Shown here: in pieces, positions 1 through 64,000 of the stretch | Layout of the letters: each line of letters starts with the position of its first letter | Numbering within the stretch: position 1 is the first letter of the stretch | NCBI GenBank assembly: GCA_028284265.1 | Contig: JANQRZ010000019.1 | Span: 1-64,000 of the forward strand | Origin: Rhodothermales bacterium | GTDB taxonomy: Bacteria; Bacteroidota; Rhodothermia; Rhodothermales; JANQRZ01 | DNA length: 64,000 nt | Direction of reading: 5' to 3' | Program-made: the position numbers and the translations under genes | The notes under the pieces: generated by a model | Databases searched by the model: none | What the model was told of the DNA's origin: nothing | Seen by the model: the letters and a program-made list of their open reading frames with translations, nothing else

Positions 1-1538
1 TAGACCGTCACGGCGACCTTGCTGCTCTCTTCGAGCGAGAAGGTGATCTCGGTCCGCTCGACGAACGGGTTCGGGTAGGCCCCGACTTCGCTCGTGCGCG
101 CTGCGGCTTCGAGGGTGGGCCACGGCTGGGCGTCCGCGAGGGTCCACTCGGTCGAGGTGCCAGCGGCGCGGCCACCGGAGGTCACCGTCACGTCCACTGC
201 ATCCGTAGCGATTGCCGTGCCGTTACTTGGGCCAGCGCTGATCTCGACGCTGTAGGTTGCAGCAGGCGCAGCACCCGGCACGTTGACCGAGAACGAAAGC
301 GTCGGCGAGCAGGACATGGCCCCGAGCGAGCCGGACTGAACGGTGGTCGGACCAGCGACGGAGGCAGCCCCGAGGAAGGCCTCGAAGAAGACGACACCGC
401 TGACGGGGTTGGCCGTGTTGTTGCAGACGACGTAGGTGAAGCTAGCCGTGCCGGGAGCGGAGACGGTCTGCGCTTCCGGGTCGGCGTCGATCGTGAAGTT
501 GGCGACCGGCACCGGCGGGAAGTTGGTGAACTCGACGATGTTGTCGTCGCCACCAAAGGCGTCCCGGCTGGCCACGTAGATTGAGCTGCCGTCGAGGACC
601 ATGCTACGTCCAGAGGGCGGCGTGAATCCGCCGAGGTTGGTGTCGGCATCGCCCACCATCATCGTCTGATCCGCGAACTGCTCGCCACCGGTACCGTCGG
701 AGAGAACCGTGCCCCACTGCTCGCCGTCGGTGGCTCCGAAGCTGTTGTTGTAGAGATAGAGCCGGTCGGGGGAACCAGCAAGGAGTTCGATATCCTCGAG
801 ACCACCGTCACCACCGTTCGTGAAGATGCCGTCACCGAACGGATCGTAGACCACACTCAGCGAGGGCGATCCTGCCGGGTCCGTGACCTTCACAACGACG
901 TTCCGGAGGCCGGACCCGGAGCTTCCGAACTCCGACGAGGAAGCGTACAGGCTTCCATCCGAACCGATGGCGAGGTCCACGAGGTCGAGGCCGCTATCGG
1001 TGATGACAACGGCCGGGGTCTGGTCGGCGTCCGTCGTGTTGATCGAGTAGAACCCATCCTCCGGCGCGCCGAAGAACGCGACACGGGAGAGGTAGAGCGT
1101 GCTGCCACTGACGGCGATGCCCGTCATGCCGTCGGCTTCAGCCAGCCGGGTGCCGGTGCTGCCGTCGGTCTTGTAGATCTGGTCCGTGTTGGTCGAGTCC
1201 TGCAGCGCCGCGTAGACGTTGCCGGAGGCATCCACGGTGATGGCAAAGCAACCCTCGGCGTCGTTGTTCAGGTCGCTGTCGATCTGCGCGTTCGAGCGGA
1301 GGATAGACGTCTGGCTACCGGGGGCCGCGTCCGGGTCGTGGGTGACGAGGTCGCCCGTGGGGAAGTTGAAGAAAACGAAATCGCCCGACGGCATCTGGGC
1401 CATACAGGAGATGTCCACGTCGGCGAGAATGCCGCCATCAACGAGAGAGGTCGAGTCAGCGACCGTTTCATAGTCGGTCTGCGCGGTAGCCGGGAAAGCA
1501 ACCAGCGCGAACGCCATGAGGAGTAAGGAGATACGCAT
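1..1538 (-). CDS. Secreted T9SS-type protein (C-terminus cut off by the window edge)
   Basis: The reading frame is open from an ATG to the window edge, giving about 512 residues without a stop. It starts with a signal peptide (MRISLLLMAFALVAFPATAQ, then TDYETV). The body has repeated units of the type 'xGSxLYVA', as in loosely built beta-propeller or SMP-30-like secreted proteins, for example SDGSLYAS and LDGSSIYVASRDAFG. A Cys-containing Ig-like (CARDB-type) domain follows at about residues 340-460. The last visible residues, VGAYPNPFVERTEITFSLE, are the typical beginning of a type A T9SS sorting domain, so probably only 50-70 residues are missing. It is expected to be exported by Sec and passed to the cell surface or medium by T9SS. 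No enzymatic motif is visible; a structural or adhesive role is inference. Confidence 0.85.
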   Translation of the reverse strand, partial: MRISLLLMAFALVAFPATAQTDYETVADSTSLVDGGILADVDISCMAQMPSGDFVFFNFPTGDLVTHDPDAAPGSQTSILRSNAQIDSDLNNDAEGCFAITVDASGNVYAALQDSTNTDQIYKTDGSTGTRLAEADGMTGIAVSGSTLYLSRVAFFGAPEDGFYSINTTDADQTPAVVITDSGLDLVDLAIGSDGSLYASSSEFGSSGSGLRNVVVKVTDPAGSPSLSVVYDPFGDGIFTNGGDGGLEDIELLAGSPDRLYLYNNSFGATDGEQWGTVLSDGTGGEQFADQTMMVGDADTNLGGFTPPSGRSMVLDGSSIYVASRDAFGGDDNIVEFTNFPPVPVANFTIDADPEAQTVSAPGTASFTYVVCNNTANPVSGVVFFEAFLGAASVAGPTTVQSGSLGAMSCSPTLSFSVNVPGAAPAATYSVEISAGPSNGTAIATDAVDVTVTSGGRAAGTSTEWTLADAQPWPTLEAAARTSEVGAYPNPFVERTEITFSLEESSKVAVTV

Positions 1539-1729
1539 GATGCGGAAAGGTTGGGTGTGAGAGAAAAGAAGGGGAACTGGAAGGTACGCCCATCCCCTTG
1601 CTCTGCGATTACTCGCCTGTTACCTCTGCCACAACCTTTGGCGCATTCGCTATGCGCCTACGCCTTACCCAGACATGCGCCTGCCGCTTGGGGCAGCGCC
1701 TCACGGCCTAATTTCCCGGACAGCCAGCC

Positions 1730-2110
1730 CTAGTTCGTGCAGATCGCACGCAGCACGCTACGCCGCCGATCCAGTTGCTCGCGCCACTCGGCCTCCTCCA
1801 CCTGATCATCGCCGAGGTAGTAGTCCCACCCATCGACCGTGCTGTCCTTGAGCACGATGGAGGTGGCCATATTGGCGATGCGCTTGAGCGTCGGCTGCAT
1901 TCCCATCTGGTGGACGAACGTAATCTCGCATGCTCCCCCGGTCTCCACTTTCTTAACGGAGAGCCAGTTGTCACCGCACACATGGCAGGTGAAGAAGCGG
2001 GATTCCTGCTCACCGCCGAGAAGGTATTCCTCACTCTCCGCTGCCTCGTCGTCTACTTCGAGAGGAACCATGCTGAAGCTCCCACAGGCTTTGCACTTGA
2101 GCCGTTCCAT
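1730..2110 (-). CDS. Small zinc-ribbon protein of unknown function
   Basis: The 126-residue protein begins MERLKCKACGSFSM and carries two Cys pairs, CKAC at residues 6-9 and CHVC near residue 42. Together these look like a four-Cys zinc ribbon. The C-terminal half is charged and helical (ANMATSIVLKDSTVDGW) with no motif I recognise. An in-frame start 75 bases upstream is possible, but the extra residues look like noise and the zinc-ribbon start reads naturally. It stands alone between two secreted-protein genes on the same strand. A cytoplasmic nucleic-acid-binding or metal-structural role is a guess. Confidence 0.65.
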   Translation of the reverse strand: MERLKCKACGSFSMVPLEVDDEAAESEEYLLGGEQESRFFTCHVCGDNWLSVKKVETGGACEITFVHQMGMQPTLKRIANMATSIVLKDSTVDGWDYYLGDDQVEEAEWREQLDRRRSVLRAICTN

Positions 2111-2202
2111 GTATGCTTGTCGTTTTGGACTCGTAGATACTAGGCCGCTACAACCTGACCGCGAGGAGAACGTTTCCCGCTCCACTACCTCTTCACGGGC
2201 GT

Positions 2203-2242
2203 AAAAATAACGAGCGGGAGAGGTCGAAACCCCTCCCGCTCG
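2203..2242 (-). terminator. Rho-independent terminator of the metalloprotease gene
   Basis: A perfect 10-bp inverted repeat (CGAGCGGGAG at 2211-2220 pairing with 2233-2242) lies 25 bases beyond the stop codon at 2267. On the minus strand it is followed by TTATTTTTA. Confidence 0.8.
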
Positions 2243-2266
2243 CTAGGCTGTTCCGAGGCGGACCTA

Positions 2267-4615
2267 TTACCGAACGACGGTCAGCTCACGCACATCGCTG
2301 AACGTCTCACCGACGACGCGGACGAGGTAAATACCGCCTGCCAGCGACGCCGCGCTAACGCCGAACTGGCGGTTCAGACCCGCCGCGAGCGGCCCGTCGT
2401 GGAGGACCATCACCTGCCGACCGAGCAAATCGTAGACGGCGACCCGCACTGTCTGGCTCTGCTCCACCGTCAGGTTGAACGTGGCACGGGCAGCGGTCAC
2501 ACCGAGCGGGTTCGGATAGACCGAGCTGAGGGTGTGCGCCGTCTCGGGCTGCGCCTCGTTCGGCAGCACGATGTCGTTCACCTCGAAGTCCTCGTCGTTC
2601 ACGTCGAAGAACACGTTGCCGGTGCCCATAATCATGATGCGCGCCTCGTCCGTGTTACCCACAGGAATCGAGACGATCTCGGAACCATCGTTGTCCGTCG
2701 TCACGAGGAGATCGAAGGTGGCACCGCCGTCTGCGGAGTAGAGGATATCGACCTGATCGGCACCGATGTCGTCTCCGTCCGTGCCCCCCACGTTCCAAGT
2801 AATCTCGTTGTCGCCGGGGCCGACGATGACGTCCTCTTCGTTGGCAAAGGTGACCTCGAAGGGGTCCTCAGCGCCGGTGTCGTAGGCGCGCATCTCAATC
2901 TGCATAGTGGCAAATGCACCCGAACCGGCGGTGTTATCCCGCGCCGTGAGGCGGAAGCGCATCCGCCGTCCGTTGGCCGTTGCATCAAGCGGCAACGATT
3001 CGCCGACGACCGGGGAGACGCCCAAGAGATACCGGTTGAACTGGGGGAAGTACCGAACGCCCTCGTCGGTGGACGGAAACGAACGGAAGAACGGATATTC
3101 TTCGTTCCAACCAGACCGACCGGGCGGCGCACTTTGCGGTCCGAGGTCGAACTCTTCCCAGTTGTAGGTCAGCGTCTCTGGCGTATCGTCGGTGGCCGTG
3201 CCGGTGAGCACGAAGGCCGTGTTGATCGGGATGCCAAGCCCTTCTCCTTCCGGCATCACGACGGGCGGCTCGTTGCCGGTCTCCGTTTCGACAGGACAGG
3301 TACTGCCGGTCCCGGTCGTGATGAAGTTGGTGATCTCGATCAGCGAGACGACGTGGAAGTAGTCATCGCTATTGTTTTGAATGTTGTCCCCACCGCAGAT
3401 GCCCGCATAGGCCATGATCGTCGAACCACTACCCGGCTCGTAGGCCGTTGAGCCGTTGCGGTTGCCGCCAGAGCAGTTGCCGTTGGCCCCGTTGAAGGAG
3501 TGGTTGCCGCGGAACTGGTGCCCCATCTCGTGCGCGACGAAGTCGATGTAGAAGACATCGTTGATGGGCGTAGGCAGGCCCGTCACGCCGCGTGCCTTTT
3601 GCGAGTCATTGCACACCACGCCGAGCCCAGCCACGCCACCGCCGCCTGTCGAGAAGACGTGCCCGATGTCGTAGTTCTCTGCGCCAATGACGCTGGTGAG
3701 GTTCGACTGATTCTCGGCAAGCAGCGCGCCCGCGTTGTTGTTCGAATAGGGATCGGTCGCTCCGTCGAGGTAGATGATCTCGTCGTTGTTCTCGATGAGT
3801 TCCATGCGCACTGCGACTTCGCGCTCATAGACCCCGTTGACGCGCGTCATGGCGACGACCTGCGCGGCAAGAACCACCTCGACCGTGGCCTCCTCGCCCG
3901 CGAGTTGGCTGACGCGCTGCGAGTATTCGCCGGTGGCAGCAACGGCAAGGCGATAGGTACGGAAGATGTCGCCATGCTGAAGCATATCACCACCACGCTC
4001 CAGCAGTTCTTCGATGTCTACCGACTCGCTTTCGTCAATGACCTGCTCGCCCGCGAAGGCGGCCTGGATGCGCTCCACAGCCGGGGCGTAGTCGTTGCGG
4101 TTGTACGAAATGTAGTGGTCGATGTCGCCGCGCTGATAGGGATCGATGTAGACCGAGCCGCCGGGACGCAGGACGAGCGCGTTGAAGCCCAGCGGCGTGA
4201 CACTGAAGCGAAGCACGGCAGCCGGTGTGTCGATGCCCTGACCGAGGTAGGTCCGAATCTGCGGATAGCGTGCCTGCAGGCCCGGAGCCATGATCGACGA
4301 CTCGACGACGCGGAAGGTCTCGGTGCTGCCATCCGGCATCGGGAGGGCGAACACGATGCCATCGCGTACATCGCCGGGCCGCGCTTCGAGGGGTGCCTCG
4401 GCCAGCGCCTCGGCCAACGCGACGCGGTCGAGTTGAACCGTTCGGTAGACCTCGGGCACGATATTGCGCTCGGCGGACGTGCGGATGGCGTCCTCGGAAA
4501 CGTCGGTCCAGAGAGCGGCCCGCTGCGCGAGCGCCAGCGGGCTCGTCATCAACAGCAGGAGCAGCGCGGCCAGCAGCGTGCGCGGCTGAAAAAAGGAGGA
4601 ACTAGCAGTACGCAT
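2267..4615 (-). CDS. Secreted reprolysin-like (M12-type) zinc metalloprotease with T9SS sorting domain
   Basis: The 782-residue protein has a long signal peptide ending ...SPLALAQ. A propeptide-like region of about 200 residues follows. The metzincin zinc site HEMGHQFRGNH lies near residue 362 (HExxHxxxxxH), with a Met-turn (STIMAYAG) near residue 405. Two beta-sandwich domains follow, and the last 85 residues form a classic T9SS type A domain (VYPNPLG ... GIYLVRVVGE ... LTVVR). These signs support a calcium/zinc endopeptidase secreted to the surface or medium. The ATG at 4615 was preferred over an in-frame TTG five codons upstream because it starts directly before the basic n-region. The HAD gene lies upstream on the same strand and a strong terminator follows. 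The protein substrate cannot be told. Confidence 0.92.
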   Translation of the reverse strand: MRTASSSFFQPRTLLAALLLLLMTSPLALAQRAALWTDVSEDAIRTSAERNIVPEVYRTVQLDRVALAEALAEAPLEARPGDVRDGIVFALPMPDGSTETFRVVESSIMAPGLQARYPQIRTYLGQGIDTPAAVLRFSVTPLGFNALVLRPGGSVYIDPYQRGDIDHYISYNRNDYAPAVERIQAAFAGEQVIDESESVDIEELLERGGDMLQHGDIFRTYRLAVAATGEYSQRVSQLAGEEATVEVVLAAQVVAMTRVNGVYEREVAVRMELIENNDEIIYLDGATDPYSNNNAGALLAENQSNLTSVIGAENYDIGHVFSTGGGGVAGLGVVCNDSQKARGVTGLPTPINDVFYIDFVAHEMGHQFRGNHSFNGANGNCSGGNRNGSTAYEPGSGSTIMAYAGICGGDNIQNNSDDYFHVVSLIEITNFITTGTGSTCPVETETGNEPPVVMPEGEGLGIPINTAFVLTGTATDDTPETLTYNWEEFDLGPQSAPPGRSGWNEEYPFFRSFPSTDEGVRYFPQFNRYLLGVSPVVGESLPLDATANGRRMRFRLTARDNTAGSGAFATMQIEMRAYDTGAEDPFEVTFANEEDVIVGPGDNEITWNVGGTDGDDIGADQVDILYSADGGATFDLLVTTDNDGSEIVSIPVGNTDEARIMIMGTGNVFFDVNDEDFEVNDIVLPNEAQPETAHTLSSVYPNPLGVTAARATFNLTVEQSQTVRVAVYDLLGRQVMVLHDGPLAAGLNRQFGVSAASLAGGIYLVRVVGETFSDVRELTVVR

Positions 4616-4763
4616 GGCAACAGGAGTCAAGGTGTGATAGAAGACCCGAGGCCCATGCGCAGAACGCAGCGGGCCTTATCTAGAGTGTTTTAATATAGGG
4701 GATGCTTGCGCTATGTGGAGGGTGGACATCGGGTTTTACTGTTTTGTGTCTCCCTAGCCCCGA

Positions 4764-5522
4764 TCACGCGGCCTCTCCCCTTTTCCGCTCTTCGAGCACG
4801 GCCCGCACGACCTCCGGTAGCGCCGCTGGCTCCTCGACCACCCAGCCTGCCTCGATCACGCCATCATCTAGCATCGCGTGTACCCGTTCGCGCGTGAAGT
4901 CCGTCGGAATGGCAATGCAAGCCAGCCCGGCAGCGAGGGCTGCCTCGATTCCGGCAGGCGAATCCTCCATAGCGAGGCTCTCCGCCGGGGCCACACCGAG
5001 CGTGTCGGTGACGAGGTGGTAGACCTCGGGATCGGGCTTCGTCTTATCCACATCGTCGGCGGTGGCGATGACATCGAAGGCATCGGCCAAACCGAGCGCG
5101 TGGAGGACGCGCTCGGCGCTGTCCCGAGCAGATGTCGTGGCAAGAGCGACTTGGCAAGCGTAGGCGTGGGCGTGCCGCAGCAACGCAGCAACATCGATTC
5201 GGCAATGGTCACGGATCAGAGCACCGTCGTCGAGCATGGCACGATAGTACCGAAGCCGAACGCCGACGAACGCTTGCCACGGCTCGTCCGTGTCAAACTC
5301 GTCGAGCCGCTGCCGAGCCGCGCTTTCCAGCCTGAACTGCTCCAGCAGCGTCGTCGCGATCTCCTTGCGCGACAGGCCGACCAACTCCTTGTACGCCTCA
5401 ACTACGTCGGCTTCCGCGATCCGTCCATCCAGTTCGTACGCGGCACGGGCATACGACTCCGCCTTGAGCCGCTCGGTCTGAACGAGCGTCCCATCCATGT
5501 CGAATACGAGGAGGCGGATCAT
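4764..5522 (-). CDS. HAD-superfamily (subfamily IA) phosphatase or phosphomutase
   Basis: The 252-residue protein begins MIRLLVFDMDGTLVQTE, the HAD motif I with nucleophile Asp8 and acid/base Asp10. Motif II is the Thr/Ser of VALATTSARDS, and motif III/IV is AMEDSPAGIEAALAAG preceded by a Lys in DKTKPDP. The helical cap after motif I, at about residues 15-90, marks subfamily IA (phosphoglycolate phosphatase or beta-phosphoglucomutase relatives). The substrate is a small phosphorylated metabolite, not predictable from sequence. Its start is 8 bases after the stop of the BNR-repeat gene, so the two are probably co-transcribed, although their functions seem unrelated. Confidence 0.88.
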   Translation of the reverse strand: MIRLLVFDMDGTLVQTERLKAESYARAAYELDGRIAEADVVEAYKELVGLSRKEIATTLLEQFRLESAARQRLDEFDTDEPWQAFVGVRLRYYRAMLDDGALIRDHCRIDVAALLRHAHAYACQVALATTSARDSAERVLHALGLADAFDVIATADDVDKTKPDPEVYHLVTDTLGVAPAESLAMEDSPAGIEAALAAGLACIAIPTDFTRERVHAMLDDGVIEAGWVVEEPAALPEVVRAVLEERKRGEAA

Positions 5523-5530
5523 CGTGTAGG

Positions 5531-8065
5531 CTACCGCACGAGGGTGAGCGAGCGCGAGGCAGTCTGCCCTCCCGCGCTGAGGCGCGCCACGTAGACGCCC
5601 GCGGCGAGGTCGGCGGCCTCGAACCGCGCCTGATGCGCGCCGGTCTCCTTTCGCCCCTCGTCCAGCAACGCCACGCGACGTCCAGCCGCATCGAACACCT
5701 CGAGGCGGATATCGGCGGGACGGTCAAGCTCGTAGGCGAGCGTGGTGCCCGAACGGAACGGATTCGGGGCGACGGGCAGGAGGCGGAAGTCCGGCGCGAT
5801 AGTCCCCGGCTCAGTCGCCACAGCGGGCAGAAGCGCGCGGCGGTACATCCCGTTGCCGTGCGTCGCCACCTGCAGCTTCCGGTCGGCGGGTGAGTAGACG
5901 AGGTCCATCACGAGCACAGCTTCGGGCAGCCCGTCGGTGAAGGCTTCCCACGTCGCCCCCGCATCGCGCGTGACGAAGACACCAATATCGTTGCCGATGA
6001 AAACGGTCTCGGGCACGAGCGGATCGAAAGCCACTGCCTCGGTGGGCGCGTCGGGGAGCATGCCAGATACATCGGTCCACGTCGCGCCGGAATCTTCGGT
6101 CTTAAAGACGTGCCCCGTGCCGAAGCCACCGAGTGTCACCCACACGATCTCGTCATCGCTGGGATGAATGGCAATGTCGGTCACGAAACGGTCGGGCAGA
6201 CCGAGTGTGATGTCGGTCCAGCTAGTGCCCGCGTTGCGCGTGACAAAGAGACGTGGCGGCCCCGGCGTGTCGATGGGGTCGCGCAGGATCGGTGCCGACG
6301 AGACGTAGACCACATCCTCGTCAATCGGCGAGACTGCCATGGCCAGCGTCGGGTTGTCGTTCGGGTCGATGCTGTCGCCCCCATTGGTGGCCGACCATGA
6401 GTCGCCCCGGTTCTCGGAGCGGTAGATGATGCTCCGCCCGGCGTAGATGCGGTTCGGGGATGTCGGTGCGAGGGCGTAAGGTGCGATGAACGCCGTATTG
6501 CCCGCACCCGGCGGGATTATGAAGTCGAAGCCGTTCCCACCGTTCTCCGAGCGCGCCATGCCGAGGTTCTGGAACGAGGCATAGACGATGTCCGCATCGG
6601 TCGGGTCAATGGCGCTCCACGATCCGTCGCCGCCGAGGATGCGGTCCCACGTCGGACTACCCGTGTAGCGAACGGTGTTGTTGTCCTGCAACCCACCGAT
6701 GGCAAAGTCGGCATCGTCGATGGCGACCGACGTGCCATTGTAGAACTGCGTCGTCTGGTATCCGTCGCTGATATCCACGATGGCGCTCCCCCCATTCGTC
6801 GTGCGGGCAACGCCGCCGTCGTGGGCGAAGTAGACGATGTCGGGATCAGTGGGGTGGAACGCGATGGCGTGGTGGTCCGGGTGTGGATCGTTAAGCTCGG
6901 TCTGGTTGACGCCCCCGTTGGAGGAGCGGAAGAGCGGTACGCCTCCGAGGTACAGTTCGTCCGGGCGATTCGGGTTAACACCGACGTAGTGCGCAAACCA
7001 TCCTTGGAAGATGGCATAGTTGTTCGTCGAAACTGTCGTCCACGCATCACCTCCGTTGTCGGTGCGAAGGAGGAAGGTTTCAGTACCGCCCGACGAGAAG
7101 ATGCCATCGCCGACGCTCGCATAGACTGTATCGTGGTCGGTCGGGTGCCGACTGAGAAGCACCTTGCCGATGTAGCTCGGAGGAATGCCGTTGGTGATCT
7201 GGGTCCAGGTGTCGCCGCCGTCTGTCGTCCGGTAGAACCCGTATCCTTCCGACTCCTGATTGCCGCACACCGCGAGGATGTCGTCGGGGTCTGAAGGATT
7301 GATAGAGAGGTCAGTCCCCATCACTACCTCCAGCGATACGTCCCACGTATCGCCTGCGTCGCGGCTGACGTAGATGCCTTCGGTCGTGGCGGCCCACACC
7401 GTCGAGGTGTTCACAGGGTCAATGCGGATCATCTGGATGCCTCGCTCCTGGTTGCGCGTCCAGTCGAGACTCTTGGTCCACGTTGCCCCGGCGTCCGTGC
7501 TTTTGAGAATGCCCATGCCGTAGCTGCCCCGCGTGGGCCGGTAGACCACCCCGCCGAACGACTCGGCGTAGCGGTACACCTCGCCGGTGCCGAGGTACAT
7601 CGTGCTCGTATCGCCCGGCACGAGCGCCACCGCTGAGGCCGCTGTCACGCCGAAACCGGTCGAGATACGTTCCCACGAGCTATTCAGGCCCGCGTCGTAG
7701 GACCGCCACAACCCGCCGCCCGCCGACCCGACCCACACCGTCTCAGGTCGTTCCGGGTTGAGCACGATGGCCAGCGAGCGCCCGCCGATGTTCTGCGGCC
7801 CGATGGCCTCCCACGGGTCCTCGCCGCCGCGCGACTCGGCTTCGAGGCTGCGCCGCACCGCCAAGGCTTCGGCAAAGCCGGTGGAGGGAATCGTCTCGTT
7901 CGGATAGGCCCGCTTTTCATTCCATAGCACGAGGGCCTCATAGGCTCCGGACACTGTTTTCTTCTCCTCCTGATTGGATTCGACCTGCGGTCGGTTCAGC
8001 ATGAGCACGAAGCCCAGAGCAGCAAGAGTGAGGCCGGGCAGGAGGAGGCGCAAAAAGGACGGCAT
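5531..8065 (-). CDS. Secreted BNR/sortilin-like beta-propeller protein with T9SS sorting domain
   Basis: The 844-residue protein starts MPSFLRLLLPGLTLAALGFV, a signal peptide or membrane anchor. It is filled with BNR/Asp-box-like units of the kind STDAGATW, SRDAGDTW, TTDGGDTW, SENRGDSW, TEDSGATW and TRDAGATW, as in VPS10/sortilin and 'WD40/YVTN/BNR-like' families. They would form one or two beta-propellers. The last 85 residues (LLPVAPNPFRSGTTLAYEL ... GVYVARLSAGG ... SLTLVR) are a T9SS type A sorting domain. An in-frame GTG 20 codons upstream was rejected because it would bury the signal sequence. These proteins are often called glycosyl hydrolases by annotation, but no catalytic residues can be assigned here; carbohydrate or protein binding at the surface is inference. 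Confidence 0.88.
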   Translation of the reverse strand: MPSFLRLLLPGLTLAALGFVLMLNRPQVESNQEEKKTVSGAYEALVLWNEKRAYPNETIPSTGFAEALAVRRSLEAESRGGEDPWEAIGPQNIGGRSLAIVLNPERPETVWVGSAGGGLWRSYDAGLNSSWERISTGFGVTAASAVALVPGDTSTMYLGTGEVYRYAESFGGVVYRPTRGSYGMGILKSTDAGATWTKSLDWTRNQERGIQMIRIDPVNTSTVWAATTEGIYVSRDAGDTWDVSLEVVMGTDLSINPSDPDDILAVCGNQESEGYGFYRTTDGGDTWTQITNGIPPSYIGKVLLSRHPTDHDTVYASVGDGIFSSGGTETFLLRTDNGGDAWTTVSTNNYAIFQGWFAHYVGVNPNRPDELYLGGVPLFRSSNGGVNQTELNDPHPDHHAIAFHPTDPDIVYFAHDGGVARTTNGGSAIVDISDGYQTTQFYNGTSVAIDDADFAIGGLQDNNTVRYTGSPTWDRILGGDGSWSAIDPTDADIVYASFQNLGMARSENGGNGFDFIIPPGAGNTAFIAPYALAPTSPNRIYAGRSIIYRSENRGDSWSATNGGDSIDPNDNPTLAMAVSPIDEDVVYVSSAPILRDPIDTPGPPRLFVTRNAGTSWTDITLGLPDRFVTDIAIHPSDDEIVWVTLGGFGTGHVFKTEDSGATWTDVSGMLPDAPTEAVAFDPLVPETVFIGNDIGVFVTRDAGATWEAFTDGLPEAVLVMDLVYSPADRKLQVATHGNGMYRRALLPAVATEPGTIAPDFRLLPVAPNPFRSGTTLAYELDRPADIRLEVFDAAGRRVALLDEGRKETGAHQARFEAADLAAGVYVARLSAGGQTASRSLTLVR

Positions 8066-8156
8066 GGCTTGGCGGATTGAGAGGAGAAAGCGACAGGGGA
8101 ATATCGTAAAGTTTACGACGAACACCCCTAGATTATCAGGGCAAACCTCCCTGCCC

Positions 8157-9812
8157 CTAGTTTTCCATCAGCAGCCAGTCGTTCGGGTCGATGGCGACCT
8201 CGGCTCCTAGCGGCACTGTGATTTCGCCTTGCCCACCGGACATCGGAGCGCGCTTCGCTTCTCCATCAACGGACACCTCAACGGGCAGGTCGATGGGATA
8301 GCCCTCAGGCGTTTCCCAGCGGAGGCGCAACACATCGCCTTCGCGCTCAGTGACGAGTCTCGGTAGATGGGGCTGGTAGAGATAGAGCCGGAAGAGATCG
8401 CCGAGATCATCGCCGGTCTCTTGTTCGAGTATGCGCTGGAAATCCTCGGTTGTGGCGAAGCGGGTCTGGCTACCGTCGGTGACCGTCTCCATCGACGGAT
8501 CGGGATACGTCATGCGGCGGAGGGCACGCATGAACGAGGCGTCGTCATTCACGGCCCAGCGGAGGGTGTGGAGGAACCACATACCTTTGAAGTAGACATC
8601 GGCATCAGTTGCGCCGGTTGGGGTGCGTCGCCCGAAATAGGCCTCCTGCGTGTCGCGCGATTCGCCCGGCACGACAGGGTTTTGGTTGGCGATCCGCCCG
8701 CGCTTCGAGAGCAGGTAGCGGCGGTAGGCGTCCGGCCCACCGAGTCGCTCAGCATAGAGTGCCTCGACGTACTCCGCCGTGCCCTCGTGGACCCAGAAGT
8801 GCCGCCAGTCCGGTACGGTGACGAGGTTGCCCCACCACTCGTGCGCCAGTTCGTGAAGGTGCAGCCAGTCGAACCCGAACTCGTTGTCGGTGAACGTGTC
8901 GCCGTAGGCAATCGCCGTCTGGTGCTCCATCCCGAGGTAGGGTGACTGGGCGACCGCATACTTGTCCGCCCGAAACGGATAGGGCCCGAAGACCTCCTCC
9001 ATGAACCGAAGCTGGTCAGCGATCTGCGGCAGCAGTCGCTCGGCCTTCTCTACGTCTTCGGGGAGCGCGTAGAACGTGATCGGCAAGTCCTCTCCCGCTG
9101 TGCTCGTGTACGGGATTGTGGCCTCCTCATAGGGCGCGACGTAGAGCGATAGGCCGTAATTGTTGATCGGCGTCGAGACGAACCAATCGAAGGTGCGCCT
9201 GCCGTCGGAATGGTCTGTCGTACCACGCAGCCGACCGGCGCTCACGGCGGTATGTCTGGCAGGTACCGTCGCGCTGATGCGCAGCGAGTCCGGCTCATCG
9301 GAGGGGTGATCTTTCACCGGCCACCACACGTCAGCCCCCTCGCCTTGGCACGACACGCCTACCCACCACGTCCCATCGCCCCGGTCCACCCACGTAAAGC
9401 CGCCCTGCCACGGTGGATTCGGTGCCACGCGCGGCTGTCCATCATACTCCACTCGCACGATGAGTTTTTCCCCTGACTGCCGCGTCCGCCCGAGGTCGAT
9501 CCAGAGCCGTCCACCATGCCGCTCGAACGCGAGGGCGCGTCCTGCCTCTGTGACCTGCACTTCAGTAAACGTCGTATCGAGATCCAGCACGACGGTGTTC
9601 GTCGGGATCGTCACCTCAGCGTGCATCGTGAGCGAGCCGTTGAGGGCACGTTGATCGGGCAGCACCTCCAGTTCGAGGTCGTAGTAGGTCACGTCGAACG
9701 CCGCCTGCTCGAAGATCAACTCACCGCCGGACGACGATGGGTCGGAGGCGCGTGGTTGTGCGTGGGCCGAGACAGCGACGAAAAGAAGCGAGAGGGCGAG
9801 AAGGCGAAGCAT
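8157..9812 (-). CDS. M1-family zinc aminopeptidase, exported
   Basis: The 551-residue protein has a signal peptide (MLRLLALSLLFVAVSAHA). The M1 N-terminal beta-sandwich follows, with its YDLELEVLPDQRALNG opening. A GxMEN-like exopeptidase signature appears as LGMEHQTAIAYG near residue 293. The zinc site HELAHEWWG is at about residues 320-328, with the third ligand Glu in WVHEGTAEY about 19 residues after the second His. It removes N-terminal residues from peptides, probably in the periplasm. It is shorter than the 850-residue PepN type and lacks the large C-terminal ERAP-like domain, resembling the compact bacterial M1 enzymes. The Asn of GxMEN is His here. It lies downstream of rho but beyond rho's terminator, so it is likely a separate transcript. 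Confidence 0.9.
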   Translation of the reverse strand: MLRLLALSLLFVAVSAHAQPRASDPSSSGGELIFEQAAFDVTYYDLELEVLPDQRALNGSLTMHAEVTIPTNTVVLDLDTTFTEVQVTEAGRALAFERHGGRLWIDLGRTRQSGEKLIVRVEYDGQPRVAPNPPWQGGFTWVDRGDGTWWVGVSCQGEGADVWWPVKDHPSDEPDSLRISATVPARHTAVSAGRLRGTTDHSDGRRTFDWFVSTPINNYGLSLYVAPYEEATIPYTSTAGEDLPITFYALPEDVEKAERLLPQIADQLRFMEEVFGPYPFRADKYAVAQSPYLGMEHQTAIAYGDTFTDNEFGFDWLHLHELAHEWWGNLVTVPDWRHFWVHEGTAEYVEALYAERLGGPDAYRRYLLSKRGRIANQNPVVPGESRDTQEAYFGRRTPTGATDADVYFKGMWFLHTLRWAVNDDASFMRALRRMTYPDPSMETVTDGSQTRFATTEDFQRILEQETGDDLGDLFRLYLYQPHLPRLVTEREGDVLRLRWETPEGYPIDLPVEVSVDGEAKRAPMSGGQGEITVPLGAEVAIDPNDWLLMEN

Positions 9813-9849
9813 CGGGGGTGCGGTTGGTATCCGCTGAACATACGGCCCG

Positions 9850-9897
9850 GAACGAAAAAGGCGGTGCCAGTCCATAGACCGACACCGCCTCTCGTTC
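9850..9897 (-). terminator. Rho-independent terminator of rho
   Basis: A stem AGGCGGTG/CACCGCCT (9859-9866 with 9883-9890), extended by GAACGA/TCGTTC on its flanks, is followed on the minus strand by a T-run. It lies just beyond the rho stop at 9913. Confidence 0.75.
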
Positions 9898-9912
9898 AAA
9901 CTCAAGGCCGGA

Positions 9913-11193
9913 TCACATCTCCGCAGGGATCAACTCATTCAGCAGATGAATGTTGTCCGGGCTTTGCTGGATGTGCCGGATCAGCGCCTGCATCGCCTCG
10001 ACGGGGTGGCGCGAGTTGAGTGCCCGCATCAGCATGTGGTGATACTTCACCATGTCGCCGAGGAGCCGCTCCTCGTTCCGCGTCCCGCTCTTGCGGAGGT
10101 TGATCGCCGGGAAGATGCGCTTGTCGGCCAGCTCGCGGTCGAGGACGATCTCGGAGTTGCCGGTGCCCTTGAACTCCTCGAAGATCACGTCGTCCATCCG
10201 GCTGCCCGTCTCGATGAGCGCGGTGGCGATGATGGTGAGCGAGCCGCCGTGCTCGATGTTGCGCGCCGCGCCGAAAATCTTGCGCGGCATCACGAGGGCG
10301 CGGGCGTCGAGACCACCCGACATCGTGCGGCCCGAGTTGCCGCCCCAGAGGTTGAATGTCCGCCCGAGGCGCGTCAGCGAGTCGAGCAGCAGCACCACGT
10401 CCTTGCCCTGCTCCACGAGTCGCCGCGAGTATTCGTAGGCGAGCGTGGCGACGCGGACATGGTTGTCTTCCTCATGGTCGTTGGACGAGGCGAAGACCGT
10501 GCAGGCCGTCGTCCGCTTGAAGTCGGTGACCTCCTCCGGTCGTTCGTCCACGAGCAGCGCGACGAGCGCGACCTCGGGGTGGTTCTCTTCGAGGGCACGG
10601 GCGATTTTCTTGAGCATCACCGTCTTGCCCGTGCGCGGCGGCGCAACGATCAGCGCCCGCTGCCCCTTCCCAAGCGGTGCCACGAGGTCAATGACCCGCA
10701 TTGAGACGTCCGTCGGTTCGGTGACGAGTTGGAGCTTCTCGTTAGGGTAGATGGTGACGCCGTCGTCATAAGTGCCTAGCTCCTTCCACTCGTCGGGCGT
10801 CACGCCCATGACCTTGTCGAGGTCCGTCACCTGCCACGCGCCTTTGCGCCCCGGCTTGATCGTACCCTCAATGAGGACACCGTCGCGGAGGTTGTACTTG
10901 TCGATGATCGGCGGCGGCATGAAGGGGTCGTTGTCCCCTTTTGGCAGCGAGGCGTCGAAGCCTCGAATGAAACCGAAGTTCTTGTCCCCGATCATTTCGA
11001 GCATGCCGACAATCGGCTTACCGGGGTGATTGCTCTCTTCCCGGTTGCCTTTGCCGCGCCCTCGGTTCCGATTGCGATTGCGGCCACCTCGGCCTTTACC
11101 GCCCCGGTTGTTACTGCCGTTGCGGTTGTTGCTTCCGTTGCGATTGCCGCGTTCATTCCGGTCGGACCGGTTCTCGCGTTGCTCTTCTGCCAT
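9913..11193 (-). CDS. rho: Transcription termination factor Rho
   Basis: The 426-residue protein is a hexameric RNA-dependent ATPase that ends transcription. The cold-shock-like primary RNA-binding domain is at about residues 58-130 (GKPIVGMLEMIGDKNFGFIR). The ATPase core contains Walker A APPRTGKT at about 184-191, Walker B VVLLLDSLTR at about 266-275, and the Q/R-loop regions (GGNSGRTMSGGLD, FKGTGNSEI). The usual N-terminal helical bundle is absent: residues 1-55 are a low-complexity Arg/Gly/Asn tract (RNGSNN repeated) expected to be disordered and RNA-binding. The start was placed at MAEEQREN; the in-frame upstream extension looks untranslated. A long leader of about 590 bp without genes lies upstream and could host autoregulation, which is common for rho. 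Confidence 0.97.
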   Translation of the reverse strand: MAEEQRENRSDRNERGNRNGSNNRNGSNNRGGKGRGGRNRNRNRGRGKGNREESNHPGKPIVGMLEMIGDKNFGFIRGFDASLPKGDNDPFMPPPIIDKYNLRDGVLIEGTIKPGRKGAWQVTDLDKVMGVTPDEWKELGTYDDGVTIYPNEKLQLVTEPTDVSMRVIDLVAPLGKGQRALIVAPPRTGKTVMLKKIARALEENHPEVALVALLVDERPEEVTDFKRTTACTVFASSNDHEEDNHVRVATLAYEYSRRLVEQGKDVVLLLDSLTRLGRTFNLWGGNSGRTMSGGLDARALVMPRKIFGAARNIEHGGSLTIIATALIETGSRMDDVIFEEFKGTGNSEIVLDRELADKRIFPAINLRKSGTRNEERLLGDMVKYHHMLMRALNSRHPVEAMQALIRHIQQSPDNIHLLNELIPAEM

Positions 11194-11782
11194 GAATCTG
11201 GGACTAGGTGAAACGGGATGACCCTCGGTCGCACCGGGCGTCAAGTAGGTAAAGAAGTAGGGGGAGACGCTCACACGAGATGGCCGCTCCACGCTGGAGC
11301 GACCCGGGACTAGAGAAAATCCACTGAGCGACGGTCGATGGCCTGTGGTTGTAGAGGCTGGGGCGGCGGTACAGCAGCCGGCCCGAAAGAATGCATTGGC
11401 GCGTTGCGCGTTCACCAGCCCGGCCTAGCTTTCGGATCGCTGATCCTCGAAAAAGCCGAAGCCAGTGGTAATCGAAGGCGTGTGGCTATGGGACGCAGCA
11501 GCGGACGGGTGACACTCACCCAACGTTTTACAGCAACAAGCGAGCCAGCTATGAGCACATATTGACTTCTGCCTGCCCTACTGCGCTTTGCGGTATAATC
11601 TCCCGGACCAACCGCAAGGAACCAAACGCCTCAAAACGCCCAAGAGACACTATGTGGGGCGTGAATCGGGGGTGTGAACGGCTTCCAATATAGATGGTTT
11701 CCCATTCTGGAGCAACCCATCCACCTCCCCACCCCTTTTCGGTCCACCTTCATAGAAAAAAGTCCCACCTATCAGACCCGTC
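11194..11782. other. Gene-free 589-bp divergent spacer between rho and rnhB
   Basis: This spacer holds the leaders and promoters of two divergent genes. I see small dyads, for example CGCTCC/GGAGCG at 11285-11301 and GGGTGA/TCACCC at 11507-11521, but no tRNA, known riboswitch or convincing coding region. A 75-codon frame inside it has no family resemblance. A TATAAT box at 11594-11599 lacks a properly spaced -35 element. Confidence 0.5.
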
Positions 11783-12376
11783 ATGGCATCCTTCGAGATT
11801 GAGAGTGAACACTGGCATTGCGGTGCGCGGTGGATTGCAGGCGTGGATGAAGCGGGACGCGGTTGCCTCGCAGGGCCTGTCATGGCGGCGGCTGTCGTGC
11901 TCGCGCCCGACACCCGAATTCCTGCTCTCGACGACTCGAAGAAGCTGAAACCCGCCGTGCGCGACACCCTGTTCGACACGATCCATGCCGAGGCGCTCGC
12001 GATCGGCGTCGGGCAGTGCTCACCGGGTGAAATCGACGAACTGAACATCCTCTGGGCTTCGATGGAAGCGATGCGCCGCGCCGTGCTCGACCTGGCGTTG
12101 GAACCTGATGTACTCCTCATTGACGGCAACCGACCGATCCCCGACGCACCGTGGCGGCAGGAGGCCGTCATCAAGGGCGATGCGCGCAGCCTGTCGATTG
12201 CCGCCGCATCGGTCGTGGCGAAGGTGACGCGAGACCGGCTGATGGTGCGCCTCCACAATGACTTTCCTACCTATGGTTGGGCCGGTCACAAAGGCTATCC
12301 GACCGCAGAGCATTACGCAGCTCTCCGCACGCACGGCCCTAGCCCACATCACCGACAGTCTTTTCGACTACGCTAG
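11783..12376 (+). CDS. rnhB: Ribonuclease HII
   Basis: The 197-residue protein removes RNA from RNA-DNA hybrids and misincorporated ribonucleotides. The catalytic motif GVDEAGRG, with Asp22 and Glu23, is at residues 20-27. Further acidic residues are in LLIDGN (about residue 114) and in KGDARSLSIAAASVVAKVTRD. The C-terminus includes the conserved YGWAGHKGYPT substrate-recognition region. The length matches the family. Its stop codon shares CTAG with the stop of the convergent shikimate kinase gene. Confidence 0.96.
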   Translation: MASFEIESEHWHCGARWIAGVDEAGRGCLAGPVMAAAVVLAPDTRIPALDDSKKLKPAVRDTLFDTIHAEALAIGVGQCSPGEIDELNILWASMEAMRRAVLDLALEPDVLLIDGNRPIPDAPWRQEAVIKGDARSLSIAAASVVAKVTRDRLMVRLHNDFPTYGWAGHKGYPTAEHYAALRTHGPSPHHRQSFRLR

Positions 12377-12912
12377 GCAATCACCGGTAGCGCCTGAACA
12401 ATCGCATCGGCTACTTGGTCCGGGGTCAGGTCCTCAGCCTCCACCGTCACATCGGCGTGGCTGTAGTACCGCTCGCGCTTGCGGAGAATCTCATTGATGC
12501 GGTCGAGGAGCGCGGCGTCAGAATAGGGTTGACCGTCCTCATCAAGCAGCAGCGGCTTGCCCTCTGCGTCGCGGAGTCGCCGCGCTAGGGCCTCCGCAGA
12601 AAGCTTGAGAAACACGATGACGCCACTCGTCTCAGCCGTCAGCAGATTGCCTTCCGTGGCGAGCGCTCCGCCACCCGTAGCAACAACGACATGCTCTTGC
12701 TCTGCTGCCTCGCAGAGTACCGCTGTCTCCAAGGCACGGAATACCGGCTCTCCGCGACGGGCGAACAGTTCGGAGATCGAAACCCCTGCAGCACGCTCCA
12801 CCTCGTCGTCAAGGTCGAGGAAACGGTAGCCAAGACGGTCGGCAACGAGAGGGCCAGAGGTGCTCTTGCCGCTGCCCATGAAACCGGTGAGGTACACGCG
12901 CGGTGGGTGCAT
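12373..12912 (-). CDS. aroK: Shikimate kinase
   Basis: The 179-residue protein phosphorylates shikimate at O3 with ATP, the fifth step of the aromatic amino-acid pathway. The P-loop GFMGSGKST is at residues 10-18. The shikimate-binding residues follow in the DLDDEVE region and in FRALE. The conserved VVATGGGA motif is near residue 75, and the lid carries RPLL-like KPLLLDEDG at about residue 118. The C-terminal RERYYSHAD is the usual adenine-binding end. It converges with rnhB, overlapping by 4 bases. Another gene of the pathway, aroA, is 28 kb away in this window. Confidence 0.95.
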   Translation of the reverse strand: MHPPRVYLTGFMGSGKSTSGPLVADRLGYRFLDLDDEVERAAGVSISELFARRGEPVFRALETAVLCEAAEQEHVVVATGGGALATEGNLLTAETSGVIVFLKLSAEALARRLRDAEGKPLLLDEDGQPYSDAALLDRINEILRKRERYYSHADVTVEAEDLTPDQVADAIVQALPVIA

Positions 12913-13007
12913 ATCTTCGGAGCCTTCAAAAGGCCTATTGACTGAGGAACGGAACGCCTGCTCGGCACAGGCCCGATCTAGCTACCTCCAATGTATCACT
13001 TTTTTAC

Positions 13008-13769
13008 GTGTCAACCTACCGCCTTCTGATCGAATACGACGGGTCAAGCTTTCACGGCTGGCAGATTCAACCCGACCGGCCATCGGTGCAGGCCGCGCTC
13101 GAAGAAGCGCTGGCGACGGCGCTTCGTGTGTCGGTCAGCGTAGTGGGCTCGGGGCGGACGGATGCGGGCGTACATGCCCGAGGCCAAGTCGCCCACTTCG
13201 CCACCGAAGCGCCCGTCAATCTGTTCCGACTGCGGCGCTCGCTGAATGGCCTCCTTTCCCCGAGTATCGCGGTCCTTGATGTGGCGCAAGCACCTGACGG
13301 TTTCCACGCCCGCTACGACGCCCGGCAACGCCTCTATCACTACCACGCTACGGTCCAGCCCCGCGCCCTCGACCAACACATGCGCTGGGCGATCCGACCT
13401 GAACCCGACTGGGAACTGATGAATGAGGCCGCGCAGCACCTCCTCGGGGAGCATCACTTCGGCGCGTTCTGCCTTACCAAGTCGGAAACCACCAACCGCG
13501 TTTGCACGGTCGAGTACGCCCACTGGGTGCCGGAACTACGCGATGGCGACTGGCGCTTTGAGATTGCCGCCGACCGATTCCTGCACGGGATGGTCCGGGC
13601 GATTGTCGGGACGCTCGTGGATATCGGCCACGGACGGCGGCAACCTGACTCGCTGCCGGAGGTGCTGGCATCGAGAGATCGACGCGAAGCTGGACCCGCA
13701 GCGCCAGCACACGGCCTCGTGCTGGAACGGGTCACGTATGAGGATGACGAGTTGGAAACCCGCGCCTGA
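13008..13769 (+). CDS. truA: tRNA pseudouridine(38-40) synthase TruA
   Basis: The 253-residue protein isomerises U38-U40 in tRNA anticodon arms. The catalytic Asp52 sits in GSGRTDAGVHA. Other family motifs are the N-terminal YRLLIEYDGSSFHGWQ, the middle YHYHATVQP and the C-terminal FLHGMVRAIVGTLVDIG. The start is a GTG; the nearby upstream ATG is out of frame. Its 3' end is 40 bases from the kelch lipoprotein gene on the same strand. Confidence 0.96.
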   Translation: MSTYRLLIEYDGSSFHGWQIQPDRPSVQAALEEALATALRVSVSVVGSGRTDAGVHARGQVAHFATEAPVNLFRLRRSLNGLLSPSIAVLDVAQAPDGFHARYDARQRLYHYHATVQPRALDQHMRWAIRPEPDWELMNEAAQHLLGEHHFGAFCLTKSETTNRVCTVEYAHWVPELRDGDWRFEIAADRFLHGMVRAIVGTLVDIGHGRRQPDSLPEVLASRDRREAGPAAPAHGLVLERVTYEDDELETRA

Positions 13770-13809
13770 GCGCATCATTCAACGCTGTCGCCTGCACATA
13801 CTCCTGCTC

Positions 13810-15198
13810 ATGCCTCGCGCCGCCCTTCTTCTGCTCGCCACACTGCTCCTGTTCGGGTGCGAGCGCCCCTTCGTCGAGCCTGAGGCTCCAAGCATCGAAC
13901 TGATCAGTTCTGTCGACCTCTCGGTGGTTCTGATGGAGCGACAGCTTCCGCTCGCCTTCCGCGCGACGTCCTCGTTCTCAAGCATCAACCGCGTCGAGGT
14001 CAACGGAACCGCCGCGACCTATTTCCGGGAGGAAGACGCGTACCTCGACACGCTGCAACTCGACCTCGGACTGAACCGGATCACAGTCGAGGCCTTCGAT
14101 GGGTTGGGGACAGCAGGCAGCGACACGCTCTTTGCGATGTACCTCCCGTTTCAGTTTGCATCGCTCGCCGTGCTTCGCCTGCCGGAACCGGTCGGCGGAC
14201 ACACAACCACCACATTGACCGACGGAACCCTCCTCATCACCGGTGGAACTGGAGGTGTCAGCGCACCCGCCCGCAACGGCGCCCTTCTCCTCAACCCCAC
14301 CACCTTTGCCTTCACACCGCTCGATGCGCTGATGCAGGCGGCACGCATGGGCCATGCAGCATCACTTCTGCCGGACGGGCGCGTGCTCTTTACCGGCGGT
14401 AGCACGGTTGTGACGCTCAACGACGCCAGCGAACTCGTCACCACGCTGGAACTGTTCGACCCGGCCACGAACACGTTCACAGAAGTCCCACTCGTAGCAG
14501 CCGATGGTGGCACGGTAGCTCCGGTGGAACGAACCGGGCACATAGTGACGGTGCTGGAGGGTAGCGATGGAACTGTATCCGTCTATCTCTACGGCGGAAC
14601 CGCTAACCTCGGTACGGCTGAGGCGCCCCGCCTCGGCCCGTCGCCCTTCATGCGACGGCTCCTGTTTGAGGACGGCGCGGAGGGGCCTCGACTTGTCGCG
14701 CCGAACCGCTCGGAAGGGTTCCGTTTTGCCGCGACGGTCGGGCACACCCAAACGCCGCTATCAGACGTGGCGATGGACGGCTTTGGACGCTATCTCGTCG
14801 CGGGAGCCTCTGATCCTTCGGACGCCGCCACACCCCTGCCCTTTGAGATCACCTTCCGACCCGATGCCATCAACCAGCGCCTTGTCGGTTCGCTGCAAAC
14901 ACCGCGCACGGACCACGCTGCTGCGCTCCTATCGGATGAAACACTTTCGGAGAACCTCGTATTGGTAACAGGCGGGCTGGGAACTGACGCAGGGGTTGCG
15001 CTGGCGTCCGGTGAAATTTTCGCTGCCGAGGCCGCTCAGTTCTTCCGTTTCGCAGACAACACCCGCCTTGCCACACCGCGATGGGGACACACTGCAACAA
15101 ATCTCGGCGACGCTCGAATACTGCTCGTTGGCGGATTTTCCGCCTCGGGCACACCGCTCGACCTGATCGAACTTTTTACCCCACTCCCTGCTCGCTGA
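13810..15198 (+). CDS. Kelch-repeat lipoprotein
   Basis: The 462-residue protein starts MPRAALLLLATLLLFGCERP, a lipoprotein signal with the lipobox Cys near residue 17. An Ig-like domain of about 100 residues follows, then at least five kelch units of the pattern 'RxGHxxxxLxDGRVLxxGG' (GGHTTTTLTDGTLLITGG, GHAASLLPDGRVLFTGGS, HAAALLSDETLSENLVLVTG, WGHTATNLGDARILLVGG). These predict a beta-propeller on the outer membrane or periplasmic face. The start was set at the lipoprotein signal; the frame is open far upstream but only as a shadow of truA. No enzymatic function can be assigned. Confidence 0.85.
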   Translation: MPRAALLLLATLLLFGCERPFVEPEAPSIELISSVDLSVVLMERQLPLAFRATSSFSSINRVEVNGTAATYFREEDAYLDTLQLDLGLNRITVEAFDGLGTAGSDTLFAMYLPFQFASLAVLRLPEPVGGHTTTTLTDGTLLITGGTGGVSAPARNGALLLNPTTFAFTPLDALMQAARMGHAASLLPDGRVLFTGGSTVVTLNDASELVTTLELFDPATNTFTEVPLVAADGGTVAPVERTGHIVTVLEGSDGTVSVYLYGGTANLGTAEAPRLGPSPFMRRLLFEDGAEGPRLVAPNRSEGFRFAATVGHTQTPLSDVAMDGFGRYLVAGASDPSDAATPLPFEITFRPDAINQRLVGSLQTPRTDHAAALLSDETLSENLVLVTGGLGTDAGVALASGEIFAAEAAQFFRFADNTRLATPRWGHTATNLGDARILLVGGFSASGTPLDLIELFTPLPAR

Positions 15199-15208
15199 GA
15201 GCCTCTCG

Positions 15209-15400
15209 ATGACGATTCAACGCATCCTCCAAGTCATCCTCGTCGCCATCGTGCTGATGGTGGCGTTCTCGCTCTTGGTGTTCCTCCTCCGTATCGGGAC
15301 CGCCTTGCTCGGCTTCGGCCTGAAGATTCTGCTCCTCTTGCTCATCGTCGCGGCCATCCTTCGCTTCTTCGAGTTGCTCGCCCAGAAACGCCGCTACTGA
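15209..15400 (+). CDS. Small two-helix membrane protein
   Basis: The 63-residue protein is almost wholly hydrophobic. Two transmembrane helices (VILVAIVLMVAFSLLVFLL and LGFGLKILLLLLIVAAIL) are separated by a short RIGTA turn, and a basic tail QKRRY suggests an inside C-terminus. It starts 10 bases after the kelch lipoprotein stop and is followed by a strong terminator, so it is probably the last gene of that transcript. I do not recognise the family. Coding status is supported by position and composition only. Confidence 0.6.
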   Translation: MTIQRILQVILVAIVLMVAFSLLVFLLRIGTALLGFGLKILLLLLIVAAILRFFELLAQKRRY

Positions 15401-15439
15401 CACCAAGCGGACCCGCCGCTTCACCCCGTCGTATGTTCC

Positions 15440-15475
15440 GGCAGTCGCCCTTCCTCGGGCGGCTGCCCTTTTTAT
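15440..15475 (+). terminator. Strong Rho-independent terminator before the arginine deiminase gene
   Basis: An 11-bp stem (15440-15450 with 15457-15467, one G-U pair) with loop TTCCTC is followed by CTTTTTAT. It ends the kelch and small-membrane-protein transcript and lies only 17 bases before the next start codon. Confidence 0.88.
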
Positions 15476-15492
15476 GCCAATCCTTGACGCCT

Positions 15493-16791
15493 GTGACCAC
15501 GCCTGCTTCCCCCAACACTGCTGACCGCACAACGAGCGCTACCCTCCCCGTCCATGTTTCATCCGAACTCGCTCGGCTCCGGCAAGTCGTCGTCCACACG
15601 CCGGGTGAGGAAATGCGCCTCGTTTCGCCGGAAAACCACGCCGAACTGCTCTTCGACGACATCCTGTTCACCGAGCGGGCGCAGGAAGAGCACCAAGTGA
15701 TGTGCCGCCTGTTCACCGAGGTTGTCGGCACACCCGACGCGGTGCTTCAGATCTCCACCCTGCTCCGTGAGGCGTTCGAGCGGGAAGATGCCCGGCACGA
15801 GTTCATCGCGCTCCTCGCCGAGCGGCAGCCGCAGCGCAACTTCGAGGCCTACGAGCGTGAGCTAAAGCAGCTTTCACCGGACGAACTGCTCACCTTCGCC
15901 TTCACCGGGCGGTCCAGCCTACCGCTTACGACGAACCCGATACCGAACCTGCTGTTCACCCGCGACCTCTCGGCGGTCGTTGGTAAGCACATCATCCTCT
16001 CGCACGCAGCCACGATGGCGCGAGCAAGAGAGAGCATCATCATCCGGGTCATCATGCACCACCACCCGCGCTTCGCGGACGTGCAAGACTGCTTGATTGA
16101 ACTTCCACCGCACGTCTCTTTTGAGGGCGGCGATCTCCTCGTGGCAAGCGACAAGGTGGTGCTGATCGGACAGTCCGAGCGAACCTCGCTCGGCGGAGTG
16201 ATGGCCGTCACTGAGGCGCTGATGCAGAGAACCTCCATCGAGCACGTCCTGATGGTGAACCTCCCGAAGGCCCGCTACTGCATGCACCTCGACACGGTGT
16301 TCACGTTCGCTGCGCCGGGCGAGTGTGTCGTCTTTCCGCCCATCATCGAGCAGGACCGGCAAAACGTGATGCACCTGACCTCAACGGGTGAGCCGGGCCA
16401 GTTCAACATGGAGGTATGGCCCAATCTAAAGCCTGCCTTGGAAGCGCTTACGGGACGAGACTTTACCTTCATCCACTGTGGCGGCGAAGAGTTGGTCAAC
16501 CAGCAGCGCGAGCAGTGGACCGACGGGGCCAACCTGTTCGCGCTCGCGCCCGGCCTCGTTGTCGGCTACGAGCGCAACAGCCTTACCTACGACGCACTCC
16601 GCGACCACGGATACCACGTTGTCGAAGCGGAGAACTTCCTCGCCTATCATGACGGCAACCCCATCGGTGGTGATCGGAAGGTGGCGATCCAGCTTCGTGG
16701 ACACGAGCTTTCGAGAGGTCGAGGCGGTCCGCGCTGCATGACTATGCCGATTCTCCGACAAGCTGCGAACGTCTCTTCAAATGGCGCTTAA
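15493..16791 (+). CDS. arcA: Arginine deiminase
   Basis: The 432-residue protein hydrolyses L-arginine to citrulline and ammonia. Seen motifs are NLLFTRD near residue 155, the FEGGDLL acidic motif, the MHLDTVFTF His motif, and the nucleophilic Cys at about residue 415 in RGGPRCMTMP. Length and order match the deiminase family. The frame is open 20 codons further upstream, but that stretch encodes a terminator hairpin, so the GTG at 15493 was chosen. No ornithine carbamoyltransferase or carbamate kinase gene is adjacent, so a complete fermentative pathway is not shown here. The 3' end overlaps tadA by 11 bases, suggesting translational coupling. Confidence 0.92.
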   Translation: MTTPASPNTADRTTSATLPVHVSSELARLRQVVVHTPGEEMRLVSPENHAELLFDDILFTERAQEEHQVMCRLFTEVVGTPDAVLQISTLLREAFEREDARHEFIALLAERQPQRNFEAYERELKQLSPDELLTFAFTGRSSLPLTTNPIPNLLFTRDLSAVVGKHIILSHAATMARARESIIIRVIMHHHPRFADVQDCLIELPPHVSFEGGDLLVASDKVVLIGQSERTSLGGVMAVTEALMQRTSIEHVLMVNLPKARYCMHLDTVFTFAAPGECVVFPPIIEQDRQNVMHLTSTGEPGQFNMEVWPNLKPALEALTGRDFTFIHCGGEELVNQQREQWTDGANLFALAPGLVVGYERNSLTYDALRDHGYHVVEAENFLAYHDGNPIGGDRKVAIQLRGHELSRGRGGPRCMTMPILRQAANVSSNGA

Positions 16792-17272
16792 CTCGCTCCT
16801 CGACACAGACCGACGCTGGATGCTGCAGGCGTTCCGCGAGGCCGAGCGGGCATTCGAGGAAAACGAGGTGCCGGTCGGCGCAGTGGTGGTGAAAGACGGC
16901 GTGCTCGTCGGGCGCGGGCGCAACGCTGTCGAGCGGCTCGGCGACCCAACGGCGCACGCGGAGATTCTGGCAACCTCCGCCGCGTGCGAAACCCTCGGCT
17001 CGAAGTTCCTCGACGGCTGTACGCTCTACGTCACCCTTGAACCCTGCCCGATGTGCGCAGGCGCGCTCGTCCTCGCCCGCTTGCAAAGACTCGTCTTCGG
17101 CGCGTTCGACGAAAAGTTCGGCGCAGCCTCGACGCTTTACTCGATCCCGCAGGACCCGCGCCTGAATCATCAGGTCGAGATCGTCTCCGGGATCGAGGCC
17201 GAGCGGTCGGCGGAGTTGTTGCAGGCCTTCTTTCGACAGCGACGACATGCGCCGAAGCAGGAGCCTCGATGA
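16781..17272 (+). CDS. tadA: tRNA-specific adenosine deaminase TadA
   Basis: The 163-residue protein converts A34 to inosine in tRNA-Arg(ACG). The zinc site is HAE at residues 59-61 (Glu61 is the proton shuttle), followed by PCPMCAGAL with Cys89 and Cys92. The core EVPVGAVVVKDG and the end RLNHQVEIVSGI are typical. It overlaps the arginine deiminase gene by 11 bases and shares an ATGA overlap with the following reductase gene. A cytosine or guanine deaminase is less likely because of the PCPMCAGAL and N-terminal signature. Confidence 0.94.
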   Translation: MALNSLLDTDRRWMLQAFREAERAFEENEVPVGAVVVKDGVLVGRGRNAVERLGDPTAHAEILATSAACETLGSKFLDGCTLYVTLEPCPMCAGALVLARLQRLVFGAFDEKFGAASTLYSIPQDPRLNHQVEIVSGIEAERSAELLQAFFRQRRHAPKQEPR

Positions 17273-18303
17273 AGGCGAAACAGCCGGATCGGGCGCCCGT
17301 TCCACGCATCATGGATACCACCAGAACAGAGACCGTGCGCGATGTCATCATCGTCGGGGCTGGCCCCATCGGCCTGGCCTGCGCTGTCGAGGCGAAGCAA
17401 GCTGGGCTCGATGCTCTCGGCATTGAGAAGGGCGCACTCACCAACTCACTCCTCGGCTATCCGACCGGGATGGAGTTTTTCTCGACGCCGGACCTGATCG
17501 AGATCGGCGGCTACCCCCTCATCGCCCGTGGCTACAAGCCGCTCCGCGAAGAGGCGCTCGACTACTACCGCCGCGTGGCTGAGGTAGAGAAGCTCGACGT
17601 GCACCTCTACGAGCAGGTGATCCGCGCCGACGGCGAGACTGGCGCCTTCACGGTCGTGACGAATAAGGGGGCCTATCCCTGCCGTGCGGTCGTCATCGCC
17701 ACGGGTTTCTATGACATCCCGAACCTGATAGACGTGCCTGGAGAAGACCTACCCAATGTCTCGCACTACTACAAAGAGCCGTACCCCTTCAGCGGCCAGA
17801 AGCTCGCCATCATCGGAGCGAAGAACTCGGCGGCCCTCGCGGCGCTCGACTGCCTCCGGCACGGGGCTGAGGTGACGTTGGTGATCCGCGGCCCGGAGGT
17901 CGGACCGAGCGTCAAGTACTGGATCCGCCCCAACCTCATCAACAGGATCGAGGACGGTAGCATTACAGCCTACTTCAACACCACCATCAAGGAAATCCGC
18001 CCGGCCTCCCTCCTCCTCGACACGCCGGAAGGCGAGCGCGAGATTGCCAACGACTGGACGCTCGCCCTGACTGGCTATCGCCCGAACTACGCGCTCCTCG
18101 AACGGCTCGGTATCGCCTTCGAGGGACCAGCCCGCAAACCCGTCTACGATCCCGACACGATGGAGACCAACCGACCGGGGCTGTACCTCGCCGGAACCGT
18201 CTGCGGCGGTCTCAACACGAGTGAGTGGTTCATCGAAAATGGGCGCGTCCACGCTCGTCAGATCATGCAGCACCTCGCCGCCCGCGACTCGGTCGCGGCG
18301 TAG
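17269..18303 (+). CDS. ypdA: YpdA-family bacillithiol disulfide reductase-like flavoprotein
   Basis: The 344-residue protein is a thioredoxin-reductase-like FAD/NAD(P)H enzyme. The FAD Rossmann motif DVIIVGAGPIGLA is near residue 26-38, and a second dinucleotide motif (LAIIGAKNSAALAALD) is near residue 180. There is no CxxC redox pair, as expected for YpdA, which reduces bacillithiol disulfide (known in Firmicutes). The family stretch GYPTGMEFFSTPDLIEIGG is intact. The start overlaps the tadA stop as ATGA; an internal ATG at 17311 gives a product nearer to the usual 330 residues. A CGC-type bacilliredoxin at 51.8-52.3 kb is a plausible partner. It converges with the GNAT gene with 3 bases between stops. 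Confidence 0.88.
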   Translation: MKAKQPDRAPVPRIMDTTRTETVRDVIIVGAGPIGLACAVEAKQAGLDALGIEKGALTNSLLGYPTGMEFFSTPDLIEIGGYPLIARGYKPLREEALDYYRRVAEVEKLDVHLYEQVIRADGETGAFTVVTNKGAYPCRAVVIATGFYDIPNLIDVPGEDLPNVSHYYKEPYPFSGQKLAIIGAKNSAALAALDCLRHGAEVTLVIRGPEVGPSVKYWIRPNLINRIEDGSITAYFNTTIKEIRPASLLLDTPEGEREIANDWTLALTGYRPNYALLERLGIAFEGPARKPVYDPDTMETNRPGLYLAGTVCGGLNTSEWFIENGRVHARQIMQHLAARDSVAA

Positions 18304-18306
18304 CGA

Positions 18307-18807
18307 TTACGCTAGCGCCAAGACCATGTACCGGCAAGGACCAACTTCAGGCTCCTGATATTCCCGGAACAGCCTGAACCCGAGCTTCTCGGCGGCCCGA
18401 ATCGCCCGCTCGTTCGAGACTGAGGTTCCGATGCCTGCAAAAGAAACGTGAGGGTCGGCACGCAAGCGAGCCAGCAGCAACGGTCCAAGGCGAGGCCCGA
18501 CTCCCTGCCCCATAGCCTCCGGCTCACCAAGAAAGACATCGATATCCACCAGCCCGTCGGGGAGGTCTGTCAGGCCCACCGCGTTCATCTCCTCAGGACC
18601 AAGTCGCTGCCAGCACACGTAGCCGATCGGGGCACTATCAACGGTAATGATGGCATGCTGCTCCGGCGGGTGCCCCAACGCATCGCCCAGCCGCTCTTCG
18701 GGATCACCCCACCACCTCGCCACATGCGGTTGGCGCAGCCAATGCCGGAGTGTGACTTCATCCGACGCTGGATTGAAGGGTCTGAGTGCTACCTCTGGCA
18801 TCGACAT
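18307..18807 (-). CDS. GNAT acetyltransferase resembling aminoglycoside 6'-N-acetyltransferases
   Basis: The 166-residue protein begins MSMPEVALRPFNPASDEVTL. The WLRQPHVARWWGDPEE and DIDVFLGEPEAMGQGVG blocks are typical of the AAC(6')-like branch of GNATs. Motif A (Q/RxxGxG/A) appears as MGQGVGPRLGPLLL, and the C-terminal NERAIRAAEKLGF is also standard. It transfers an acetyl group from acetyl-CoA to an amine; the substrate is not predictable, and siderophore-type acetyl/acyl transferases share this signature. An ATG two codons downstream is equally possible. It follows the heptaheme-TPR gene by 19 bases on the same strand. Confidence 0.82.
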   Translation of the reverse strand: MSMPEVALRPFNPASDEVTLRHWLRQPHVARWWGDPEERLGDALGHPPEQHAIITVDSAPIGYVCWQRLGPEEMNAVGLTDLPDGLVDIDVFLGEPEAMGQGVGPRLGPLLLARLRADPHVSFAGIGTSVSNERAIRAAEKLGFRLFREYQEPEVGPCRYMVLALA

Positions 18808-18826
18808 CGTCGGGTTTGCTCCTATC

Positions 18827-20977
18827 TCACCGCAACGCGTCAATCACTTGCCGCGCCACCGCTTGTCCGGGGTCAAGGCCAAGCGCACCCTGGGCGTAAC
18901 GCCGCGCCTCGGTGGCATTGCCAAGCTGGAAATAGGCCACCGCGAGGTTGGCGGCGACATCGGCCCGGCCCGGCGCAGCGACCGTGGCACGCTCCAAGAT
19001 TTCGACGGCATCGCGGACGGCCCCACGCTGAAGGTGATACGTCCCGAGGTTGCTCAAAGCGTTCGCGTCATCCGGTCCGGCATCGACCGCCCGGCGAAAG
19101 AGGTCCCCTGCTGCGGTTTCCTCTCCGCTACTCGCCCGCACGATCCCGAGATTGACGAGCGCGTCCACATAATCGGGCTGCAAGTGTATAGCTTCTTTCA
19201 AATGCTCCACGGCCTCGTCCGGCGCGCTGCCGAGACGCAGCAGAGCTGTGCCGAGGTTGTAGTGCGCCGACGCTAACCAAGGCTCATCCTCAATGGCAGC
19301 ACGGTATTCACGGGCGGCGGCTTCGACCCGACCCTGCGTTTCTAGGAAGCGTCCGTAGTTGATGCGAACGTCGGCTAGCGCAGGCTGAACGGCGAGCGCC
19401 TCCCGATAAAGTCGCTCGATCTCGGCAGGCGAACCGCCGGTAGCTTCATAGGCTTGAGCCAGCGCGTTGAGCCGCTCCGGCACGTTCGGCTTCAGCCGAA
19501 TCGACTCTCGCAGCGCAGGAATAGCCTGCTGCATCTGGCCCCGTTTCATACGGGCAAATCCAAGGAGGTAATGCCCCTCGCTCAGGTATGGTGCCTCCGG
19601 GAGCGTTCGCTCCAAGGCCGCGATGCCCTTATCTAAGGCTTCGACATCGCCTTGCTGGCGACCGTAGATGACATAGGCCATGCCCTCGTAGACGGCCCCT
19701 TCAGACCCCGAGGCGTCGCGCGGGAAATAGCTCGCCAGCTCGACATTATCGTTTTCCTCGGCCATGCCCTCTAGCCGGTCTTCAGCACGGACAACCCGGA
19801 TGTAGTGGTCCGTGAACGATGAGTGCGGCGCGTCCTCTGCCTCGACCTTCGGCATATGGCAAGCGAAGCAGTTGGCCTCCGCTTCATGCTGGCTGCGAAG
19901 CTCGAGCGTTGGCATCAAGGCTTGCAGCGGAGCGGGCGCGTGACAGTCCTGACAGGTGGCGTTGAAGTACGTTGGTCCTTTGTCTCGGAACCCCTCATGC
20001 GGGTTATGGCAAGTCGTGCAGTCCATCGCGCTCGACTCGATGAAGCAGGCGCTCTGCTTCATCCGGTCGGCGTGGGAGATGACGCTGATGGTGCCAGGGC
20101 GGGTAGCCTCCACATCGAAGTGGGCAACGTGGGCGGCGAGGGGCTGAGAGGGTATGTAGCCGAACGCCTCCTTGCCTTCTCGCAGAATAGAGACGGTTCC
20201 GTTGAGGTGGCACTGCTGGCAGACGTCGAGCCGGAGATCGAGACTCAGATGCGCGGGATTGACGATGGTGTAGTCGACCGAGTCGGCAGCTTCTGGATCC
20301 ACAAGGCGTGCCTCAATATGCACTGAGCCGGGACCGTGGCATCGCTCGCACCCGATGCCATCGGCAATCGTTGTGTAAGCTCCTTCGACGAATGAGACCG
20401 GCTCGGAGAATCCATTGTGACAGGCCATGCAGCGCGCTGGAATCGTCCGGTCGAACCGCCCATTCGCTTCGCGATAGCCGGGACTAAAATCCCAACGACC
20501 GGCCCCTCCGTCAGCCTGTGTGTACCACGTCAGTGGCAATTCGTAGTAGGTACTACCCTGCGCCGTGAGGTAGGTCCGCGCCGCCGTTCCGCTCCCGACG
20601 ACAAAGTCCATCCGCCGGACCAGTTGGTGGGTCTTCTCCCCACTCGTCGTCTGTCGGTACTCTTCCTGATAAAACGCCCCATCGCGCTCGTAGGCCGTGT
20701 AGTAGAACCCGCTGCCCTCGTGGTAAAGCACGGGATTGCCGAAATCCTCGACCGCCCGCTCCGGCGTGAGGGCGTAGAGCGACTGCGCCATCCCGTGCGC
20801 CTGATAACTCATGTAGAGGTCTTCGTGGCACGAGGCACACGCTTCGTCCCCAACGTAGGCTGCTCCCTCAATGTTCTGGTAAACCGCTGCCGCGGCCTCC
20901 CCAGAAGTCGGCTCCTCCGTGCCCCCGCACCCGGCAGCCACGAAGGCGAGAAGAAAGAGGCTGGCTCTCAGGCGCAT
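18827..20977 (-). CDS. Heptaheme cytochrome c lipoprotein fused to TPR repeats
   Basis: The 716-residue protein starts with a lipoprotein signal (MRLRASLFLLAFVAAGCGG). The first 400 residues carry seven CxxCH haem-binding motifs: CASCH at residues 47-51, then CMACH, CERCH, CQQCH, CTTCH, CQDCH and CFACH. The spacing and the NPHEGFRDKG and CFACHMP contexts resemble the multihaem cytochrome c554/NrfA-like group often found joined to TPRs. From about residue 430 to the end there are roughly seven TPR units (for example EAIHLQPDYVDALVNLGIV). It should be anchored on the periplasmic or surface side and take part in electron transfer with protein partners held by the TPRs. A terminator and a PorV-like gene lie directly upstream; the Ccm genes elsewhere in the window could load its haems. 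Confidence 0.9.
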   Translation of the reverse strand: MRLRASLFLLAFVAAGCGGTEEPTSGEAAAAVYQNIEGAAYVGDEACASCHEDLYMSYQAHGMAQSLYALTPERAVEDFGNPVLYHEGSGFYYTAYERDGAFYQEEYRQTTSGEKTHQLVRRMDFVVGSGTAARTYLTAQGSTYYELPLTWYTQADGGAGRWDFSPGYREANGRFDRTIPARCMACHNGFSEPVSFVEGAYTTIADGIGCERCHGPGSVHIEARLVDPEAADSVDYTIVNPAHLSLDLRLDVCQQCHLNGTVSILREGKEAFGYIPSQPLAAHVAHFDVEATRPGTISVISHADRMKQSACFIESSAMDCTTCHNPHEGFRDKGPTYFNATCQDCHAPAPLQALMPTLELRSQHEAEANCFACHMPKVEAEDAPHSSFTDHYIRVVRAEDRLEGMAEENDNVELASYFPRDASGSEGAVYEGMAYVIYGRQQGDVEALDKGIAALERTLPEAPYLSEGHYLLGFARMKRGQMQQAIPALRESIRLKPNVPERLNALAQAYEATGGSPAEIERLYREALAVQPALADVRINYGRFLETQGRVEAAAREYRAAIEDEPWLASAHYNLGTALLRLGSAPDEAVEHLKEAIHLQPDYVDALVNLGIVRASSGEETAAGDLFRRAVDAGPDDANALSNLGTYHLQRGAVRDAVEILERATVAAPGRADVAANLAVAYFQLGNATEARRYAQGALGLDPGQAVARQVIDALR

Positions 20978-21021
20978 AGCTGTTGGTATCACGACGCAGC
21001 GTTGGAAACGTAGATCAGGTC

Positions 21022-21065
21022 ACCAAAATAAACAACGGGGTGAGCCGTTGACGGCCCACCCCGTT
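21022..21065 (-). terminator. Rho-independent terminator of the PorV-like gene
   Basis: Stem AACGGGGTG/CACCCCGTT (21034-21042 with 21057-21065), followed on the minus strand by TTGTTTATTTTGG. It lies 30 bases past the stop at 21095 and separates that gene from the heptaheme-TPR gene. Confidence 0.8.
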
Positions 21066-21094
21066 AGATACAACGGTGGTATCAGCGAGACTGC

Positions 21095-22132
21095 TTAGAG
21101 CGTGAAGCTCACCGAGAACATGTTGACGCCGCTGAACACGTTGGAGGGGCGGTAGGTGTAGTCCACCGCCAGCCCGCGTCCGATCATGTTCAGGTTCAAG
21201 CCGGCTCCAATGTTCCACACTTCCCATGCGCTCACGTCCGAGTCGGTTGTGAGGTTGAGACCGCTACGCACGAAGAAGAGGTTCTGGTAGCCCAGTTCCA
21301 CACCGGCAGCGTACTGATCGAGGTCGTAGGCATTGGAGCGGAAGTTGCCCAGCACGGTCGCCGTGAGGTCACCCGCGAACTGGCGCGTGTAGGCCACGCC
21401 GAAGTTCAGGAGCGAGGGCAACTCAGCGCCGAGGTCATCAATCGTACCGGCAATGTTCCCCTGCCCGCCCGGGCCGTCCTGGATGATCGGCGTGTTGAGG
21501 CCGTCACCGCTGAACTCCATCTGCGGGCCGAAGTTCTTCAGGCTGACGCCGAAGCGCAGGCCGCTCTCGCCAACGATGTAGGTCATTCCGGCATCGAAAG
21601 CAATCCCGTTCGAGCTTACGTTGTCGATCCGGCGACCGAGTCCTTTGAACGTGACACCTGCCGCGATGCGGTCGGTGAACTGCCGTGCAAAGGTGGCCCC
21701 GAGCACGATCACGGAGGCGTCCCATGTGAGACTCGGGTCAATCTCCGGGTTGGCTTCGGTCTGGCGAGCAATGTCGCCATAGTCCCACGACGTGAGCGTC
21801 AGCGCAATGTTGTTGTTGCCAAAGCGCTGCGCAATGCCGAAGTAGTTGATGCCGATGTCCGCCAGGTACTCCGTGCGGCTGAACATGGCGTTGGTGCTGT
21901 TGTTCACCATGAGCGCGGCAGGGTTGCTCTGCACGGCTTCGACGCCGCTCAGGTTGTTCATGCCGCTGGTGAGTGCAGAGCCGAGCGCCACGGTGCGTGG
22001 CGTGATCGGCACGAGCAGTTCTTCCATCGCCGCCGTGCCAGATCGGTCGTCTCCCTGTGCGAGGGCATCAGGGGCACAGAACCCGAGGAGGGTTGCGACC
22101 AAGACGCTGGCTGTGAGAAGGTTGATCTTCAT
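21095..22132 (-). CDS. PorV/PorQ-family outer-membrane beta-barrel protein
   Basis: The 345-residue protein has a signal peptide (MKINLLTASVLVATLLGFCAPDALAQ) and the PorV/PorQ opening: LLVPITPRTVALGSALTSG with the downstream VEAVQSNPAAL. Alternating hydrophobic/polar strands run to the C-terminal aromatic-rich NMFSVSFTL. In characterised T9SS, PorV is the shuttle that receives cargo from the translocon, and members of the wider family occur beside dedicated cargo. It starts 45 bases after the 1219-residue secreted protein, so the two are likely co-expressed and may form a cargo and barrel pair (inference). Confidence 0.88.
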   Translation of the reverse strand: MKINLLTASVLVATLLGFCAPDALAQGDDRSGTAAMEELLVPITPRTVALGSALTSGMNNLSGVEAVQSNPAALMVNNSTNAMFSRTEYLADIGINYFGIAQRFGNNNIALTLTSWDYGDIARQTEANPEIDPSLTWDASVIVLGATFARQFTDRIAAGVTFKGLGRRIDNVSSNGIAFDAGMTYIVGESGLRFGVSLKNFGPQMEFSGDGLNTPIIQDGPGGQGNIAGTIDDLGAELPSLLNFGVAYTRQFAGDLTATVLGNFRSNAYDLDQYAAGVELGYQNLFFVRSGLNLTTDSDVSAWEVWNIGAGLNLNMIGRGLAVDYTYRPSNVFSGVNMFSVSFTL

Positions 22133-22177
22133 ATCAGGATTCCGGTTTGGGATGACGTGATTGCGTCACGGTCAGGT

Positions 22178-25100
22178 TTAGAAGACGGAGATTCGGGTCC
22201 GCCGGTTGACGACGCCGAACTTGAGCACCTTCTCTCCGATACCGGGGGCATCGACGTGGATCAGGTACATGCCGCTTGCGACAGGAAGCTGGTTGTGGGT
22301 GTTGAGGTCCCAATCCAGCGACCGGGCCGGGCCGTCCTTGCGGAGCGTGCGGATGAGCGTCCCCGACACCGTGTAGATGCGAATCGTCACCTCGTCCGGC
22401 AGGTTGATGAAGCGAGCGATGCGGTCGAGGTTGTCCGTCTCGTAAGCCGAGACACCCATGTAGGGGTTCGGCACGATCCCGATCAGGTCGAGCGCGTCTT
22501 CCGCCGCTTCCGCAACACCCGTCTGGAACGCGAAGTCAGCCGTGTTGAACTCGACAGCGTCCCCACTTGCAAGCGCGGGCTTGGGCGAGGTGCGGAAGAG
22601 GATCGTAGTCCCCGCGTCCGGCGTGGTGCCATCTCCTGCGAGGTCCGCGATGATCATACCGTCGAGGCCACCGATCGGTGCAACAAAGCGAGCATCGCCG
22701 CCCTTGTAGCAGTAGTCGATGTAGGCACCCTGACTGCGTGAGTTGCACTCTTTGTCTACCTGATCATCCCCATCGTTCTCGCGGTCGTAGGTCCCACCGG
22801 GGCCGCCGAACAGGTTGTTCGCATCAGCAGCGAAGAGGTCATAGCCGTTCGGGCGGTCCGGCATCGTCCACAGGACCCGGTGCGAGATACCCAACTCGAG
22901 GGTTTCGTTCGTGATCGCGGTCGGCGACACCACGTCAACGGTGACCTCCTGTGTTGAGGTGTAGGCATCTTCCCAGTTGGTGACCGGGTCGTCGCCGCTG
23001 GGCGCACGCAGGATGGGGATCATCCGGATATCATCATCGGCGAAGCCGCCGTTGACGTTTCCGACGTTCCACAACTCGAAGGGCACGCTGGCAATCAGGT
23101 CGTTGCCACCGGGGACAGCCGAGGCGTAGATGCCGAGGCAGGCTCCGGGCGTAGCACACGCTTCGGTGAAGCGCATCTCGAAATCGTCCGGCACAGCCTG
23201 CTCAATGTTACGTGCGAGGTCGCCGAGATCGTTATCCGGCGCGGTCACGACGTAGTCGCCGGTGCTGTTGGCGTTGAGCCAGACGGAGTTGCCGCCGAGG
23301 TAATCGACGAACCGGCAACCGATGTCCGAGTCGCCCGCATTGGAGCCGCAGACTTCGGCATTCGAGTTGGCCGTCTCAACGATCCCATAGGTATTGCCTG
23401 CCGCCGTAAGGCCAGCGAAGTTGGCCCCAGCGTCAGCATCACCGGTGAACGCGGCAGGAATCTCCTGAGGCAGCGTCTGGGTGAACTCGATTCCGTCAAC
23501 GATGATGCGCTGCTCGTCCGAGCGGATAACACCCCGTCCGCTATCGAAGGCGTTCTGGCCATCGAAGACACTTTGCCCATCGCGGAGGATGCGGAAGGTG
23601 CTCTCCAGCGAGTCTGGGTCGCCGGTAACGCCCGAGTCAAAGTCGAAGAATTCGACGCGGTACGTGGCACCGGTGACTTGTGTCGGAGCTACGACCTCTG
23701 CTACGACGGTGGCATTACCAACACCCGCCGTGCGCGTACCCACGATGAGGTCGCCGAGGTTCGCGTTCTGCACCGACCCACTGTTGCCAGCCTGCACGTT
23801 CGCAGGCCGCACCGTGAGGTTAGTCGGCGCGCTCTCGATCACCTTGGGGACGGAGAACTCGTTGTAGGCATAGGCACTAACGCCGAAGTAGTAATCGGTG
23901 TAGTTGGTCAGCCCCAACTGTGACAGGTCGAAAGAGTACCGAACTCCACTGTCTTCGGCTATCTCAGTTGCGGGAGCAACGAAGGGCACGAGGTCACCGA
24001 TGGCTGGATCGAACGCCGTGTCGATCACTTGGGTCACGCCATTTATGACATCGTAGGTGGCGAGGAGTTCGCGGTCACTTTGCTCGAAGTTCGAGTTCGG
24101 GTACTGGTACACGTTGAACCCTTCGAAGTTGTAGAACTTGTCCGGGGCCACCGAGTCCGGCAGGGCCGCGATCAGTTGGTCAAAAATCTCGTAGCTGCCG
24201 AGATAGTTTGAACTGGTCTCGGGATAGCCCCACACCAAGGATGCCTGACCATTCACTTCAATGCCTTCGAGGCAGCCACCGCCACCTGGCTGCAGTGCCG
24301 CGTTGGGGCTGTTCGAGTCGCAAAGGGTCGGCGGCGGCGGCGCAGCAGCTAGCTCGAAGTCCGCGTCGTAGGCGGCCTGGGCGAGCGCGTCGGCCTGCCG
24401 CATCACATCAATAGAACTGAGGCGGTCGCCGCCTTGCCCGAAGACGATCCCGAAGACGATGTCTTGGGCCACGCCCTGCTCAAGGTCAAACGGGCCCGTG
24501 GTCACGAGGAAGCGGCGGTCACCCGATGGATTGGGGGTACCGCTTCCATCAGGGTTTTCTTCGCTCCAGAAATCGCCGCTTACAGGGTTTCCGGGGAACG
24601 CGAACAGGGTCACCTTACCGTCGGTCTGGTAGCCATCCCCCCCTTCGGTCATCGGTGTGCCATCGCCCCACAACCCCTGCATGAAGTTGTACTTCAGCGG
24701 AGCCGTGTCCGGGTCGCCAATGGCAGGATCAGCGGAGTTCTGGAAGTAGGAATACCGGGTCACGCCGAGGGTGTCATCGCGTTCGCCGTCCCCGTCTGCG
24801 TCCACGATGGGACCTTGGAAGAAGTCGTAACCGGTAGCAGGCGGAATACCGTAGACACCGTCAACGTCGGCCTCGTTGTAGACAAACCCGAGGCTAAGGG
24901 TCGTGTCCACCCCGACGAAATCGTCAGCCGCGTCGCCGAGGTCCGGGTCAGAGAAGATGGAGAAGAACGTCTCTTCGAGTGTACCGGGTGTCTTCTTGGT
25001 GATGGTGTACTTGTAAAACGTGACGTCATTGAGTGCGTCGGCACGGGCGAACGAGAAGGCGAGCACCTGAGCCTCAACGCCGATGGGCGGACTTTGGCTC

Positions 25101-25837
25101 TCAAGGTGTGTGTTGCCCATGTCATTCATCACCCACCACAAAGCCTGGTTGCCGATAATCTCGGGACGGTCACCACCGTTGAGGTCGTAAATAGGCCGAC
25201 CGGCTGCCTGACGAACGCTGGCAACCGCCCGCTCGCGCTCGTCTCGTTCATCGATAAAGCCGTCTCCGTCGTTATCGATCTGGTCCTCGCCTTCATCGGT
25301 GAGGCCATCTCCATCGTCATCGAAACCGTTCCCGGGCGCAGCGAAAACTGGAGCACCTAGCTCGGCAGGCCACTGGGCCAAGTCAGCCGTTGCGGGCAGC
25401 CCTGCCTCAAAGTTGCGAATATCCACTTCGCTGACTTTGTAGATGCGGTCGAACTCGCTACAGTCGTTCGGGTTGGGAAGCGTCCCATCATCATTGAGCG
25501 GACCGGGCCAGAACTCAAAGTCATCGTACCGGGAGCCAGCTGTGACAACGTTGCCGTCGACCATGCCGCCAATCCAAATGCCACTAGCGAAGATCGGCGG
25601 GTTACCGGAGGCTTGCGGGACGAGGTACCCGAGCCCGTTAGTGGTAGAACCACCGTAGAAAAGGCTGCCCGTGTTGAACATGCGGGCGAGCACATTGTTG
25701 ATGTCGAGGTCTTTTTCAGCCTGACCAAGCAGGCAGGACCCAGGAGTCGGGGCCTGACTGTAGGCCTGCGGTGCCGCCCCTAGCAGGAGAGCGAGAAGCA
25801 GGAAAAGGGAGGTCGTATAAGATCGCATGCGAGCCAT
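22178..25837 (-). CDS. Large secreted T9SS-type protein with calcium-binding-like DxDGDG repeats
   Basis: The 1219-residue protein has a signal peptide (SLFLLLALLLGAAPQAYSQ). An N-terminal block around GIWIGGMVDGNVVTAGSRYDD is one I know only as recurrent in Rhodothermaeota/Ignavibacteria-type surface proteins. At about residues 170-205 there are thrombospondin type 3-like runs (FDDDGDGLTDEGEDQIDNDG), and another run appears as DADGDGERDD. Fibronectin III-like sections occupy the middle. The end contains GIVPNPYMGVSAYE, VTIRIYTVSGTLIRTL and SGMYLIHVDAPG, a T9SS type A-like domain with an atypical last strand. A second ATG three codons downstream is better placed relative to a GGAG. Its neighbours are a TonB receptor upstream and a PorV-like barrel downstream. 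The function is unknown; it is probably a surface-exposed accessory or ligand-capturing protein. Confidence 0.85.
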   Translation of the reverse strand: MARMRSYTTSLFLLLALLLGAAPQAYSQAPTPGSCLLGQAEKDLDINNVLARMFNTGSLFYGGSTTNGLGYLVPQASGNPPIFASGIWIGGMVDGNVVTAGSRYDDFEFWPGPLNDDGTLPNPNDCSEFDRIYKVSEVDIRNFEAGLPATADLAQWPAELGAPVFAAPGNGFDDDGDGLTDEGEDQIDNDGDGFIDERDERERAVASVRQAAGRPIYDLNGGDRPEIIGNQALWWVMNDMGNTHLESQSPPIGVEAQVLAFSFARADALNDVTFYKYTITKKTPGTLEETFFSIFSDPDLGDAADDFVGVDTTLSLGFVYNEADVDGVYGIPPATGYDFFQGPIVDADGDGERDDTLGVTRYSYFQNSADPAIGDPDTAPLKYNFMQGLWGDGTPMTEGGDGYQTDGKVTLFAFPGNPVSGDFWSEENPDGSGTPNPSGDRRFLVTTGPFDLEQGVAQDIVFGIVFGQGGDRLSSIDVMRQADALAQAAYDADFELAAAPPPPTLCDSNSPNAALQPGGGGCLEGIEVNGQASLVWGYPETSSNYLGSYEIFDQLIAALPDSVAPDKFYNFEGFNVYQYPNSNFEQSDRELLATYDVINGVTQVIDTAFDPAIGDLVPFVAPATEIAEDSGVRYSFDLSQLGLTNYTDYYFGVSAYAYNEFSVPKVIESAPTNLTVRPANVQAGNSGSVQNANLGDLIVGTRTAGVGNATVVAEVVAPTQVTGATYRVEFFDFDSGVTGDPDSLESTFRILRDGQSVFDGQNAFDSGRGVIRSDEQRIIVDGIEFTQTLPQEIPAAFTGDADAGANFAGLTAAGNTYGIVETANSNAEVCGSNAGDSDIGCRFVDYLGGNSVWLNANSTGDYVVTAPDNDLGDLARNIEQAVPDDFEMRFTEACATPGACLGIYASAVPGGNDLIASVPFELWNVGNVNGGFADDDIRMIPILRAPSGDDPVTNWEDAYTSTQEVTVDVVSPTAITNETLELGISHRVLWTMPDRPNGYDLFAADANNLFGGPGGTYDRENDGDDQVDKECNSRSQGAYIDYCYKGGDARFVAPIGGLDGMIIADLAGDGTTPDAGTTILFRTSPKPALASGDAVEFNTADFAFQTGVAEAAEDALDLIGIVPNPYMGVSAYETDNLDRIARFINLPDEVTIRIYTVSGTLIRTLRKDGPARSLDWDLNTHNQLPVASGMYLIHVDAPGIGEKVLKFGVVNRRTRISVF

Positions 25838-25867
25838 CTCCGTAGTTGGTGGAGTGGGAGAGTCGTT

Positions 25868-25912
25868 CAGGAAAGGAAGAGGCAGGAGGCGGCCTAGGCT
25901 ACCTCCTGCCTC
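25868..25912 (-). terminator. Probable terminator after TonB receptor 1
   Basis: A perfect 11-bp stem (GAGGCAGGAGG at 25879-25889 with 25902-25912) lies 10 bases past the stop at 25922. On the minus strand it is followed by a T-rich but broken tract (TTCCTTTCC). It may attenuate rather than end transcription into the 1219-residue gene. Confidence 0.6.
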
Positions 25913-25921
25913 ACAGGCTGC

Positions 25922-28900
25922 CTAGAAGTCCAGCAGGAAGCCGAGGCGGATACGCCGGGGCGGTCCGTAGAAGAAGCCACCGCCGGAGGACTGGCTTCCG
26001 CCGATGTTGACCGGGCCGCTGATGTAGGCGTCGTAGTTGAAGAAACGACCATCAGAGAACGGCGCATTGTTCAGGTACGTCGTCCCACCGGGCGTGAAGA
26101 GGAACCCGTCTTGGTCTGCAAGGCCTGTGGCCCGGTAAACCGCAACGATGTTCTCCGTATCCAGCAGGTTTTGGACCCAGAGATAGGCCTTGAGACGCGC
26201 CCCACCGAAGCCGAGGTCGAAGCCACGGTCGATCCTCAGGTCGATCCGCGACGTAGCGGGCAAGGTCTCGCTGTTAACTTGGCCTGCCACTTCACTCGTG
26301 AACGACTGGTTCACGTCGAAGAGTGCCGATTCGAGCGGCGTGTAGCGCTGACCGCTCCCGAAGGAGGCGAGAATGTTGACGCCGAAGTTCTCGAGGATGC
26401 GGGCACCGCCGAGCATCGGCCCTTCGTCCGCACCGAAGCGGTAGTCCAGTGATACGTTGCCGGTGTGGCGCTGGTCGAAGTCCGCCGGGCTAATGAAGTT
26501 CGGGAAGAACTGCCCGCGCCATACCACGGTCCCGGTCGAGGCCGCGTCCGAACCCGTGCCACTCGCAAACGAGAGGGTGTAGTTCGTGTTGATGGACAGG
26601 TTGTTCGTCCGCCGCAGGTCGAACCCGACCTCAACACCCTTCGTCGTGGTGAAGTCGGCGTTGAGGAAGGTGCCGTACTCCGGCTGCGCGCCAAAGAGCG
26701 TGCGGTTGGAGATTTTGTTCTCCTGTGTCCGGTAGAACCCGGAGAGGGTGAACGCAGCCCGCTCGCCTACGCGCTGGCGGAAGCCCAGTTCGTACTGCGT
26801 CGTCCGCTCCGGCTCAAGAGCCGAGTTGGGCGTGCGCGAGTCCTGACCAGTGATCTCCTCATAATCGCTGAACGGCGTGAAGGAGCGTTCGGTCGGGCGC
26901 TGGGTCGTGACGTTGTAGCTGGCGAAGAAGAGCGCCCGGTCCGTTACCGGGAAGCTGACCCCAACGCGCGGCATGAACGTCGCCTGCGGCGTGTAGTCGG
27001 TAAAGGCGGCCGAGCGAGGCGCTTCGGTATCCGGTTGCACTTGGCCTGAGAGATCGCCTGCAATGATGGCGGCGGTGGTAGCGACACCTTGGGTATCGAA
27101 GAAGTTGCCTTCGAGGTCGCGGTAGCCGACTACATCGCCCGCGTCATTGAAGTAAACGGCGTAGTCACTTCCAATCCCGGACGGCACATCCCCTTGGCTA
27201 CCAGCACGCACAATCGGTGTGACAGCGAACGGATCGAGGAGGACCTGCGTGTTGTTGTCAAAGACATCAACGCGGAGGCCAAGGTTGATCACGAGATCCC
27301 GGAATTCGATTTTGTCCTGCACATAGCCAGCGTAGTAGATCGGCTTGTACGGAGCGATGTTGAGGTTCTCCCGGTTGAAGTAGCCGTCAATGTCCTGATC
27401 GTCTACCTCATTGAGGCCAAGGAAGTCATACCCATAACGCTCAGGGGTAATGCCACGGACGGCCTCAAAGGGAAGCTCGTCGTAGGAGCGAACGCCGCCG
27501 TCAGGAAGTCCCTGAACAGTCGACTCCGTGTTGCCGTCGTTGTAGAAACGAGAGAGCGAGGCCGCAGCAATGCGGAAGTACCGCCGGGTCTGCTGCTCGA
27601 ACTCGCCACCGAACTCGACTTGGTGGACGCCAAGCTGCGTCGTCGCGCTACCGGAGAAGCGGATCTGCTGATCGTGTGCCTGCTGGAACTGCGTGAGCTG
27701 GGCACCCGGGAGGTTGAACGTACCACCTACGCCGCCGGGACGAGGACCGCCGTCTTGGTCAAATACCTGCTGGTACTCGCCATTTCGGAAGACGAAGTAG
27801 TTGCGGGCGATCGCGTGGTAGTCACCGTCAATGTCGCCATAGAAGAGCGCGTCTTCGACCTGATCGGAAAAGCCTTCAGGGTACTGGACATACTGGAAGT
27901 CCTGGTACTCACCCTGAATCTGGTAGAAGGCGTTGTCCGAGAGACGCTGGCGGAACGTGCCGTAGACACGCCAGCTATCCCGCTTGTCGTTGTAGAACCG
28001 ATCACGGTTGTAGAGCGAGTTCGTGAAGGTGAACTCCTCTCGCCAGTTCGTTTCATAGCCACCGCCGATTCGGAGACTAAGGGCACTCGAGATGTTGAAG
28101 TTCAGGTTGCCGTTGAGCGTGTAGTTGTTCTGCGGCGCATCCTTGCCACGCTCCAAGCTGAACCGGTCGGCCAGATAGGTTTCCGGCGCGTTGATCAGGA
28201 AGTTGTTCCCGGCGATCTCAAAGCCGTCAGGAATCTGCCCCCCCAAGAGAAGCGCGAGGCTGTCGTTGTCAATCCCAGCGCCCGTGATGAGGGCCGGGTC
28301 GAATGGGATGAACTGCTCATCGCCCGCCGCATTCACGAGGCGGAGCACCTGCGGGTTGCTCTGGAGGAAGGCAAAGTCCTCGTCCGAGAGACGGTAGGTG
28401 TCCACGCTGTACGTGTTGTAGTCGGACTCGAAGGTGCCCTGCCCGGAGACGAAGAAGCTCGCCCGGCCCGGCACAATCGGACCACCGATGGAGAGCGAAC
28501 CCAAGTTGTAGCCGTAGGCGTCGAGCACCTCGGAGGTGATGAACTCGGCCGACCCAAAGAAGTCGCTACGACCGGTTTTGGTGGTGATCGAGATGACACC
28601 GCTCTGCACGTCGCCGTACCGAGCCGGGATCGTCCCGATCAGCATTTCCTGCTCGGCGATGGCGGCTTGGTTCACACCCACCGACGCGCCAATGCCTTCC
28701 GGCGACTGGCCCGTGACCTTGACGCCATCCACGTAGTAGGCGACCTCTTGGTTACGACCACCACGGATGAAGAGGTCATCGCCTCGGCTGTCACCGACGA
28801 CGCCGTTCTGGATCGCCGCCACGTCCTGCACGCCCCGGATGGGGAGGTTGGCGATGTCTTCGCCTGAGATCACGCGGGGTGCGCCGATGGCGTCCTTCTG

Positions 28901-29263
28901 GATGATCGGGCGCTCATAATCGACGACGATCTCGCCGAGCACATTGTCGCTGCCCAACTCGAAGTTCTGCTCGGTCGTGTAGCCGGACGAGATCGTGACG
29001 CCTTCGACCGTCTGGGACTGGAAGCCCACAAACGAAGCCGTAACATCATATTGACCGACCGGAACGCCGATGACAAAGTAGTTGCCGTCAATGTCCGTTG
29101 CGGCACCGAGCTGTGTGCCGTCGATGATGACGTTGGCACCCGGAAGCGGATCCCCCAAATCATCGACGACGCGGCCTGACAGTTTGCCGGTGTTCTGCGC
29201 CACTGCTGCGAGCGGCGTAGCCAGCAGCAGCAGGAGCACGAGTGTACCCAGGTTGCGAAGCAT
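25922..29263 (-). CDS. TonB-dependent receptor with carboxypeptidase-regulatory-like N-terminal domain (receptor 1)
   Basis: The 1113-residue protein has a signal peptide (LVLLLLLATPLAAVAQ). A carboxypeptidase-D-regulatory-like domain at about residues 28-105 is seen as LSGRVVDDLGDPLPGANVII and DGNYFVIGVPVGQYDVTAS. The plug is at about 115-240 (ANLPIRGVQDVAAIQNGVV, DDLFIRGGRNQEVAYYVDG), and the 22-strand barrel ends in an aromatic residue. It is a SusC-like importer that takes up a large or complexed substrate with TonB/ExbBD energy. No SusD-like gene is adjacent. A strong SD-like GGAGGAGGT precedes the ATG, unusual in this window and suggesting high expression. It has a shortened paralogue directly upstream. 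Confidence 0.93.
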   Translation of the reverse strand: MLRNLGTLVLLLLLATPLAAVAQNTGKLSGRVVDDLGDPLPGANVIIDGTQLGAATDIDGNYFVIGVPVGQYDVTASFVGFQSQTVEGVTISSGYTTEQNFELGSDNVLGEIVVDYERPIIQKDAIGAPRVISGEDIANLPIRGVQDVAAIQNGVVGDSRGDDLFIRGGRNQEVAYYVDGVKVTGQSPEGIGASVGVNQAAIAEQEMLIGTIPARYGDVQSGVISITTKTGRSDFFGSAEFITSEVLDAYGYNLGSLSIGGPIVPGRASFFVSGQGTFESDYNTYSVDTYRLSDEDFAFLQSNPQVLRLVNAAGDEQFIPFDPALITGAGIDNDSLALLLGGQIPDGFEIAGNNFLINAPETYLADRFSLERGKDAPQNNYTLNGNLNFNISSALSLRIGGGYETNWREEFTFTNSLYNRDRFYNDKRDSWRVYGTFRQRLSDNAFYQIQGEYQDFQYVQYPEGFSDQVEDALFYGDIDGDYHAIARNYFVFRNGEYQQVFDQDGGPRPGGVGGTFNLPGAQLTQFQQAHDQQIRFSGSATTQLGVHQVEFGGEFEQQTRRYFRIAAASLSRFYNDGNTESTVQGLPDGGVRSYDELPFEAVRGITPERYGYDFLGLNEVDDQDIDGYFNRENLNIAPYKPIYYAGYVQDKIEFRDLVINLGLRVDVFDNNTQVLLDPFAVTPIVRAGSQGDVPSGIGSDYAVYFNDAGDVVGYRDLEGNFFDTQGVATTAAIIAGDLSGQVQPDTEAPRSAAFTDYTPQATFMPRVGVSFPVTDRALFFASYNVTTQRPTERSFTPFSDYEEITGQDSRTPNSALEPERTTQYELGFRQRVGERAAFTLSGFYRTQENKISNRTLFGAQPEYGTFLNADFTTTKGVEVGFDLRRTNNLSINTNYTLSFASGTGSDAASTGTVVWRGQFFPNFISPADFDQRHTGNVSLDYRFGADEGPMLGGARILENFGVNILASFGSGQRYTPLESALFDVNQSFTSEVAGQVNSETLPATSRIDLRIDRGFDLGFGGARLKAYLWVQNLLDTENIVAVYRATGLADQDGFLFTPGGTTYLNNAPFSDGRFFNYDAYISGPVNIGGSQSSGGGFFYGPPRRIRLGFLLDF

Positions 29264-29695
29264 ATGCTACCTCCTCCGAGATGGTAATGCGGTGTTGAGA
29301 GTTGAGCCTAAGCCGGAAGGGCCATTGGCTCCACATTGGCTAAAGGTGTGCGCTGAGGACTACCACTTGCAGCCTTGGCTGCGAAGCGAAACGCTGTGCC
29401 GACCACGATTCCCGGGCGGCCCGGCTGCCGAGCATCGCGTGCGATGCCGGTGGATGGCAGGGGGCGAGAGTAGAAAGGATCGTAGCAACAGCAGATGGCG
29501 GGTTCCTCAAATGGGCGGTTCGACTGGTGGTATTTAATCGTTCCGTAACGCGGTGGCGAATATAGGCGGGGCCTTCGGAAGATGTCAAGGCACTCTGCGT
29601 GCCCTTCATCTGGACCGCATACGAAACGGGCTATATGAGGCGTTGTGGACAGATGGTCCGTCGGTTTTTGCCCGGCGGCAGCATTGCCCTTGCAC
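29264..29695. other. Gene-free 432-bp spacer between the two TonB receptors
   Basis: It probably holds the promoter and leader of receptor 1. I see no clear terminator for receptor 2, no RNA gene and no convincing small ORF. Confidence 0.45.
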
Positions 29696-32600
29696 CTACA
29701 GCGTCACACGGAGACCGAATCGAACGAGGCGAGGCGGCCCGTAGGAAAATACGCCGTTCGTGCTTTGGGTACCGCCAATATTAACTGGGCCGCCGATATA
29801 CGCAAGGTAATTAAACGTCCCCCCTACCGGGTCCGGTGTATTGTTTATGTATGTCTGCCCGCCCGGCGTAAGGAGGAACCCATCGTCGTCCGGCTCGCCC
29901 GTCGCCCGGTAGAGTGTCAGGGCGTTCTCCGTACCGAGCACGTTCTCGATCCACAGAAAGCCGGTCAGGGTACTCGGCCCGATGCGGAACGCTTTGTCGA
30001 GCCGAAGATCGAGTTGCTTGGTCCACGGGCGACGCATTGCGTTGATCATGCCACTCGTCTCGCTCGTGAACGGGTCGTTCGGGTTGAAGAGCGCAGACTG
30101 AAGTGCGGTGTAGGGCAGTCCGCTCTGGGCGGAATAGACTACGCCCAGCCCGAGGCCGCCGAGAATCGGGCCGAAGGCCTCGCCGAATCGGTAGTCCGCC
30201 ACGAAGTCGAGCACGTGCCGCACGTCGAAATCGGTCGGAGACTCGAAGTCCGGGAAATTGCTTCGCCAGACGACTGTGCCCGTCGAGGCTGCATCGGCAC
30301 CGGTGCCGTTCGCAAACGAGAGGACGTAGCTCGCCCGCAGTGCCAGCCCATGCGTCCGGGCGAGCACCCCATTTAAATCAAAGCCATAGACTGAGGCTGT
30401 CCCGATGTTCAGCGAGGTAGCGTATTCGGGCCGAGCACCGACTAGCACCCTCGACTGGATGAGATCGTGGTGTCGTCGGTAAAACAGGGTCCCGCGCACG
30501 CGCACGCCGCCGACGGGCTGGCCCTCCGCCCCGAGGCCGAAGTCATCCACAATCTCGGGATCGAGCCCGGCGTTGCCGACTCGGTCCTGACCAGTCACAT
30601 CCTCATAGATAGGGAATGGTGCGTAGAGCTGGGGCGAAGGCCGACGCGCCATGCGCCCGTAGTAGGCGAAAAGACCCAGTTGCTCCGACAAGTCGAACCG
30701 CATACCCAACCGAGGCTGCACCACCACATCCGTCGGGTCCGACTCGAAGGCCGCCGACCGAGGCTCGCCCGTGCCTTCGACCTGGCCGGAGAGTTCGCCC
30801 CTGATGAAGAAGGTGGTGCTCTCCTCACCGGCGGCATTATAGAACAGCCCGTCCAGATCGCGATAGCCGACTACGTCGCCCGCGTCGTTGAAGTAGACAG
30901 CAAAATCGCCGCCGATCCCATCCGGTCGCATGGCGAGGGCAGACGCCCGGACAATCGGAATGGTGACGAAGGGATCGAGCAGCACGTTCGCGTCGCTGCC
31001 GAAGGCTTCCACCCGTAGGCCAAGATCGAGTGTCAGCCGATCGAAGGCGATACGGTCCTGGACGTAGCCCGCTATATAACTGGGCTGATAGGGCGCTACA
31101 TCAAGGTTCGTCCGGTCGAAGTAGGCGTCCACATCTTCGCTATCGGTCTCGGACAGCCCACGGAAGTCGTAGCCATAGCGTAGGAGTGTGATGCCGCGCA
31201 AGGCCTCGAACGGAAGCTCGTCGTAGGAGCGCGCTCCACCTTCGGGCAGCCCGTCCATCGTGCTCTCTACCTCACCATCGGCGTAGAACCGGGCGAGGCT
31301 CGCACCTGCGAGCGCAAACTGCCGGTGCGTCTGCCGCTCAATTTCGCCACCGACTTCGACCCGGTGCGCGCCGAGTTCGAACGTCGCCCCACCATGCACA
31401 CGAAACGCAGAGCCTTCTCCCTTTCGGAAGATGGTCAATTGAGCGCCCGGCAGTGCGAACGTACCGCCGACTGTTCCGGGCCGCGATCCACCGTCTTGCG
31501 TGTAGACCTGCTGGTACTCGCCGCTGCGAAAGACGAAGTAGCGTCGCGCAATCTCGTGGTAGTCGCCATCGATGTCGCCGTAGAAAAGCGCATCCTCCAC
31601 CTGATCGGAGAATGCACGCGGATGCTGGACAAAGCTCGAACGCTGTCCTTCGAATTGAATATGATAGGCCGCCCGGTCGCTAGGCTTGTAATCTAGCGCC
31701 GCGTAGAACTGGCTGGCGTCACGCTCGGCCCGGTAGAGCTTGTCGCGGTTGTAGAGCGCGTACCTGAACCGCTGCGCTGGATTCGATGTCCGGTCGAGTT
31801 GGTCGCGGTAGTAGCTCCCGCCGAGCCGGAGGCGGAGCGACGGCATAAGGTTGATGACGGCGCTGCCATCGAGCGCGAGGGCATCGAGCGGATCATCTTT
31901 GCTGCGTTCTAGCTCGAATCGGTCTGCCGTGTAGGTCCGGGGAGCGTCGATCAGAAAGTTGCGCTCGGCGATCTCAAATCCATCAGGCACGTCAACGAGC
32001 GCGAGCAGCGCCTCTTGGGTCAACGGTTGCCCAGCGGCTTGAGCTTCCTGCGCGGCCTGCCATGGGAAAGGGAGATAACGCGCTTCGCTTCCGTCCCCGT
32101 TGACTACACGGACCACCTGCGGGTTGGCGAGAAGGTCGGCATAGGCCTCGTCCGTGAGCCGGTAGGTCTCGATGCCATACGGCGTGGCATCGGCGAGGCG
32201 GCGCACTTCACCAGACAACGCGAACCGTCCGAGCCGGGTATTCCCGAGCGGTCCGTGGACAGCGAACGATCCGAGGTTGTAGCCGAAAGCGTCGAGACCC
32301 TCGGAGGTGATGCCCTCGACCCGACCGCCGTAGCGTCCGCTTCCCTCTCGGGTCTCGACGAGGACTAGCCCACCGGCCGCCTCGCCGTAGCGCGCCGGGA
32401 TATGCCCCGTCACGACCTCGATACGTTCGACGGCCTCGAAGGGTACCGCTGGCTCTCCGATTACACGTACACCATCAATCACGAACGTAGGCTCCTGTCC
32501 GACGCGCTCCCGGTCGAAGGCATTGCCTTGGAATGAGGCAAGGCCGGTCAGGTTGGAGACGGTACGCAGACTCGGCGAGGGCGTGCCGAGGTATGATCGG

Positions 32601-32830
32601 TAGAAGAGTGTCCCATCGCCGAGCCTGCGATTGACACCCGGCAGGAGCGCCGCCACATCGCGCACGGATCGTATGGGAAGCCCGTCGAAGCCGGGGCCCG
32701 CTCCGTCGCTACGTGTCCAGACGGAGAGGTCGAGCGAGTCGGCCCGCGATGCGTCCGATGCGGGCTGCGCGGCGAGCGGTGCGGCGACGAAGAGGAGAAG
32801 CAGAAGACGGATCGTCACAGAAAGAACCAT
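29696..32830 (-). CDS. TonB-dependent receptor lacking the regulatory-like domain (receptor 2)
   Basis: The 1044-residue protein has a signal peptide (MVLSVTIRLLLLLFVAAPLAAQ) followed almost directly by the plug (GLPIRSVRDVAALLPGVN, EPTFVIDGVRVIGEPAVPFE, GHIPARYGEAAGGLVLVETR). The carboxypeptidase-regulatory-like domain of its neighbour is absent. The barrel is clearly paralogous to receptor 1: both have a block ending QVEDALFYGDIDGDYHEIAR (receptor 2) or QVEDALFYGDIDGDYHAIAR (receptor 1), and both have GTFxLPGAQLTxF and GARSYDELPFEALRGIT-like segments. An ATG 45 bases upstream (32875) is an alternative start, 23 bases after the serA stop. It probably imports a related but different ligand. 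Confidence 0.9.
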   Translation of the reverse strand: MVLSVTIRLLLLLFVAAPLAAQPASDASRADSLDLSVWTRSDGAGPGFDGLPIRSVRDVAALLPGVNRRLGDGTLFYRSYLGTPSPSLRTVSNLTGLASFQGNAFDRERVGQEPTFVIDGVRVIGEPAVPFEAVERIEVVTGHIPARYGEAAGGLVLVETREGSGRYGGRVEGITSEGLDAFGYNLGSFAVHGPLGNTRLGRFALSGEVRRLADATPYGIETYRLTDEAYADLLANPQVVRVVNGDGSEARYLPFPWQAAQEAQAAGQPLTQEALLALVDVPDGFEIAERNFLIDAPRTYTADRFELERSKDDPLDALALDGSAVINLMPSLRLRLGGSYYRDQLDRTSNPAQRFRYALYNRDKLYRAERDASQFYAALDYKPSDRAAYHIQFEGQRSSFVQHPRAFSDQVEDALFYGDIDGDYHEIARRYFVFRSGEYQQVYTQDGGSRPGTVGGTFALPGAQLTIFRKGEGSAFRVHGGATFELGAHRVEVGGEIERQTHRQFALAGASLARFYADGEVESTMDGLPEGGARSYDELPFEALRGITLLRYGYDFRGLSETDSEDVDAYFDRTNLDVAPYQPSYIAGYVQDRIAFDRLTLDLGLRVEAFGSDANVLLDPFVTIPIVRASALAMRPDGIGGDFAVYFNDAGDVVGYRDLDGLFYNAAGEESTTFFIRGELSGQVEGTGEPRSAAFESDPTDVVVQPRLGMRFDLSEQLGLFAYYGRMARRPSPQLYAPFPIYEDVTGQDRVGNAGLDPEIVDDFGLGAEGQPVGGVRVRGTLFYRRHHDLIQSRVLVGARPEYATSLNIGTASVYGFDLNGVLARTHGLALRASYVLSFANGTGADAASTGTVVWRSNFPDFESPTDFDVRHVLDFVADYRFGEAFGPILGGLGLGVVYSAQSGLPYTALQSALFNPNDPFTSETSGMINAMRRPWTKQLDLRLDKAFRIGPSTLTGFLWIENVLGTENALTLYRATGEPDDDGFLLTPGGQTYINNTPDPVGGTFNYLAYIGGPVNIGGTQSTNGVFSYGPPRLVRFGLRVTL

Positions 32831-32898
32831 TCGCTGAGTGAGGGCGAGGAAGCTAAACCCCCACCTCTTACACATACAACCCAGCTTCCGCTGACCGA

Positions 32899-34482
32899 TC
32901 AGACGTGGACGACGCGCACGTCCTTTACCCCCTCAATGGCCTCGACCTGTCGCACGACCTCAGGCGGAACCGGATCATCCAAACCGATGGCGGTCAGCGC
33001 CGTCTCGCCGGGGCGGTCCCGCCCGAGCGCAAGCGAGGCGATGTTGATGCCCGCCTCGGCCAGCAGCCCCCCGACCGTGGCAAGCATCCCCGGCCGATCC
33101 ACATTCTGATAGAACAGGATGTGCCCTTCAGGCTTCGCCTCGAACCGGAATCGGTCCAGCCCGACGAGTCGCGCATCATCTTCTCCAAGCACGGTGCCTG
33201 CCATCGAGCGCGTCCCAGAATCAGTTTCCAGCGCCACCTCGATGAGGTCCGTAAAGTCGGCGGGTTCGGAGTGGCGCTGTTCCTCGATAGCCAACCCCAT
33301 TTCGCGGGCGAGGGCCGGGGCGTTGATGAGGTTGACTGGTTCGTCGCTCCAGCGGGCGAGGAGACCACGCAGTGCGGCGACGGTCAGCACTTCGGCGTAG
33401 CGCCGGGTGGTCTCGCCGTAGCAGCCGACGGTGACGCGGCGCACCTGCCCGTCGGCGATCTGGCTGACGATCTGCCCAAGCCGGTCGGCGAGGTCGATGA
33501 ACGGGCGGGCCTCGGGCTGGGCGGCAGCACGAATGGCCCCGGCGTTGACTGGCGTCGAGACCGGACGCCCGTGGAGGGCTTCGATGACCTGCTCGGTGAC
33601 TTGCCGGGCGACTTTCTGCTGGGCCTCATCGGTCGAGGCCGCGATGTGCGGCGTGGTCACGACCCGCGGGTGGCGTACCAAATCATTGAGTGTGGGCGGT
33701 GGCGGCTCTTGGCTGTAGACATCGAGCGCGGCTCCGCCGACCTTGCCACTTTCGAGCGCCCTTAGCAACGCCGCTTCGTCCACAATCCCGCCTCGCGCAC
33801 AGTTGACGATCCGCACACCATCGCGGCAAGCCGCTAGGCTCTCGTCATTTATGAGGTGGCGAGTCGCCTCGTTGAGCGGTGCATGAAGCGTGATCACATC
33901 GCTCTCAGCCCATAGTCCGTCGAGGTCCACAAGTTCGACCCCGATCCGCTCGGCAGCCTCGGATGAAAGCACCGGGTCAAAGCCGATAAGCTGCATCCCA
34001 AAGCTCTGCATCCGCCGCGCCACGGCCCGACCGATCTTGCCAACGCCGACGATCCCGAGCACCTTGCCATCGAGTTCGGCACCGGAGAACTGCTTTCGCT
34101 CCCACGCGCCGCCCTTGAGCGAGGCTGCTGCCTGCGGAATCTGCCGGGCGAGCGACAGGATCATCGCGCACGTATGCTCGGCGGTAGAGATCGTGTTGCC
34201 ATCGGGCGCGTTGAGGACGAGGATGCCCCGCCGTGTCGCCGCCGCGAGGTCGATGTTGTCCACGCCGACCCCCGCCCGTCCGATCACCTGGAGGTTCGGG
34301 GCCGCCTCAATCATCTCGGCAGTCAGCTTTGTGCCGCTTCGGACAATCCAGCCGTCGGCGTCGTGCGCGAGCGCCTTCAATTCCTCGGGCGATTGTTTGA
34401 GGTAGACGGCGGCCTCGATTCCGGCCTCCTCTAGCAACGTCTGGCAGATTGGATCGAGGTTGTCGGTGACGAGAACTTTCAC
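32899..34482 (-). CDS. serA: D-3-phosphoglycerate dehydrogenase
   Basis: The 527-residue protein oxidises 3-phosphoglycerate with NAD+, the first step of serine synthesis. The substrate and nucleotide domains contain GRAGVGVDNIDLAAA, the Rossmann motif GIVGVGKIGRAVARR, the Arg motif IVNCARGGIVDEAALL, the Glu region ALDVYSQEPP and the catalytic His in TTPHIAASTDEAQ. An intermediate (ASB-like) domain follows at about 320-445. A C-terminal ACT domain (ILFYQNVDRPGMLATVGGLL) is the site of serine feedback in related enzymes. The start is a GTG reading MKVLVTDNLDP; the longer frame has no family resemblance upstream. It lies downstream of engB with 60 bases between. Confidence 0.95.
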   Translation of the reverse strand: MKVLVTDNLDPICQTLLEEAGIEAAVYLKQSPEELKALAHDADGWIVRSGTKLTAEMIEAAPNLQVIGRAGVGVDNIDLAAATRRGILVLNAPDGNTISTAEHTCAMILSLARQIPQAAASLKGGAWERKQFSGAELDGKVLGIVGVGKIGRAVARRMQSFGMQLIGFDPVLSSEAAERIGVELVDLDGLWAESDVITLHAPLNEATRHLINDESLAACRDGVRIVNCARGGIVDEAALLRALESGKVGGAALDVYSQEPPPPTLNDLVRHPRVVTTPHIAASTDEAQQKVARQVTEQVIEALHGRPVSTPVNAGAIRAAAQPEARPFIDLADRLGQIVSQIADGQVRRVTVGCYGETTRRYAEVLTVAALRGLLARWSDEPVNLINAPALAREMGLAIEEQRHSEPADFTDLIEVALETDSGTRSMAGTVLGEDDARLVGLDRFRFEAKPEGHILFYQNVDRPGMLATVGGLLAEAGINIASLALGRDRPGETALTAIGLDDPVPPEVVRQVEAIEGVKDVRVVHV

Positions 34483-34542
34483 AGGGACTAAGTACGAATG
34501 ACGAGGGGCGAACGGGAAGCTACTGCCCCGACTCGACATTCG

Positions 34543-35154
34543 TCACTTGACACTCGTCAATAACTCGACCCACTGCCAGACCTCGGCGGCCCCTTGCTTC
34601 TTCTCAGCGGAGGTGAGCACCACCGGAAGGTCAAGGCCCATCTTGGCGAGGCGCTTCTTCAGTTGCGCCACACGGCTGCGCTGCTGGTTCTTGCCGAGCT
34701 TGTCGGCCTTCGTCAGCAGGATGATGTATGGCACCGGCCCGCCGCGCAGGAGGTCGAGCAGTTCCTCGTCAAGCGTGGTCGGCGGGTGGCGGCTGTCGAT
34801 GAGGTGAAAGACGACGCCGAGTTCCTCGCGCTCGGTGACGTAGCGTCCGATGAGTTGCACCCACTTCGCCCGCTGCGTCTTCGCCACCTTCGCGTAGCCG
34901 TAGCCCGGCAGGTCCACGAGGTAAAACCCGCCGTCGCCGCGCTCGTTGGCGTTCGTCAGGTAGAAGTTGAGCGTCGCCGTTTTGCCCGGCGTGTTGCTCG
35001 TCCGGGCCAGCGCCTTCCGCCCGATGAGGTAGTTCAGCAGCGACGACTTGCCGACGTTCGACCGACCGACAAAAGCCAACTCGACGCGCCCGTCCTCTGG
35101 CAACTGCGCCCACGTCCCGGCGGAGCGCACAAACTCGACGTTGCGGATTTTCAC
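34543..35154 (-). CDS. engB: Ribosome biogenesis GTPase EngB (YihA/YsxC)
   Basis: The 203-residue protein is a TRAFAC-class GTPase for large-subunit assembly. G1 is GRSNVGKSSL, G2 the Thr of SNTPGKTATLNFY, G3 DLPGYGYAKV, G4 LLTKADKLG and G5 TSAEKKQG. The order and length match EngB. Two in-frame GTG codons are possible starts; the second, reading MKIRNVEFVRSAGTW, fits the family better, while the one at 35169 adds five residues. Upstream lies a palindromic repeat, then sucD. Confidence 0.94.
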   Translation of the reverse strand: MKIRNVEFVRSAGTWAQLPEDGRVELAFVGRSNVGKSSLLNYLIGRKALARTSNTPGKTATLNFYLTNANERGDGGFYLVDLPGYGYAKVAKTQRAKWVQLIGRYVTEREELGVVFHLIDSRHPPTTLDEELLDLLRGGPVPYIILLTKADKLGKNQQRSRVAQLKKRLAKMGLDLPVVLTSAEKKQGAAEVWQWVELLTSVK

Positions 35155-35169
35155 GCTACCCCCCGCCAC

Positions 35170-35266
35170 ACTTGCGGTCGCTCACTTCGCTCGCTTCCAG
35201 CTTCGCGTGGCTGTCCCCCTTCAAGGGGGACAGTTTTACGAGCGACAGCGAGGAAAACAGGGGGGC
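35170..35266. repeat. Intergenic repeat-like spacer with a perfect palindrome
   Basis: The 97 bases between sucD and engB contain a hairpin CTGTCCCCCTT/AAGGGGGACAG (35211-35233). It is flanked by GCGAAGTGAGC-type and GAGCGACAGCGAGG-type short words and followed on the plus strand by TTTTACG. It lacks a T-run on the minus strand, so it is not a simple terminator for sucD. The composition resembles dispersed intergenic repeats of Bacteroidota; copy number cannot be tested here. Confidence 0.5.
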
Positions 35267-36148
35267 TCACGCCACCTGCGCGAAATGCGCCTTGACCGTC
35301 TCGCCAATCTCAGCCGGGTTCTCAACGACCGTGATGCCTGCCTCGCGCATCGCGTCGAGCTTGGCGTCGGCGGTGCCTTTGCCACCGGAGACGATGGCTC
35401 CAGCGTGACCCATCCGGCGACCGGGAGGCGCGGTACGACCCGCGATAAATCCGAAGACTGGCTTCGTCATGTGCTCCTTGACATAGGCCGCGCCCTCTTC
35501 TTCCGCGGAGCCGCCGATCTCGCCGATCATCACCACGGCCTCGGTCTGATCGTCGGCCTCGAAGAGACGAAGCGCGTCGATGAACTGCGTCCCGATGATC
35601 GGGTCGCCGCCGATGCCGACCGCGGTGGTCTGGCCGAGGCCTTGCCGGGTGAGTTGGTCGACCGCCTCGTAGGTCAGCGTACCCGAGCGCGAAATCACAC
35701 CGATGGGACCGTCAGAGAAAATCATCGTCGGCATAATGCCGACCTTGACCGAGTCGCCGGGCGTGAGGACGCCGGGGCAGTTCGGGCCGATGAGCCGTGC
35801 GCCTTTCTTCTGGACATAGGCGTAGGCCGGGATCATGTCGGCCACCGGAATGCCCTCGGTGATGCAGATGATGACCTCGACGCCTGCCTCGGCAGCTTCG
35901 ATGATGGCACTCCCCGCGAACGCTGGGGGCACAAAGATGCACGACGTGTTGGCGTTCTCCGCCTCGACGGCCTCACGGACAGAATCGTAGACGGGCCGGT
36001 CGATGTGGGTCTGGCCGCCCTTGCCGGGGACGACGCCCGCGACGACGTTCGTGCCGTAGTCGATCATCTGCTCGGCGTGGAAGGTGCCTTCCTTGCCGGT
36101 GAGGCCCTGCACGATGAGCCGGGTGTTGCTGTTGACGAGGATACTCAT
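35267..36148 (-). CDS. sucD: Succinate-CoA ligase, alpha subunit
   Basis: The 293-residue protein, with the beta subunit SucC, converts succinyl-CoA, Pi and ADP/GDP to succinate, CoA and NTP in the citric-acid cycle. The CoA-binding domain starts [19 protein letters not shown]. The ligase domain carries [20 protein letters not shown], and the phosphorylated His is in [15 protein letters not shown] near residue 247. The length is standard. The sucC partner is not in the window, a split arrangement common in Bacteroidota. Confidence 0.96.
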
Positions 36149-36293
36149 GGAGACGGGAGATACGAGGGTGAAAGACGAGATGGGAAGGTAGCGCGGCGCA
36201 GGCTAGCGAGTTTTGGGTTCTGGGTAAAGAACAACCATTGCCGGACGCGCGCTTCCGCCCTAGCGTTTCACTCCATGTCACCGGACGCCGTTG

Positions 36294-36557
36294 CTACTTC
36301 TCGACATCCGGCTTGACCGTCTCGGCTTGCTGGGCGGGCGAGTCGGCGCGGGGCTGGGTGGCGGGCGGGGCTTCGACGCGGCGCGAGGGCGGCGGCGTCT
36401 CGTCGATGGTCAACTCGCGCTTCACATCGGCGGTGGCGTCCTTGAACTCGCGGATGCCTTTGCCCATGCCGCGCGCGATCTCAGGAATCCGCTTCGCGCC
36501 GAAGAGGAGCAGAATGACGAGGAATATGAGAGCGATTTCGAACGGGCCGAGACTCAT
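36294..36557 (-). CDS. tatA: TatA/E-type twin-arginine translocase subunit
   Basis: The 87-residue protein has one N-terminal transmembrane helix (FEIALIFLVILLLFGAKRIP). The conserved FG hinge is followed by the amphipathic helix PEIARGMGKGIREFKDAT. The C-terminal tail is Pro- and Ala-rich and disordered. It forms the protein-conducting pore for folded Tat substrates in the inner membrane. The shortness and the FGAKRIPE sequence fit TatA rather than TatB. No tatC is nearby. The upstream open frame is not part of the protein. Confidence 0.93.
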   Translation of the reverse strand: MSLGPFEIALIFLVILLLFGAKRIPEIARGMGKGIREFKDATADVKRELTIDETPPPSRRVEAPPATQPRADSPAQQAETVKPDVEK

Positions 36558-36736
36558 AGCAGCAACGGGAACGTGGGGAGAACGTGGCACCAAGGTATCG
36601 CCGCGCCGGGACGCGAGCAACACGCCCGCTTGAAGCATTCCCGAAACCGCCGGGTTCCGGGTCGGTGAGACGGTGGACGGTGAGACCGTAAACCGTGAGG
36701 CGAAGCAGGGGCCTCCGTACCTTCGCCACCTTAGCC

Positions 36737-36761
36737 TGTCCACTGTCCACTGTCCACTGTC
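36737..36761. repeat. Tandem heptamer TGTCCAC before the adenosine deaminase gene
   Basis: About three and a half copies of TGTCCAC end two bases before the start codon. The tract occupies the place of a ribosome-binding site and could vary in length by slippage. Confidence 0.7.
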
Positions 36762-36762
36762 T

Positions 36763-37797
36763 ATGCCCGATCTCTCCCGCGACGACCTCCTCGCCTGGCC
36801 TAAGGCCGAACTCCACTGCCACCTCGACGGCTCACTCCGGCTCGCGACGATGCTCGACCTCGCCGAGCAGCAGGGCAAGCTCGCCGTGCTCCCGGCGCAG
36901 GACGAGGACGGTCTCCGCACCATCCTCCGGCAGATCGACGACGCGGAGACGCTGGAAGAGTATCTCGCGTGGTTCGGCTACACGATCCCGCTGATGCAGA
37001 CCAAAGAGGCGCTGCACCGGATCGCCTACGAACTGGCCGAGGACAACGCGAAAGAGAACGTCCGCTATCTCGAAGTCCGCTACGGCCCGATTCTCCACAC
37101 CGAGGAGGGGTTGTCACTCGATGAGGTCAACGATGCGGTGCTCGCTGGACTGAAAGAGGCCGAGCGCGACTTCGGCATCAGAACCGGGCTGATCGTGTGC
37201 GGGCTGCGAGACCGCTACGAGAGTGCCTCGCTCGCCCAAGCCGAACTGGCCGCGCGGTATTTCGGGCGCGGGGTTGTGGCGTTCGATCTCGCCGGTGGTG
37301 AGACAGGCCACCCGCCGAAGCAACACCTCCACGCCTTCTACTACGCCCGCAACCACCGGCTCGGCATCACGATCCACGCGGGCGAGTCGTTCGGGCCGGA
37401 GTCGATCCAGCAGGCGCTGTTCCATTGCGGGGCACACCGCATCGGGCACGGCGTCACACTCCGGCAGGCCCCGGACTTGATGCAGTACGTGATCGACCAC
37501 CGCATCCCGCTCGAAATCTGCCCGACGAGCAATGTGCAGACGCACGTCGTCTCCGGCTATGAGACCCATCCTATCAAGAGATACGTCGAAGCTGGCGTCG
37601 TCGTCACCGTCAATACAGACAACCGCCTCTTCAGCCACACGACCGTGACCGATGAGCTGTGGCTCGTCCACACCCGCTGCGGCGTCGGGGCCGACGCGCT
37701 CCGCGAGGTCGTGCTGAACGGGTTTCGGTATGCGTTCCTGCCGTGGGATGAGAAGCAGGCCTTGCTGCGCGAGGTGGAGGCCGAAATCTCTGCATAA
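36763..37797 (+). CDS. add: Adenosine deaminase
   Basis: The 344-residue protein deaminates (deoxy)adenosine to inosine. It is a zinc TIM barrel: His18 and His20 in ELHCHLDGSL, the zinc His in ITIHAGES with its proton-donor Glu within FDLAGGE/HAGES, HRIGHGV, and the Asp of VNTDNRLFS. The second residue of the usual DD pair is Asn, as in several bacterial adenosine deaminases. The ATG is preceded by a short tandem repeat of the heptamer TGTCCAC, and tatA diverges upstream. Aminodeoxyfutalosine deaminase is a possible alternative function within the same family. Confidence 0.92.
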   Translation: MPDLSRDDLLAWPKAELHCHLDGSLRLATMLDLAEQQGKLAVLPAQDEDGLRTILRQIDDAETLEEYLAWFGYTIPLMQTKEALHRIAYELAEDNAKENVRYLEVRYGPILHTEEGLSLDEVNDAVLAGLKEAERDFGIRTGLIVCGLRDRYESASLAQAELAARYFGRGVVAFDLAGGETGHPPKQHLHAFYYARNHRLGITIHAGESFGPESIQQALFHCGAHRIGHGVTLRQAPDLMQYVIDHRIPLEICPTSNVQTHVVSGYETHPIKRYVEAGVVVTVNTDNRLFSHTTVTDELWLVHTRCGVGADALREVVLNGFRYAFLPWDEKQALLREVEAEISA

Positions 37798-37979
37798 CAG
37801 GCGAAGAAGCCGAAGCAGATAAGCCCCCATAACGCGGTCATACGAGGCTTAAGCACGACGTTTTCGCCGCCGATACAAGAGCGGCAGGACGGCGCTGGGA
37901 CACGCGCTCCTGTCGTCCTTTTTCGGCGATGTGGCCCTCTGGCACCGAGGCCACGTAATGCGATCCAAACGCTGCTACT

Positions 37980-40748
<2,769 letters not shown>

Positions 40749-41969
40749 CAAATCTGTTTCGCACCGCACCGCGCTCCTCGCCGCGCTGGCCGAGGGGCCA
40801 TCAGAGATCGTCGGGTTCTCTGATGCGGCCGACCCCCAGTCAACGCTCGCCTGCCTGCGTAGCCTCGGTATTCAGATCAAGGAGCACGAGGACAGCCTGA
40901 TTATCCACGGGCGAGGGCCTCGCGGCTTCACATCCCCGACGGGAGCGCTCGATTGTGGCAACTCGGGCACGACGATGCGCCTGCTCTCGGGCGTTCTTGC
41001 AGGCCAGTCGTTTGACTCTACCCTGACCGGCGACGCCTCGCTATCCCGCCGCCCGATGGGCCGTATCGCCGAGCCACTCCGCCGGATGGGGGCTAGAATC
41101 GACCTGACCGACGGGCACGCGCCGGTCCGCATCACCGGCGGGACGCTACGCGGCATCGAGTACGAATTGCCGGTAGCCTCGGCGCAGGTCAAAAGCTGCG
41201 TGCTTCTGGCCGGATTGCTGGCCGGAGGGTCCACGACCGTCATCGAGTCGGTGCCATCGCGGGACCACACCGAGCGGATGCTTGGCCTCGACACGATGGA
41301 GATTGGAGGCCAGCGGTACATCACCATCGAAGGCGGTCGGGCGGTCAAGGCGCAACCGTGGATCGTCCCGCGTGACTTCTCGGCGGCAGCCTTTTTCCTC
41401 GTCGCCGGAGCCATTGTTGCGCATAGCCACATCGAGATGCGGAGCGTTGGACTGAACCCGTCGCGGAGCGCGCTGCTCGACTTGCTCCGGGCGATGGGAG
41501 CCAACATAACTGTAGGCAACGAGCGCACCCGAGGCCACGAACCCCTCGCAGACCTGACCGTGCAGAACGAGGGCGGGCGGCTCCACGGTATCACCGTCGG
41601 CGGTACGCTCATCCCGAATCTGATCGACGAGATTCCCGTGCTGGCTGTGGCCGCAGCCTATGCCGAGGGACGCACCGAAATCCGCGATGCGGAAGAGCTT
41701 CGGCACAAAGAGACAGACCGGATCGCCGCGACGGCGGCGTTCCTCCGAACGATGGGAGCCGAGGTGATGGAACTAGACGACGGCCTCGTAATCGAAGGCC
41801 AGCCGATGCTAAAGGGAGCCACCGTGGAGAGCGAGGGCGACCACCGGATCGCGATGGCGGCAGCCATCGCCGCGCTGGCGGCTGAGGGCGAGACAACGAT
41901 CCGCGACGCGGACTGCGTGGCGGTCTCATTCCCGGCGTTCTGGGACGAACTCGCGGCGCTTGCCGGTAG

Positions 41970-42296
41970 CTAGCCCTCGCTTGGAATCCAGAGGTGGTCG
42001 TCCAGGATCACCTCACCCTCTTCGTTGAACGCGACACCCTCACTGCGGAGGCGTTCTTCCATGACCGTCGGCGTCGCAAAGTGCAGCCGCCCGGAGAGGG
42101 CACCGCGCCGATTGACTACGCGGTGGCACGGCAGATTGGTACTCGCCGCCGCCTTCATCGCCCATCCGACCACCCGCGCCGAACGCTTCGCGCCGAGGTG
42201 CTGGGCGATGTGTCCATAAGTCGTGACCTTGCCGTGTGGGATGTCGGCCACCACATCCCACACGCGCTGGAAGAAATCGGTGCGGTCCTCCGCCAC
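41970..42296 (-). CDS. MGMT-family (alkyltransferase-like) DNA-binding protein with intact active-site Cys
   Basis: The 108-residue protein corresponds to the C-terminal DNA-binding and active-site domain of O6-methylguanine-DNA methyltransferases. Helix-turn-helix VTTYGHIAQHLGAKRSARVV carries the likely Arg finger, followed by LPCHRVVNRRGALSG. The PCHRV cysteine, which takes the alkyl group in true methyltransferases and is Trp in alkyltransferase-like proteins, is present. The N-terminal domain of full-length enzymes is absent. The GTG start lies 2 bases after the SPFH-protein stop, so the two genes form an operon. Whether it transfers alkyl groups or only flags lesions for repair is open. 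Confidence 0.88.
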   Translation of the reverse strand: MAEDRTDFFQRVWDVVADIPHGKVTTYGHIAQHLGAKRSARVVGWAMKAAASTNLPCHRVVNRRGALSGRLHFATPTVMEERLRSEGVAFNEEGEVILDDHLWIPSEG

Positions 42297-42298
42297 CG

Positions 42299-43132
42299 CT
42301 ACTGGTCGCCGAGAATGACGGGCAGCCCGCCCTCGCCCGCGCCGATCACGACCACCTTGGAGTTGCTGGACTGAGCGAGTTCCCGCGTGGCTTGGATACC
42401 CTGAAACTGGAGGAACTGCGGCGAGAGACTCTGAGCGATGATCCGTGCCCGGTCGGCGTCGCCGCTGGCTTCGACGCGCTTGCGCTCGGCCTCCTGTTCG
42501 GCACGAGCGATGGAGAGGCGAGCCTGCTCGACGCGCTGTTCTTCTTCCAGCTTGTTCTCGATGGCGCGGCGGATCTGGTCGGGCAGCGCGATGTCACGGA
42601 TGAGCACCGCCTCAACCTCGACGAAGTTCTCTTCGACGGCAGCAGCGACGCTCGACTCGATCTGTTCTTGGAGTTCGGCGCGGCGGGTGGAGTAGAGTTC
42701 CTCAGGGGTGAACTGACCAACCACTTCGCGGGATACGCTACGAAGCTCGGGCTGCACGAGGCGCGTGTAGTATTCCTGACCGTAGGTGGTGTGCAGCTCC
42801 GGCAGTTGGTCAACTTGGGGCCGGTAACGGACCGAAACGTCCATCACAATAGTGAGACCGTTCGAGGAGAGGACTTCGACGGTCTCATTCTCGTTCTTAA
42901 CCCGCACATCATAGTCGATGATCGTCTCCCAAGGCAGGAAGACGTGGAAGCCCTCGTCGTAGCTCCGCTCCATGTTGGTCCCGGAGAAGTAGCTAAACTT
43001 GACGCCTTGCTCACCAGCTCCGATGGACTTGGTCATGCAGCCTGCGGCGATGAGCATGAGCAGGACGACGGCTCCAATGATGACGCCAAAGCGTCCGGCA
43101 GCGCGGGTGAGGTTAGGATACGTGTTCGCCAT
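42299..43132 (-). CDS. Prohibitin/SPFH-domain membrane protein
   Basis: The 277-residue protein has an N-terminal hydrophobic segment (FGVIIGAVVLLMLIAAGC), which could be a transmembrane anchor or a lipobox. The SPFH domain at about 35-200 shows VKFSYFSGTNMERSYDEGFH and DVSVRYRPQVDQLPELHTTYG. A long Glu/Arg-rich coiled coil follows at about 190-240 (EEEQRVEQARLSIARAEQEA). Such proteins form ring-like scaffolds at the membrane, often with proteases. It starts the operon with the MGMT-like gene. The Cys at residue 32 may be lipidated (inference). Confidence 0.9.
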   Translation of the reverse strand: MANTYPNLTRAAGRFGVIIGAVVLLMLIAAGCMTKSIGAGEQGVKFSYFSGTNMERSYDEGFHVFLPWETIIDYDVRVKNENETVEVLSSNGLTIVMDVSVRYRPQVDQLPELHTTYGQEYYTRLVQPELRSVSREVVGQFTPEELYSTRRAELQEQIESSVAAAVEENFVEVEAVLIRDIALPDQIRRAIENKLEEEQRVEQARLSIARAEQEAERKRVEASGDADRARIIAQSLSPQFLQFQGIQATRELAQSSNSKVVVIGAGEGGLPVILGDQ

Positions 43133-43304
43133 GAGTCGTTGGGCAGGTGAAGCGATAAGGATGACGTAGAATACGAGCTTTCAACGATGGGGATGCGTTA
43201 TCTAGCGCCTGTCCCGGCGCACCTGGCCTCGTTTCACGGATTCCAAATCAGAACCGGCCGCTGCCGATCCGGTATCACCTGCCCCCTCACCCACCTGCTT
43301 GCCC

Positions 43305-44378
43305 GTGACCTCGCCTGTCGTCGCTCACCCCGATCAACTCGCCCACCTCCGCGAGGCCCTCGGCGCTAACCGCGTCCGCACCGGCGAAATCCTCGCCCCG
43401 TACACCACGTTCAAGATCGGCGGTCCGGCGGACCTGTTCTACGAAGCTCACACTGCCGACGAACTCGAAGCTGCCCTCCGCCTCGCCCGCGACCTCGACC
43501 TCCCGTTTTTCCTCCTCGGCCTCGGAGCTAACATCCTCGTCGGCGACCTCGGCTTTCGGGGCTTCGTGATCCGCAACTGCGCCGACCATACCCGCATCGA
43601 CCGAAACACGGGACAGGTCTGGGCCGAGAGCGGAACGGTGGTCTATCCCAACCTGATCGAGCAAACGGTCTCGGCGGGACTATCCGGGTTGGAGCACTAC
43701 GTCGGGATTCCGTCGAGCGTGGGCGGGGCGCTGTGGCAAAACCTGCACTTCCTCTCGCCGCCGCCGGAGCGCGAGCGGACGATGTTCATCGAAGAGGTCG
43801 TTCTCTCCGCCGATATCCTGACCGAGGAAGGCGAACGAAAAACCGTCGGGCACGACTACTTCGACTTCGGGTACGACTACTCCATCCTCCACGACCGCGC
43901 CGACATCGTGTTGGCAGTGACATTCCAACTGGAGCTGGGCGACGAGGCGCGGATGCGGGAGATCATGGCCGCCAACCTCGCGTGGCGCAAAGAGCGTCAT
44001 CCGCCACCGGATACCGAGCCGAGCGCCGGGTCCATCTTCAAGAAGATCCAAGGCGTCGGCGCAGGGCGGCTCATCGACTGGGCGGGACTGAAGGGCTACC
44101 GGATCGGCGGGGCTGAGGTGACGCAGCGCCACGCCAACATCCTCATCAACACCGGCACCGCGACGGCTTCCGACGTGCGCCGTCTGATCGGTCACATCCA
44201 GCGCGTCGTCGAGGAGGACCAAGGCTACCGGCTCTCGACCGAGATCGGCTTCATCGGCGACTTCGGCGACCTGCCGGACGACCTGCCGCACAAAGGATGG
44301 GAGAACGAAGACGGCTTCACCGGCGGCCTCCCTCCCGGCGGCCATACCGACGCTCATCGGGACGCAGAGCGACGCTAG
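43305..44378 (+). CDS. murB: UDP-N-acetylmuramate dehydrogenase MurB
   Basis: The 357-residue protein reduces UDP-GlcNAc-enolpyruvate to UDP-MurNAc with NADPH and FAD. The FAD site is NTTFKIGG-like (APYTTFKIGGPADLFYEA), followed by FLLGLGANILVGDLGFRG and the SGLEHYVGIPSSVGGALWQN block. The proton-donor Ser is in EPSAGSIFKKI near residue 247, and the C-terminal Glu is in LSTEIGFIG near residue 321. It ends with a 30-residue Gly-rich tail not needed for catalysis. The start is a GTG; a TTG two codons upstream is possible. The stop overlaps that of the convergent ARH-like gene by 4 bases. Confidence 0.93.
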   Translation: MTSPVVAHPDQLAHLREALGANRVRTGEILAPYTTFKIGGPADLFYEAHTADELEAALRLARDLDLPFFLLGLGANILVGDLGFRGFVIRNCADHTRIDRNTGQVWAESGTVVYPNLIEQTVSAGLSGLEHYVGIPSSVGGALWQNLHFLSPPPERERTMFIEEVVLSADILTEEGERKTVGHDYFDFGYDYSILHDRADIVLAVTFQLELGDEARMREIMAANLAWRKERHPPPDTEPSAGSIFKKIQGVGAGRLIDWAGLKGYRIGGAEVTQRHANILINTGTATASDVRRLIGHIQRVVEEDQGYRLSTEIGFIGDFGDLPDDLPHKGWENEDGFTGGLPPGGHTDAHRDAERR

Positions 44379-45286
44379 CGCGATTCTGCCAGCGCATCAC
44401 CGAACGCCCTCGCCTCAGCTTCGAGCCGTTTCACATTCTCTAGCCCTTCGCGCCACGCTTCGGGGAAGGCGGCCCACCCGTGCAGCGCACCCAGCATCGC
44501 CCCGACGAGCGCACCGACCGTGCTCGCTGCTCCACCGACGTTGATCGCAGGCAGCATCGTTGCCTCCAGCAGTGTCGGGTTGCGAGCGACCATCGCGAGA
44601 GCGAACGGCCACGCCTCGTCCGTCGCAGCGCCGGTGCCATCGCACAGGTCTTGCAAGTCGAGTGGGAAAGCATCGAGATGGCCAGCAAGGAGCCGTAGCC
44701 GATCCGACACATCGGGTCGTGCACCGAACCGTTCCTCCGCCTGCGTGGTGACCTCGGTGACCGCACGGAAGAGCCCCGCCCCATCAAGGCCAGCAGGCAT
44801 GTGAGCGAGCAGGTGCTGCACGGCCAAGGCGTGCCCTACGGCGGCGGCGAGAACGACGCTATCGTAGTCATCGCCAAGCGCAGACGCTACCAACTCGATC
44901 ACTTCATCGCTCGTCCGTCCCTCGGAGGCCCACCACAGAGCGAGCGGCGTGGCGATGACCACAGCCTCGCTCGACGCCTCTCTGTCTGCGCTCGGACGAC
45001 GTAGATCAAGCCGGGCTACTTCGTCCGCGTAGCGCTCGCGGCTGGTTGGGATGGCCCCATGTGGCATCGGGTCAGCCAACACCCGCACGAGCGCAAAGCT
45101 GCGCTGGGTAAGCGAGGTCCACTGACCAGCCTCCAAGCCACCTCGATGTTCATCGGCGCGATAGCCCTTGATGCCTTTGTAGTAGGTGCGGACGTTCTGG
45201 TGGCTCAAGCCGTCGATGGGCATGCCGAGGGCGTCGCCGACAGCGCTGCCGAGGAGGGTACCGAGAACTTTATCGTGATCGAGCAT
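44375..45286 (-). CDS. ADP-ribosylglycohydrolase-fold protein with lost metal ligands (probable pseudoenzyme)
   Basis: The 303-residue protein keeps the ARH fold signature GTLLGSAVGDALGMPID and the general helical order of DraG/ARH enzymes. The two metal-binding stretches are altered. The usual TDD of GxWTDDTxMAL is TSL (AGQWTSLTQRSFAL), and the usual GGDxDTxG is NVGGAASTVGALVGAMLGAL. In known enzymes these Asp/Thr residues hold the two Mg2+ ions that are needed for cleavage of ADP-ribose, so catalysis is doubtful; ligand binding or a scaffold role remains possible. It stands alone between murB and ccmB. A defence or toxin-antitoxin role is not supported by any neighbour. Confidence 0.85.
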   Translation of the reverse strand: MLDHDKVLGTLLGSAVGDALGMPIDGLSHQNVRTYYKGIKGYRADEHRGGLEAGQWTSLTQRSFALVRVLADPMPHGAIPTSRERYADEVARLDLRRPSADREASSEAVVIATPLALWWASEGRTSDEVIELVASALGDDYDSVVLAAAVGHALAVQHLLAHMPAGLDGAGLFRAVTEVTTQAEERFGARPDVSDRLRLLAGHLDAFPLDLQDLCDGTGAATDEAWPFALAMVARNPTLLEATMLPAINVGGAASTVGALVGAMLGALHGWAAFPEAWREGLENVKRLEAEARAFGDALAESR

Positions 45287-45384
45287 GGAGGTACTTGGGT
45301 GAGAGGATAGAGAATAGCGGCTGGGCGATGGATTGTCTATCCTCTATCCTCGATCTTCCATGATCTCTCATCAACCTCCCCGAC

Positions 45385-46065
45385 ATGGACTGGCTGCACG
45401 GAGCTTGGGCCGTTTTCCAGAAAGACCTCCGGCTGGAGCTGCGGACGCGCTATGCCATCAACGCGCTGCTGCTGTTCGTGGTGTCATCGCTGCTGCTGGT
45501 GGCGTTTGCCATCGGAACAGGCCAGGTCGGCGAGCGGGTGGCGTCGGCGTTGCTATGGGTGGTGATCGTGTTTGCGGGAGCGGTCGGTTTGGGGCGGGCG
45601 TTTGTCGCGGAAGAGGAGCGCGGTACCGTGCTACTCTTGCAACTGCATCTGCGGCCAAGCATGGTGTACGCCGGGAAGCTGCTATTCAACGTCTTGCTGG
45701 TGGGGGCGATGAATGCGATCGCAGCGGTGGGTTTTGTGCTCGTGCTCGGACTGGAGGTCGAGGCGGTGGGCTTGCTGGCAGCGACGCTCGCGCTCGGGGC
45801 GCTGGGGTTGGCGGGGGCGATGACGCTCTTGTCGGCGATCATCGCACGGGCGGCATCGGGCGGGCCGCTGTTGCCGGTACTCGCGTTCCCACTGCTGATT
45901 CCGCTCTTGCTGACGGTGGTGCGGGTGACGCAGCGGGCATTGCTACTCGGGGCGTCGGCGGGACCGTGGGACGCATCGGCGGGCGACCTCGTGACGCTCG
46001 GAGCCTACGCCGGTGTCGTCATCACAGCGTCCGTGCTCTTGTTCGACTACGTGTGGAACGATTAA
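45385..46065 (+). CDS. ccmB: Haem exporter permease CcmB
   Basis: The 226-residue protein has six hydrophobic helices after the amphipathic start MDWLHGAWAVFQKDLRLELR. The CcmB pattern FVAEEERGTVLLLQLHLRPS appears after the second helix, and a long Leu-rich middle follows. In System I, CcmB with CcmA and CcmC releases haem-loaded CcmE. No ccmA ATPase gene is present in the window. It begins the ccmB-C-D-E cluster on the plus strand. Confidence 0.88.
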   Translation: MDWLHGAWAVFQKDLRLELRTRYAINALLLFVVSSLLLVAFAIGTGQVGERVASALLWVVIVFAGAVGLGRAFVAEEERGTVLLLQLHLRPSMVYAGKLLFNVLLVGAMNAIAAVGFVLVLGLEVEAVGLLAATLALGALGLAGAMTLLSAIIARAASGGPLLPVLAFPLLIPLLLTVVRVTQRALLLGASAGPWDASAGDLVTLGAYAGVVITASVLLFDYVWND

Positions 46066-46135
46066 TGAAAGCGCCGTTGGCTAGAAACCCGACCTGTATG
46101 CAGGTGTGCAATCCCTTCCCATTTAGCCCCTCACT

Positions 46136-46837
46136 ATGAACACGACGCGCACACGGTACGGCACCGGCTACCGCTTCCTTACCATTGGCATCGCCGGATG
46201 GATGACGGTGGTGATCGTGGCTGGCCTTGTGCTGTCAATCCCCCGGCTGAACATTCTGGAAGAATCGGCGCGGAACCTGTATTTCCATGTCCCGATGTGG
46301 TTCGCACTGATGGCGGGCATGATCGTGTCAGCGGTGTACTCGGCGCGGTACCTGATGAAGCCGACGCTGGAGCGCGACGTGCGGGCCGAGCAGGCCGCGC
46401 TCGTGGCGATGCTGTTCGGCGTCCTCGGCCTCATCACCGGGATGGTGTGGGCTCGGTTTACGTGGTACGTCGGCACTGGCAAGTGGTGGAACTTCGACCC
46501 GAAGCAGTCGATGACGGCAGTGCAACTGATGGTCTTCGCGGCCTACTTCGTGCTGCGGTCGTCCATCGACGAGCCTCGGAAGCGCGGGCGAATCGCGGCG
46601 GTCTACAACCTGTTCGCGGTGGCGATTGCGCCGTTCCTTTTGTACGTCCTACCCCGGCAGTTGGAGAGTCTGCACCCCGGCGGCGAGGGCAGTCCGGCGT
46701 TCAGCCAGACCGACCTCGCGCCAGAGATGCGGATGGTGTTCTATCCAGCGGTGATCGGCTTCATCGCCCTGTTCTGGTGGATTTATACACAGCGCGTCCG
46801 TCTCCGGTTGGCCGAGGAGCGACTGGCTGACGGCTGA
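46136..46837 (+). CDS. ccmC: Haem-handling membrane protein CcmC (CcsA/CcmC family)
   Basis: The 233-residue protein has six transmembrane helices. The first periplasmic His is in ESARNLYFHVPMWFALM. The Trp-rich WWD-type haem loop is seen as WYVGTGKWWNFDPKQSMTAVQL. The second His lies near YVLPRQLESLHPGGEG. CcmC loads haem on CcmE. It is 70 bases after ccmB and 53 bases before ccmD. Confidence 0.9.
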   Translation: MNTTRTRYGTGYRFLTIGIAGWMTVVIVAGLVLSIPRLNILEESARNLYFHVPMWFALMAGMIVSAVYSARYLMKPTLERDVRAEQAALVAMLFGVLGLITGMVWARFTWYVGTGKWWNFDPKQSMTAVQLMVFAAYFVLRSSIDEPRKRGRIAAVYNLFAVAIAPFLLYVLPRQLESLHPGGEGSPAFSQTDLAPEMRMVFYPAVIGFIALFWWIYTQRVRLRLAEERLADG

Positions 46838-46890
46838 ACATTTCCATCGACTTTCGCATAGCCGCTCTGCCTCCGCTTTTAACTTCGGTC

Positions 46891-47148
46891 ATGCAAGCTC
46901 CGATCACTCCTACCGACTCGACTGACGCCGCCGTCTACGACAGCGTGTGGGCGGCGATTCCCGATGCCCCGCCGGTGGGACTCGAAACGGTGATGCTACA
47001 ACAGGACAAGCTCTACGTCGTCCTCGCGGTCGTGCTCATCATCTGGTTCGGGGTGCTGTTCTTCCTCTTCCGCACCGACCGTCGCCTCGCCCAATTAGAA
47101 GACGACCTCGACGCGCGCCCGGAACGCGAAGATACCTTCGGGGCGTAG
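46891..47148 (+). CDS. ccmD: CcmD-like small membrane protein
   Basis: The 85-residue protein has one transmembrane helix (LYVVLAVVLIIWFGVLFFLF) with a following RTDRRLAQLEDDLDARPE cytoplasmic tail. Size, topology and location between ccmC and ccmE fit CcmD, which helps release holo-CcmE from CcmABC. The sequence itself has too few conserved residues to prove it; the assignment is mainly positional. Confidence 0.75.
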   Translation: MQAPITPTDSTDAAVYDSVWAAIPDAPPVGLETVMLQQDKLYVVLAVVLIIWFGVLFFLFRTDRRLAQLEDDLDARPEREDTFGA

Positions 47149-47175
47149 AAGCTTCCGACTCAACCGCTCGATGCT

Positions 47176-47592
47176 ATGAAGCCTAAAACGATCATCGGCC
47201 TCGTCCTACTGGTCGGATTCACATTCCTGATGTTGCGCTCCTTCGGTGAAAGCGTCGGGGGGTACATGACCTTCACCGAGGCCGCCGAGCAAGACGCCTA
47301 CGCACACGTCGTCGGCGAGTGGGTGCAAGCCCAGCCGACGACCTACGACCGCGAGGCAAACGTCTTTTCGTTCTGGATGAAGGACGAGGACGGAGCCGTG
47401 CGCGAAGTGCGCTACCTGAACCCCAAACCAGCCAACTTCGAGGACGCCGAGCAAGTCGTGATCGAAGGCCGAATGGAGGGCGATGCCTTTACCGCCGAGC
47501 ACATCCTCATCAAGTGCCCGTCGAAGTACAACGATGAACGCGAGTTCGAGGCCGCCGAGCCTGCTGCACCGACCCAGCCTACGTCGCTCTAG
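47176..47592 (+). CDS. ccmE: Haem chaperone CcmE, Cys (CxxxY) type
   Basis: The 138-residue protein has one N-terminal anchor (TIIGLVLLVGFTFLMLRSF), then an OB-fold beta barrel. In most CcmE proteins the haem is bound covalently to a His in the HDEKY-type motif near the C-terminus. Here the place is LIKCPSKYN, i.e. Cys-Pro-Ser-Lys-Tyr (CxxxY). This variant is known from Desulfovibrio and archaea, where the Cys binds haem. The C-terminal tail is acidic and short. It is last in the ccm cluster and is followed by a strong terminator. It should deliver haem to apocytochromes such as the heptaheme protein of this window. Confidence 0.9.
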   Translation: MKPKTIIGLVLLVGFTFLMLRSFGESVGGYMTFTEAAEQDAYAHVVGEWVQAQPTTYDREANVFSFWMKDEDGAVREVRYLNPKPANFEDAEQVVIEGRMEGDAFTAEHILIKCPSKYNDEREFEAAEPAAPTQPTSL

Positions 47593-47611
47593 TCCGTTCC
47601 CCCTCTTCCAT

Positions 47612-47647
47612 CGCGCAGCCTCTCGATTCGGGGCTGCGCGTTTTTTT
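47612..47647 (+). terminator. Rho-independent terminator of the ccm cluster
   Basis: Perfect 9-bp stem CGCGCAGCC/GGCTGCGCG (47612-47620 with 47632-47640) followed by seven T. It ends 7 bases before the DUF1499 start codon. Confidence 0.92.
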
Positions 47648-47654
47648 ATGCCTC

Positions 47655-48005
47655 ATGTCCACGCTTCCCGAGAACCCGCTCCCGCCCTGCCGACTTCCGA
47701 CGAACTGCGTCCGCGAGAGCCGGTACTTCGACCGCAACCCTGCCGCCCTGTTCGATGCCGCACACGACGCGGTTCGTTCGATCAGTGGCCTCACCATCGG
47801 GGCGGCGAAAGAGATCAAGACTGACGCCGATGGACTCGGTCTGCACGCGACGTTCAGCACAGGCTTCTTCACGGACGACGTGCAGTTGCGTGTCGAGCCG
47901 CACGAAGGAGGGGCGGTACTGCACGTCCGCAGCGCGAGCCGCGTTGGTATGGGCGACCTCGGCGTGAACCGGCGGCGCGTGCGGGCGCTGTTCAGTGCGC
48001 TTTAG
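47655..48005 (+). CDS. DUF1499-family protein
   Basis: The 116-residue protein has the family's opening PPCRLPTNCV, with two Cys, and the end SRVGMGDLGVNRRRVRALFS. No signal peptide is seen, although family members often are membrane-linked. The function of DUF1499 is unknown. The start codon lies 7 bases after a strong terminator, so it needs either a promoter inside the terminator region or read-through. The stop overlaps the convergent mgtE stop by 4 bases. Confidence 0.88.
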   Translation: MSTLPENPLPPCRLPTNCVRESRYFDRNPAALFDAAHDAVRSISGLTIGAAKEIKTDADGLGLHATFSTGFFTDDVQLRVEPHEGGAVLHVRSASRVGMGDLGVNRRRVRALFSAL

Positions 48006-49402
48006 AGGTACAACACCGAGGCGACACCGAAGAATACAGCCAGCCCGATGATGTCGTTCGAGGTCGTGATGAACGGGCCGGTGGCGAGGGCCGGATCGAT
48101 CCCGACACGGTCGAGGAGCAGCGGGATCGTCGCGCCGAGGACGGTGGCAAGAACGATCACGATGAGGAGCGAGACCGCAGACGTGAGGGCGAGGCGCGTG
48201 GTATCGGCATCGCCGAGACCGCCGACCGCGCCCATCACGAGAACGATGAGCGCGAGCGCGATGGCGAGCGCCACACCGTTGAGGAGCGCGACCGCCAGTT
48301 CCTTGCCGATGCGCTTAACCACGTCCGAACTCCACAGGTCGCCCGAAGCCAAACCCTGCACCGCAATCGCCGAACTCTGAATCCCAGCGTTGCCCGCCAT
48401 CGCCATTACGATGGGAATGAACATGGCGAGCACGGCGGCCGCCTCCAGCGCACCTTCGAACCCGCGAATGACAAGGCCCGACCCGTAGGCTCCGACAAGA
48501 CCGATCATCAACCAGATCAGTCGCCCTTTCGAGATCGCAAAAATCGACGCCGTGATCTCCTCGTCGCCCGCGATGCCGCTCGCGCGCTGCAAGTCCTCCT
48601 CGGCCTCGTCGCGGATCACGTCCACGATGTCGTCGATGGTGATGCGCCCGATCATCCGTCCGTCAGCGCTGACGACAGGCAGGGCGACGAGGTCGTACCG
48701 CTCCATGATGCGGGCGACCTCCTCCTGATCAAGGTCCGGCTCGACGCTCACCACCTCGGCGTCCATGATGTCCGCGACCGCCGCGCTGCCTCGGGCAAGG
48801 ACGAGCGTTTTGAGGTCTACCAACCCGACGAGTCGGTCGTCTTGGTCGAGGACGTAAACGACGTAAACCGGATCGACTTCGGCGGCGCAGCGGCGTAGCT
48901 CTTCGGTGGCGTGATCCACGGTGGCGGTGACGCGGGTAGAGACGTAGTCCGTCTCCATGAGGCCGCCCGCTGTCTCGTCCCCGAAGTGCAGCAGCGCCTC
49001 GACCTCAGCGGCATCTTCCAACTGCGGCAGTACCTGCTCGGCGACCTCGTCCGGCAGATCGGCAAGCACATCGGCGGCATCATCCGTGTCGATCTCATCG
49101 AGGAGCGAGACGATCTCGCTCGGCGGCATCTCGTCAAGCAGATCGGAGCGCCGGGCCGTCTCCAACTCGGGGAGCACGGCTCCTGCTTTTTCCTCGGGTA
49201 GCCATCCGAAGAGCGAGTCTGCATCGTCGGGGCTTAGGTGCAGGATAAGGTCCGCGAGGTCTGCCGCGTGGAGATCCGCCACGAGGTTGAGCACCATGCC
49301 CCGCTGCCCGTCTCGCAGGAGCGTGCCGATATCATCGACGAGTGTTTCGTCGACTTCGATGCGCGCAGGGCGCTCTAGGTCTGGGGCGAGAGACTCGGCC
49401 AC
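48002..49402 (-). CDS. mgtE: Magnesium transporter MgtE
   Basis: The 466-residue protein has the MgtE N-terminal superhelical domain at about 20-130 (LHAADLADLILHLSPDDADS, PSEIVSLLDEIDTDDAADVL). Two CBS domains follow at about 130-260 (RITIDDIVDVIRDEAEEDL), then five transmembrane helices with the pore region FIPIVMAMAGNAGIQSSAIA and the last TM segment SNDIIGLAVFFGVASVLYL. It is a homodimeric Mg2+ channel gated by cytoplasmic Mg2+ bound between the N and CBS domains. Two GTG starts are possible; the inner one was chosen. Confidence 0.93.
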   Translation of the reverse strand: MAESLAPDLERPARIEVDETLVDDIGTLLRDGQRGMVLNLVADLHAADLADLILHLSPDDADSLFGWLPEEKAGAVLPELETARRSDLLDEMPPSEIVSLLDEIDTDDAADVLADLPDEVAEQVLPQLEDAAEVEALLHFGDETAGGLMETDYVSTRVTATVDHATEELRRCAAEVDPVYVVYVLDQDDRLVGLVDLKTLVLARGSAAVADIMDAEVVSVEPDLDQEEVARIMERYDLVALPVVSADGRMIGRITIDDIVDVIRDEAEEDLQRASGIAGDEEITASIFAISKGRLIWLMIGLVGAYGSGLVIRGFEGALEAAAVLAMFIPIVMAMAGNAGIQSSAIAVQGLASGDLWSSDVVKRIGKELAVALLNGVALAIALALIVLVMGAVGGLGDADTTRLALTSAVSLLIVIVLATVLGATIPLLLDRVGIDPALATGPFITTSNDIIGLAVFFGVASVLYL

Positions 49403-49472
49403 GGGACAAAGCGAAGTGCGGCACCGGGGCCGCCGAATGAACACGGGGCCGGAAGATAGGTCGGCGGCTACC

Positions 49473-50252
49473 CTATGCGCCCGCCCCGCCGAAAATTGCC
49501 CGCGTGAGACTGACGAACGCCGCCGGTTCCAGCGACTCAGGCCGTTGGCCTGCTAGGTAGTCGGGTACGTGAAAGCCGGTCTCCGACGTGATCGGTTTGA
49601 GGCTGTTGCGGAGCGTCTTCCGCCGCTGGTTGAATGCCGTCCGCACTGTCCGCCGCATTTGCTCCACGTCCACGCCGAGATTAGGGGCATCAAAGTCGAG
49701 CGCGACGACGGCACTCGTCACGTCAGGCTTCGGGTGGAAGACGTGGCGGCTCACATCGAAGAGCAGCGTCGGGCGACAGAGCAATTGGGTCTGCACGCTG
49801 AGGATGCCATATGCCTTCGTGTGCGGCACCGCCACCAGCCGCTCGGCGACCTCTTTCTGCATCATCACGACCGCCCGCCGGAGGTGCCGCCGCGCGTCGA
49901 GGAGCGAGAAGAGAATCGGCGAGGTGATGTAGTACGGCAGATTGCCGACCACCCACAGCTTTTCCCCTTTCTCCTCAGCGAGCGAGGCCCAATCGGTATC
50001 CAGCACATCGCCGTGCTGCACGTCGAGGCCGGGCAGCGTCTCGCGCAGATGCTCGACCGCCCGCTCATCTACTTCGATGGCGGTCAGGTCGGGATAGCGC
50101 TGCAACAGTTCTTCCGTCAGCGCCCCTGTCCCTGGCCCGATCTCAACGACCGGCGCGCCTGCCGGTGCCTCCACCGACGCCGCGATCTTGCGGATCGTGT
50201 TCGGGTCGCGGAGGAAGTTCTGGCCGAGCGATTTTTTCGGGCGGATGCTCAT
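49473..50252 (-). CDS. rsmA: 16S rRNA (adenine1518/1519-N6)-dimethyltransferase
   Basis: The 259-residue protein dimethylates two adenines of the 3' end of 16S rRNA in late 30S assembly. Motifs are KKSLGQNFLRDPNTI at the start, SAM motif I VVEIGPGTGALTEELL, motif IV NLPYYITSPILFSLL (the N-L-P-Y active site) and the C-terminal FNQRRKTLRNSLK. It starts 220 bases upstream of and in the same direction as mgtE. Confidence 0.95.
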   Translation of the reverse strand: MSIRPKKSLGQNFLRDPNTIRKIAASVEAPAGAPVVEIGPGTGALTEELLQRYPDLTAIEVDERAVEHLRETLPGLDVQHGDVLDTDWASLAEEKGEKLWVVGNLPYYITSPILFSLLDARRHLRRAVVMMQKEVAERLVAVPHTKAYGILSVQTQLLCRPTLLFDVSRHVFHPKPDVTSAVVALDFDAPNLGVDVEQMRRTVRTAFNQRRKTLRNSLKPITSETGFHVPDYLAGQRPESLEPAAFVSLTRAIFGGAGA

Positions 50253-50302
50253 GCGTCGGCGGCGCGGTTCGGTGAAGCGACGGAGAAGATGCCACGCGGC
50301 GC

Positions 50303-50334
50303 TTGCACCTCCCGTAGCGTGAGGGTCCTACCCT
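50303..50334 (+). promoter_or_regulatory. Candidate MerR-type promoter and operator
   Basis: TTGCAC (50303-50308) and TACCCT (50329-50334) are 20 bases apart, the long spacing typical of MerR-activated promoters. Inside is the near-palindrome CCTCCCGT-A-GCGTGAGG (50308-50324, 6 of 8 positions matching). It lies 25 bases before the TipAS-type regulator gene, so autoregulation is likely. Confidence 0.55.
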
Positions 50335-50358
50335 TGTGTCGTCACCACGATCCCTCCC

Positions 50359-51093
50359 ATGAACGACGCCCCACTTCGCGTAGGCGCGCTCGCCCGTCGT
50401 ACCGGGCTGACCGTCCGCACGCTGCATCACTACGACGAGATTGGCCTGCTCTCGCCGTCGGCACGCACCGACGCTGGGCACCGGCTCTACGGCCCCGACG
50501 ATGTATCGCGGCTGTACCAGATCGTCGCGCTGCGGTCCGTCGGGCTTCCGCTCGATGCGATCCGGTTGGTCCTCGATGAGGCGGCGAGTCCACTCGAAGC
50601 GGTGGAGCGACAGCTCGCGTTTCTCCGCGAGACGGTCGAGCAGCAGCAGCGGCTCGTCGAGCGATTGGAAGGTATCGCGGCTCAGGTCCGCGCGGCGCAG
50701 CCGGTCGCCGTGGACGACTTTCTCCACACCATCCACCTGACGACCATGTTCGAGAAACACTACACCCCCGAACAACTCGAAACCCTCAAGCAGCGCCGCG
50801 CCGAAGTCGGCGACGACCGTATCACCGCCGTGCAGCAGGAGTGGGCCGACCTATTTGCCGAATTCGACCGCCACCGCGAAGCGGGCACACCCGCGACCGA
50901 TCCGGCCAACGAACCACTCGTCCAACGCGCCGAAGCGCTCATCGCCGAGTTTACCGGTGGCAACGCCGGTATCAGGCAGTCGCTCAGCAACGCAGTGCAA
51001 CAAGACCGCTCCGCGATGTACAAAGCGTGGGGCATCGATGAAGCGCTCGGTGCCTACTACGGCGAAGCGATGGCCGCCTTCGAGCAGCGCTAG
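50359..51093 (+). CDS. MerR-family regulator with TipAS-like ligand-binding domain
   Basis: The 244-residue protein has an N-terminal MerR DNA-binding domain (RVGALARRTGLTVRTLHHYD, then RLYGPDDVSRLYQI). A dimerising coiled coil follows at about 75-110 (LRETVEQQQRLVERLEGIA). The helical TipAS domain is at about 120-244 (MFEKHYTPEQLETLKQRR, NAGIRQSLSNAVQQDRSAMY). TipAS proteins activate their promoters when they bind thiopeptide-like or other hydrophobic compounds. No efflux gene is adjacent, so the target is probably its own promoter and distant genes. Confidence 0.9.
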   Translation: MNDAPLRVGALARRTGLTVRTLHHYDEIGLLSPSARTDAGHRLYGPDDVSRLYQIVALRSVGLPLDAIRLVLDEAASPLEAVERQLAFLRETVEQQQRLVERLEGIAAQVRAAQPVAVDDFLHTIHLTTMFEKHYTPEQLETLKQRRAEVGDDRITAVQQEWADLFAEFDRHREAGTPATDPANEPLVQRAEALIAEFTGGNAGIRQSLSNAVQQDRSAMYKAWGIDEALGAYYGEAMAAFEQR

Positions 51094-51107
51094 ACCTCAA
51101 CCAAAGG

Positions 51108-51221
51108 CTGTCATTGCGAGGAGGCCGAAGGCCGACGTGGCAATCTCCAAATGGATGAGCATCTGTCGGGAGATTGCTTCGTCGCTACAGGGCTTGCCCC
51201 TTCGCTTCTCGCAATGACAGG
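51108..51221. repeat. Palindromic intergenic repeat element
   Basis: Terminal inverted repeats CTGTCATTGCGAG and CTCGCAATGACAG border a 114-base unit. Inside, GTGGCAATCTCC and GGGAGATTGC form a second nested pair. I know this word combination from dispersed palindromic repeats in several bacterial genomes. It fills the gap between two convergent genes and could form a long hairpin that also ends both transcripts. Confidence 0.75.
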
Positions 51222-51256
51222 TTGAGTATGCGAGGTTCCTCTAGCAGATTCGGCGG

Positions 51257-51817
51257 CTAGTAGAAGTCTTCGATCCCATAGCCGAACTGTTTGCCCTTTT
51301 CAGACATGGCAACCAAGTTGCTCAGGCGCTTGGCGAACTCATCGGGGCGTGTCCGCGCGGTATCGATGTAGGCTGCCCGAATCCGCTGGTACGATGGCGA
51401 GGTGGTCTGAAAAAAGGCCCATGCCTCGCCGTTGGCTTGCAACGCCGCGATGATGTCCTCGGGATACTCGAAGTCCTCGGCGCGCACACCGTCGAGGACT
51501 TCGAGTACGGAGGGAATGACCTGCCCCTGCTCGATCAGCCGAGCCAAGCGCTCTTTGTTCAGTTGGGAATAGCCACTCCCCTCGCGGCGCGGGGTGTACC
51601 GCTGGGCATAGCGATCCTCGTCGATCCCCTTACGAATGCTGTCGATCCACCCGAAGCAAAGGGCTTCCTCGACGGCATCGTTGTAGGGTACGCTCGGTCG
51701 GCCCGTGTGCTTCTTGTAGGAGACGAGCCAGATGTCGAGCGCGTCCTCGTGGTGCGCCGCCAGCCAATCGCGCCATGCCTCGCGGGTGGAGACATACAGC
51801 GTTTCGGTGATGTCCAA
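51257..51817 (-). CDS. YdeI/OmpD-associated family protein
   Basis: The 186-residue protein has the family's blocks WRDWLAAHHEDALDIWLVSY, PYNDAVEEALCFGWIDS, RYTPRREGSGYSQLNKER and the C-terminal region ending KGKQFGYGIEDFY. The exact function is unknown; members occur in stress-linked settings. The start is a TTG 8 bases after the bacilliredoxin stop, giving a likely two-gene operon. A redox or stress link to the bacilliredoxin is inference. Confidence 0.88.
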   Translation of the reverse strand: MDITETLYVSTREAWRDWLAAHHEDALDIWLVSYKKHTGRPSVPYNDAVEEALCFGWIDSIRKGIDEDRYAQRYTPRREGSGYSQLNKERLARLIEQGQVIPSVLEVLDGVRAEDFEYPEDIIAALQANGEAWAFFQTTSPSYQRIRAAYIDTARTRPDEFAKRLSNLVAMSEKGKQFGYGIEDFY

Positions 51818-51825
51818 TGTTCTGC

Positions 51826-52347
51826 TCAGAGGATCGAGCGGAACGTGTCGGGTAGTTCGCCTCGGGCGTCGGGCTGGTCGGCGGGTTCGGGGCGCTCGGC
51901 TTCGCCGTTGGCGGTGGCGTCAGTGCCGCAGTAGGTCTCGAAGGCCCCGACGAGATCGGTGGCAATGGCGCTTGCGCTGCGGCCCTCAATATGGCGGCGC
52001 TCCAGCACGAAGACCGGGTCGCCATCCTTGAGGAGCGCCATGAACGGCGACGACGGCGGGATGCCCTGGAGATATTCGCGCATCCGAGCCGTGGCTTCCA
52101 AGTCCTGCCCGGCGAAGACCGTCACGTAGCGGTCCGGCTGGGGCACGGCGGCCTGCTTGGCGAAGGCGACAGCGGGGCGGGCGTTCGCTGCCGCGCAGCC
52201 ACAGACCGAGTTGATGACCACGAGGGTCGTCTGCCCCTCGGCAGCGTCCATCGCCGCATCGACGGCGACGGCATCGGTGAGTTCGTCGACGCCGAGAGTG
52301 GTGAGTTCGGCGCGCATGGGCTGGACGAGCGGCTCGGGATAAGGCAT
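51826..52347 (-). CDS. BrxA/BrxB-type bacilliredoxin
   Basis: The 173-residue protein is a thioredoxin-fold member with the CGC motif of the DUF1094/BrxA-BrxB family in NSVCGCAAANARPAVA at about 46-61, preceded by TLVVINS. The C-terminal part has PFMALLKDGDPVFVLERRHIEGRSA, as in the family. In Firmicutes these proteins remove bacillithiol from S-bacillithiolated proteins. A C-terminal disordered acidic tail of about 35 residues is an addition to the usual 145 residues. A YpdA-type reductase is encoded 34 kb away in this window. Confidence 0.9.
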   Translation of the reverse strand: MPYPEPLVQPMRAELTTLGVDELTDAVAVDAAMDAAEGQTTLVVINSVCGCAAANARPAVAFAKQAAVPQPDRYVTVFAGQDLEATARMREYLQGIPPSSPFMALLKDGDPVFVLERRHIEGRSASAIATDLVGAFETYCGTDATANGEAERPEPADQPDARGELPDTFRSIL

Positions 52348-52495
52348 GGCAAAAGGCTTCGATGGATCGAATGTTGTGACGACGAGGATCGTGAATCCGC
52401 GCCCCCTGCCGGAGTTCCCCGATGGGGTACACCGGATGGCCCTGTTAGCCGTTTCGCCCGCACGCCGTACCTTTTCTTCACGACCTCACTGTAGT

Positions 52496-53095
52496 ATGCC
52501 CAACACTCGCCCCACTCTCCTCGCCTTTGGCGCGCTCGTTTTCCTGATGGGCTGCGGCACCAGTAGCTCTATCCAAGGCACGAGTACGGCCACCCAGCAG
52601 GCCCAGCAGCTTCTACCGTCGAATGAGATCGACACGGAGACGCGGCTGATGACGGCGGCAGACGACTGGCTCGGCGTGCCCTACCGATTCGGCGGCACCT
52701 CGCGTAGTGGTGTCGATTGCTCGGCGCTCGTCCGGGCGATCTACGCCGGAGCGTTTGGCCTCCGCCTGACGCGCTCGACGCGCACGCAGGTCCGCGAGGG
52801 CCGTGAGGTGGCGCGGAACGACCTCCGCACAGGCGACCTCGTCTTCTTCCGCACAGGCCCGAACCAGCGCCACGTCGGCATCTACCTCGACGGCGACCGG
52901 CTGCTCCACGCCTCGTCGTCGCAGGACCGCGTGCTGGTGGACGACTTCAACAAGGACCACTTCCAGCGGACCTACTGGACCGCCCGCCGCTTCCTCGATG
53001 TCGAGACGACGATCCCCGTGCGCCCGCCCGTCATCGCCGAGGCTCCGCCAACACCTGATCCGCCCCGCTCCGGCCCCGCGCGCTCCGGCTGGTAA
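52496..53095 (+). CDS. NlpC/P60 lipoprotein (peptidoglycan endopeptidase)
   Basis: The 199-residue protein starts with a lipoprotein signal (LLAFGALVFLMGCGTSSS). The NlpC/P60 domain at about 50-165 contains WLGVPYRFGGTSRSGVDCSA (catalytic Cys), TRTQVREG, GDLVFFRTG and RHVGIYL (catalytic His). It cleaves D-Glu-gamma-mDAP-type links in the cell wall. The C-terminus is Pro-rich. The start was set at the lipoprotein signal, since the upstream open frame gives no homology. A terminator follows. Confidence 0.92.
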   Translation: MPNTRPTLLAFGALVFLMGCGTSSSIQGTSTATQQAQQLLPSNEIDTETRLMTAADDWLGVPYRFGGTSRSGVDCSALVRAIYAGAFGLRLTRSTRTQVREGREVARNDLRTGDLVFFRTGPNQRHVGIYLDGDRLLHASSSQDRVLVDDFNKDHFQRTYWTARRFLDVETTIPVRPPVIAEAPPTPDPPRSGPARSGW

Positions 53096-53162
53096 CGCAC
53101 ACGGATTCGCACGCCCTCCACAGCGCAAACAGGCAGGGTAGCGTTATATTCGCTCAGCCTTT

Positions 53163-53199
53163 CGCCACGTCCCTCGCCGGGATGCGGCGTTCTTTTTTT
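53163..53199 (+). terminator. Rho-independent terminator after the NlpC/P60 gene
   Basis: An 11-bp stem (53163-53173 with 53179-53189, one mismatch and one G-U) is followed by TTCTTTTTTT. It lies 24 bases before the greA start. Confidence 0.8.
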
Positions 53200-53223
53200 G
53201 CTGGGGATCACACCGACCCATCT

Positions 53224-53697
53224 ATGGACAAGCCTGTTTATCTCACCGAGGAAGCGCTCGAGAACCTGAAGGAAGAGCTACGCATCGCCAAGACGAAGGG
53301 GCGACAGGATATCGCGCAGGAAATCGCCGAAGCGCGCGCTCAGGGCGACCTCTCGGAGAACGCCGAGTACGACGCCGCCAAAGAAGCGCAGGGCCACCTC
53401 GAAGCCCGCATCGCCAAGCTCGAAACGACGATCGCCAACGCCCGCCTCGTCGATGAAAAGCAGATCGACGACTCGAAGGTTTTCATCCTTTCGACCGTCC
53501 GGGTGATGAACAAGAAGTCCAAGAAGGAGGCTACCTACACCCTCGTCTCAGCGGAGGAGGCTGATATGGCGAAGGGTAAGATTTCGATTGCCAGCCCGGT
53601 TGGGAAAAGCCTGCTTGGGCACGAGGTCGGCGACGTGGTGGAGGTGACGGTGCCCGCGGGCAAGATTCCGTTCGAGATTCTGGAGATCAGCCGGTAG
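53224..53697 (+). CDS. greA: Transcription elongation factor GreA
   Basis: The 157-residue protein rescues backtracked RNA polymerase by stimulating transcript cleavage. The N-terminal coiled coil ends in the acidic tip QGDLSENAEYDAAKE, which holds the Asp and Glu that bind Mg2+. The C-terminal FKBP-like domain includes SPVGKSLLGHEVGDVVEVTV and PFEILEI. Length and order are standard. The start MDKPVYLTEE was preferred over the longer frame, which would read through the terminator. Confidence 0.95.
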   Translation: MDKPVYLTEEALENLKEELRIAKTKGRQDIAQEIAEARAQGDLSENAEYDAAKEAQGHLEARIAKLETTIANARLVDEKQIDDSKVFILSTVRVMNKKSKKEATYTLVSAEEADMAKGKISIASPVGKSLLGHEVGDVVEVTVPAGKIPFEILEISR

Positions 53698-53721
53698 CGC
53701 ACAATCCAGCCTGAGGGATCG

Positions 53722-54429
53722 ATGCCTGCTGCCAGCGAACCGAAGAAAGCCCGACGCCCCCGGTCTCTCCTCGGCAAGCTTGTGCTTTGGCCGATCCTCG
53801 CGGTGCTGATTTTCTACGGCCTCTGCACGCTCTCGCTCGTGGCAATGCTGGTCGTGCCACCGCCGGTCACGTCAGTCCAGATACAGCGCCATGTCGAAGC
53901 CCTCTTCGAGGAGGGCGACTTCACCTTTCGCTACACGCCAGTCGCGGGTGACGCCATCTCGAGTCAGGCCAAGCGGGCCGTCGTCGCCGCTGAGGACACG
54001 CGGTTTTACACACACGGTGGGATCGACTGGGAAGAACTCGAAAACGCCCGCGCCGACGCCGCCCGTCGGGGTCGGCCACCGCGTGGAGCCTCGACCATCA
54101 CCCAGCAACTCGTCAAGAACCTCTTCCTGACGACGCACCGTTCGTACATCCGCAAGGGTCTGGAAGTACCGCTGACCTACCTCGCCGAACTGATCCTGCC
54201 GAAAGAGCGGATTCTGGAGCTGTATCTCAACGTGATCGAGTGGGGACCGGGCGTGTTCGGGATCGAGGCCGCCGCGCAGTACCACTACGGCACCTCGGCA
54301 GCGAACCTGTCGCGGGAACAGGCCGCCCGTCTCGCCGCGTGCATCCCCGCCCCGCGCTCGCGCACCCCGCAGCGGATGGGCAGCTACGCCGGGACGATCC
54401 TGACCCGGATGCGGCAGATGGGCTACTGA
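53722..54429 (+). CDS. mtgA: Monofunctional peptidoglycan glycosyltransferase
   Basis: The 235-residue protein polymerises lipid II into glycan strands. After one transmembrane segment ([20 protein letters not shown]) comes the GT51 domain: [20 protein letters not shown] (catalytic Glu), [15 protein letters not shown], and [20 protein letters not shown]. No transpeptidase domain follows, which defines MtgA. It starts 24 bases after greA and is 2 bases from the threonine aldolase, so a greA-mtgA-ltaE transcript is likely. Confidence 0.94.
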
Positions 54430-54431
54430 AC

Positions 54432-55448
54432 ATGATCGACCTCCGCAGCGATACCGTCACCAAGCCGACGCCCGCGATGCGGCAGGCGATGGCCGAGGCG
54501 GAGGTCGGCGACGACGTATTCGGCGAGGACCCGACGGTGCAGCGGTTGCAAGCACGGGTAGCACACCTACTCGGCAAAGAGGCTGGCCTCTTCGTGCCGA
54601 GCGGCGTGATGGGCAACCAGCTTGCCATCAGGGTCCACACGCGCCCCGGCGATGAGGTCGTGCTCGCCGAGCGGAGCCACATCTTCCACTACGAGTCCGG
54701 CGCACCCGCTGCCCTCTCCGGCGTCCAGCTTCGACCCATCGGCGATGCACGCGGATTCCTCACGGGGGATGACGTGCGGGCCGTTGTGAGGGGGCGCTAC
54801 GACTGGGAGCCACGGACCCGCCTCGTCTGCCTCGAAAACACTGTCAACAAAGCGGGCGGTTTGGTCTATCCACTCGACCTGACGCGAGAGGTCGCCGAGG
54901 TAGCGCGTGAGCACGGTCTCGCGCTGCATCTCGACGGGGCGCGGCTGTGGAACGCCGCCGTCACCTCGGGTCAGTCTGAAGCCGACCTCGCAGCCCCGTT
55001 CGACACCGTCAGCGTCTGCCTCTCGAAAGGACTCGGCGCACCCGTCGGGTCGGTGCTCGCGGGCGAGGCAGAGACAATCCGCCTCGCTCAGCGCTACCGG
55101 AAACTCTTCGGCGGCGGGATGCGGCAGGTCGGCATCCTCGCCGCAGCGGGCCTCCACGCGCTCGATCATCACCGCGCTGACTTGGCGACAGATCACACCC
55201 GTGCCCATCGCCTCGCCGAGGCGCTCGCGGTGCTCCCAGTCTTCGAGATCGACCCCGTTTCGGTGGAGACCAACATCGTCATTGCCCAGACGGCCATGCC
55301 TGCTGAGACGGTGCTGGAACGGCTCGCAGAGCATGGCGTGCGGATGGTGGCCTTCGGCCCCCACACGATCCGCGCCACCACCCACCGCGACCTTTCTGAC
55401 GCTGATGTGGAACGCACCGTGGACGTGCTGACGCAGGCGTTCGGATAG
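54432..55448 (+). CDS. ltaE: Low-specificity L-threonine aldolase
   Basis: The 338-residue PLP enzyme splits threonine or allo-threonine into glycine and acetaldehyde. Family blocks are [88 protein letters not shown] and [16 protein letters not shown] with the PLP Lys of SKGLG. The start follows mtgA by 2 bases; the longer frame upstream is a shadow of mtgA. Confidence 0.94.
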
Positions 55449-55564
55449 GGCTGCGAAGTGCCCCACTCTTGCATCAGTCGGAGCAAACGTAACAAATGTG
55501 TACCCTCTGAAACTTTCGGGGACTGTTCTCTATCCTATCGCTATCTTTTCGGCAGGAGGGGCTC

Positions 55565-56158
55565 ATGGCTGACTGGTACGAAGTATTCGACAATGAGGAG
55601 GTGCAGCTCGACACGCGCAAGCATGTCGGGAGGCTGGCCGGTGCCCTCGTCGTCGGCTTCGGCGCGATCTTGGGCTTGACGCCGCTGCTGCTGCTCTGGG
55701 TCCCCTCGCTCGTCCTCGTCACCACCCTCGTCAGCGGTTCGCTGGCTGTGATGGTGGTGGGCGCTTCCTACGCCTTTCTGCGACTTCGGAGCGTGGTCTG
55801 GTGCGTGAAGCTCTCGGTGCATCGGGTCGTCGGCTATGACTACGCTAGGCGCAAGACCGTCCTTTCGTGGGCCGAGATCGAGCGCGTCGAGCTGGACAAG
55901 ACCAGCCTGTCGATTGTCGCCGCACCGAAGGACGGACGCCCCAGCCGCGTACTCCGTGTGCCGCACGTCTTCCCCGACTTCGCTCACCTCAGCCACCGCA
56001 CCGTCGAATACGCCGAAGCGCATGGCCTCCCGGTATGTGTCGAAGGCCGCCCGTGGCAGTTGCTCGATGTGGGGAGGCTGTATCCGTTCCTGACCGATAT
56101 CGCCATCGCCGAGCGGGCCGTGCGGGGTCGAACCCTTGAAGGCGACGAAGAAGTCTAG
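55565..56158 (+). CDS. Membrane protein with a PH-like cytoplasmic domain
   Basis: The 197-residue protein has two transmembrane helices at about 25-75 (LAGALVVGFGAILGLTPLLL, LVTTLVSGSLAVMVVGASYA). The soluble part (LSVHRVVGYDYARRKTVLSW, IERVELDKTSLSIVA) resembles the bacterial PH domains that follow paired helices. The last 40 residues are charged. No precise family or function is known to me. It overlaps the convergent patatin gene by 4 bases at the stops. Confidence 0.7.
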   Translation: MADWYEVFDNEEVQLDTRKHVGRLAGALVVGFGAILGLTPLLLLWVPSLVLVTTLVSGSLAVMVVGASYAFLRLRSVVWCVKLSVHRVVGYDYARRKTVLSWAEIERVELDKTSLSIVAAPKDGRPSRVLRVPHVFPDFAHLSHRTVEYAEAHGLPVCVEGRPWQLLDVGRLYPFLTDIAIAERAVRGRTLEGDEEV

Positions 56159-57345
56159 GCTTCGATCAAGGCACCGATCTCATCGATCTGCGCCTCAGCA
56201 TCGCGCTCACCGATGGCAATAAGGTGGCGGAGATAGTCCGGCTCGAAGAGTAGCATCGAGAGCCAGTCCGGGCTGCGCGTCTCGCGGGTGCCGAGGCCGC
56301 GCATCAGGAACCGGAAGGTCGGCGGCAGTTCAGGTTCGTAGTCACCCGCGAGGCGTCCAAGGTCTTCGGAAGGACGCAGCACGAGAAGATCGACCGGGCG
56401 AAGGCCATTACGCTGCCCGGTTCCACAGTCCTCCACAAGGTGCGAGATGCGGCGGAGCGTCGTCGCGTCCTGATCGAGCAGGTCAAGGAAGATGCCATTC
56501 ATCAGGACGCCCGCGATCTGGGCAGGCGGCGGATAGCCAGTCGTCGCGGGATCGGATGCCTCGGCAGTAGTGCGAGCGTAGCGCGTCGAGACGGCAAGGA
56601 TGCGCCCGGCCCCGAAGTGCAGGGCAGGCGAGAGCGGAGCCGTCAGCCGAATGCCGCCGTCGCCGTACCACCCACCGCCGGTCGGGGTACGGACAGGGAT
56701 CGCCGGGAAGATAAACGGTAGCGCCGCCGAGGCCATGATGTGCTCCACACCGATGCGCGCCTCGATGCTCTTGCGCTTCGGCAGGTCCCAAGGCTGTAGG
56801 TCCCGCCCTTGTTTCCACGTCACCGAGCGCCCCGTCGCATAATCCGTCGCTGTCAGCCCAAACGCGCGAAGGCGACCATCACGGATATTCTGCTCGATAC
56901 CCTCGATGCCGTTGCCGTTCGGGTCAAGGTGCTGCCGGAGCAGGCGGTACAACGGCGTGGTGTCAACGAAGCCACGCGCTTCCTGCCCGGCCTCACCGCC
57001 AGAGAGCAACCGCCGCACCCATTGCCACCCGATGCGGAGCAGGCTGGGGCCGTCGGTACGAAAGACTTGATCCGTCGTCAGGTTGACCCACAGACGCCCG
57101 AGCGCTTCCACTGCCTCGGGGAAACTGCCGGGGTGGCTGGCGAGCGAAGCCGCGTTGATGGCTCCCGCCGAGACGCCCGTAATGATGTCCGGTCGGAACG
57201 TTGGCCATCGCCTCGCCAGTGCTTGCATCACGCCGACCTGATAGGCCGCACGGGCACCACCGCCGCTCATCACAAGCGCGATGGGTGCCTCGGCACGAGA
57301 CGACGGCACAGCCTGGCTGGCGTTCGGAGAAGAGGACTCGGTCAC
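56155..57345 (-). CDS. Patatin-like phospholipase
   Basis: The 396-residue protein has the oxyanion motif MSGGGARAAYQVG near residue 26, the catalytic Ser in GVSAGAIN near residue 57-64 and the catalytic Asp in YGDGGIR near residue 227. That is the Ser-Asp dyad of patatins. Substrates are acyl lipids, but the specificity is unknown. The C-terminal 150 residues are helical and carry no known domain. The start is a GTG. It lies 28 bases after the hybrid kinase stop on the same strand, so a shared transcript is possible. Confidence 0.92.
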   Translation of the reverse strand: MTESSSPNASQAVPSSRAEAPIALVMSGGGARAAYQVGVMQALARRWPTFRPDIITGVSAGAINAASLASHPGSFPEAVEALGRLWVNLTTDQVFRTDGPSLLRIGWQWVRRLLSGGEAGQEARGFVDTTPLYRLLRQHLDPNGNGIEGIEQNIRDGRLRAFGLTATDYATGRSVTWKQGRDLQPWDLPKRKSIEARIGVEHIMASAALPFIFPAIPVRTPTGGGWYGDGGIRLTAPLSPALHFGAGRILAVSTRYARTTAEASDPATTGYPPPAQIAGVLMNGIFLDLLDQDATTLRRISHLVEDCGTGQRNGLRPVDLLVLRPSEDLGRLAGDYEPELPPTFRFLMRGLGTRETRSPDWLSMLLFEPDYLRHLIAIGERDAEAQIDEIGALIEA

Positions 57346-57373
57346 GCCGAAAGCTACGAAGCCCGCGGGCGAC

Positions 57374-60300
57374 CTACACGTCCGCCACCGTCACCCCAAT
57401 CGAGAGCAGCGCCTCCATCAGGTCCTCCTTCGAGAACGGCTTGCTGAGGTAGGCATCGAAGCCCGAATCGAGGAAGCGTTCGCGGTCGCCGGGCAGCGCA
57501 TAGGCTGTGAGGGCGAGTGCCACCACCGCCTCGTGGTACGGCAGCGCACGCGCCGTCTGAAGCAACTCCACCCCGGTCTGCTCCCCACTGAGGTGGATAT
57601 CGAGCACGAGCGCGTCATACACCGATTCCCTCAATAGGTCGAGCGCCGTGTCCACGTCACCCGCTGCATCCACGCGGTACCGCTCGCCGAGAATGCGCTC
57701 GATCAGGCGGCGCGTATCGTCATTGTCTTCGACGATGAGCACCCGCGAGCGCTCATCGTCCTCCTGTGGCTTCTGCACGCTCTCGCCCTTGGCGAGTGCC
57801 ATCTCGACCGCCTGCTGCACTTGCTCTTCGTCGAAGACGACCGGGAAGGTGAGCGTGAAGGTGCTGCCCTGGCCCTTGGTACTCTCAACCGTGATGGTTC
57901 CATCCATCAGGTTCACGAGGCGCTGCGTAATGGCAAGGCCGAGGCCGCTGCCCCCGCCCTTTCCTTCGGCCTCTTGCTGGAACTCACCGAAGAGGTTCGG
58001 CAGAAACGCTTCATCCATCCCGATGCCTGTATCCCGTATCCACAGCCGAGCATGGGGGCCGTCAAGCGAAGTCCCAACCACCACCTCCCCGTGCTCAGTG
58101 AACTTGATCGCATTCCCGATGAGGTTGTTGAGGATGCGGCGGAGGCACACGGCGTCGAGCGGAGCGATGACCTCAGCAGCTCCTTCATCGACCCGGAGGT
58201 CGATACCCTTCTCATCGGCGAGCGGAGCCAGCAGTCGAACGGCTTGCTGCACCTCTTCTACGATGTCGAGTGGCTCAGGCGAGAATTCCACCTGCTCGGA
58301 TTCCAGACGGGCGAGATCAAGCACGGAGTTGAGTGTCTCCATGAGCCGCTTCCCACTCGTCTCGATAAGCTGCACAAATTCAAGGTTGTCTTCATCCACG
58401 TCTTCGGCGAGCACTCCGGCGAAACCGAGCAGTGCGGTCAGTGGCGTACGAATCTCGTGGCTCATGCTGGCAAGGAACGTAGACTTCTGGCGAGCCAGCG
58501 CCTCAGCCTTGGTGCGTGCCTCCACGAGATCGGCCTCGAACTGCTTGCGCTCGGTTACGTCTCGGCCAGACACGTAGACGTAGGAGCAGTGCTCCTCTTC
58601 ATCACGGATGAGTCGGCTCCGGTGGGCAACCCACCGCTCGTCTCCATCCTTCGTGTGGATTCGGCACTCAAGCGATACTGTCTCGCCATTCTTGAGCGGC
58701 CTCAGCGTCTCTTTTACGAGCGGTTGGTCGTCTTCATGGACCAGCCCGATGAGGCCCTCGTACCCGTCCAGTTCGTCCGGGGTGTATCCGCTGACGCGCT
58801 CGAACGCTGCGGTGGCCCACACAATCTCGGTCGTCTTGTCGGCGTCGATGCGTAGCGCATAGGCGAAATCCGCGGCCAGTTCGGAGATGGCCCGGTAGCG
58901 CCCTTCGCTTTGCTGGAAAGCGGCTTCGGCTTCGCCGCGTCCAGACCGTTCCACCACAAGCGCTACGAGGTCAGCGATGGCAACGGCAAAGTCCTGCTCA
59001 TCCTCGGTCCAAGCACGAGACTCACCGAGATGCTCTAGCGCGACGAACCCGATGACATGGTCCCGTCGCCGGACTGGAGCCGAGAGCACCGCGTGGACGC
59101 CGTTTCGTGCATGGTAGACATCGAGTCCAAAACGTTCCGACGCAGGCTTGCCGAGCACGTTCTCCGTCGCCACCACGCGCTGCCGACTGAGGAGGTCGAA
59201 TGTATCGGCCATCGACTCGGTGCGGAACGGGGAATCGGTGCGATGCGCATCATCGTCGAGCACATAGAGGTCGCGGCACTGCACCTCGCCTGCGTCGTCG
59301 TCGAGCAGCCACAGACTGACTCGCCCAGTGTTGGTGACACGGGCGGCAGCGGCTGTCACCTGCTGCAACACCTCATCGGCCTCGCCCCCCAGCGACGAGA
59401 GTTCTGTGAGCACCTTCTGCCAAACGAGACGGCGCTCGCTCTGGGTGCGCTCCTGCTCCTCACGGCTTCGCTGTTCGGTCACATCGCGCAGCACGCCTGC
59501 CCGACCGATGATCTCGCCTGTTTCGTCCATCCACGGGTGCGCGTTGTCTTCCACCCAGCGCACGTCGCCATCTGCCGTTCGGAGTTGATACAGAAAGAGG
59601 GTGGCTCCCTCGCCATCCTTCTGTCCGGCGATCATCTTGCGCTCTTCGATGAGCATTTCCAGTCCGCCTTGTTCGGCGAGTTCATCGGGCGCGTAACCCG
59701 TCAGGGCTTTGATCGAGGCACTGACGTGATCGTAGCCATCGCTCCCAGAATGGCGGCGGTAGAACACGAGGCCGGTGGCCTCGGCGATGGTACGGAGCGA
59801 GGCTTCGCTGTCGCGCAGCGCATGCAGGGCCTTTCGCTCCTCGGTGATGTCTTCGATGGTCCCCTCGTAGTAGAGCAGTCGCCCCTCTGCGTCGCGGACA
59901 GCCCGCGTATTTTCGCGTGTGCAGACATCCTCTCCGTCGCGCTCCCACCACGCCTCGTAGTTCTCCACCCGCCCTTCGTTCTGGAGCCGCTCGGTGAAGG
60001 CGTCTCGGGAATAGGTAATGGCGTCGGAGACCTCTTCGCCGAGTAGCTCATCCACGCTCTCGCATCCGAGCAGACGGGCGAAGGCGGGGTTAGCATACAG
60101 GATGCGCCCCTCCTCTGTCGTCCGGTACAACCCGATGGGCATGTGTTCGGCGAGATCGCGGAAGATGACTTCTGCCGACGCGTCATCGGACTCGTGCGAT
60201 GCGGGATGCTCCTTCCGCCACCGCAATGCCTTCGCCACGGCGACGCCGAGGCGCTCTAGGTCGGACATGTTGACCACGTCCCGCGCCCCGGCTTCGAGCA

Positions 60301-60580
60301 ACGCGACCACCGTGCCTTCTTTGCTCTCTTCCGTAATGACGATTACGGGCACGCGCACGGCCTGACGCTCAACCCACGCCAGCACATCCCACGATGACAA
60401 CCCCGGCAGGCCGTGCTGGACGATGAGCAGGTCCGAGACGCCTCGGTGCAGGTTTTCGCCGAGCGCTTCGGGCTGGGCAATAAACTGCGGACGGGGATCG
60501 TATCCAGCGCGCCGGAGCGCGGCGAGGAGGTTGTCGGCAGGATCGGGGGCCGCGAGTAGAAAATGAAGGGGGGATATCAT
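57374..60580 (-). CDS. Soluble hybrid histidine kinase (pseudo-REC, PAS, GAF, HisKA-HATPase, REC)
   Basis: The 1068-residue protein has no transmembrane segment. A receiver-like domain at 1-125 has Gln where the phospho-acceptor Asp is expected (SDLLIVQHGLPG). PAS domains follow at about 145-265 (DLAEHMPIGLYRTTEEGRIL) and 270-390, a GAF at about 400-560 (VTNTGRVSLWLLDDDAGEVQ), and a PAS at about 565-690. HisKA contains LASMSHEIRTPLTALLGFAG (His near 704), and HATPase has NNLIGNAIKFTEHG and GGGSGLGLAITQRL. A true receiver at about 940-1065 has acceptor Asp in ALVLDIHLSGEQTG near 992. The start MISPLHFLLAAPDP was preferred over an upstream start. It probably senses cytoplasmic redox or ligand signals; no cognate regulator is beside it. 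Confidence 0.9.
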   Translation of the reverse strand: MISPLHFLLAAPDPADNLLAALRRAGYDPRPQFIAQPEALGENLHRGVSDLLIVQHGLPGLSSWDVLAWVERQAVRVPVIVITEESKEGTVVALLEAGARDVVNMSDLERLGVAVAKALRWRKEHPASHESDDASAEVIFRDLAEHMPIGLYRTTEEGRILYANPAFARLLGCESVDELLGEEVSDAITYSRDAFTERLQNEGRVENYEAWWERDGEDVCTRENTRAVRDAEGRLLYYEGTIEDITEERKALHALRDSEASLRTIAEATGLVFYRRHSGSDGYDHVSASIKALTGYAPDELAEQGGLEMLIEERKMIAGQKDGEGATLFLYQLRTADGDVRWVEDNAHPWMDETGEIIGRAGVLRDVTEQRSREEQERTQSERRLVWQKVLTELSSLGGEADEVLQQVTAAAARVTNTGRVSLWLLDDDAGEVQCRDLYVLDDDAHRTDSPFRTESMADTFDLLSRQRVVATENVLGKPASERFGLDVYHARNGVHAVLSAPVRRRDHVIGFVALEHLGESRAWTEDEQDFAVAIADLVALVVERSGRGEAEAAFQQSEGRYRAISELAADFAYALRIDADKTTEIVWATAAFERVSGYTPDELDGYEGLIGLVHEDDQPLVKETLRPLKNGETVSLECRIHTKDGDERWVAHRSRLIRDEEEHCSYVYVSGRDVTERKQFEADLVEARTKAEALARQKSTFLASMSHEIRTPLTALLGFAGVLAEDVDEDNLEFVQLIETSGKRLMETLNSVLDLARLESEQVEFSPEPLDIVEEVQQAVRLLAPLADEKGIDLRVDEGAAEVIAPLDAVCLRRILNNLIGNAIKFTEHGEVVVGTSLDGPHARLWIRDTGIGMDEAFLPNLFGEFQQEAEGKGGGSGLGLAITQRLVNLMDGTITVESTKGQGSTFTLTFPVVFDEEQVQQAVEMALAKGESVQKPQEDDERSRVLIVEDNDDTRRLIERILGERYRVDAAGDVDTALDLLRESVYDALVLDIHLSGEQTGVELLQTARALPYHEAVVALALTAYALPGDRERFLDSGFDAYLSKPFSKEDLMEALLSIGVTVADV

Positions 60581-60844
60581 CTGAAACAAGGCAAAGCGTG
60601 GTGGTGGCCATAGGGGGATGCAAACGCGGTGCCACCGCACACTATAGTGCCCATCTAGGTAAACATTACGATATCCCTGATTTTATGGCTCTTTCTGGGC
60701 ACAACCCTTCCTCCACCTATTTCGGAACTACCGCTTACCCTTCTGAACTGCATAGACCCTGCACTGGATACCCTCCCCCTGCCGTGTGCCGACACTCGGG
60801 ACGCTACCAAACTGCTATCTTTCCCGGATCAGTCCCCTGCTGCT

Positions 60845-61765
60845 ATGCATGAGTCTTCTGCTTTTGCCCTGGCCCTCCTCGGTTCGGATGGAATAGGTCG
60901 CGTCACGACGCAGCGCTTGCTGTCTCACTTCCCGACCTATGAGGCGCTTCGCGCGACCCCACGCGAGCAGGTGCTCCTTCGCATCAAAAGCGCCCCGAAC
61001 GCGGTCGCTCTCGTCGGCCACCTTTTCGATGACGAGAGCATGGGGCCTGCCCTCGCTGAAGCAGAGAAAACGCTGAATATGCTCGAAGCGCAGCGCGTGG
61101 AGGTTCTCACCGCACACGACCCGCGCTGGCCGGTTGGCCTCACCGACCTTGACCGAAGCGACCGCCCCGTCCTGCTCTATGCCTACGGCCACGCAGACGT
61201 GCTCGCCCGACCTTCCGTAGCACTGTTCGCCCGTCCTCCGCTGCCGGGCCCCGCCTTCGAGGTTGCCCAAGACCTCGTACGGAAGCTCATCGGGCACGGT
61301 GTCGTGGTGGTGGCCGGAGCCGAGCACGGGTTCGATGTGGTCGTCCACAAGCTCTGCGCGATGGCCGGGCACCCGTCGATCCTCGTAGCCAATGCCGGGA
61401 TGGGGCGGATTCCGAAACCGATGCGTCCCATCGTCAGTGCTGTCGTCCGGGCAGGTGGCGTGCTTATCTCCCCGTTCCCGATGGCCCACGGCCCCTTCGG
61501 CCATGATGATGCCGAGCGTGCCCTCGTAATGGCCGCTGCGGCCCGCGCCTCAGCGTTCTTCGCGGTACCGCCCGACTCGCATGAGATGCGTGCCCTAACG
61601 TGGGCCATCGAGCAGGACCGCCCTACCTTCGGCGTCGAGGGCGAGAACGGCTTGCCCGACCGCGCCCATGCTCTCAACCGTCCACTCGATCTTGACTGGG
61701 TTGTGGCGGCAGCCTCACCGGAGAGCGCCAACCTTTCGTCCCCCGAACCCACCCACGAAGCGTGA
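60845..61765 (+). CDS. DprA/Smf-like protein with a degenerate nucleic-acid motif
   Basis: The 306-residue protein begins with an HhH-like region (LLGSDGIGRVTTQRLLSHFP). A Rossmann-like DprA domain follows at about 85-290 (VLLYAYGHADVLARPSVALF, VVVVAGAEHGFDVVVHKLCA, GGVLISPFPMAHGPFGHDDA). In DprA the stretch PxRNRIIAGLS binds single-stranded DNA; here it is GPFGHDDAERALVMAA with the key Arg pair lost, and the GxRxxS loop is changed to LFARPPLPG. So it is a distant member, perhaps without DNA protection activity. It overlaps the next gene with GTGA, so the two are translated together. Confidence 0.75.
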   Translation: MHESSAFALALLGSDGIGRVTTQRLLSHFPTYEALRATPREQVLLRIKSAPNAVALVGHLFDDESMGPALAEAEKTLNMLEAQRVEVLTAHDPRWPVGLTDLDRSDRPVLLYAYGHADVLARPSVALFARPPLPGPAFEVAQDLVRKLIGHGVVVVAGAEHGFDVVVHKLCAMAGHPSILVANAGMGRIPKPMRPIVSAVVRAGGVLISPFPMAHGPFGHDDAERALVMAAAARASAFFAVPPDSHEMRALTWAIEQDRPTFGVEGENGLPDRAHALNRPLDLDWVVAAASPESANLSSPEPTHEA

Positions 61766-62673
61766 CGTCTCCACCGCCCCGCACCCTCTTCGTCTTCCTC
61801 GATGGTGTCGGGCTTGGTCCGCCGGACGAGGCAAATCCGCTCCATACCCTCACCCTGCCGAGCTTCGAGCGGATGGCGGGTGGACAGCGCTGGGACAGCG
61901 AGATCCATCCTATTTCCCAGCCTAATCACGTCTTCCAGCCCATCGACGCGACGCTCGGCGTGGCGGGCCTGCCGCAAAGTGGAACGGGGCAGGCGACCCT
62001 CTTTACCGGCGTCAACTGCGCCGAGCGAGCCGGACGGCACTTCGGCCCGTACCCGCACTCAACCTCGAAGCCAGTCATCGCCCACCATAACTTGTTCGTG
62101 CAGTTGCGCGAGGCTGGGCGGACGGGCGCATTTGCCAATGCCTACCCCGACCGTTTCTTCCGGTTTGTCGAGGCGCGCAACCGCTGGACGGTCACGACGC
62201 TCTGCTGCGTCGAGGCCGAGGTTAAGCTTCGCCGGGAGGATGATTTGCGGAACGGCGAGGCCCTTGCTGCTGACCTCACTGCGAGCGCATGGCGCGAGAG
62301 CCTTGGTCTCGATGTGCCACTCCTCGCCGAGCGCGAGGCCGGAGAGCGTCTCGCCCGCCTCAGCCCCGAAGCCGACCTCGTCCTGTTCGAGTATTACCTC
62401 ACTGACAAGGCCGGGCACAGCCAAGACCTCGGACGAGCCACCGCTGTGCTTCGCTCACTCGATGCCTTCTTCTGTGGCCTCCTCGACGCGCTCGGGTCGG
62501 ACGATTTACTCATCGTCACAAGCGATCATGGTAACCTCGAAGACCTCGCCACGAAGAGCCATACCCGGAATCCGGTTCCACTCGTCGCGCTGGGGCGTGG
62601 AGCGGAGGCACTGGCTGGCGTGGAAAGCCTCGTAGACGTGACGCCTACCCTCGTCGCCAGCATGAACAAGTAG
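61762..62673 (+). CDS. Alkaline-phosphatase-superfamily metalloenzyme (phosphomutase-like)
   Basis: The 303-residue protein contains FVFLDGVGLGPPDEANP, with the first metal-binding Asp, at residues 10-26. The nucleophile region is GLPQSGTGQATLFTGVNC, and the C-terminal metal site is LIVTSDHGNLEDLATKSHTR (Asp-His-Gly and His). This order is that of metalloenzymes such as phosphopentomutase and phosphoglycerate mutase (apgM type), but it is shorter than both. It probably transfers or hydrolyses a phosphoryl group; the substrate is unknown. The GTG start overlaps the DprA-like stop, and a terminator follows. Confidence 0.85.
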   Translation: MTSPPPRTLFVFLDGVGLGPPDEANPLHTLTLPSFERMAGGQRWDSEIHPISQPNHVFQPIDATLGVAGLPQSGTGQATLFTGVNCAERAGRHFGPYPHSTSKPVIAHHNLFVQLREAGRTGAFANAYPDRFFRFVEARNRWTVTTLCCVEAEVKLRREDDLRNGEALAADLTASAWRESLGLDVPLLAEREAGERLARLSPEADLVLFEYYLTDKAGHSQDLGRATAVLRSLDAFFCGLLDALGSDDLLIVTSDHGNLEDLATKSHTRNPVPLVALGRGAEALAGVESLVDVTPTLVASMNK

Positions 62674-62709
62674 CGGGGCCGTGCCTTTGAGCACGGCCCC
62701 GCTTGGTTT
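62672..62709. terminator. Bidirectional terminator between convergent genes
   Basis: A perfect 13-bp stem (62672-62684 with 62691-62703) lies at the stop codon of the phosphomutase-like gene, between it and the convergent S46 peptidase stop. The T-content beside it is weak on the plus strand (TGGTTT). Confidence 0.75.
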
Positions 62710-62728
62710 ACTATCTGGTCTGTCCAGA

Positions 62729-64000
62729 CTACCGCATCATCATAGTCTTGCCAGCGCGAAGCTCGTCGGCGATGCGCTCGGCGTCGTAGACGCTTTCGAG
62801 CACCTCCAGCATCCCGCGCGAGTCCACGCCAACCGTCCGGTTCTGGTACGGCAGGTAGATGTAGTCCCCCGGCAGGCTCTGGATGTTGCCGTCGAAGGCG
62901 ACGCCAACCACTTCGAGGTCGCGGTTGAGCATCGGCGAGCCGGAGTTGCCGCCGATGATGTCGTTCGTGGTGACGAAGTTGTACGGCGTCGTGAGGTCGA
63001 GGGCTTCCGGGATTGGCAGCCAACGGTCCGGGAGGCCGAAGAAGTCCTCATTCTCGGCGTCGGCTTGGAAGCTGAAGTGCCGGTCATAGAGGCCGTAGAA
63101 CGAGGTGTACGGCGGCGCGACGGTGCCGTTGTAGTTATAGCCCTGCACCACACCATCGTTGATACGGAGCGAGAAGGTCGCGTCCGGCGGAATCTCCGTG
63201 CCATAGACCTCGAACCGGGCACGAGCCAGTTGCCCTGCTAGCTCGCCGACCTGAGCGCCGAGGGCTCCATTCTGCTGCTGGAACTGAATGTAGCTCGGCC
63301 AGATAGCTGCTGCGACGGCAAGCGCCGGATCGTCCGACGCCATCAGGTCGCCGCCCATCGCTGTTTCGGTGCCACTCTGTGTCACGAACGCCGACCCGTC
63401 GAAGATCGACCGGGCGGCCTGTTCCACCGAGCGCCCCTGCAGGATGGCCTGGACGACATCGCTGTCCGCGCCCAAGTAGTGGACGAAGTCGGCGAGCCGG
63501 GCCTCGATGAGCATCCGTTCGAGGTCCGCTGGGCGACCATCCTCGACGCCAAGGGCTGTACCGCGGAACTGGTCGTTCTGCGTCGCTGCATGGGCGTGGG
63601 CGTTGAGCGCCCGCGTGAGCGTGTTCGAGGCCACCACCGAGCCGGGGTTCATCCCGATGAATGCGCCGAACTCGGCCCCGAGCTGCCCGGCCTCGCGGCG
63701 GTTCTGCGCGATCTGGTCGAAGAGGTCGCCGTACTCGGCCCGGAGCTGCGGGTCGTTCTCGACCTCCATCCGGAAGGCGCGCTCGGCAGCGGCACGGCGG
63801 GCGATGACATAGGGATCACGAAGCCCCTCGACACGGCCCGTGTACGCCTTACGTCCGTTGGAGAGCGAGAAGTACGTGTCCTCGATCTGCGGCGTCTGCG
63901 GGTCGTTGGGGTGCATATCCACGAACCGCTCGTACACGTCAGCGCGGGTTTTGAGGAGGTGAAGCGTGCTCGGCTCCTGCACGTCGCGCCGGTATTCAAG
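62729..64000 (-). CDS. S46-family dipeptidyl-peptidase (N-terminus cut off by the window edge)
   Basis: The visible 423 residues form the C-terminal half of a DPP7/DPP11-type serine peptidase of about 700-750 residues. The catalytic Ser is in NDIIGGNSGSPMLNRD, and AFDGNIQSLPGDYIYLP follows. The catalytic His and Asp lie in the missing N-terminal part. In this family the residue 18 positions after the Ser decides the specificity: Arg in DPP11 (acidic P1), Gly in DPP7 (hydrophobic P1). Here it is Gly, so DPP7-like use of hydrophobic residues is expected (family knowledge applied to this sequence). It would release dipeptides from peptides in the periplasm. The helical region ERAFRMEVENDPQLRAEYGD is typical for S46. 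Confidence 0.92.
   Translation of the reverse strand, partial: LEYRRDVQEPSTLHLLKTRADVYERFVDMHPNDPQTPQIEDTYFSLSNGRKAYTGRVEGLRDPYVIARRAAAERAFRMEVENDPQLRAEYGDLFDQIAQNRREAGQLGAEFGAFIGMNPGSVVASNTLTRALNAHAHAATQNDQFRGTALGVEDGRPADLERMLIEARLADFVHYLGADSDVVQAILQGRSVEQAARSIFDGSAFVTQSGTETAMGGDLMASDDPALAVAAAIWPSYIQFQQQNGALGAQVGELAGQLARARFEVYGTEIPPDATFSLRINDGVVQGYNYNGTVAPPYTSFYGLYDRHFSFQADAENEDFFGLPDRWLPIPEALDLTTPYNFVTTNDIIGGNSGSPMLNRDLEVVGVAFDGNIQSLPGDYIYLPYQNRTVGVDSRGMLEVLESVYDAERIADELRAGKTMMMR

Follow-up and report, generated by a model that had tools for sequence, protein, structure and literature searches.

A stretch of 64,000 nucleotides from a Rhodothermales bacterium (the window) carries two TonB-dependent receptor genes, a giant gene of type IX secretion system (T9SS) type, a PorV-like barrel gene, a multihaem lipoprotein gene and a GNAT acetyltransferase gene on one strand, which raises the question of which of these genes belong together, and to what end. 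The initial annotation had read them as a candidate surface module that could couple the capture and import of a ligand to periplasmic electron transfer.

Genes and predicted transcription signals of the locus

All six open reading frames are present on the minus strand where they had been placed, as judged by their positions and by family models. In transcription order, TBDR1 (29696..32875) is a receptor paralogue that matches the Plug and barrel models but has no CarboxypepD domain; its start lies at 32875, the formerly given 32830 being the next in-frame ATG. TBDR2 (25922..29263; 1113 aa), the first gene of the conserved triad described below, has CarboxypepD_reg, Plug and TonB-dependent barrel domains in Pfam. 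It is followed by the giant (22178..25837; 1219 aa), which has a hydrophobic segment at its N-terminus and ends in a T9SS domain that is type-A-like but divergent and bears an extra tail. The PorV-family barrel (21095..22132; 345 aa) lies after a gap of 45 nt. Beyond it stand the haem-TPR lipoprotein (18827..20992), a heptahaem c-type cytochrome with TPRs that is matched by the Cytochrome_C554 model and many TPR models, and the GNAT acetyltransferase (18307..18843; PF13523, Acetyltransf_8), a bystander outside the module. In agreement with the absence of SusD and glycosidases that had been claimed, a family-model search of the six proteins returned no match to either, and a search of the window and of 15 related loci gave no Rfam family, the B12 riboswitch included.

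The sole sigma-70-like match within 18000-33200, TTGACA-18-TATATT (29559..29588, minus strand), stands 5′ of TBDR2; this promoter call, like the terminator call below, is a consensus match and not a mapped transcript end. The site recurs before TBDR2 in related loci, identical in L061 and L062 and slightly changed in L067 and L064. Between the PorV and haem genes lies a terminator-like hairpin on the same strand (21033..21066), comprising 15 pairs and then the T-rich TTTATTTTGG; the intergenic sequence folds at -43.5 kcal/mol (z -4.9). Counterparts exist in L061, L062 and L067, and a search of L064 found no comparable hairpin. The predicted transcription unit is thus TBDR2-giant-PorV, with the haem gene outside it or reached via read-through. 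A single operon of all six genes was rejected because the hairpin follows PorV and because close relatives do not have the GNAT gene at this place (L061, same genus; L062, same family), so that the GNAT enzyme, formerly counted in the series, drops out of it.

Conservation of the triad and of its haem partner

A search for giant and haem protein across the order (114 genomes) found both on the same strand of the same contig with a PorV-sized space between them in many families. Among the 20 loci read, the order TBDR2-giant-PorV-haem was seen in Rhodothermales genomes of widely differing base composition; members read from families f3, f14 and one f11 genus have the triad without an adjoining haem gene. 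A profile scan of named genomes yielded 476 giant relatives, and 75 loci were fetched. Loci were chosen via the giant and neighbours played no part in the choice; testable were 58 loci with a giant homologue of at least 900 aa and flanking room on both sides. The initial annotation had taken the conservation of at least three genes in order in distant genomes as the mark of a system, and TBDR2-giant-PorV shows precisely this: the receptor is directly upstream and the barrel directly downstream at 44 of the 58 loci, with gaps inside these triads of -119 to +148 nt, in at least five phyla (Rhodothermota, Ignavibacteriota, KSB1, Calditrichota and Neomarinimicrobiota). Triads outside the order include those of KSB1 (L128), Melioribacter and other Ignavibacteriota (L134, L139, L142, L143, L150, L153), Caldithrix (L147) and Neomarinimicrobiota (L141, L152). 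Synteny across all 44 loci implies that the grouping exceeds chance. On these comparisons of sequence and gene order, a three-gene outer-membrane module almost certainly exists that is unusually well conserved and so far unnamed; literature searches, which covered few subscription papers and not bioRxiv, returned nothing naming this triad.

Giants with the same tail and no neighbouring barrel also occur (L117, L119, L120, L126). L119 and L126 derive from metagenome-assembled genomes that also hold a triad (L124 and L116, respectively).

The barrel belongs to the PorV/PorQ family NF033709 (114.8 bits, above the cut-off of 90), and its profile matches the solved PorV structure 6h3i. It stays below the cut-offs of both equivalogs of that family, NF033710 (31.2 against 250) and NF033711 (92.5 against 220). 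A maximum likelihood tree was built from 100 PorV-family proteins, with three groups, T (the window type), M and N, set beforehand by gene neighbourhood. The T barrels are monophyletic (47 rows, support 100/100) and stand apart from canonical PorV and from the M (21 rows, 97/83) and N (4 rows, 100/99) clades. T-type receptors likewise form one clade in FastTree (support 1.0). TBDR1, 52% identical to TBDR2, is placed inside this clade as a long-branched sister of TBDR2, and among the loci read it occurs elsewhere in L061 and L062 only, being limited to the window's own family; judged by sequence, it is a local, family-level duplicate.

The giant returned no match at E<=1e-3 to TIGR04183 or PF18962, the standard type A domain models, although its host genome contains at least 150 standard type A domains; the giant is not among the matches listed. 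The sole model that identifies it is that of the T9SS component PorZ, whose C-terminus is weakly matched by residues 1104-1211. An AlphaFold2 (AF2) model (mean pLDDT 75, pTM 0.64) predicts a seven-strand C-terminal β-sandwich domain, for which Foldseek again gave PorZ as the top match, with a weak TM score. Further fold matches, to the dextran dextrinase 9ju0, GH116, GH94 and FN3 domains, are weak, partial and suggestive only, and a sequence search of the PDB returned no convincing relatives. The tail of T cargos runs for 27-33 residues past SGxY, compared with 19-21 in M-type cargos and solitary paralogues; the extra tail is conserved in all T cargos, and profile scores separate the cargo groups. 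The genome also encodes solitary paralogues of the giant (C14, C19, C20, C23), which finish with a standard type A domain and stand outside any such triad. The DxDGDG repeats that had featured in the initial description of the giant are really present, but they do not define it, because they lie within an insertion that is missing from most family members and poorly modelled by AF2; as a working part they were rejected on the same ground.

To our knowledge, the T9SS field regards PorV as one shuttle for all type A cargos, and pairing is known only for type B. The initial annotation had drawn attention to one large T9SS-type protein being paired with a PorV-type barrel of its own, and both the order at 44 loci and the fully supported T clade bear this out. 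The barrel is likely to be a private shuttle or anchor.

The description of the fourth protein as a lipoprotein that joins seven haem sites to TPRs holds: seven CxxCH motifs are present in it and in 17 of 17 relatives examined, TPR models match, and the lipobox cysteine (Cys22) does not vary among 19 aligned sequences. The haem domain is similar to cytochrome c554 and to multihaem proteins, and the protein falls far below the cut-offs of DmsE (40 bits against 192) and of the GSU2203 decahaem family (62 against 325), which have ten haems compared with seven here. TPR matches dominated a fold search that used the haem protein as query. The gene follows PorV in many Rhodothermales. In a sample of 77 Rhodothermales genomes of at least 90% completeness, which are related and not independent and for which thresholds were set after data inspection, 46 have both triad and haem gene, 28 neither, three the triad only and none the haem gene only; p-values computed on this sample overstate the association. 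Co-occurrence is also seen inside family f3 (10 both, 5 neither), where the triad and haem genes are not adjacent in the two genomes read (G012, G015). Family f8 is an exception, having the triad without the haem gene, as is the case in other phyla. By gene order and co-occurrence, the haem-TPR lipoprotein is a Rhodothermales-specific partner. The five-gene module originally proposed is thereby reduced to TBDR2, giant and PorV; TBDR1 falls away as a family-level duplicate, and the haem-TPR gene as a feature of Rhodothermales only, past the terminator-like hairpin.

Neighbourhoods, proposed mechanism and rival readings

Relatives that have any PorV-family members contain between 3 and 18 matches per genome. 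In the 40 PorV-family neighbourhoods read, in addition to those of the host genome, the receptor-cargo-barrel order repeats often, nine times in genome G037 alone. Triads of the M clade adjoin enzymes for xylan, alginate, starch and β-glucan: GH10 and LacI (L194), alginate/chondroitin lyases (L191), GH13 (L192), GH3 and glucoamylase (L190), and GH3, GH16 and GH2 (L205), with sugar-binding proteins at L187 and at C2 of the host genome. M cargos score roughly 50-200 bits against the giant profile, of which a profile of the C-terminus by itself can yield 38-80 bits; homology past the C-terminus is therefore likely only in the higher-scoring M cargos. SusD_RagB was not found in G114, G118 or G120, all of which have M triads, and SusD is scarce in the host genome as well, with a single PF07980 match (on C23). 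Given these glycan-locus neighbours of the M triads, the use for which the architecture has most support is capture and import.

In the loci read, no T triad had a glycan enzyme next to it. Outside Rhodothermales, the gene next after the T triad frequently encodes a GWxTD protein (L130-L132, L134, L139, L143, L155, L210, L218), which in some loci, among them those of Ignavibacteriota, is followed by LPS-synthesis genes. Beyond the GWxTD gene lie a lipid A acyltransferase gene and, in L131, L134 and L155, a heptosyltransferase gene, with an M23 peptidase and a bactofilin farther on in L134. With these neighbours and no adjacent glycan enzymes in the loci read, the task of T may differ from that of M.

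In the mechanism that we favour, with somewhat more confidence than doubt, a surface protein exported by the T9SS would be held above a TonB receptor by a PorV-type barrel of its own, in an arrangement similar to SusCD but without SusD. The three core genes would form one transcription unit, their products being parts of a single outer-membrane module. The giant would be exported via Sec and then the type IX system, and fold outside the cell. Its unusual C-terminal domain, tail included, would be received by the PorV-family barrel dedicated to it and not by canonical PorV/PorU, and the giant would stay on the surface anchored by that barrel, not by lipid or LPS. There it could capture the ligand on behalf of the neighbouring TonB-dependent receptor, playing SusD to the receptor's SusC, and the receptor would import that ligand; in Rhodothermales, the periplasmic heptahaem-TPR lipoprotein may work with the imported ligand or with the receptor. 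We infer the physical complex, the anchoring by the barrel, the import and the class of ligand; an import role is probable by analogy with the sister triads. Of the coupling proposed initially, capture and import thus keep the backing of this analogy, and electron transfer that of gene order and co-occurrence only.

That the T triad instead builds the envelope or forms a structural surface complex, S-layer-like or LPS-linked, with a receptor for envelope-component transport or signalling and not for nutrient uptake, seems to us rather unlikely. Its near single-copy state and deep conservation would suit such a role, as would the GWxTD, lipid A, heptosyltransferase, M23 peptidase and bactofilin neighbours outside Rhodothermales and the lack of adjacent glycan enzymes in the loci read. 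However, sister clades of the same architecture stand in catabolic loci, the patchy absence of the triad in Rhodothermales argues against an essential envelope function, and the LPS genes may be no more than bystanders, given that the triad has other neighbours in Rhodothermales. Very unlikely, in our estimate, is an ordinary type IX cargo served by canonical PorV and PorU next to an independent, co-regulated, porin-like barrel. The genome does have canonical PorV, PorU and SprA, and the predicted C-terminal domain of the giant keeps the seven-strand layout; yet that domain differs from standard type A, and a distinct PorV clade co-travels with one cargo family across phyla at near-fixed spacing.

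A further reading concerns the ligand, which the initial annotation had thought might be a metal complex or electron acceptor, and which would then be processed by the periplasmic heptahaem protein. The co-occurrence across the 77 genomes and inside f3 and the likeness of the haem domain to cytochrome c554 and multihaem proteins are consistent with this. We nevertheless consider it improbable, as other phyla and family f8 have the triad without the haem gene, the hairpin sets that gene apart, the co-occurrence thresholds are post hoc and the genomes related, and no Rfam family of the B12 riboswitch kind was found.

Across several phyla, then, clades of PorV paralogues keep company with particular cargos and TonB receptors. 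We put forward, tentatively and as a little short of an even prospect, that receptor, T9SS surface protein and private PorV barrel may constitute a third general capture and import architecture of the wider Bacteroidota-like superphylum, parallel to SusCD, in which at least three PorV paralogue clades (T, M and N) would each be specialised to carry one cargo of their own and to anchor it permanently, so that PorV would be not a single general shuttle but a family of anchors, each specific to its cargo. If so, many glycan loci in Rhodothermota and their relatives would contain a stand-in for SusD that has gone unrecognised, the annotation of a PorV paralogue should name its cargo as well, and the extra C-terminal tail would offer a testable code for matching barrel to protein.

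Comparison with known systems

With SusC/SusD (RagA/RagB), the locus shares a TonB-dependent receptor gene beside a large surface partner, and sister triads that lie in polysaccharide loci. It differs in having no SusD and in that the partner is T9SS-type, without a lipobox, and followed by a PorV-family barrel; an ordinary SusCD locus was rejected on the missing SusD and on the score of TBDR2 against the SusC/RagA model TIGR04056 (53.2 bits, cut-off 368). Like type A cargos, the giant has a seven-strand C-terminal β-sandwich in the AF2 model and a type IX system in its genome, but not a match to the standard domain model. The barrel is of the same family as canonical PorV/PorQ, and yet forms a separate clade, with one barrel per cargo, below the equivalog cut-offs.

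The published xylan locus of Rhodothermus marinus (Rmar_1067-1081) has the same gene order as L194, namely LacI, TonB receptor, a C-terminal-sorted hypothetical protein, another hypothetical protein and GH10; the cargo and barrel position is called hypothetical there (PMC6987092, Table 1). From this match, we infer that G037 is Rhodothermus. These hypothetical proteins stand beside a true SusC/SusD pair (PMC6987092) and correspond to the M clade, not to T.

A precedent is offered by type B signals, where cognate PorP/SprF barrels serve both secretion and anchoring and the shuttle pairing sets the destination of the cargo (PMC12618676, PMC9143113). As in SprB-SprF and PG1035-PorP, the shuttle barrel gene comes directly after the cargo gene. 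In contrast to these pairs, the barrel here is of the PorV family, and the cargo has a TonB receptor before it and a tailed, type-A-like domain at its C-terminus; neither the type B domain TIGR04131 nor a PorP/SprF barrel is among the NCBIfam matches at E<=1e-3. The triad, in which an unusual signal goes with an unusual barrel, resembles type B cargos and their PorP/SprF shuttles in this respect.

Tandem paralogues of the giant protein

Paralogues of the giant, the 1219-residue T9SS-type protein of the T triad (receptor TBDR2, giant and T-clade PorV-family barrel), form tandem arrays of three copies in the genome under study (locus L054, 6241-14349), seven in L129 (110-13166) and four in L145 (77-11803). 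At all three loci no PorV gene adjoins the array, and several of the arrayed paralogues end in a type A signal, the standard T9SS C-terminal domain. These arrays might constitute a variable surface repertoire.

Receptor TBDR2 and the haem-TPR lipoprotein

In locus L060, a free-standing 146-residue ORF (7151-7591) shares 73% identity with the signal peptide and CarboxypepD domain of TBDR2 and stops ahead of Plug; it represents a relic or else a gene for the domain on its own. In the window, approximately 295 nucleotides (29264-29558) separate the TBDR2 start from a promoter-like site, a stretch that is possibly a long leader and has no Rfam match. The heptahaem-TPR gene is duplicated in tandem in some genomes (L074, 7862-11998; L076, 6889-11029; L122, 13347-17305), with seven CxxCH motifs in each copy at L074 and L076.

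Neighbours and related arrangements

Outside Rhodothermales, the T triad is followed by GWxTD-domain proteins at L134 (12291-15588) and L210 (8980-12497), adjoined at both by a lipid A acyltransferase and at L134 accompanied by a heptosyltransferase; the studied genome's own GWxTD genes lie away from the triad, the closest at 115.7 kb on contig C16. A third triad-like arrangement (L193, L206, L216 and L051) joins a receptor, an N-clade PorV-family barrel and a lipoprotein of 409-448 residues, with an NHL repeat in those scanned, and each set has a secreted protein of 589-733 residues close by. ASPIC/UnbV FG-GAP (CRTAC1-like) proteins adjoin the haem-TPR gene or triad in family f13 of Rhodothermales (L069, L070), and, in genome G037, an M triad (the same gene order with an M-clade barrel) and TPR lipoproteins at L188, the locus domain-scanned, which L189 resembles in appearance.
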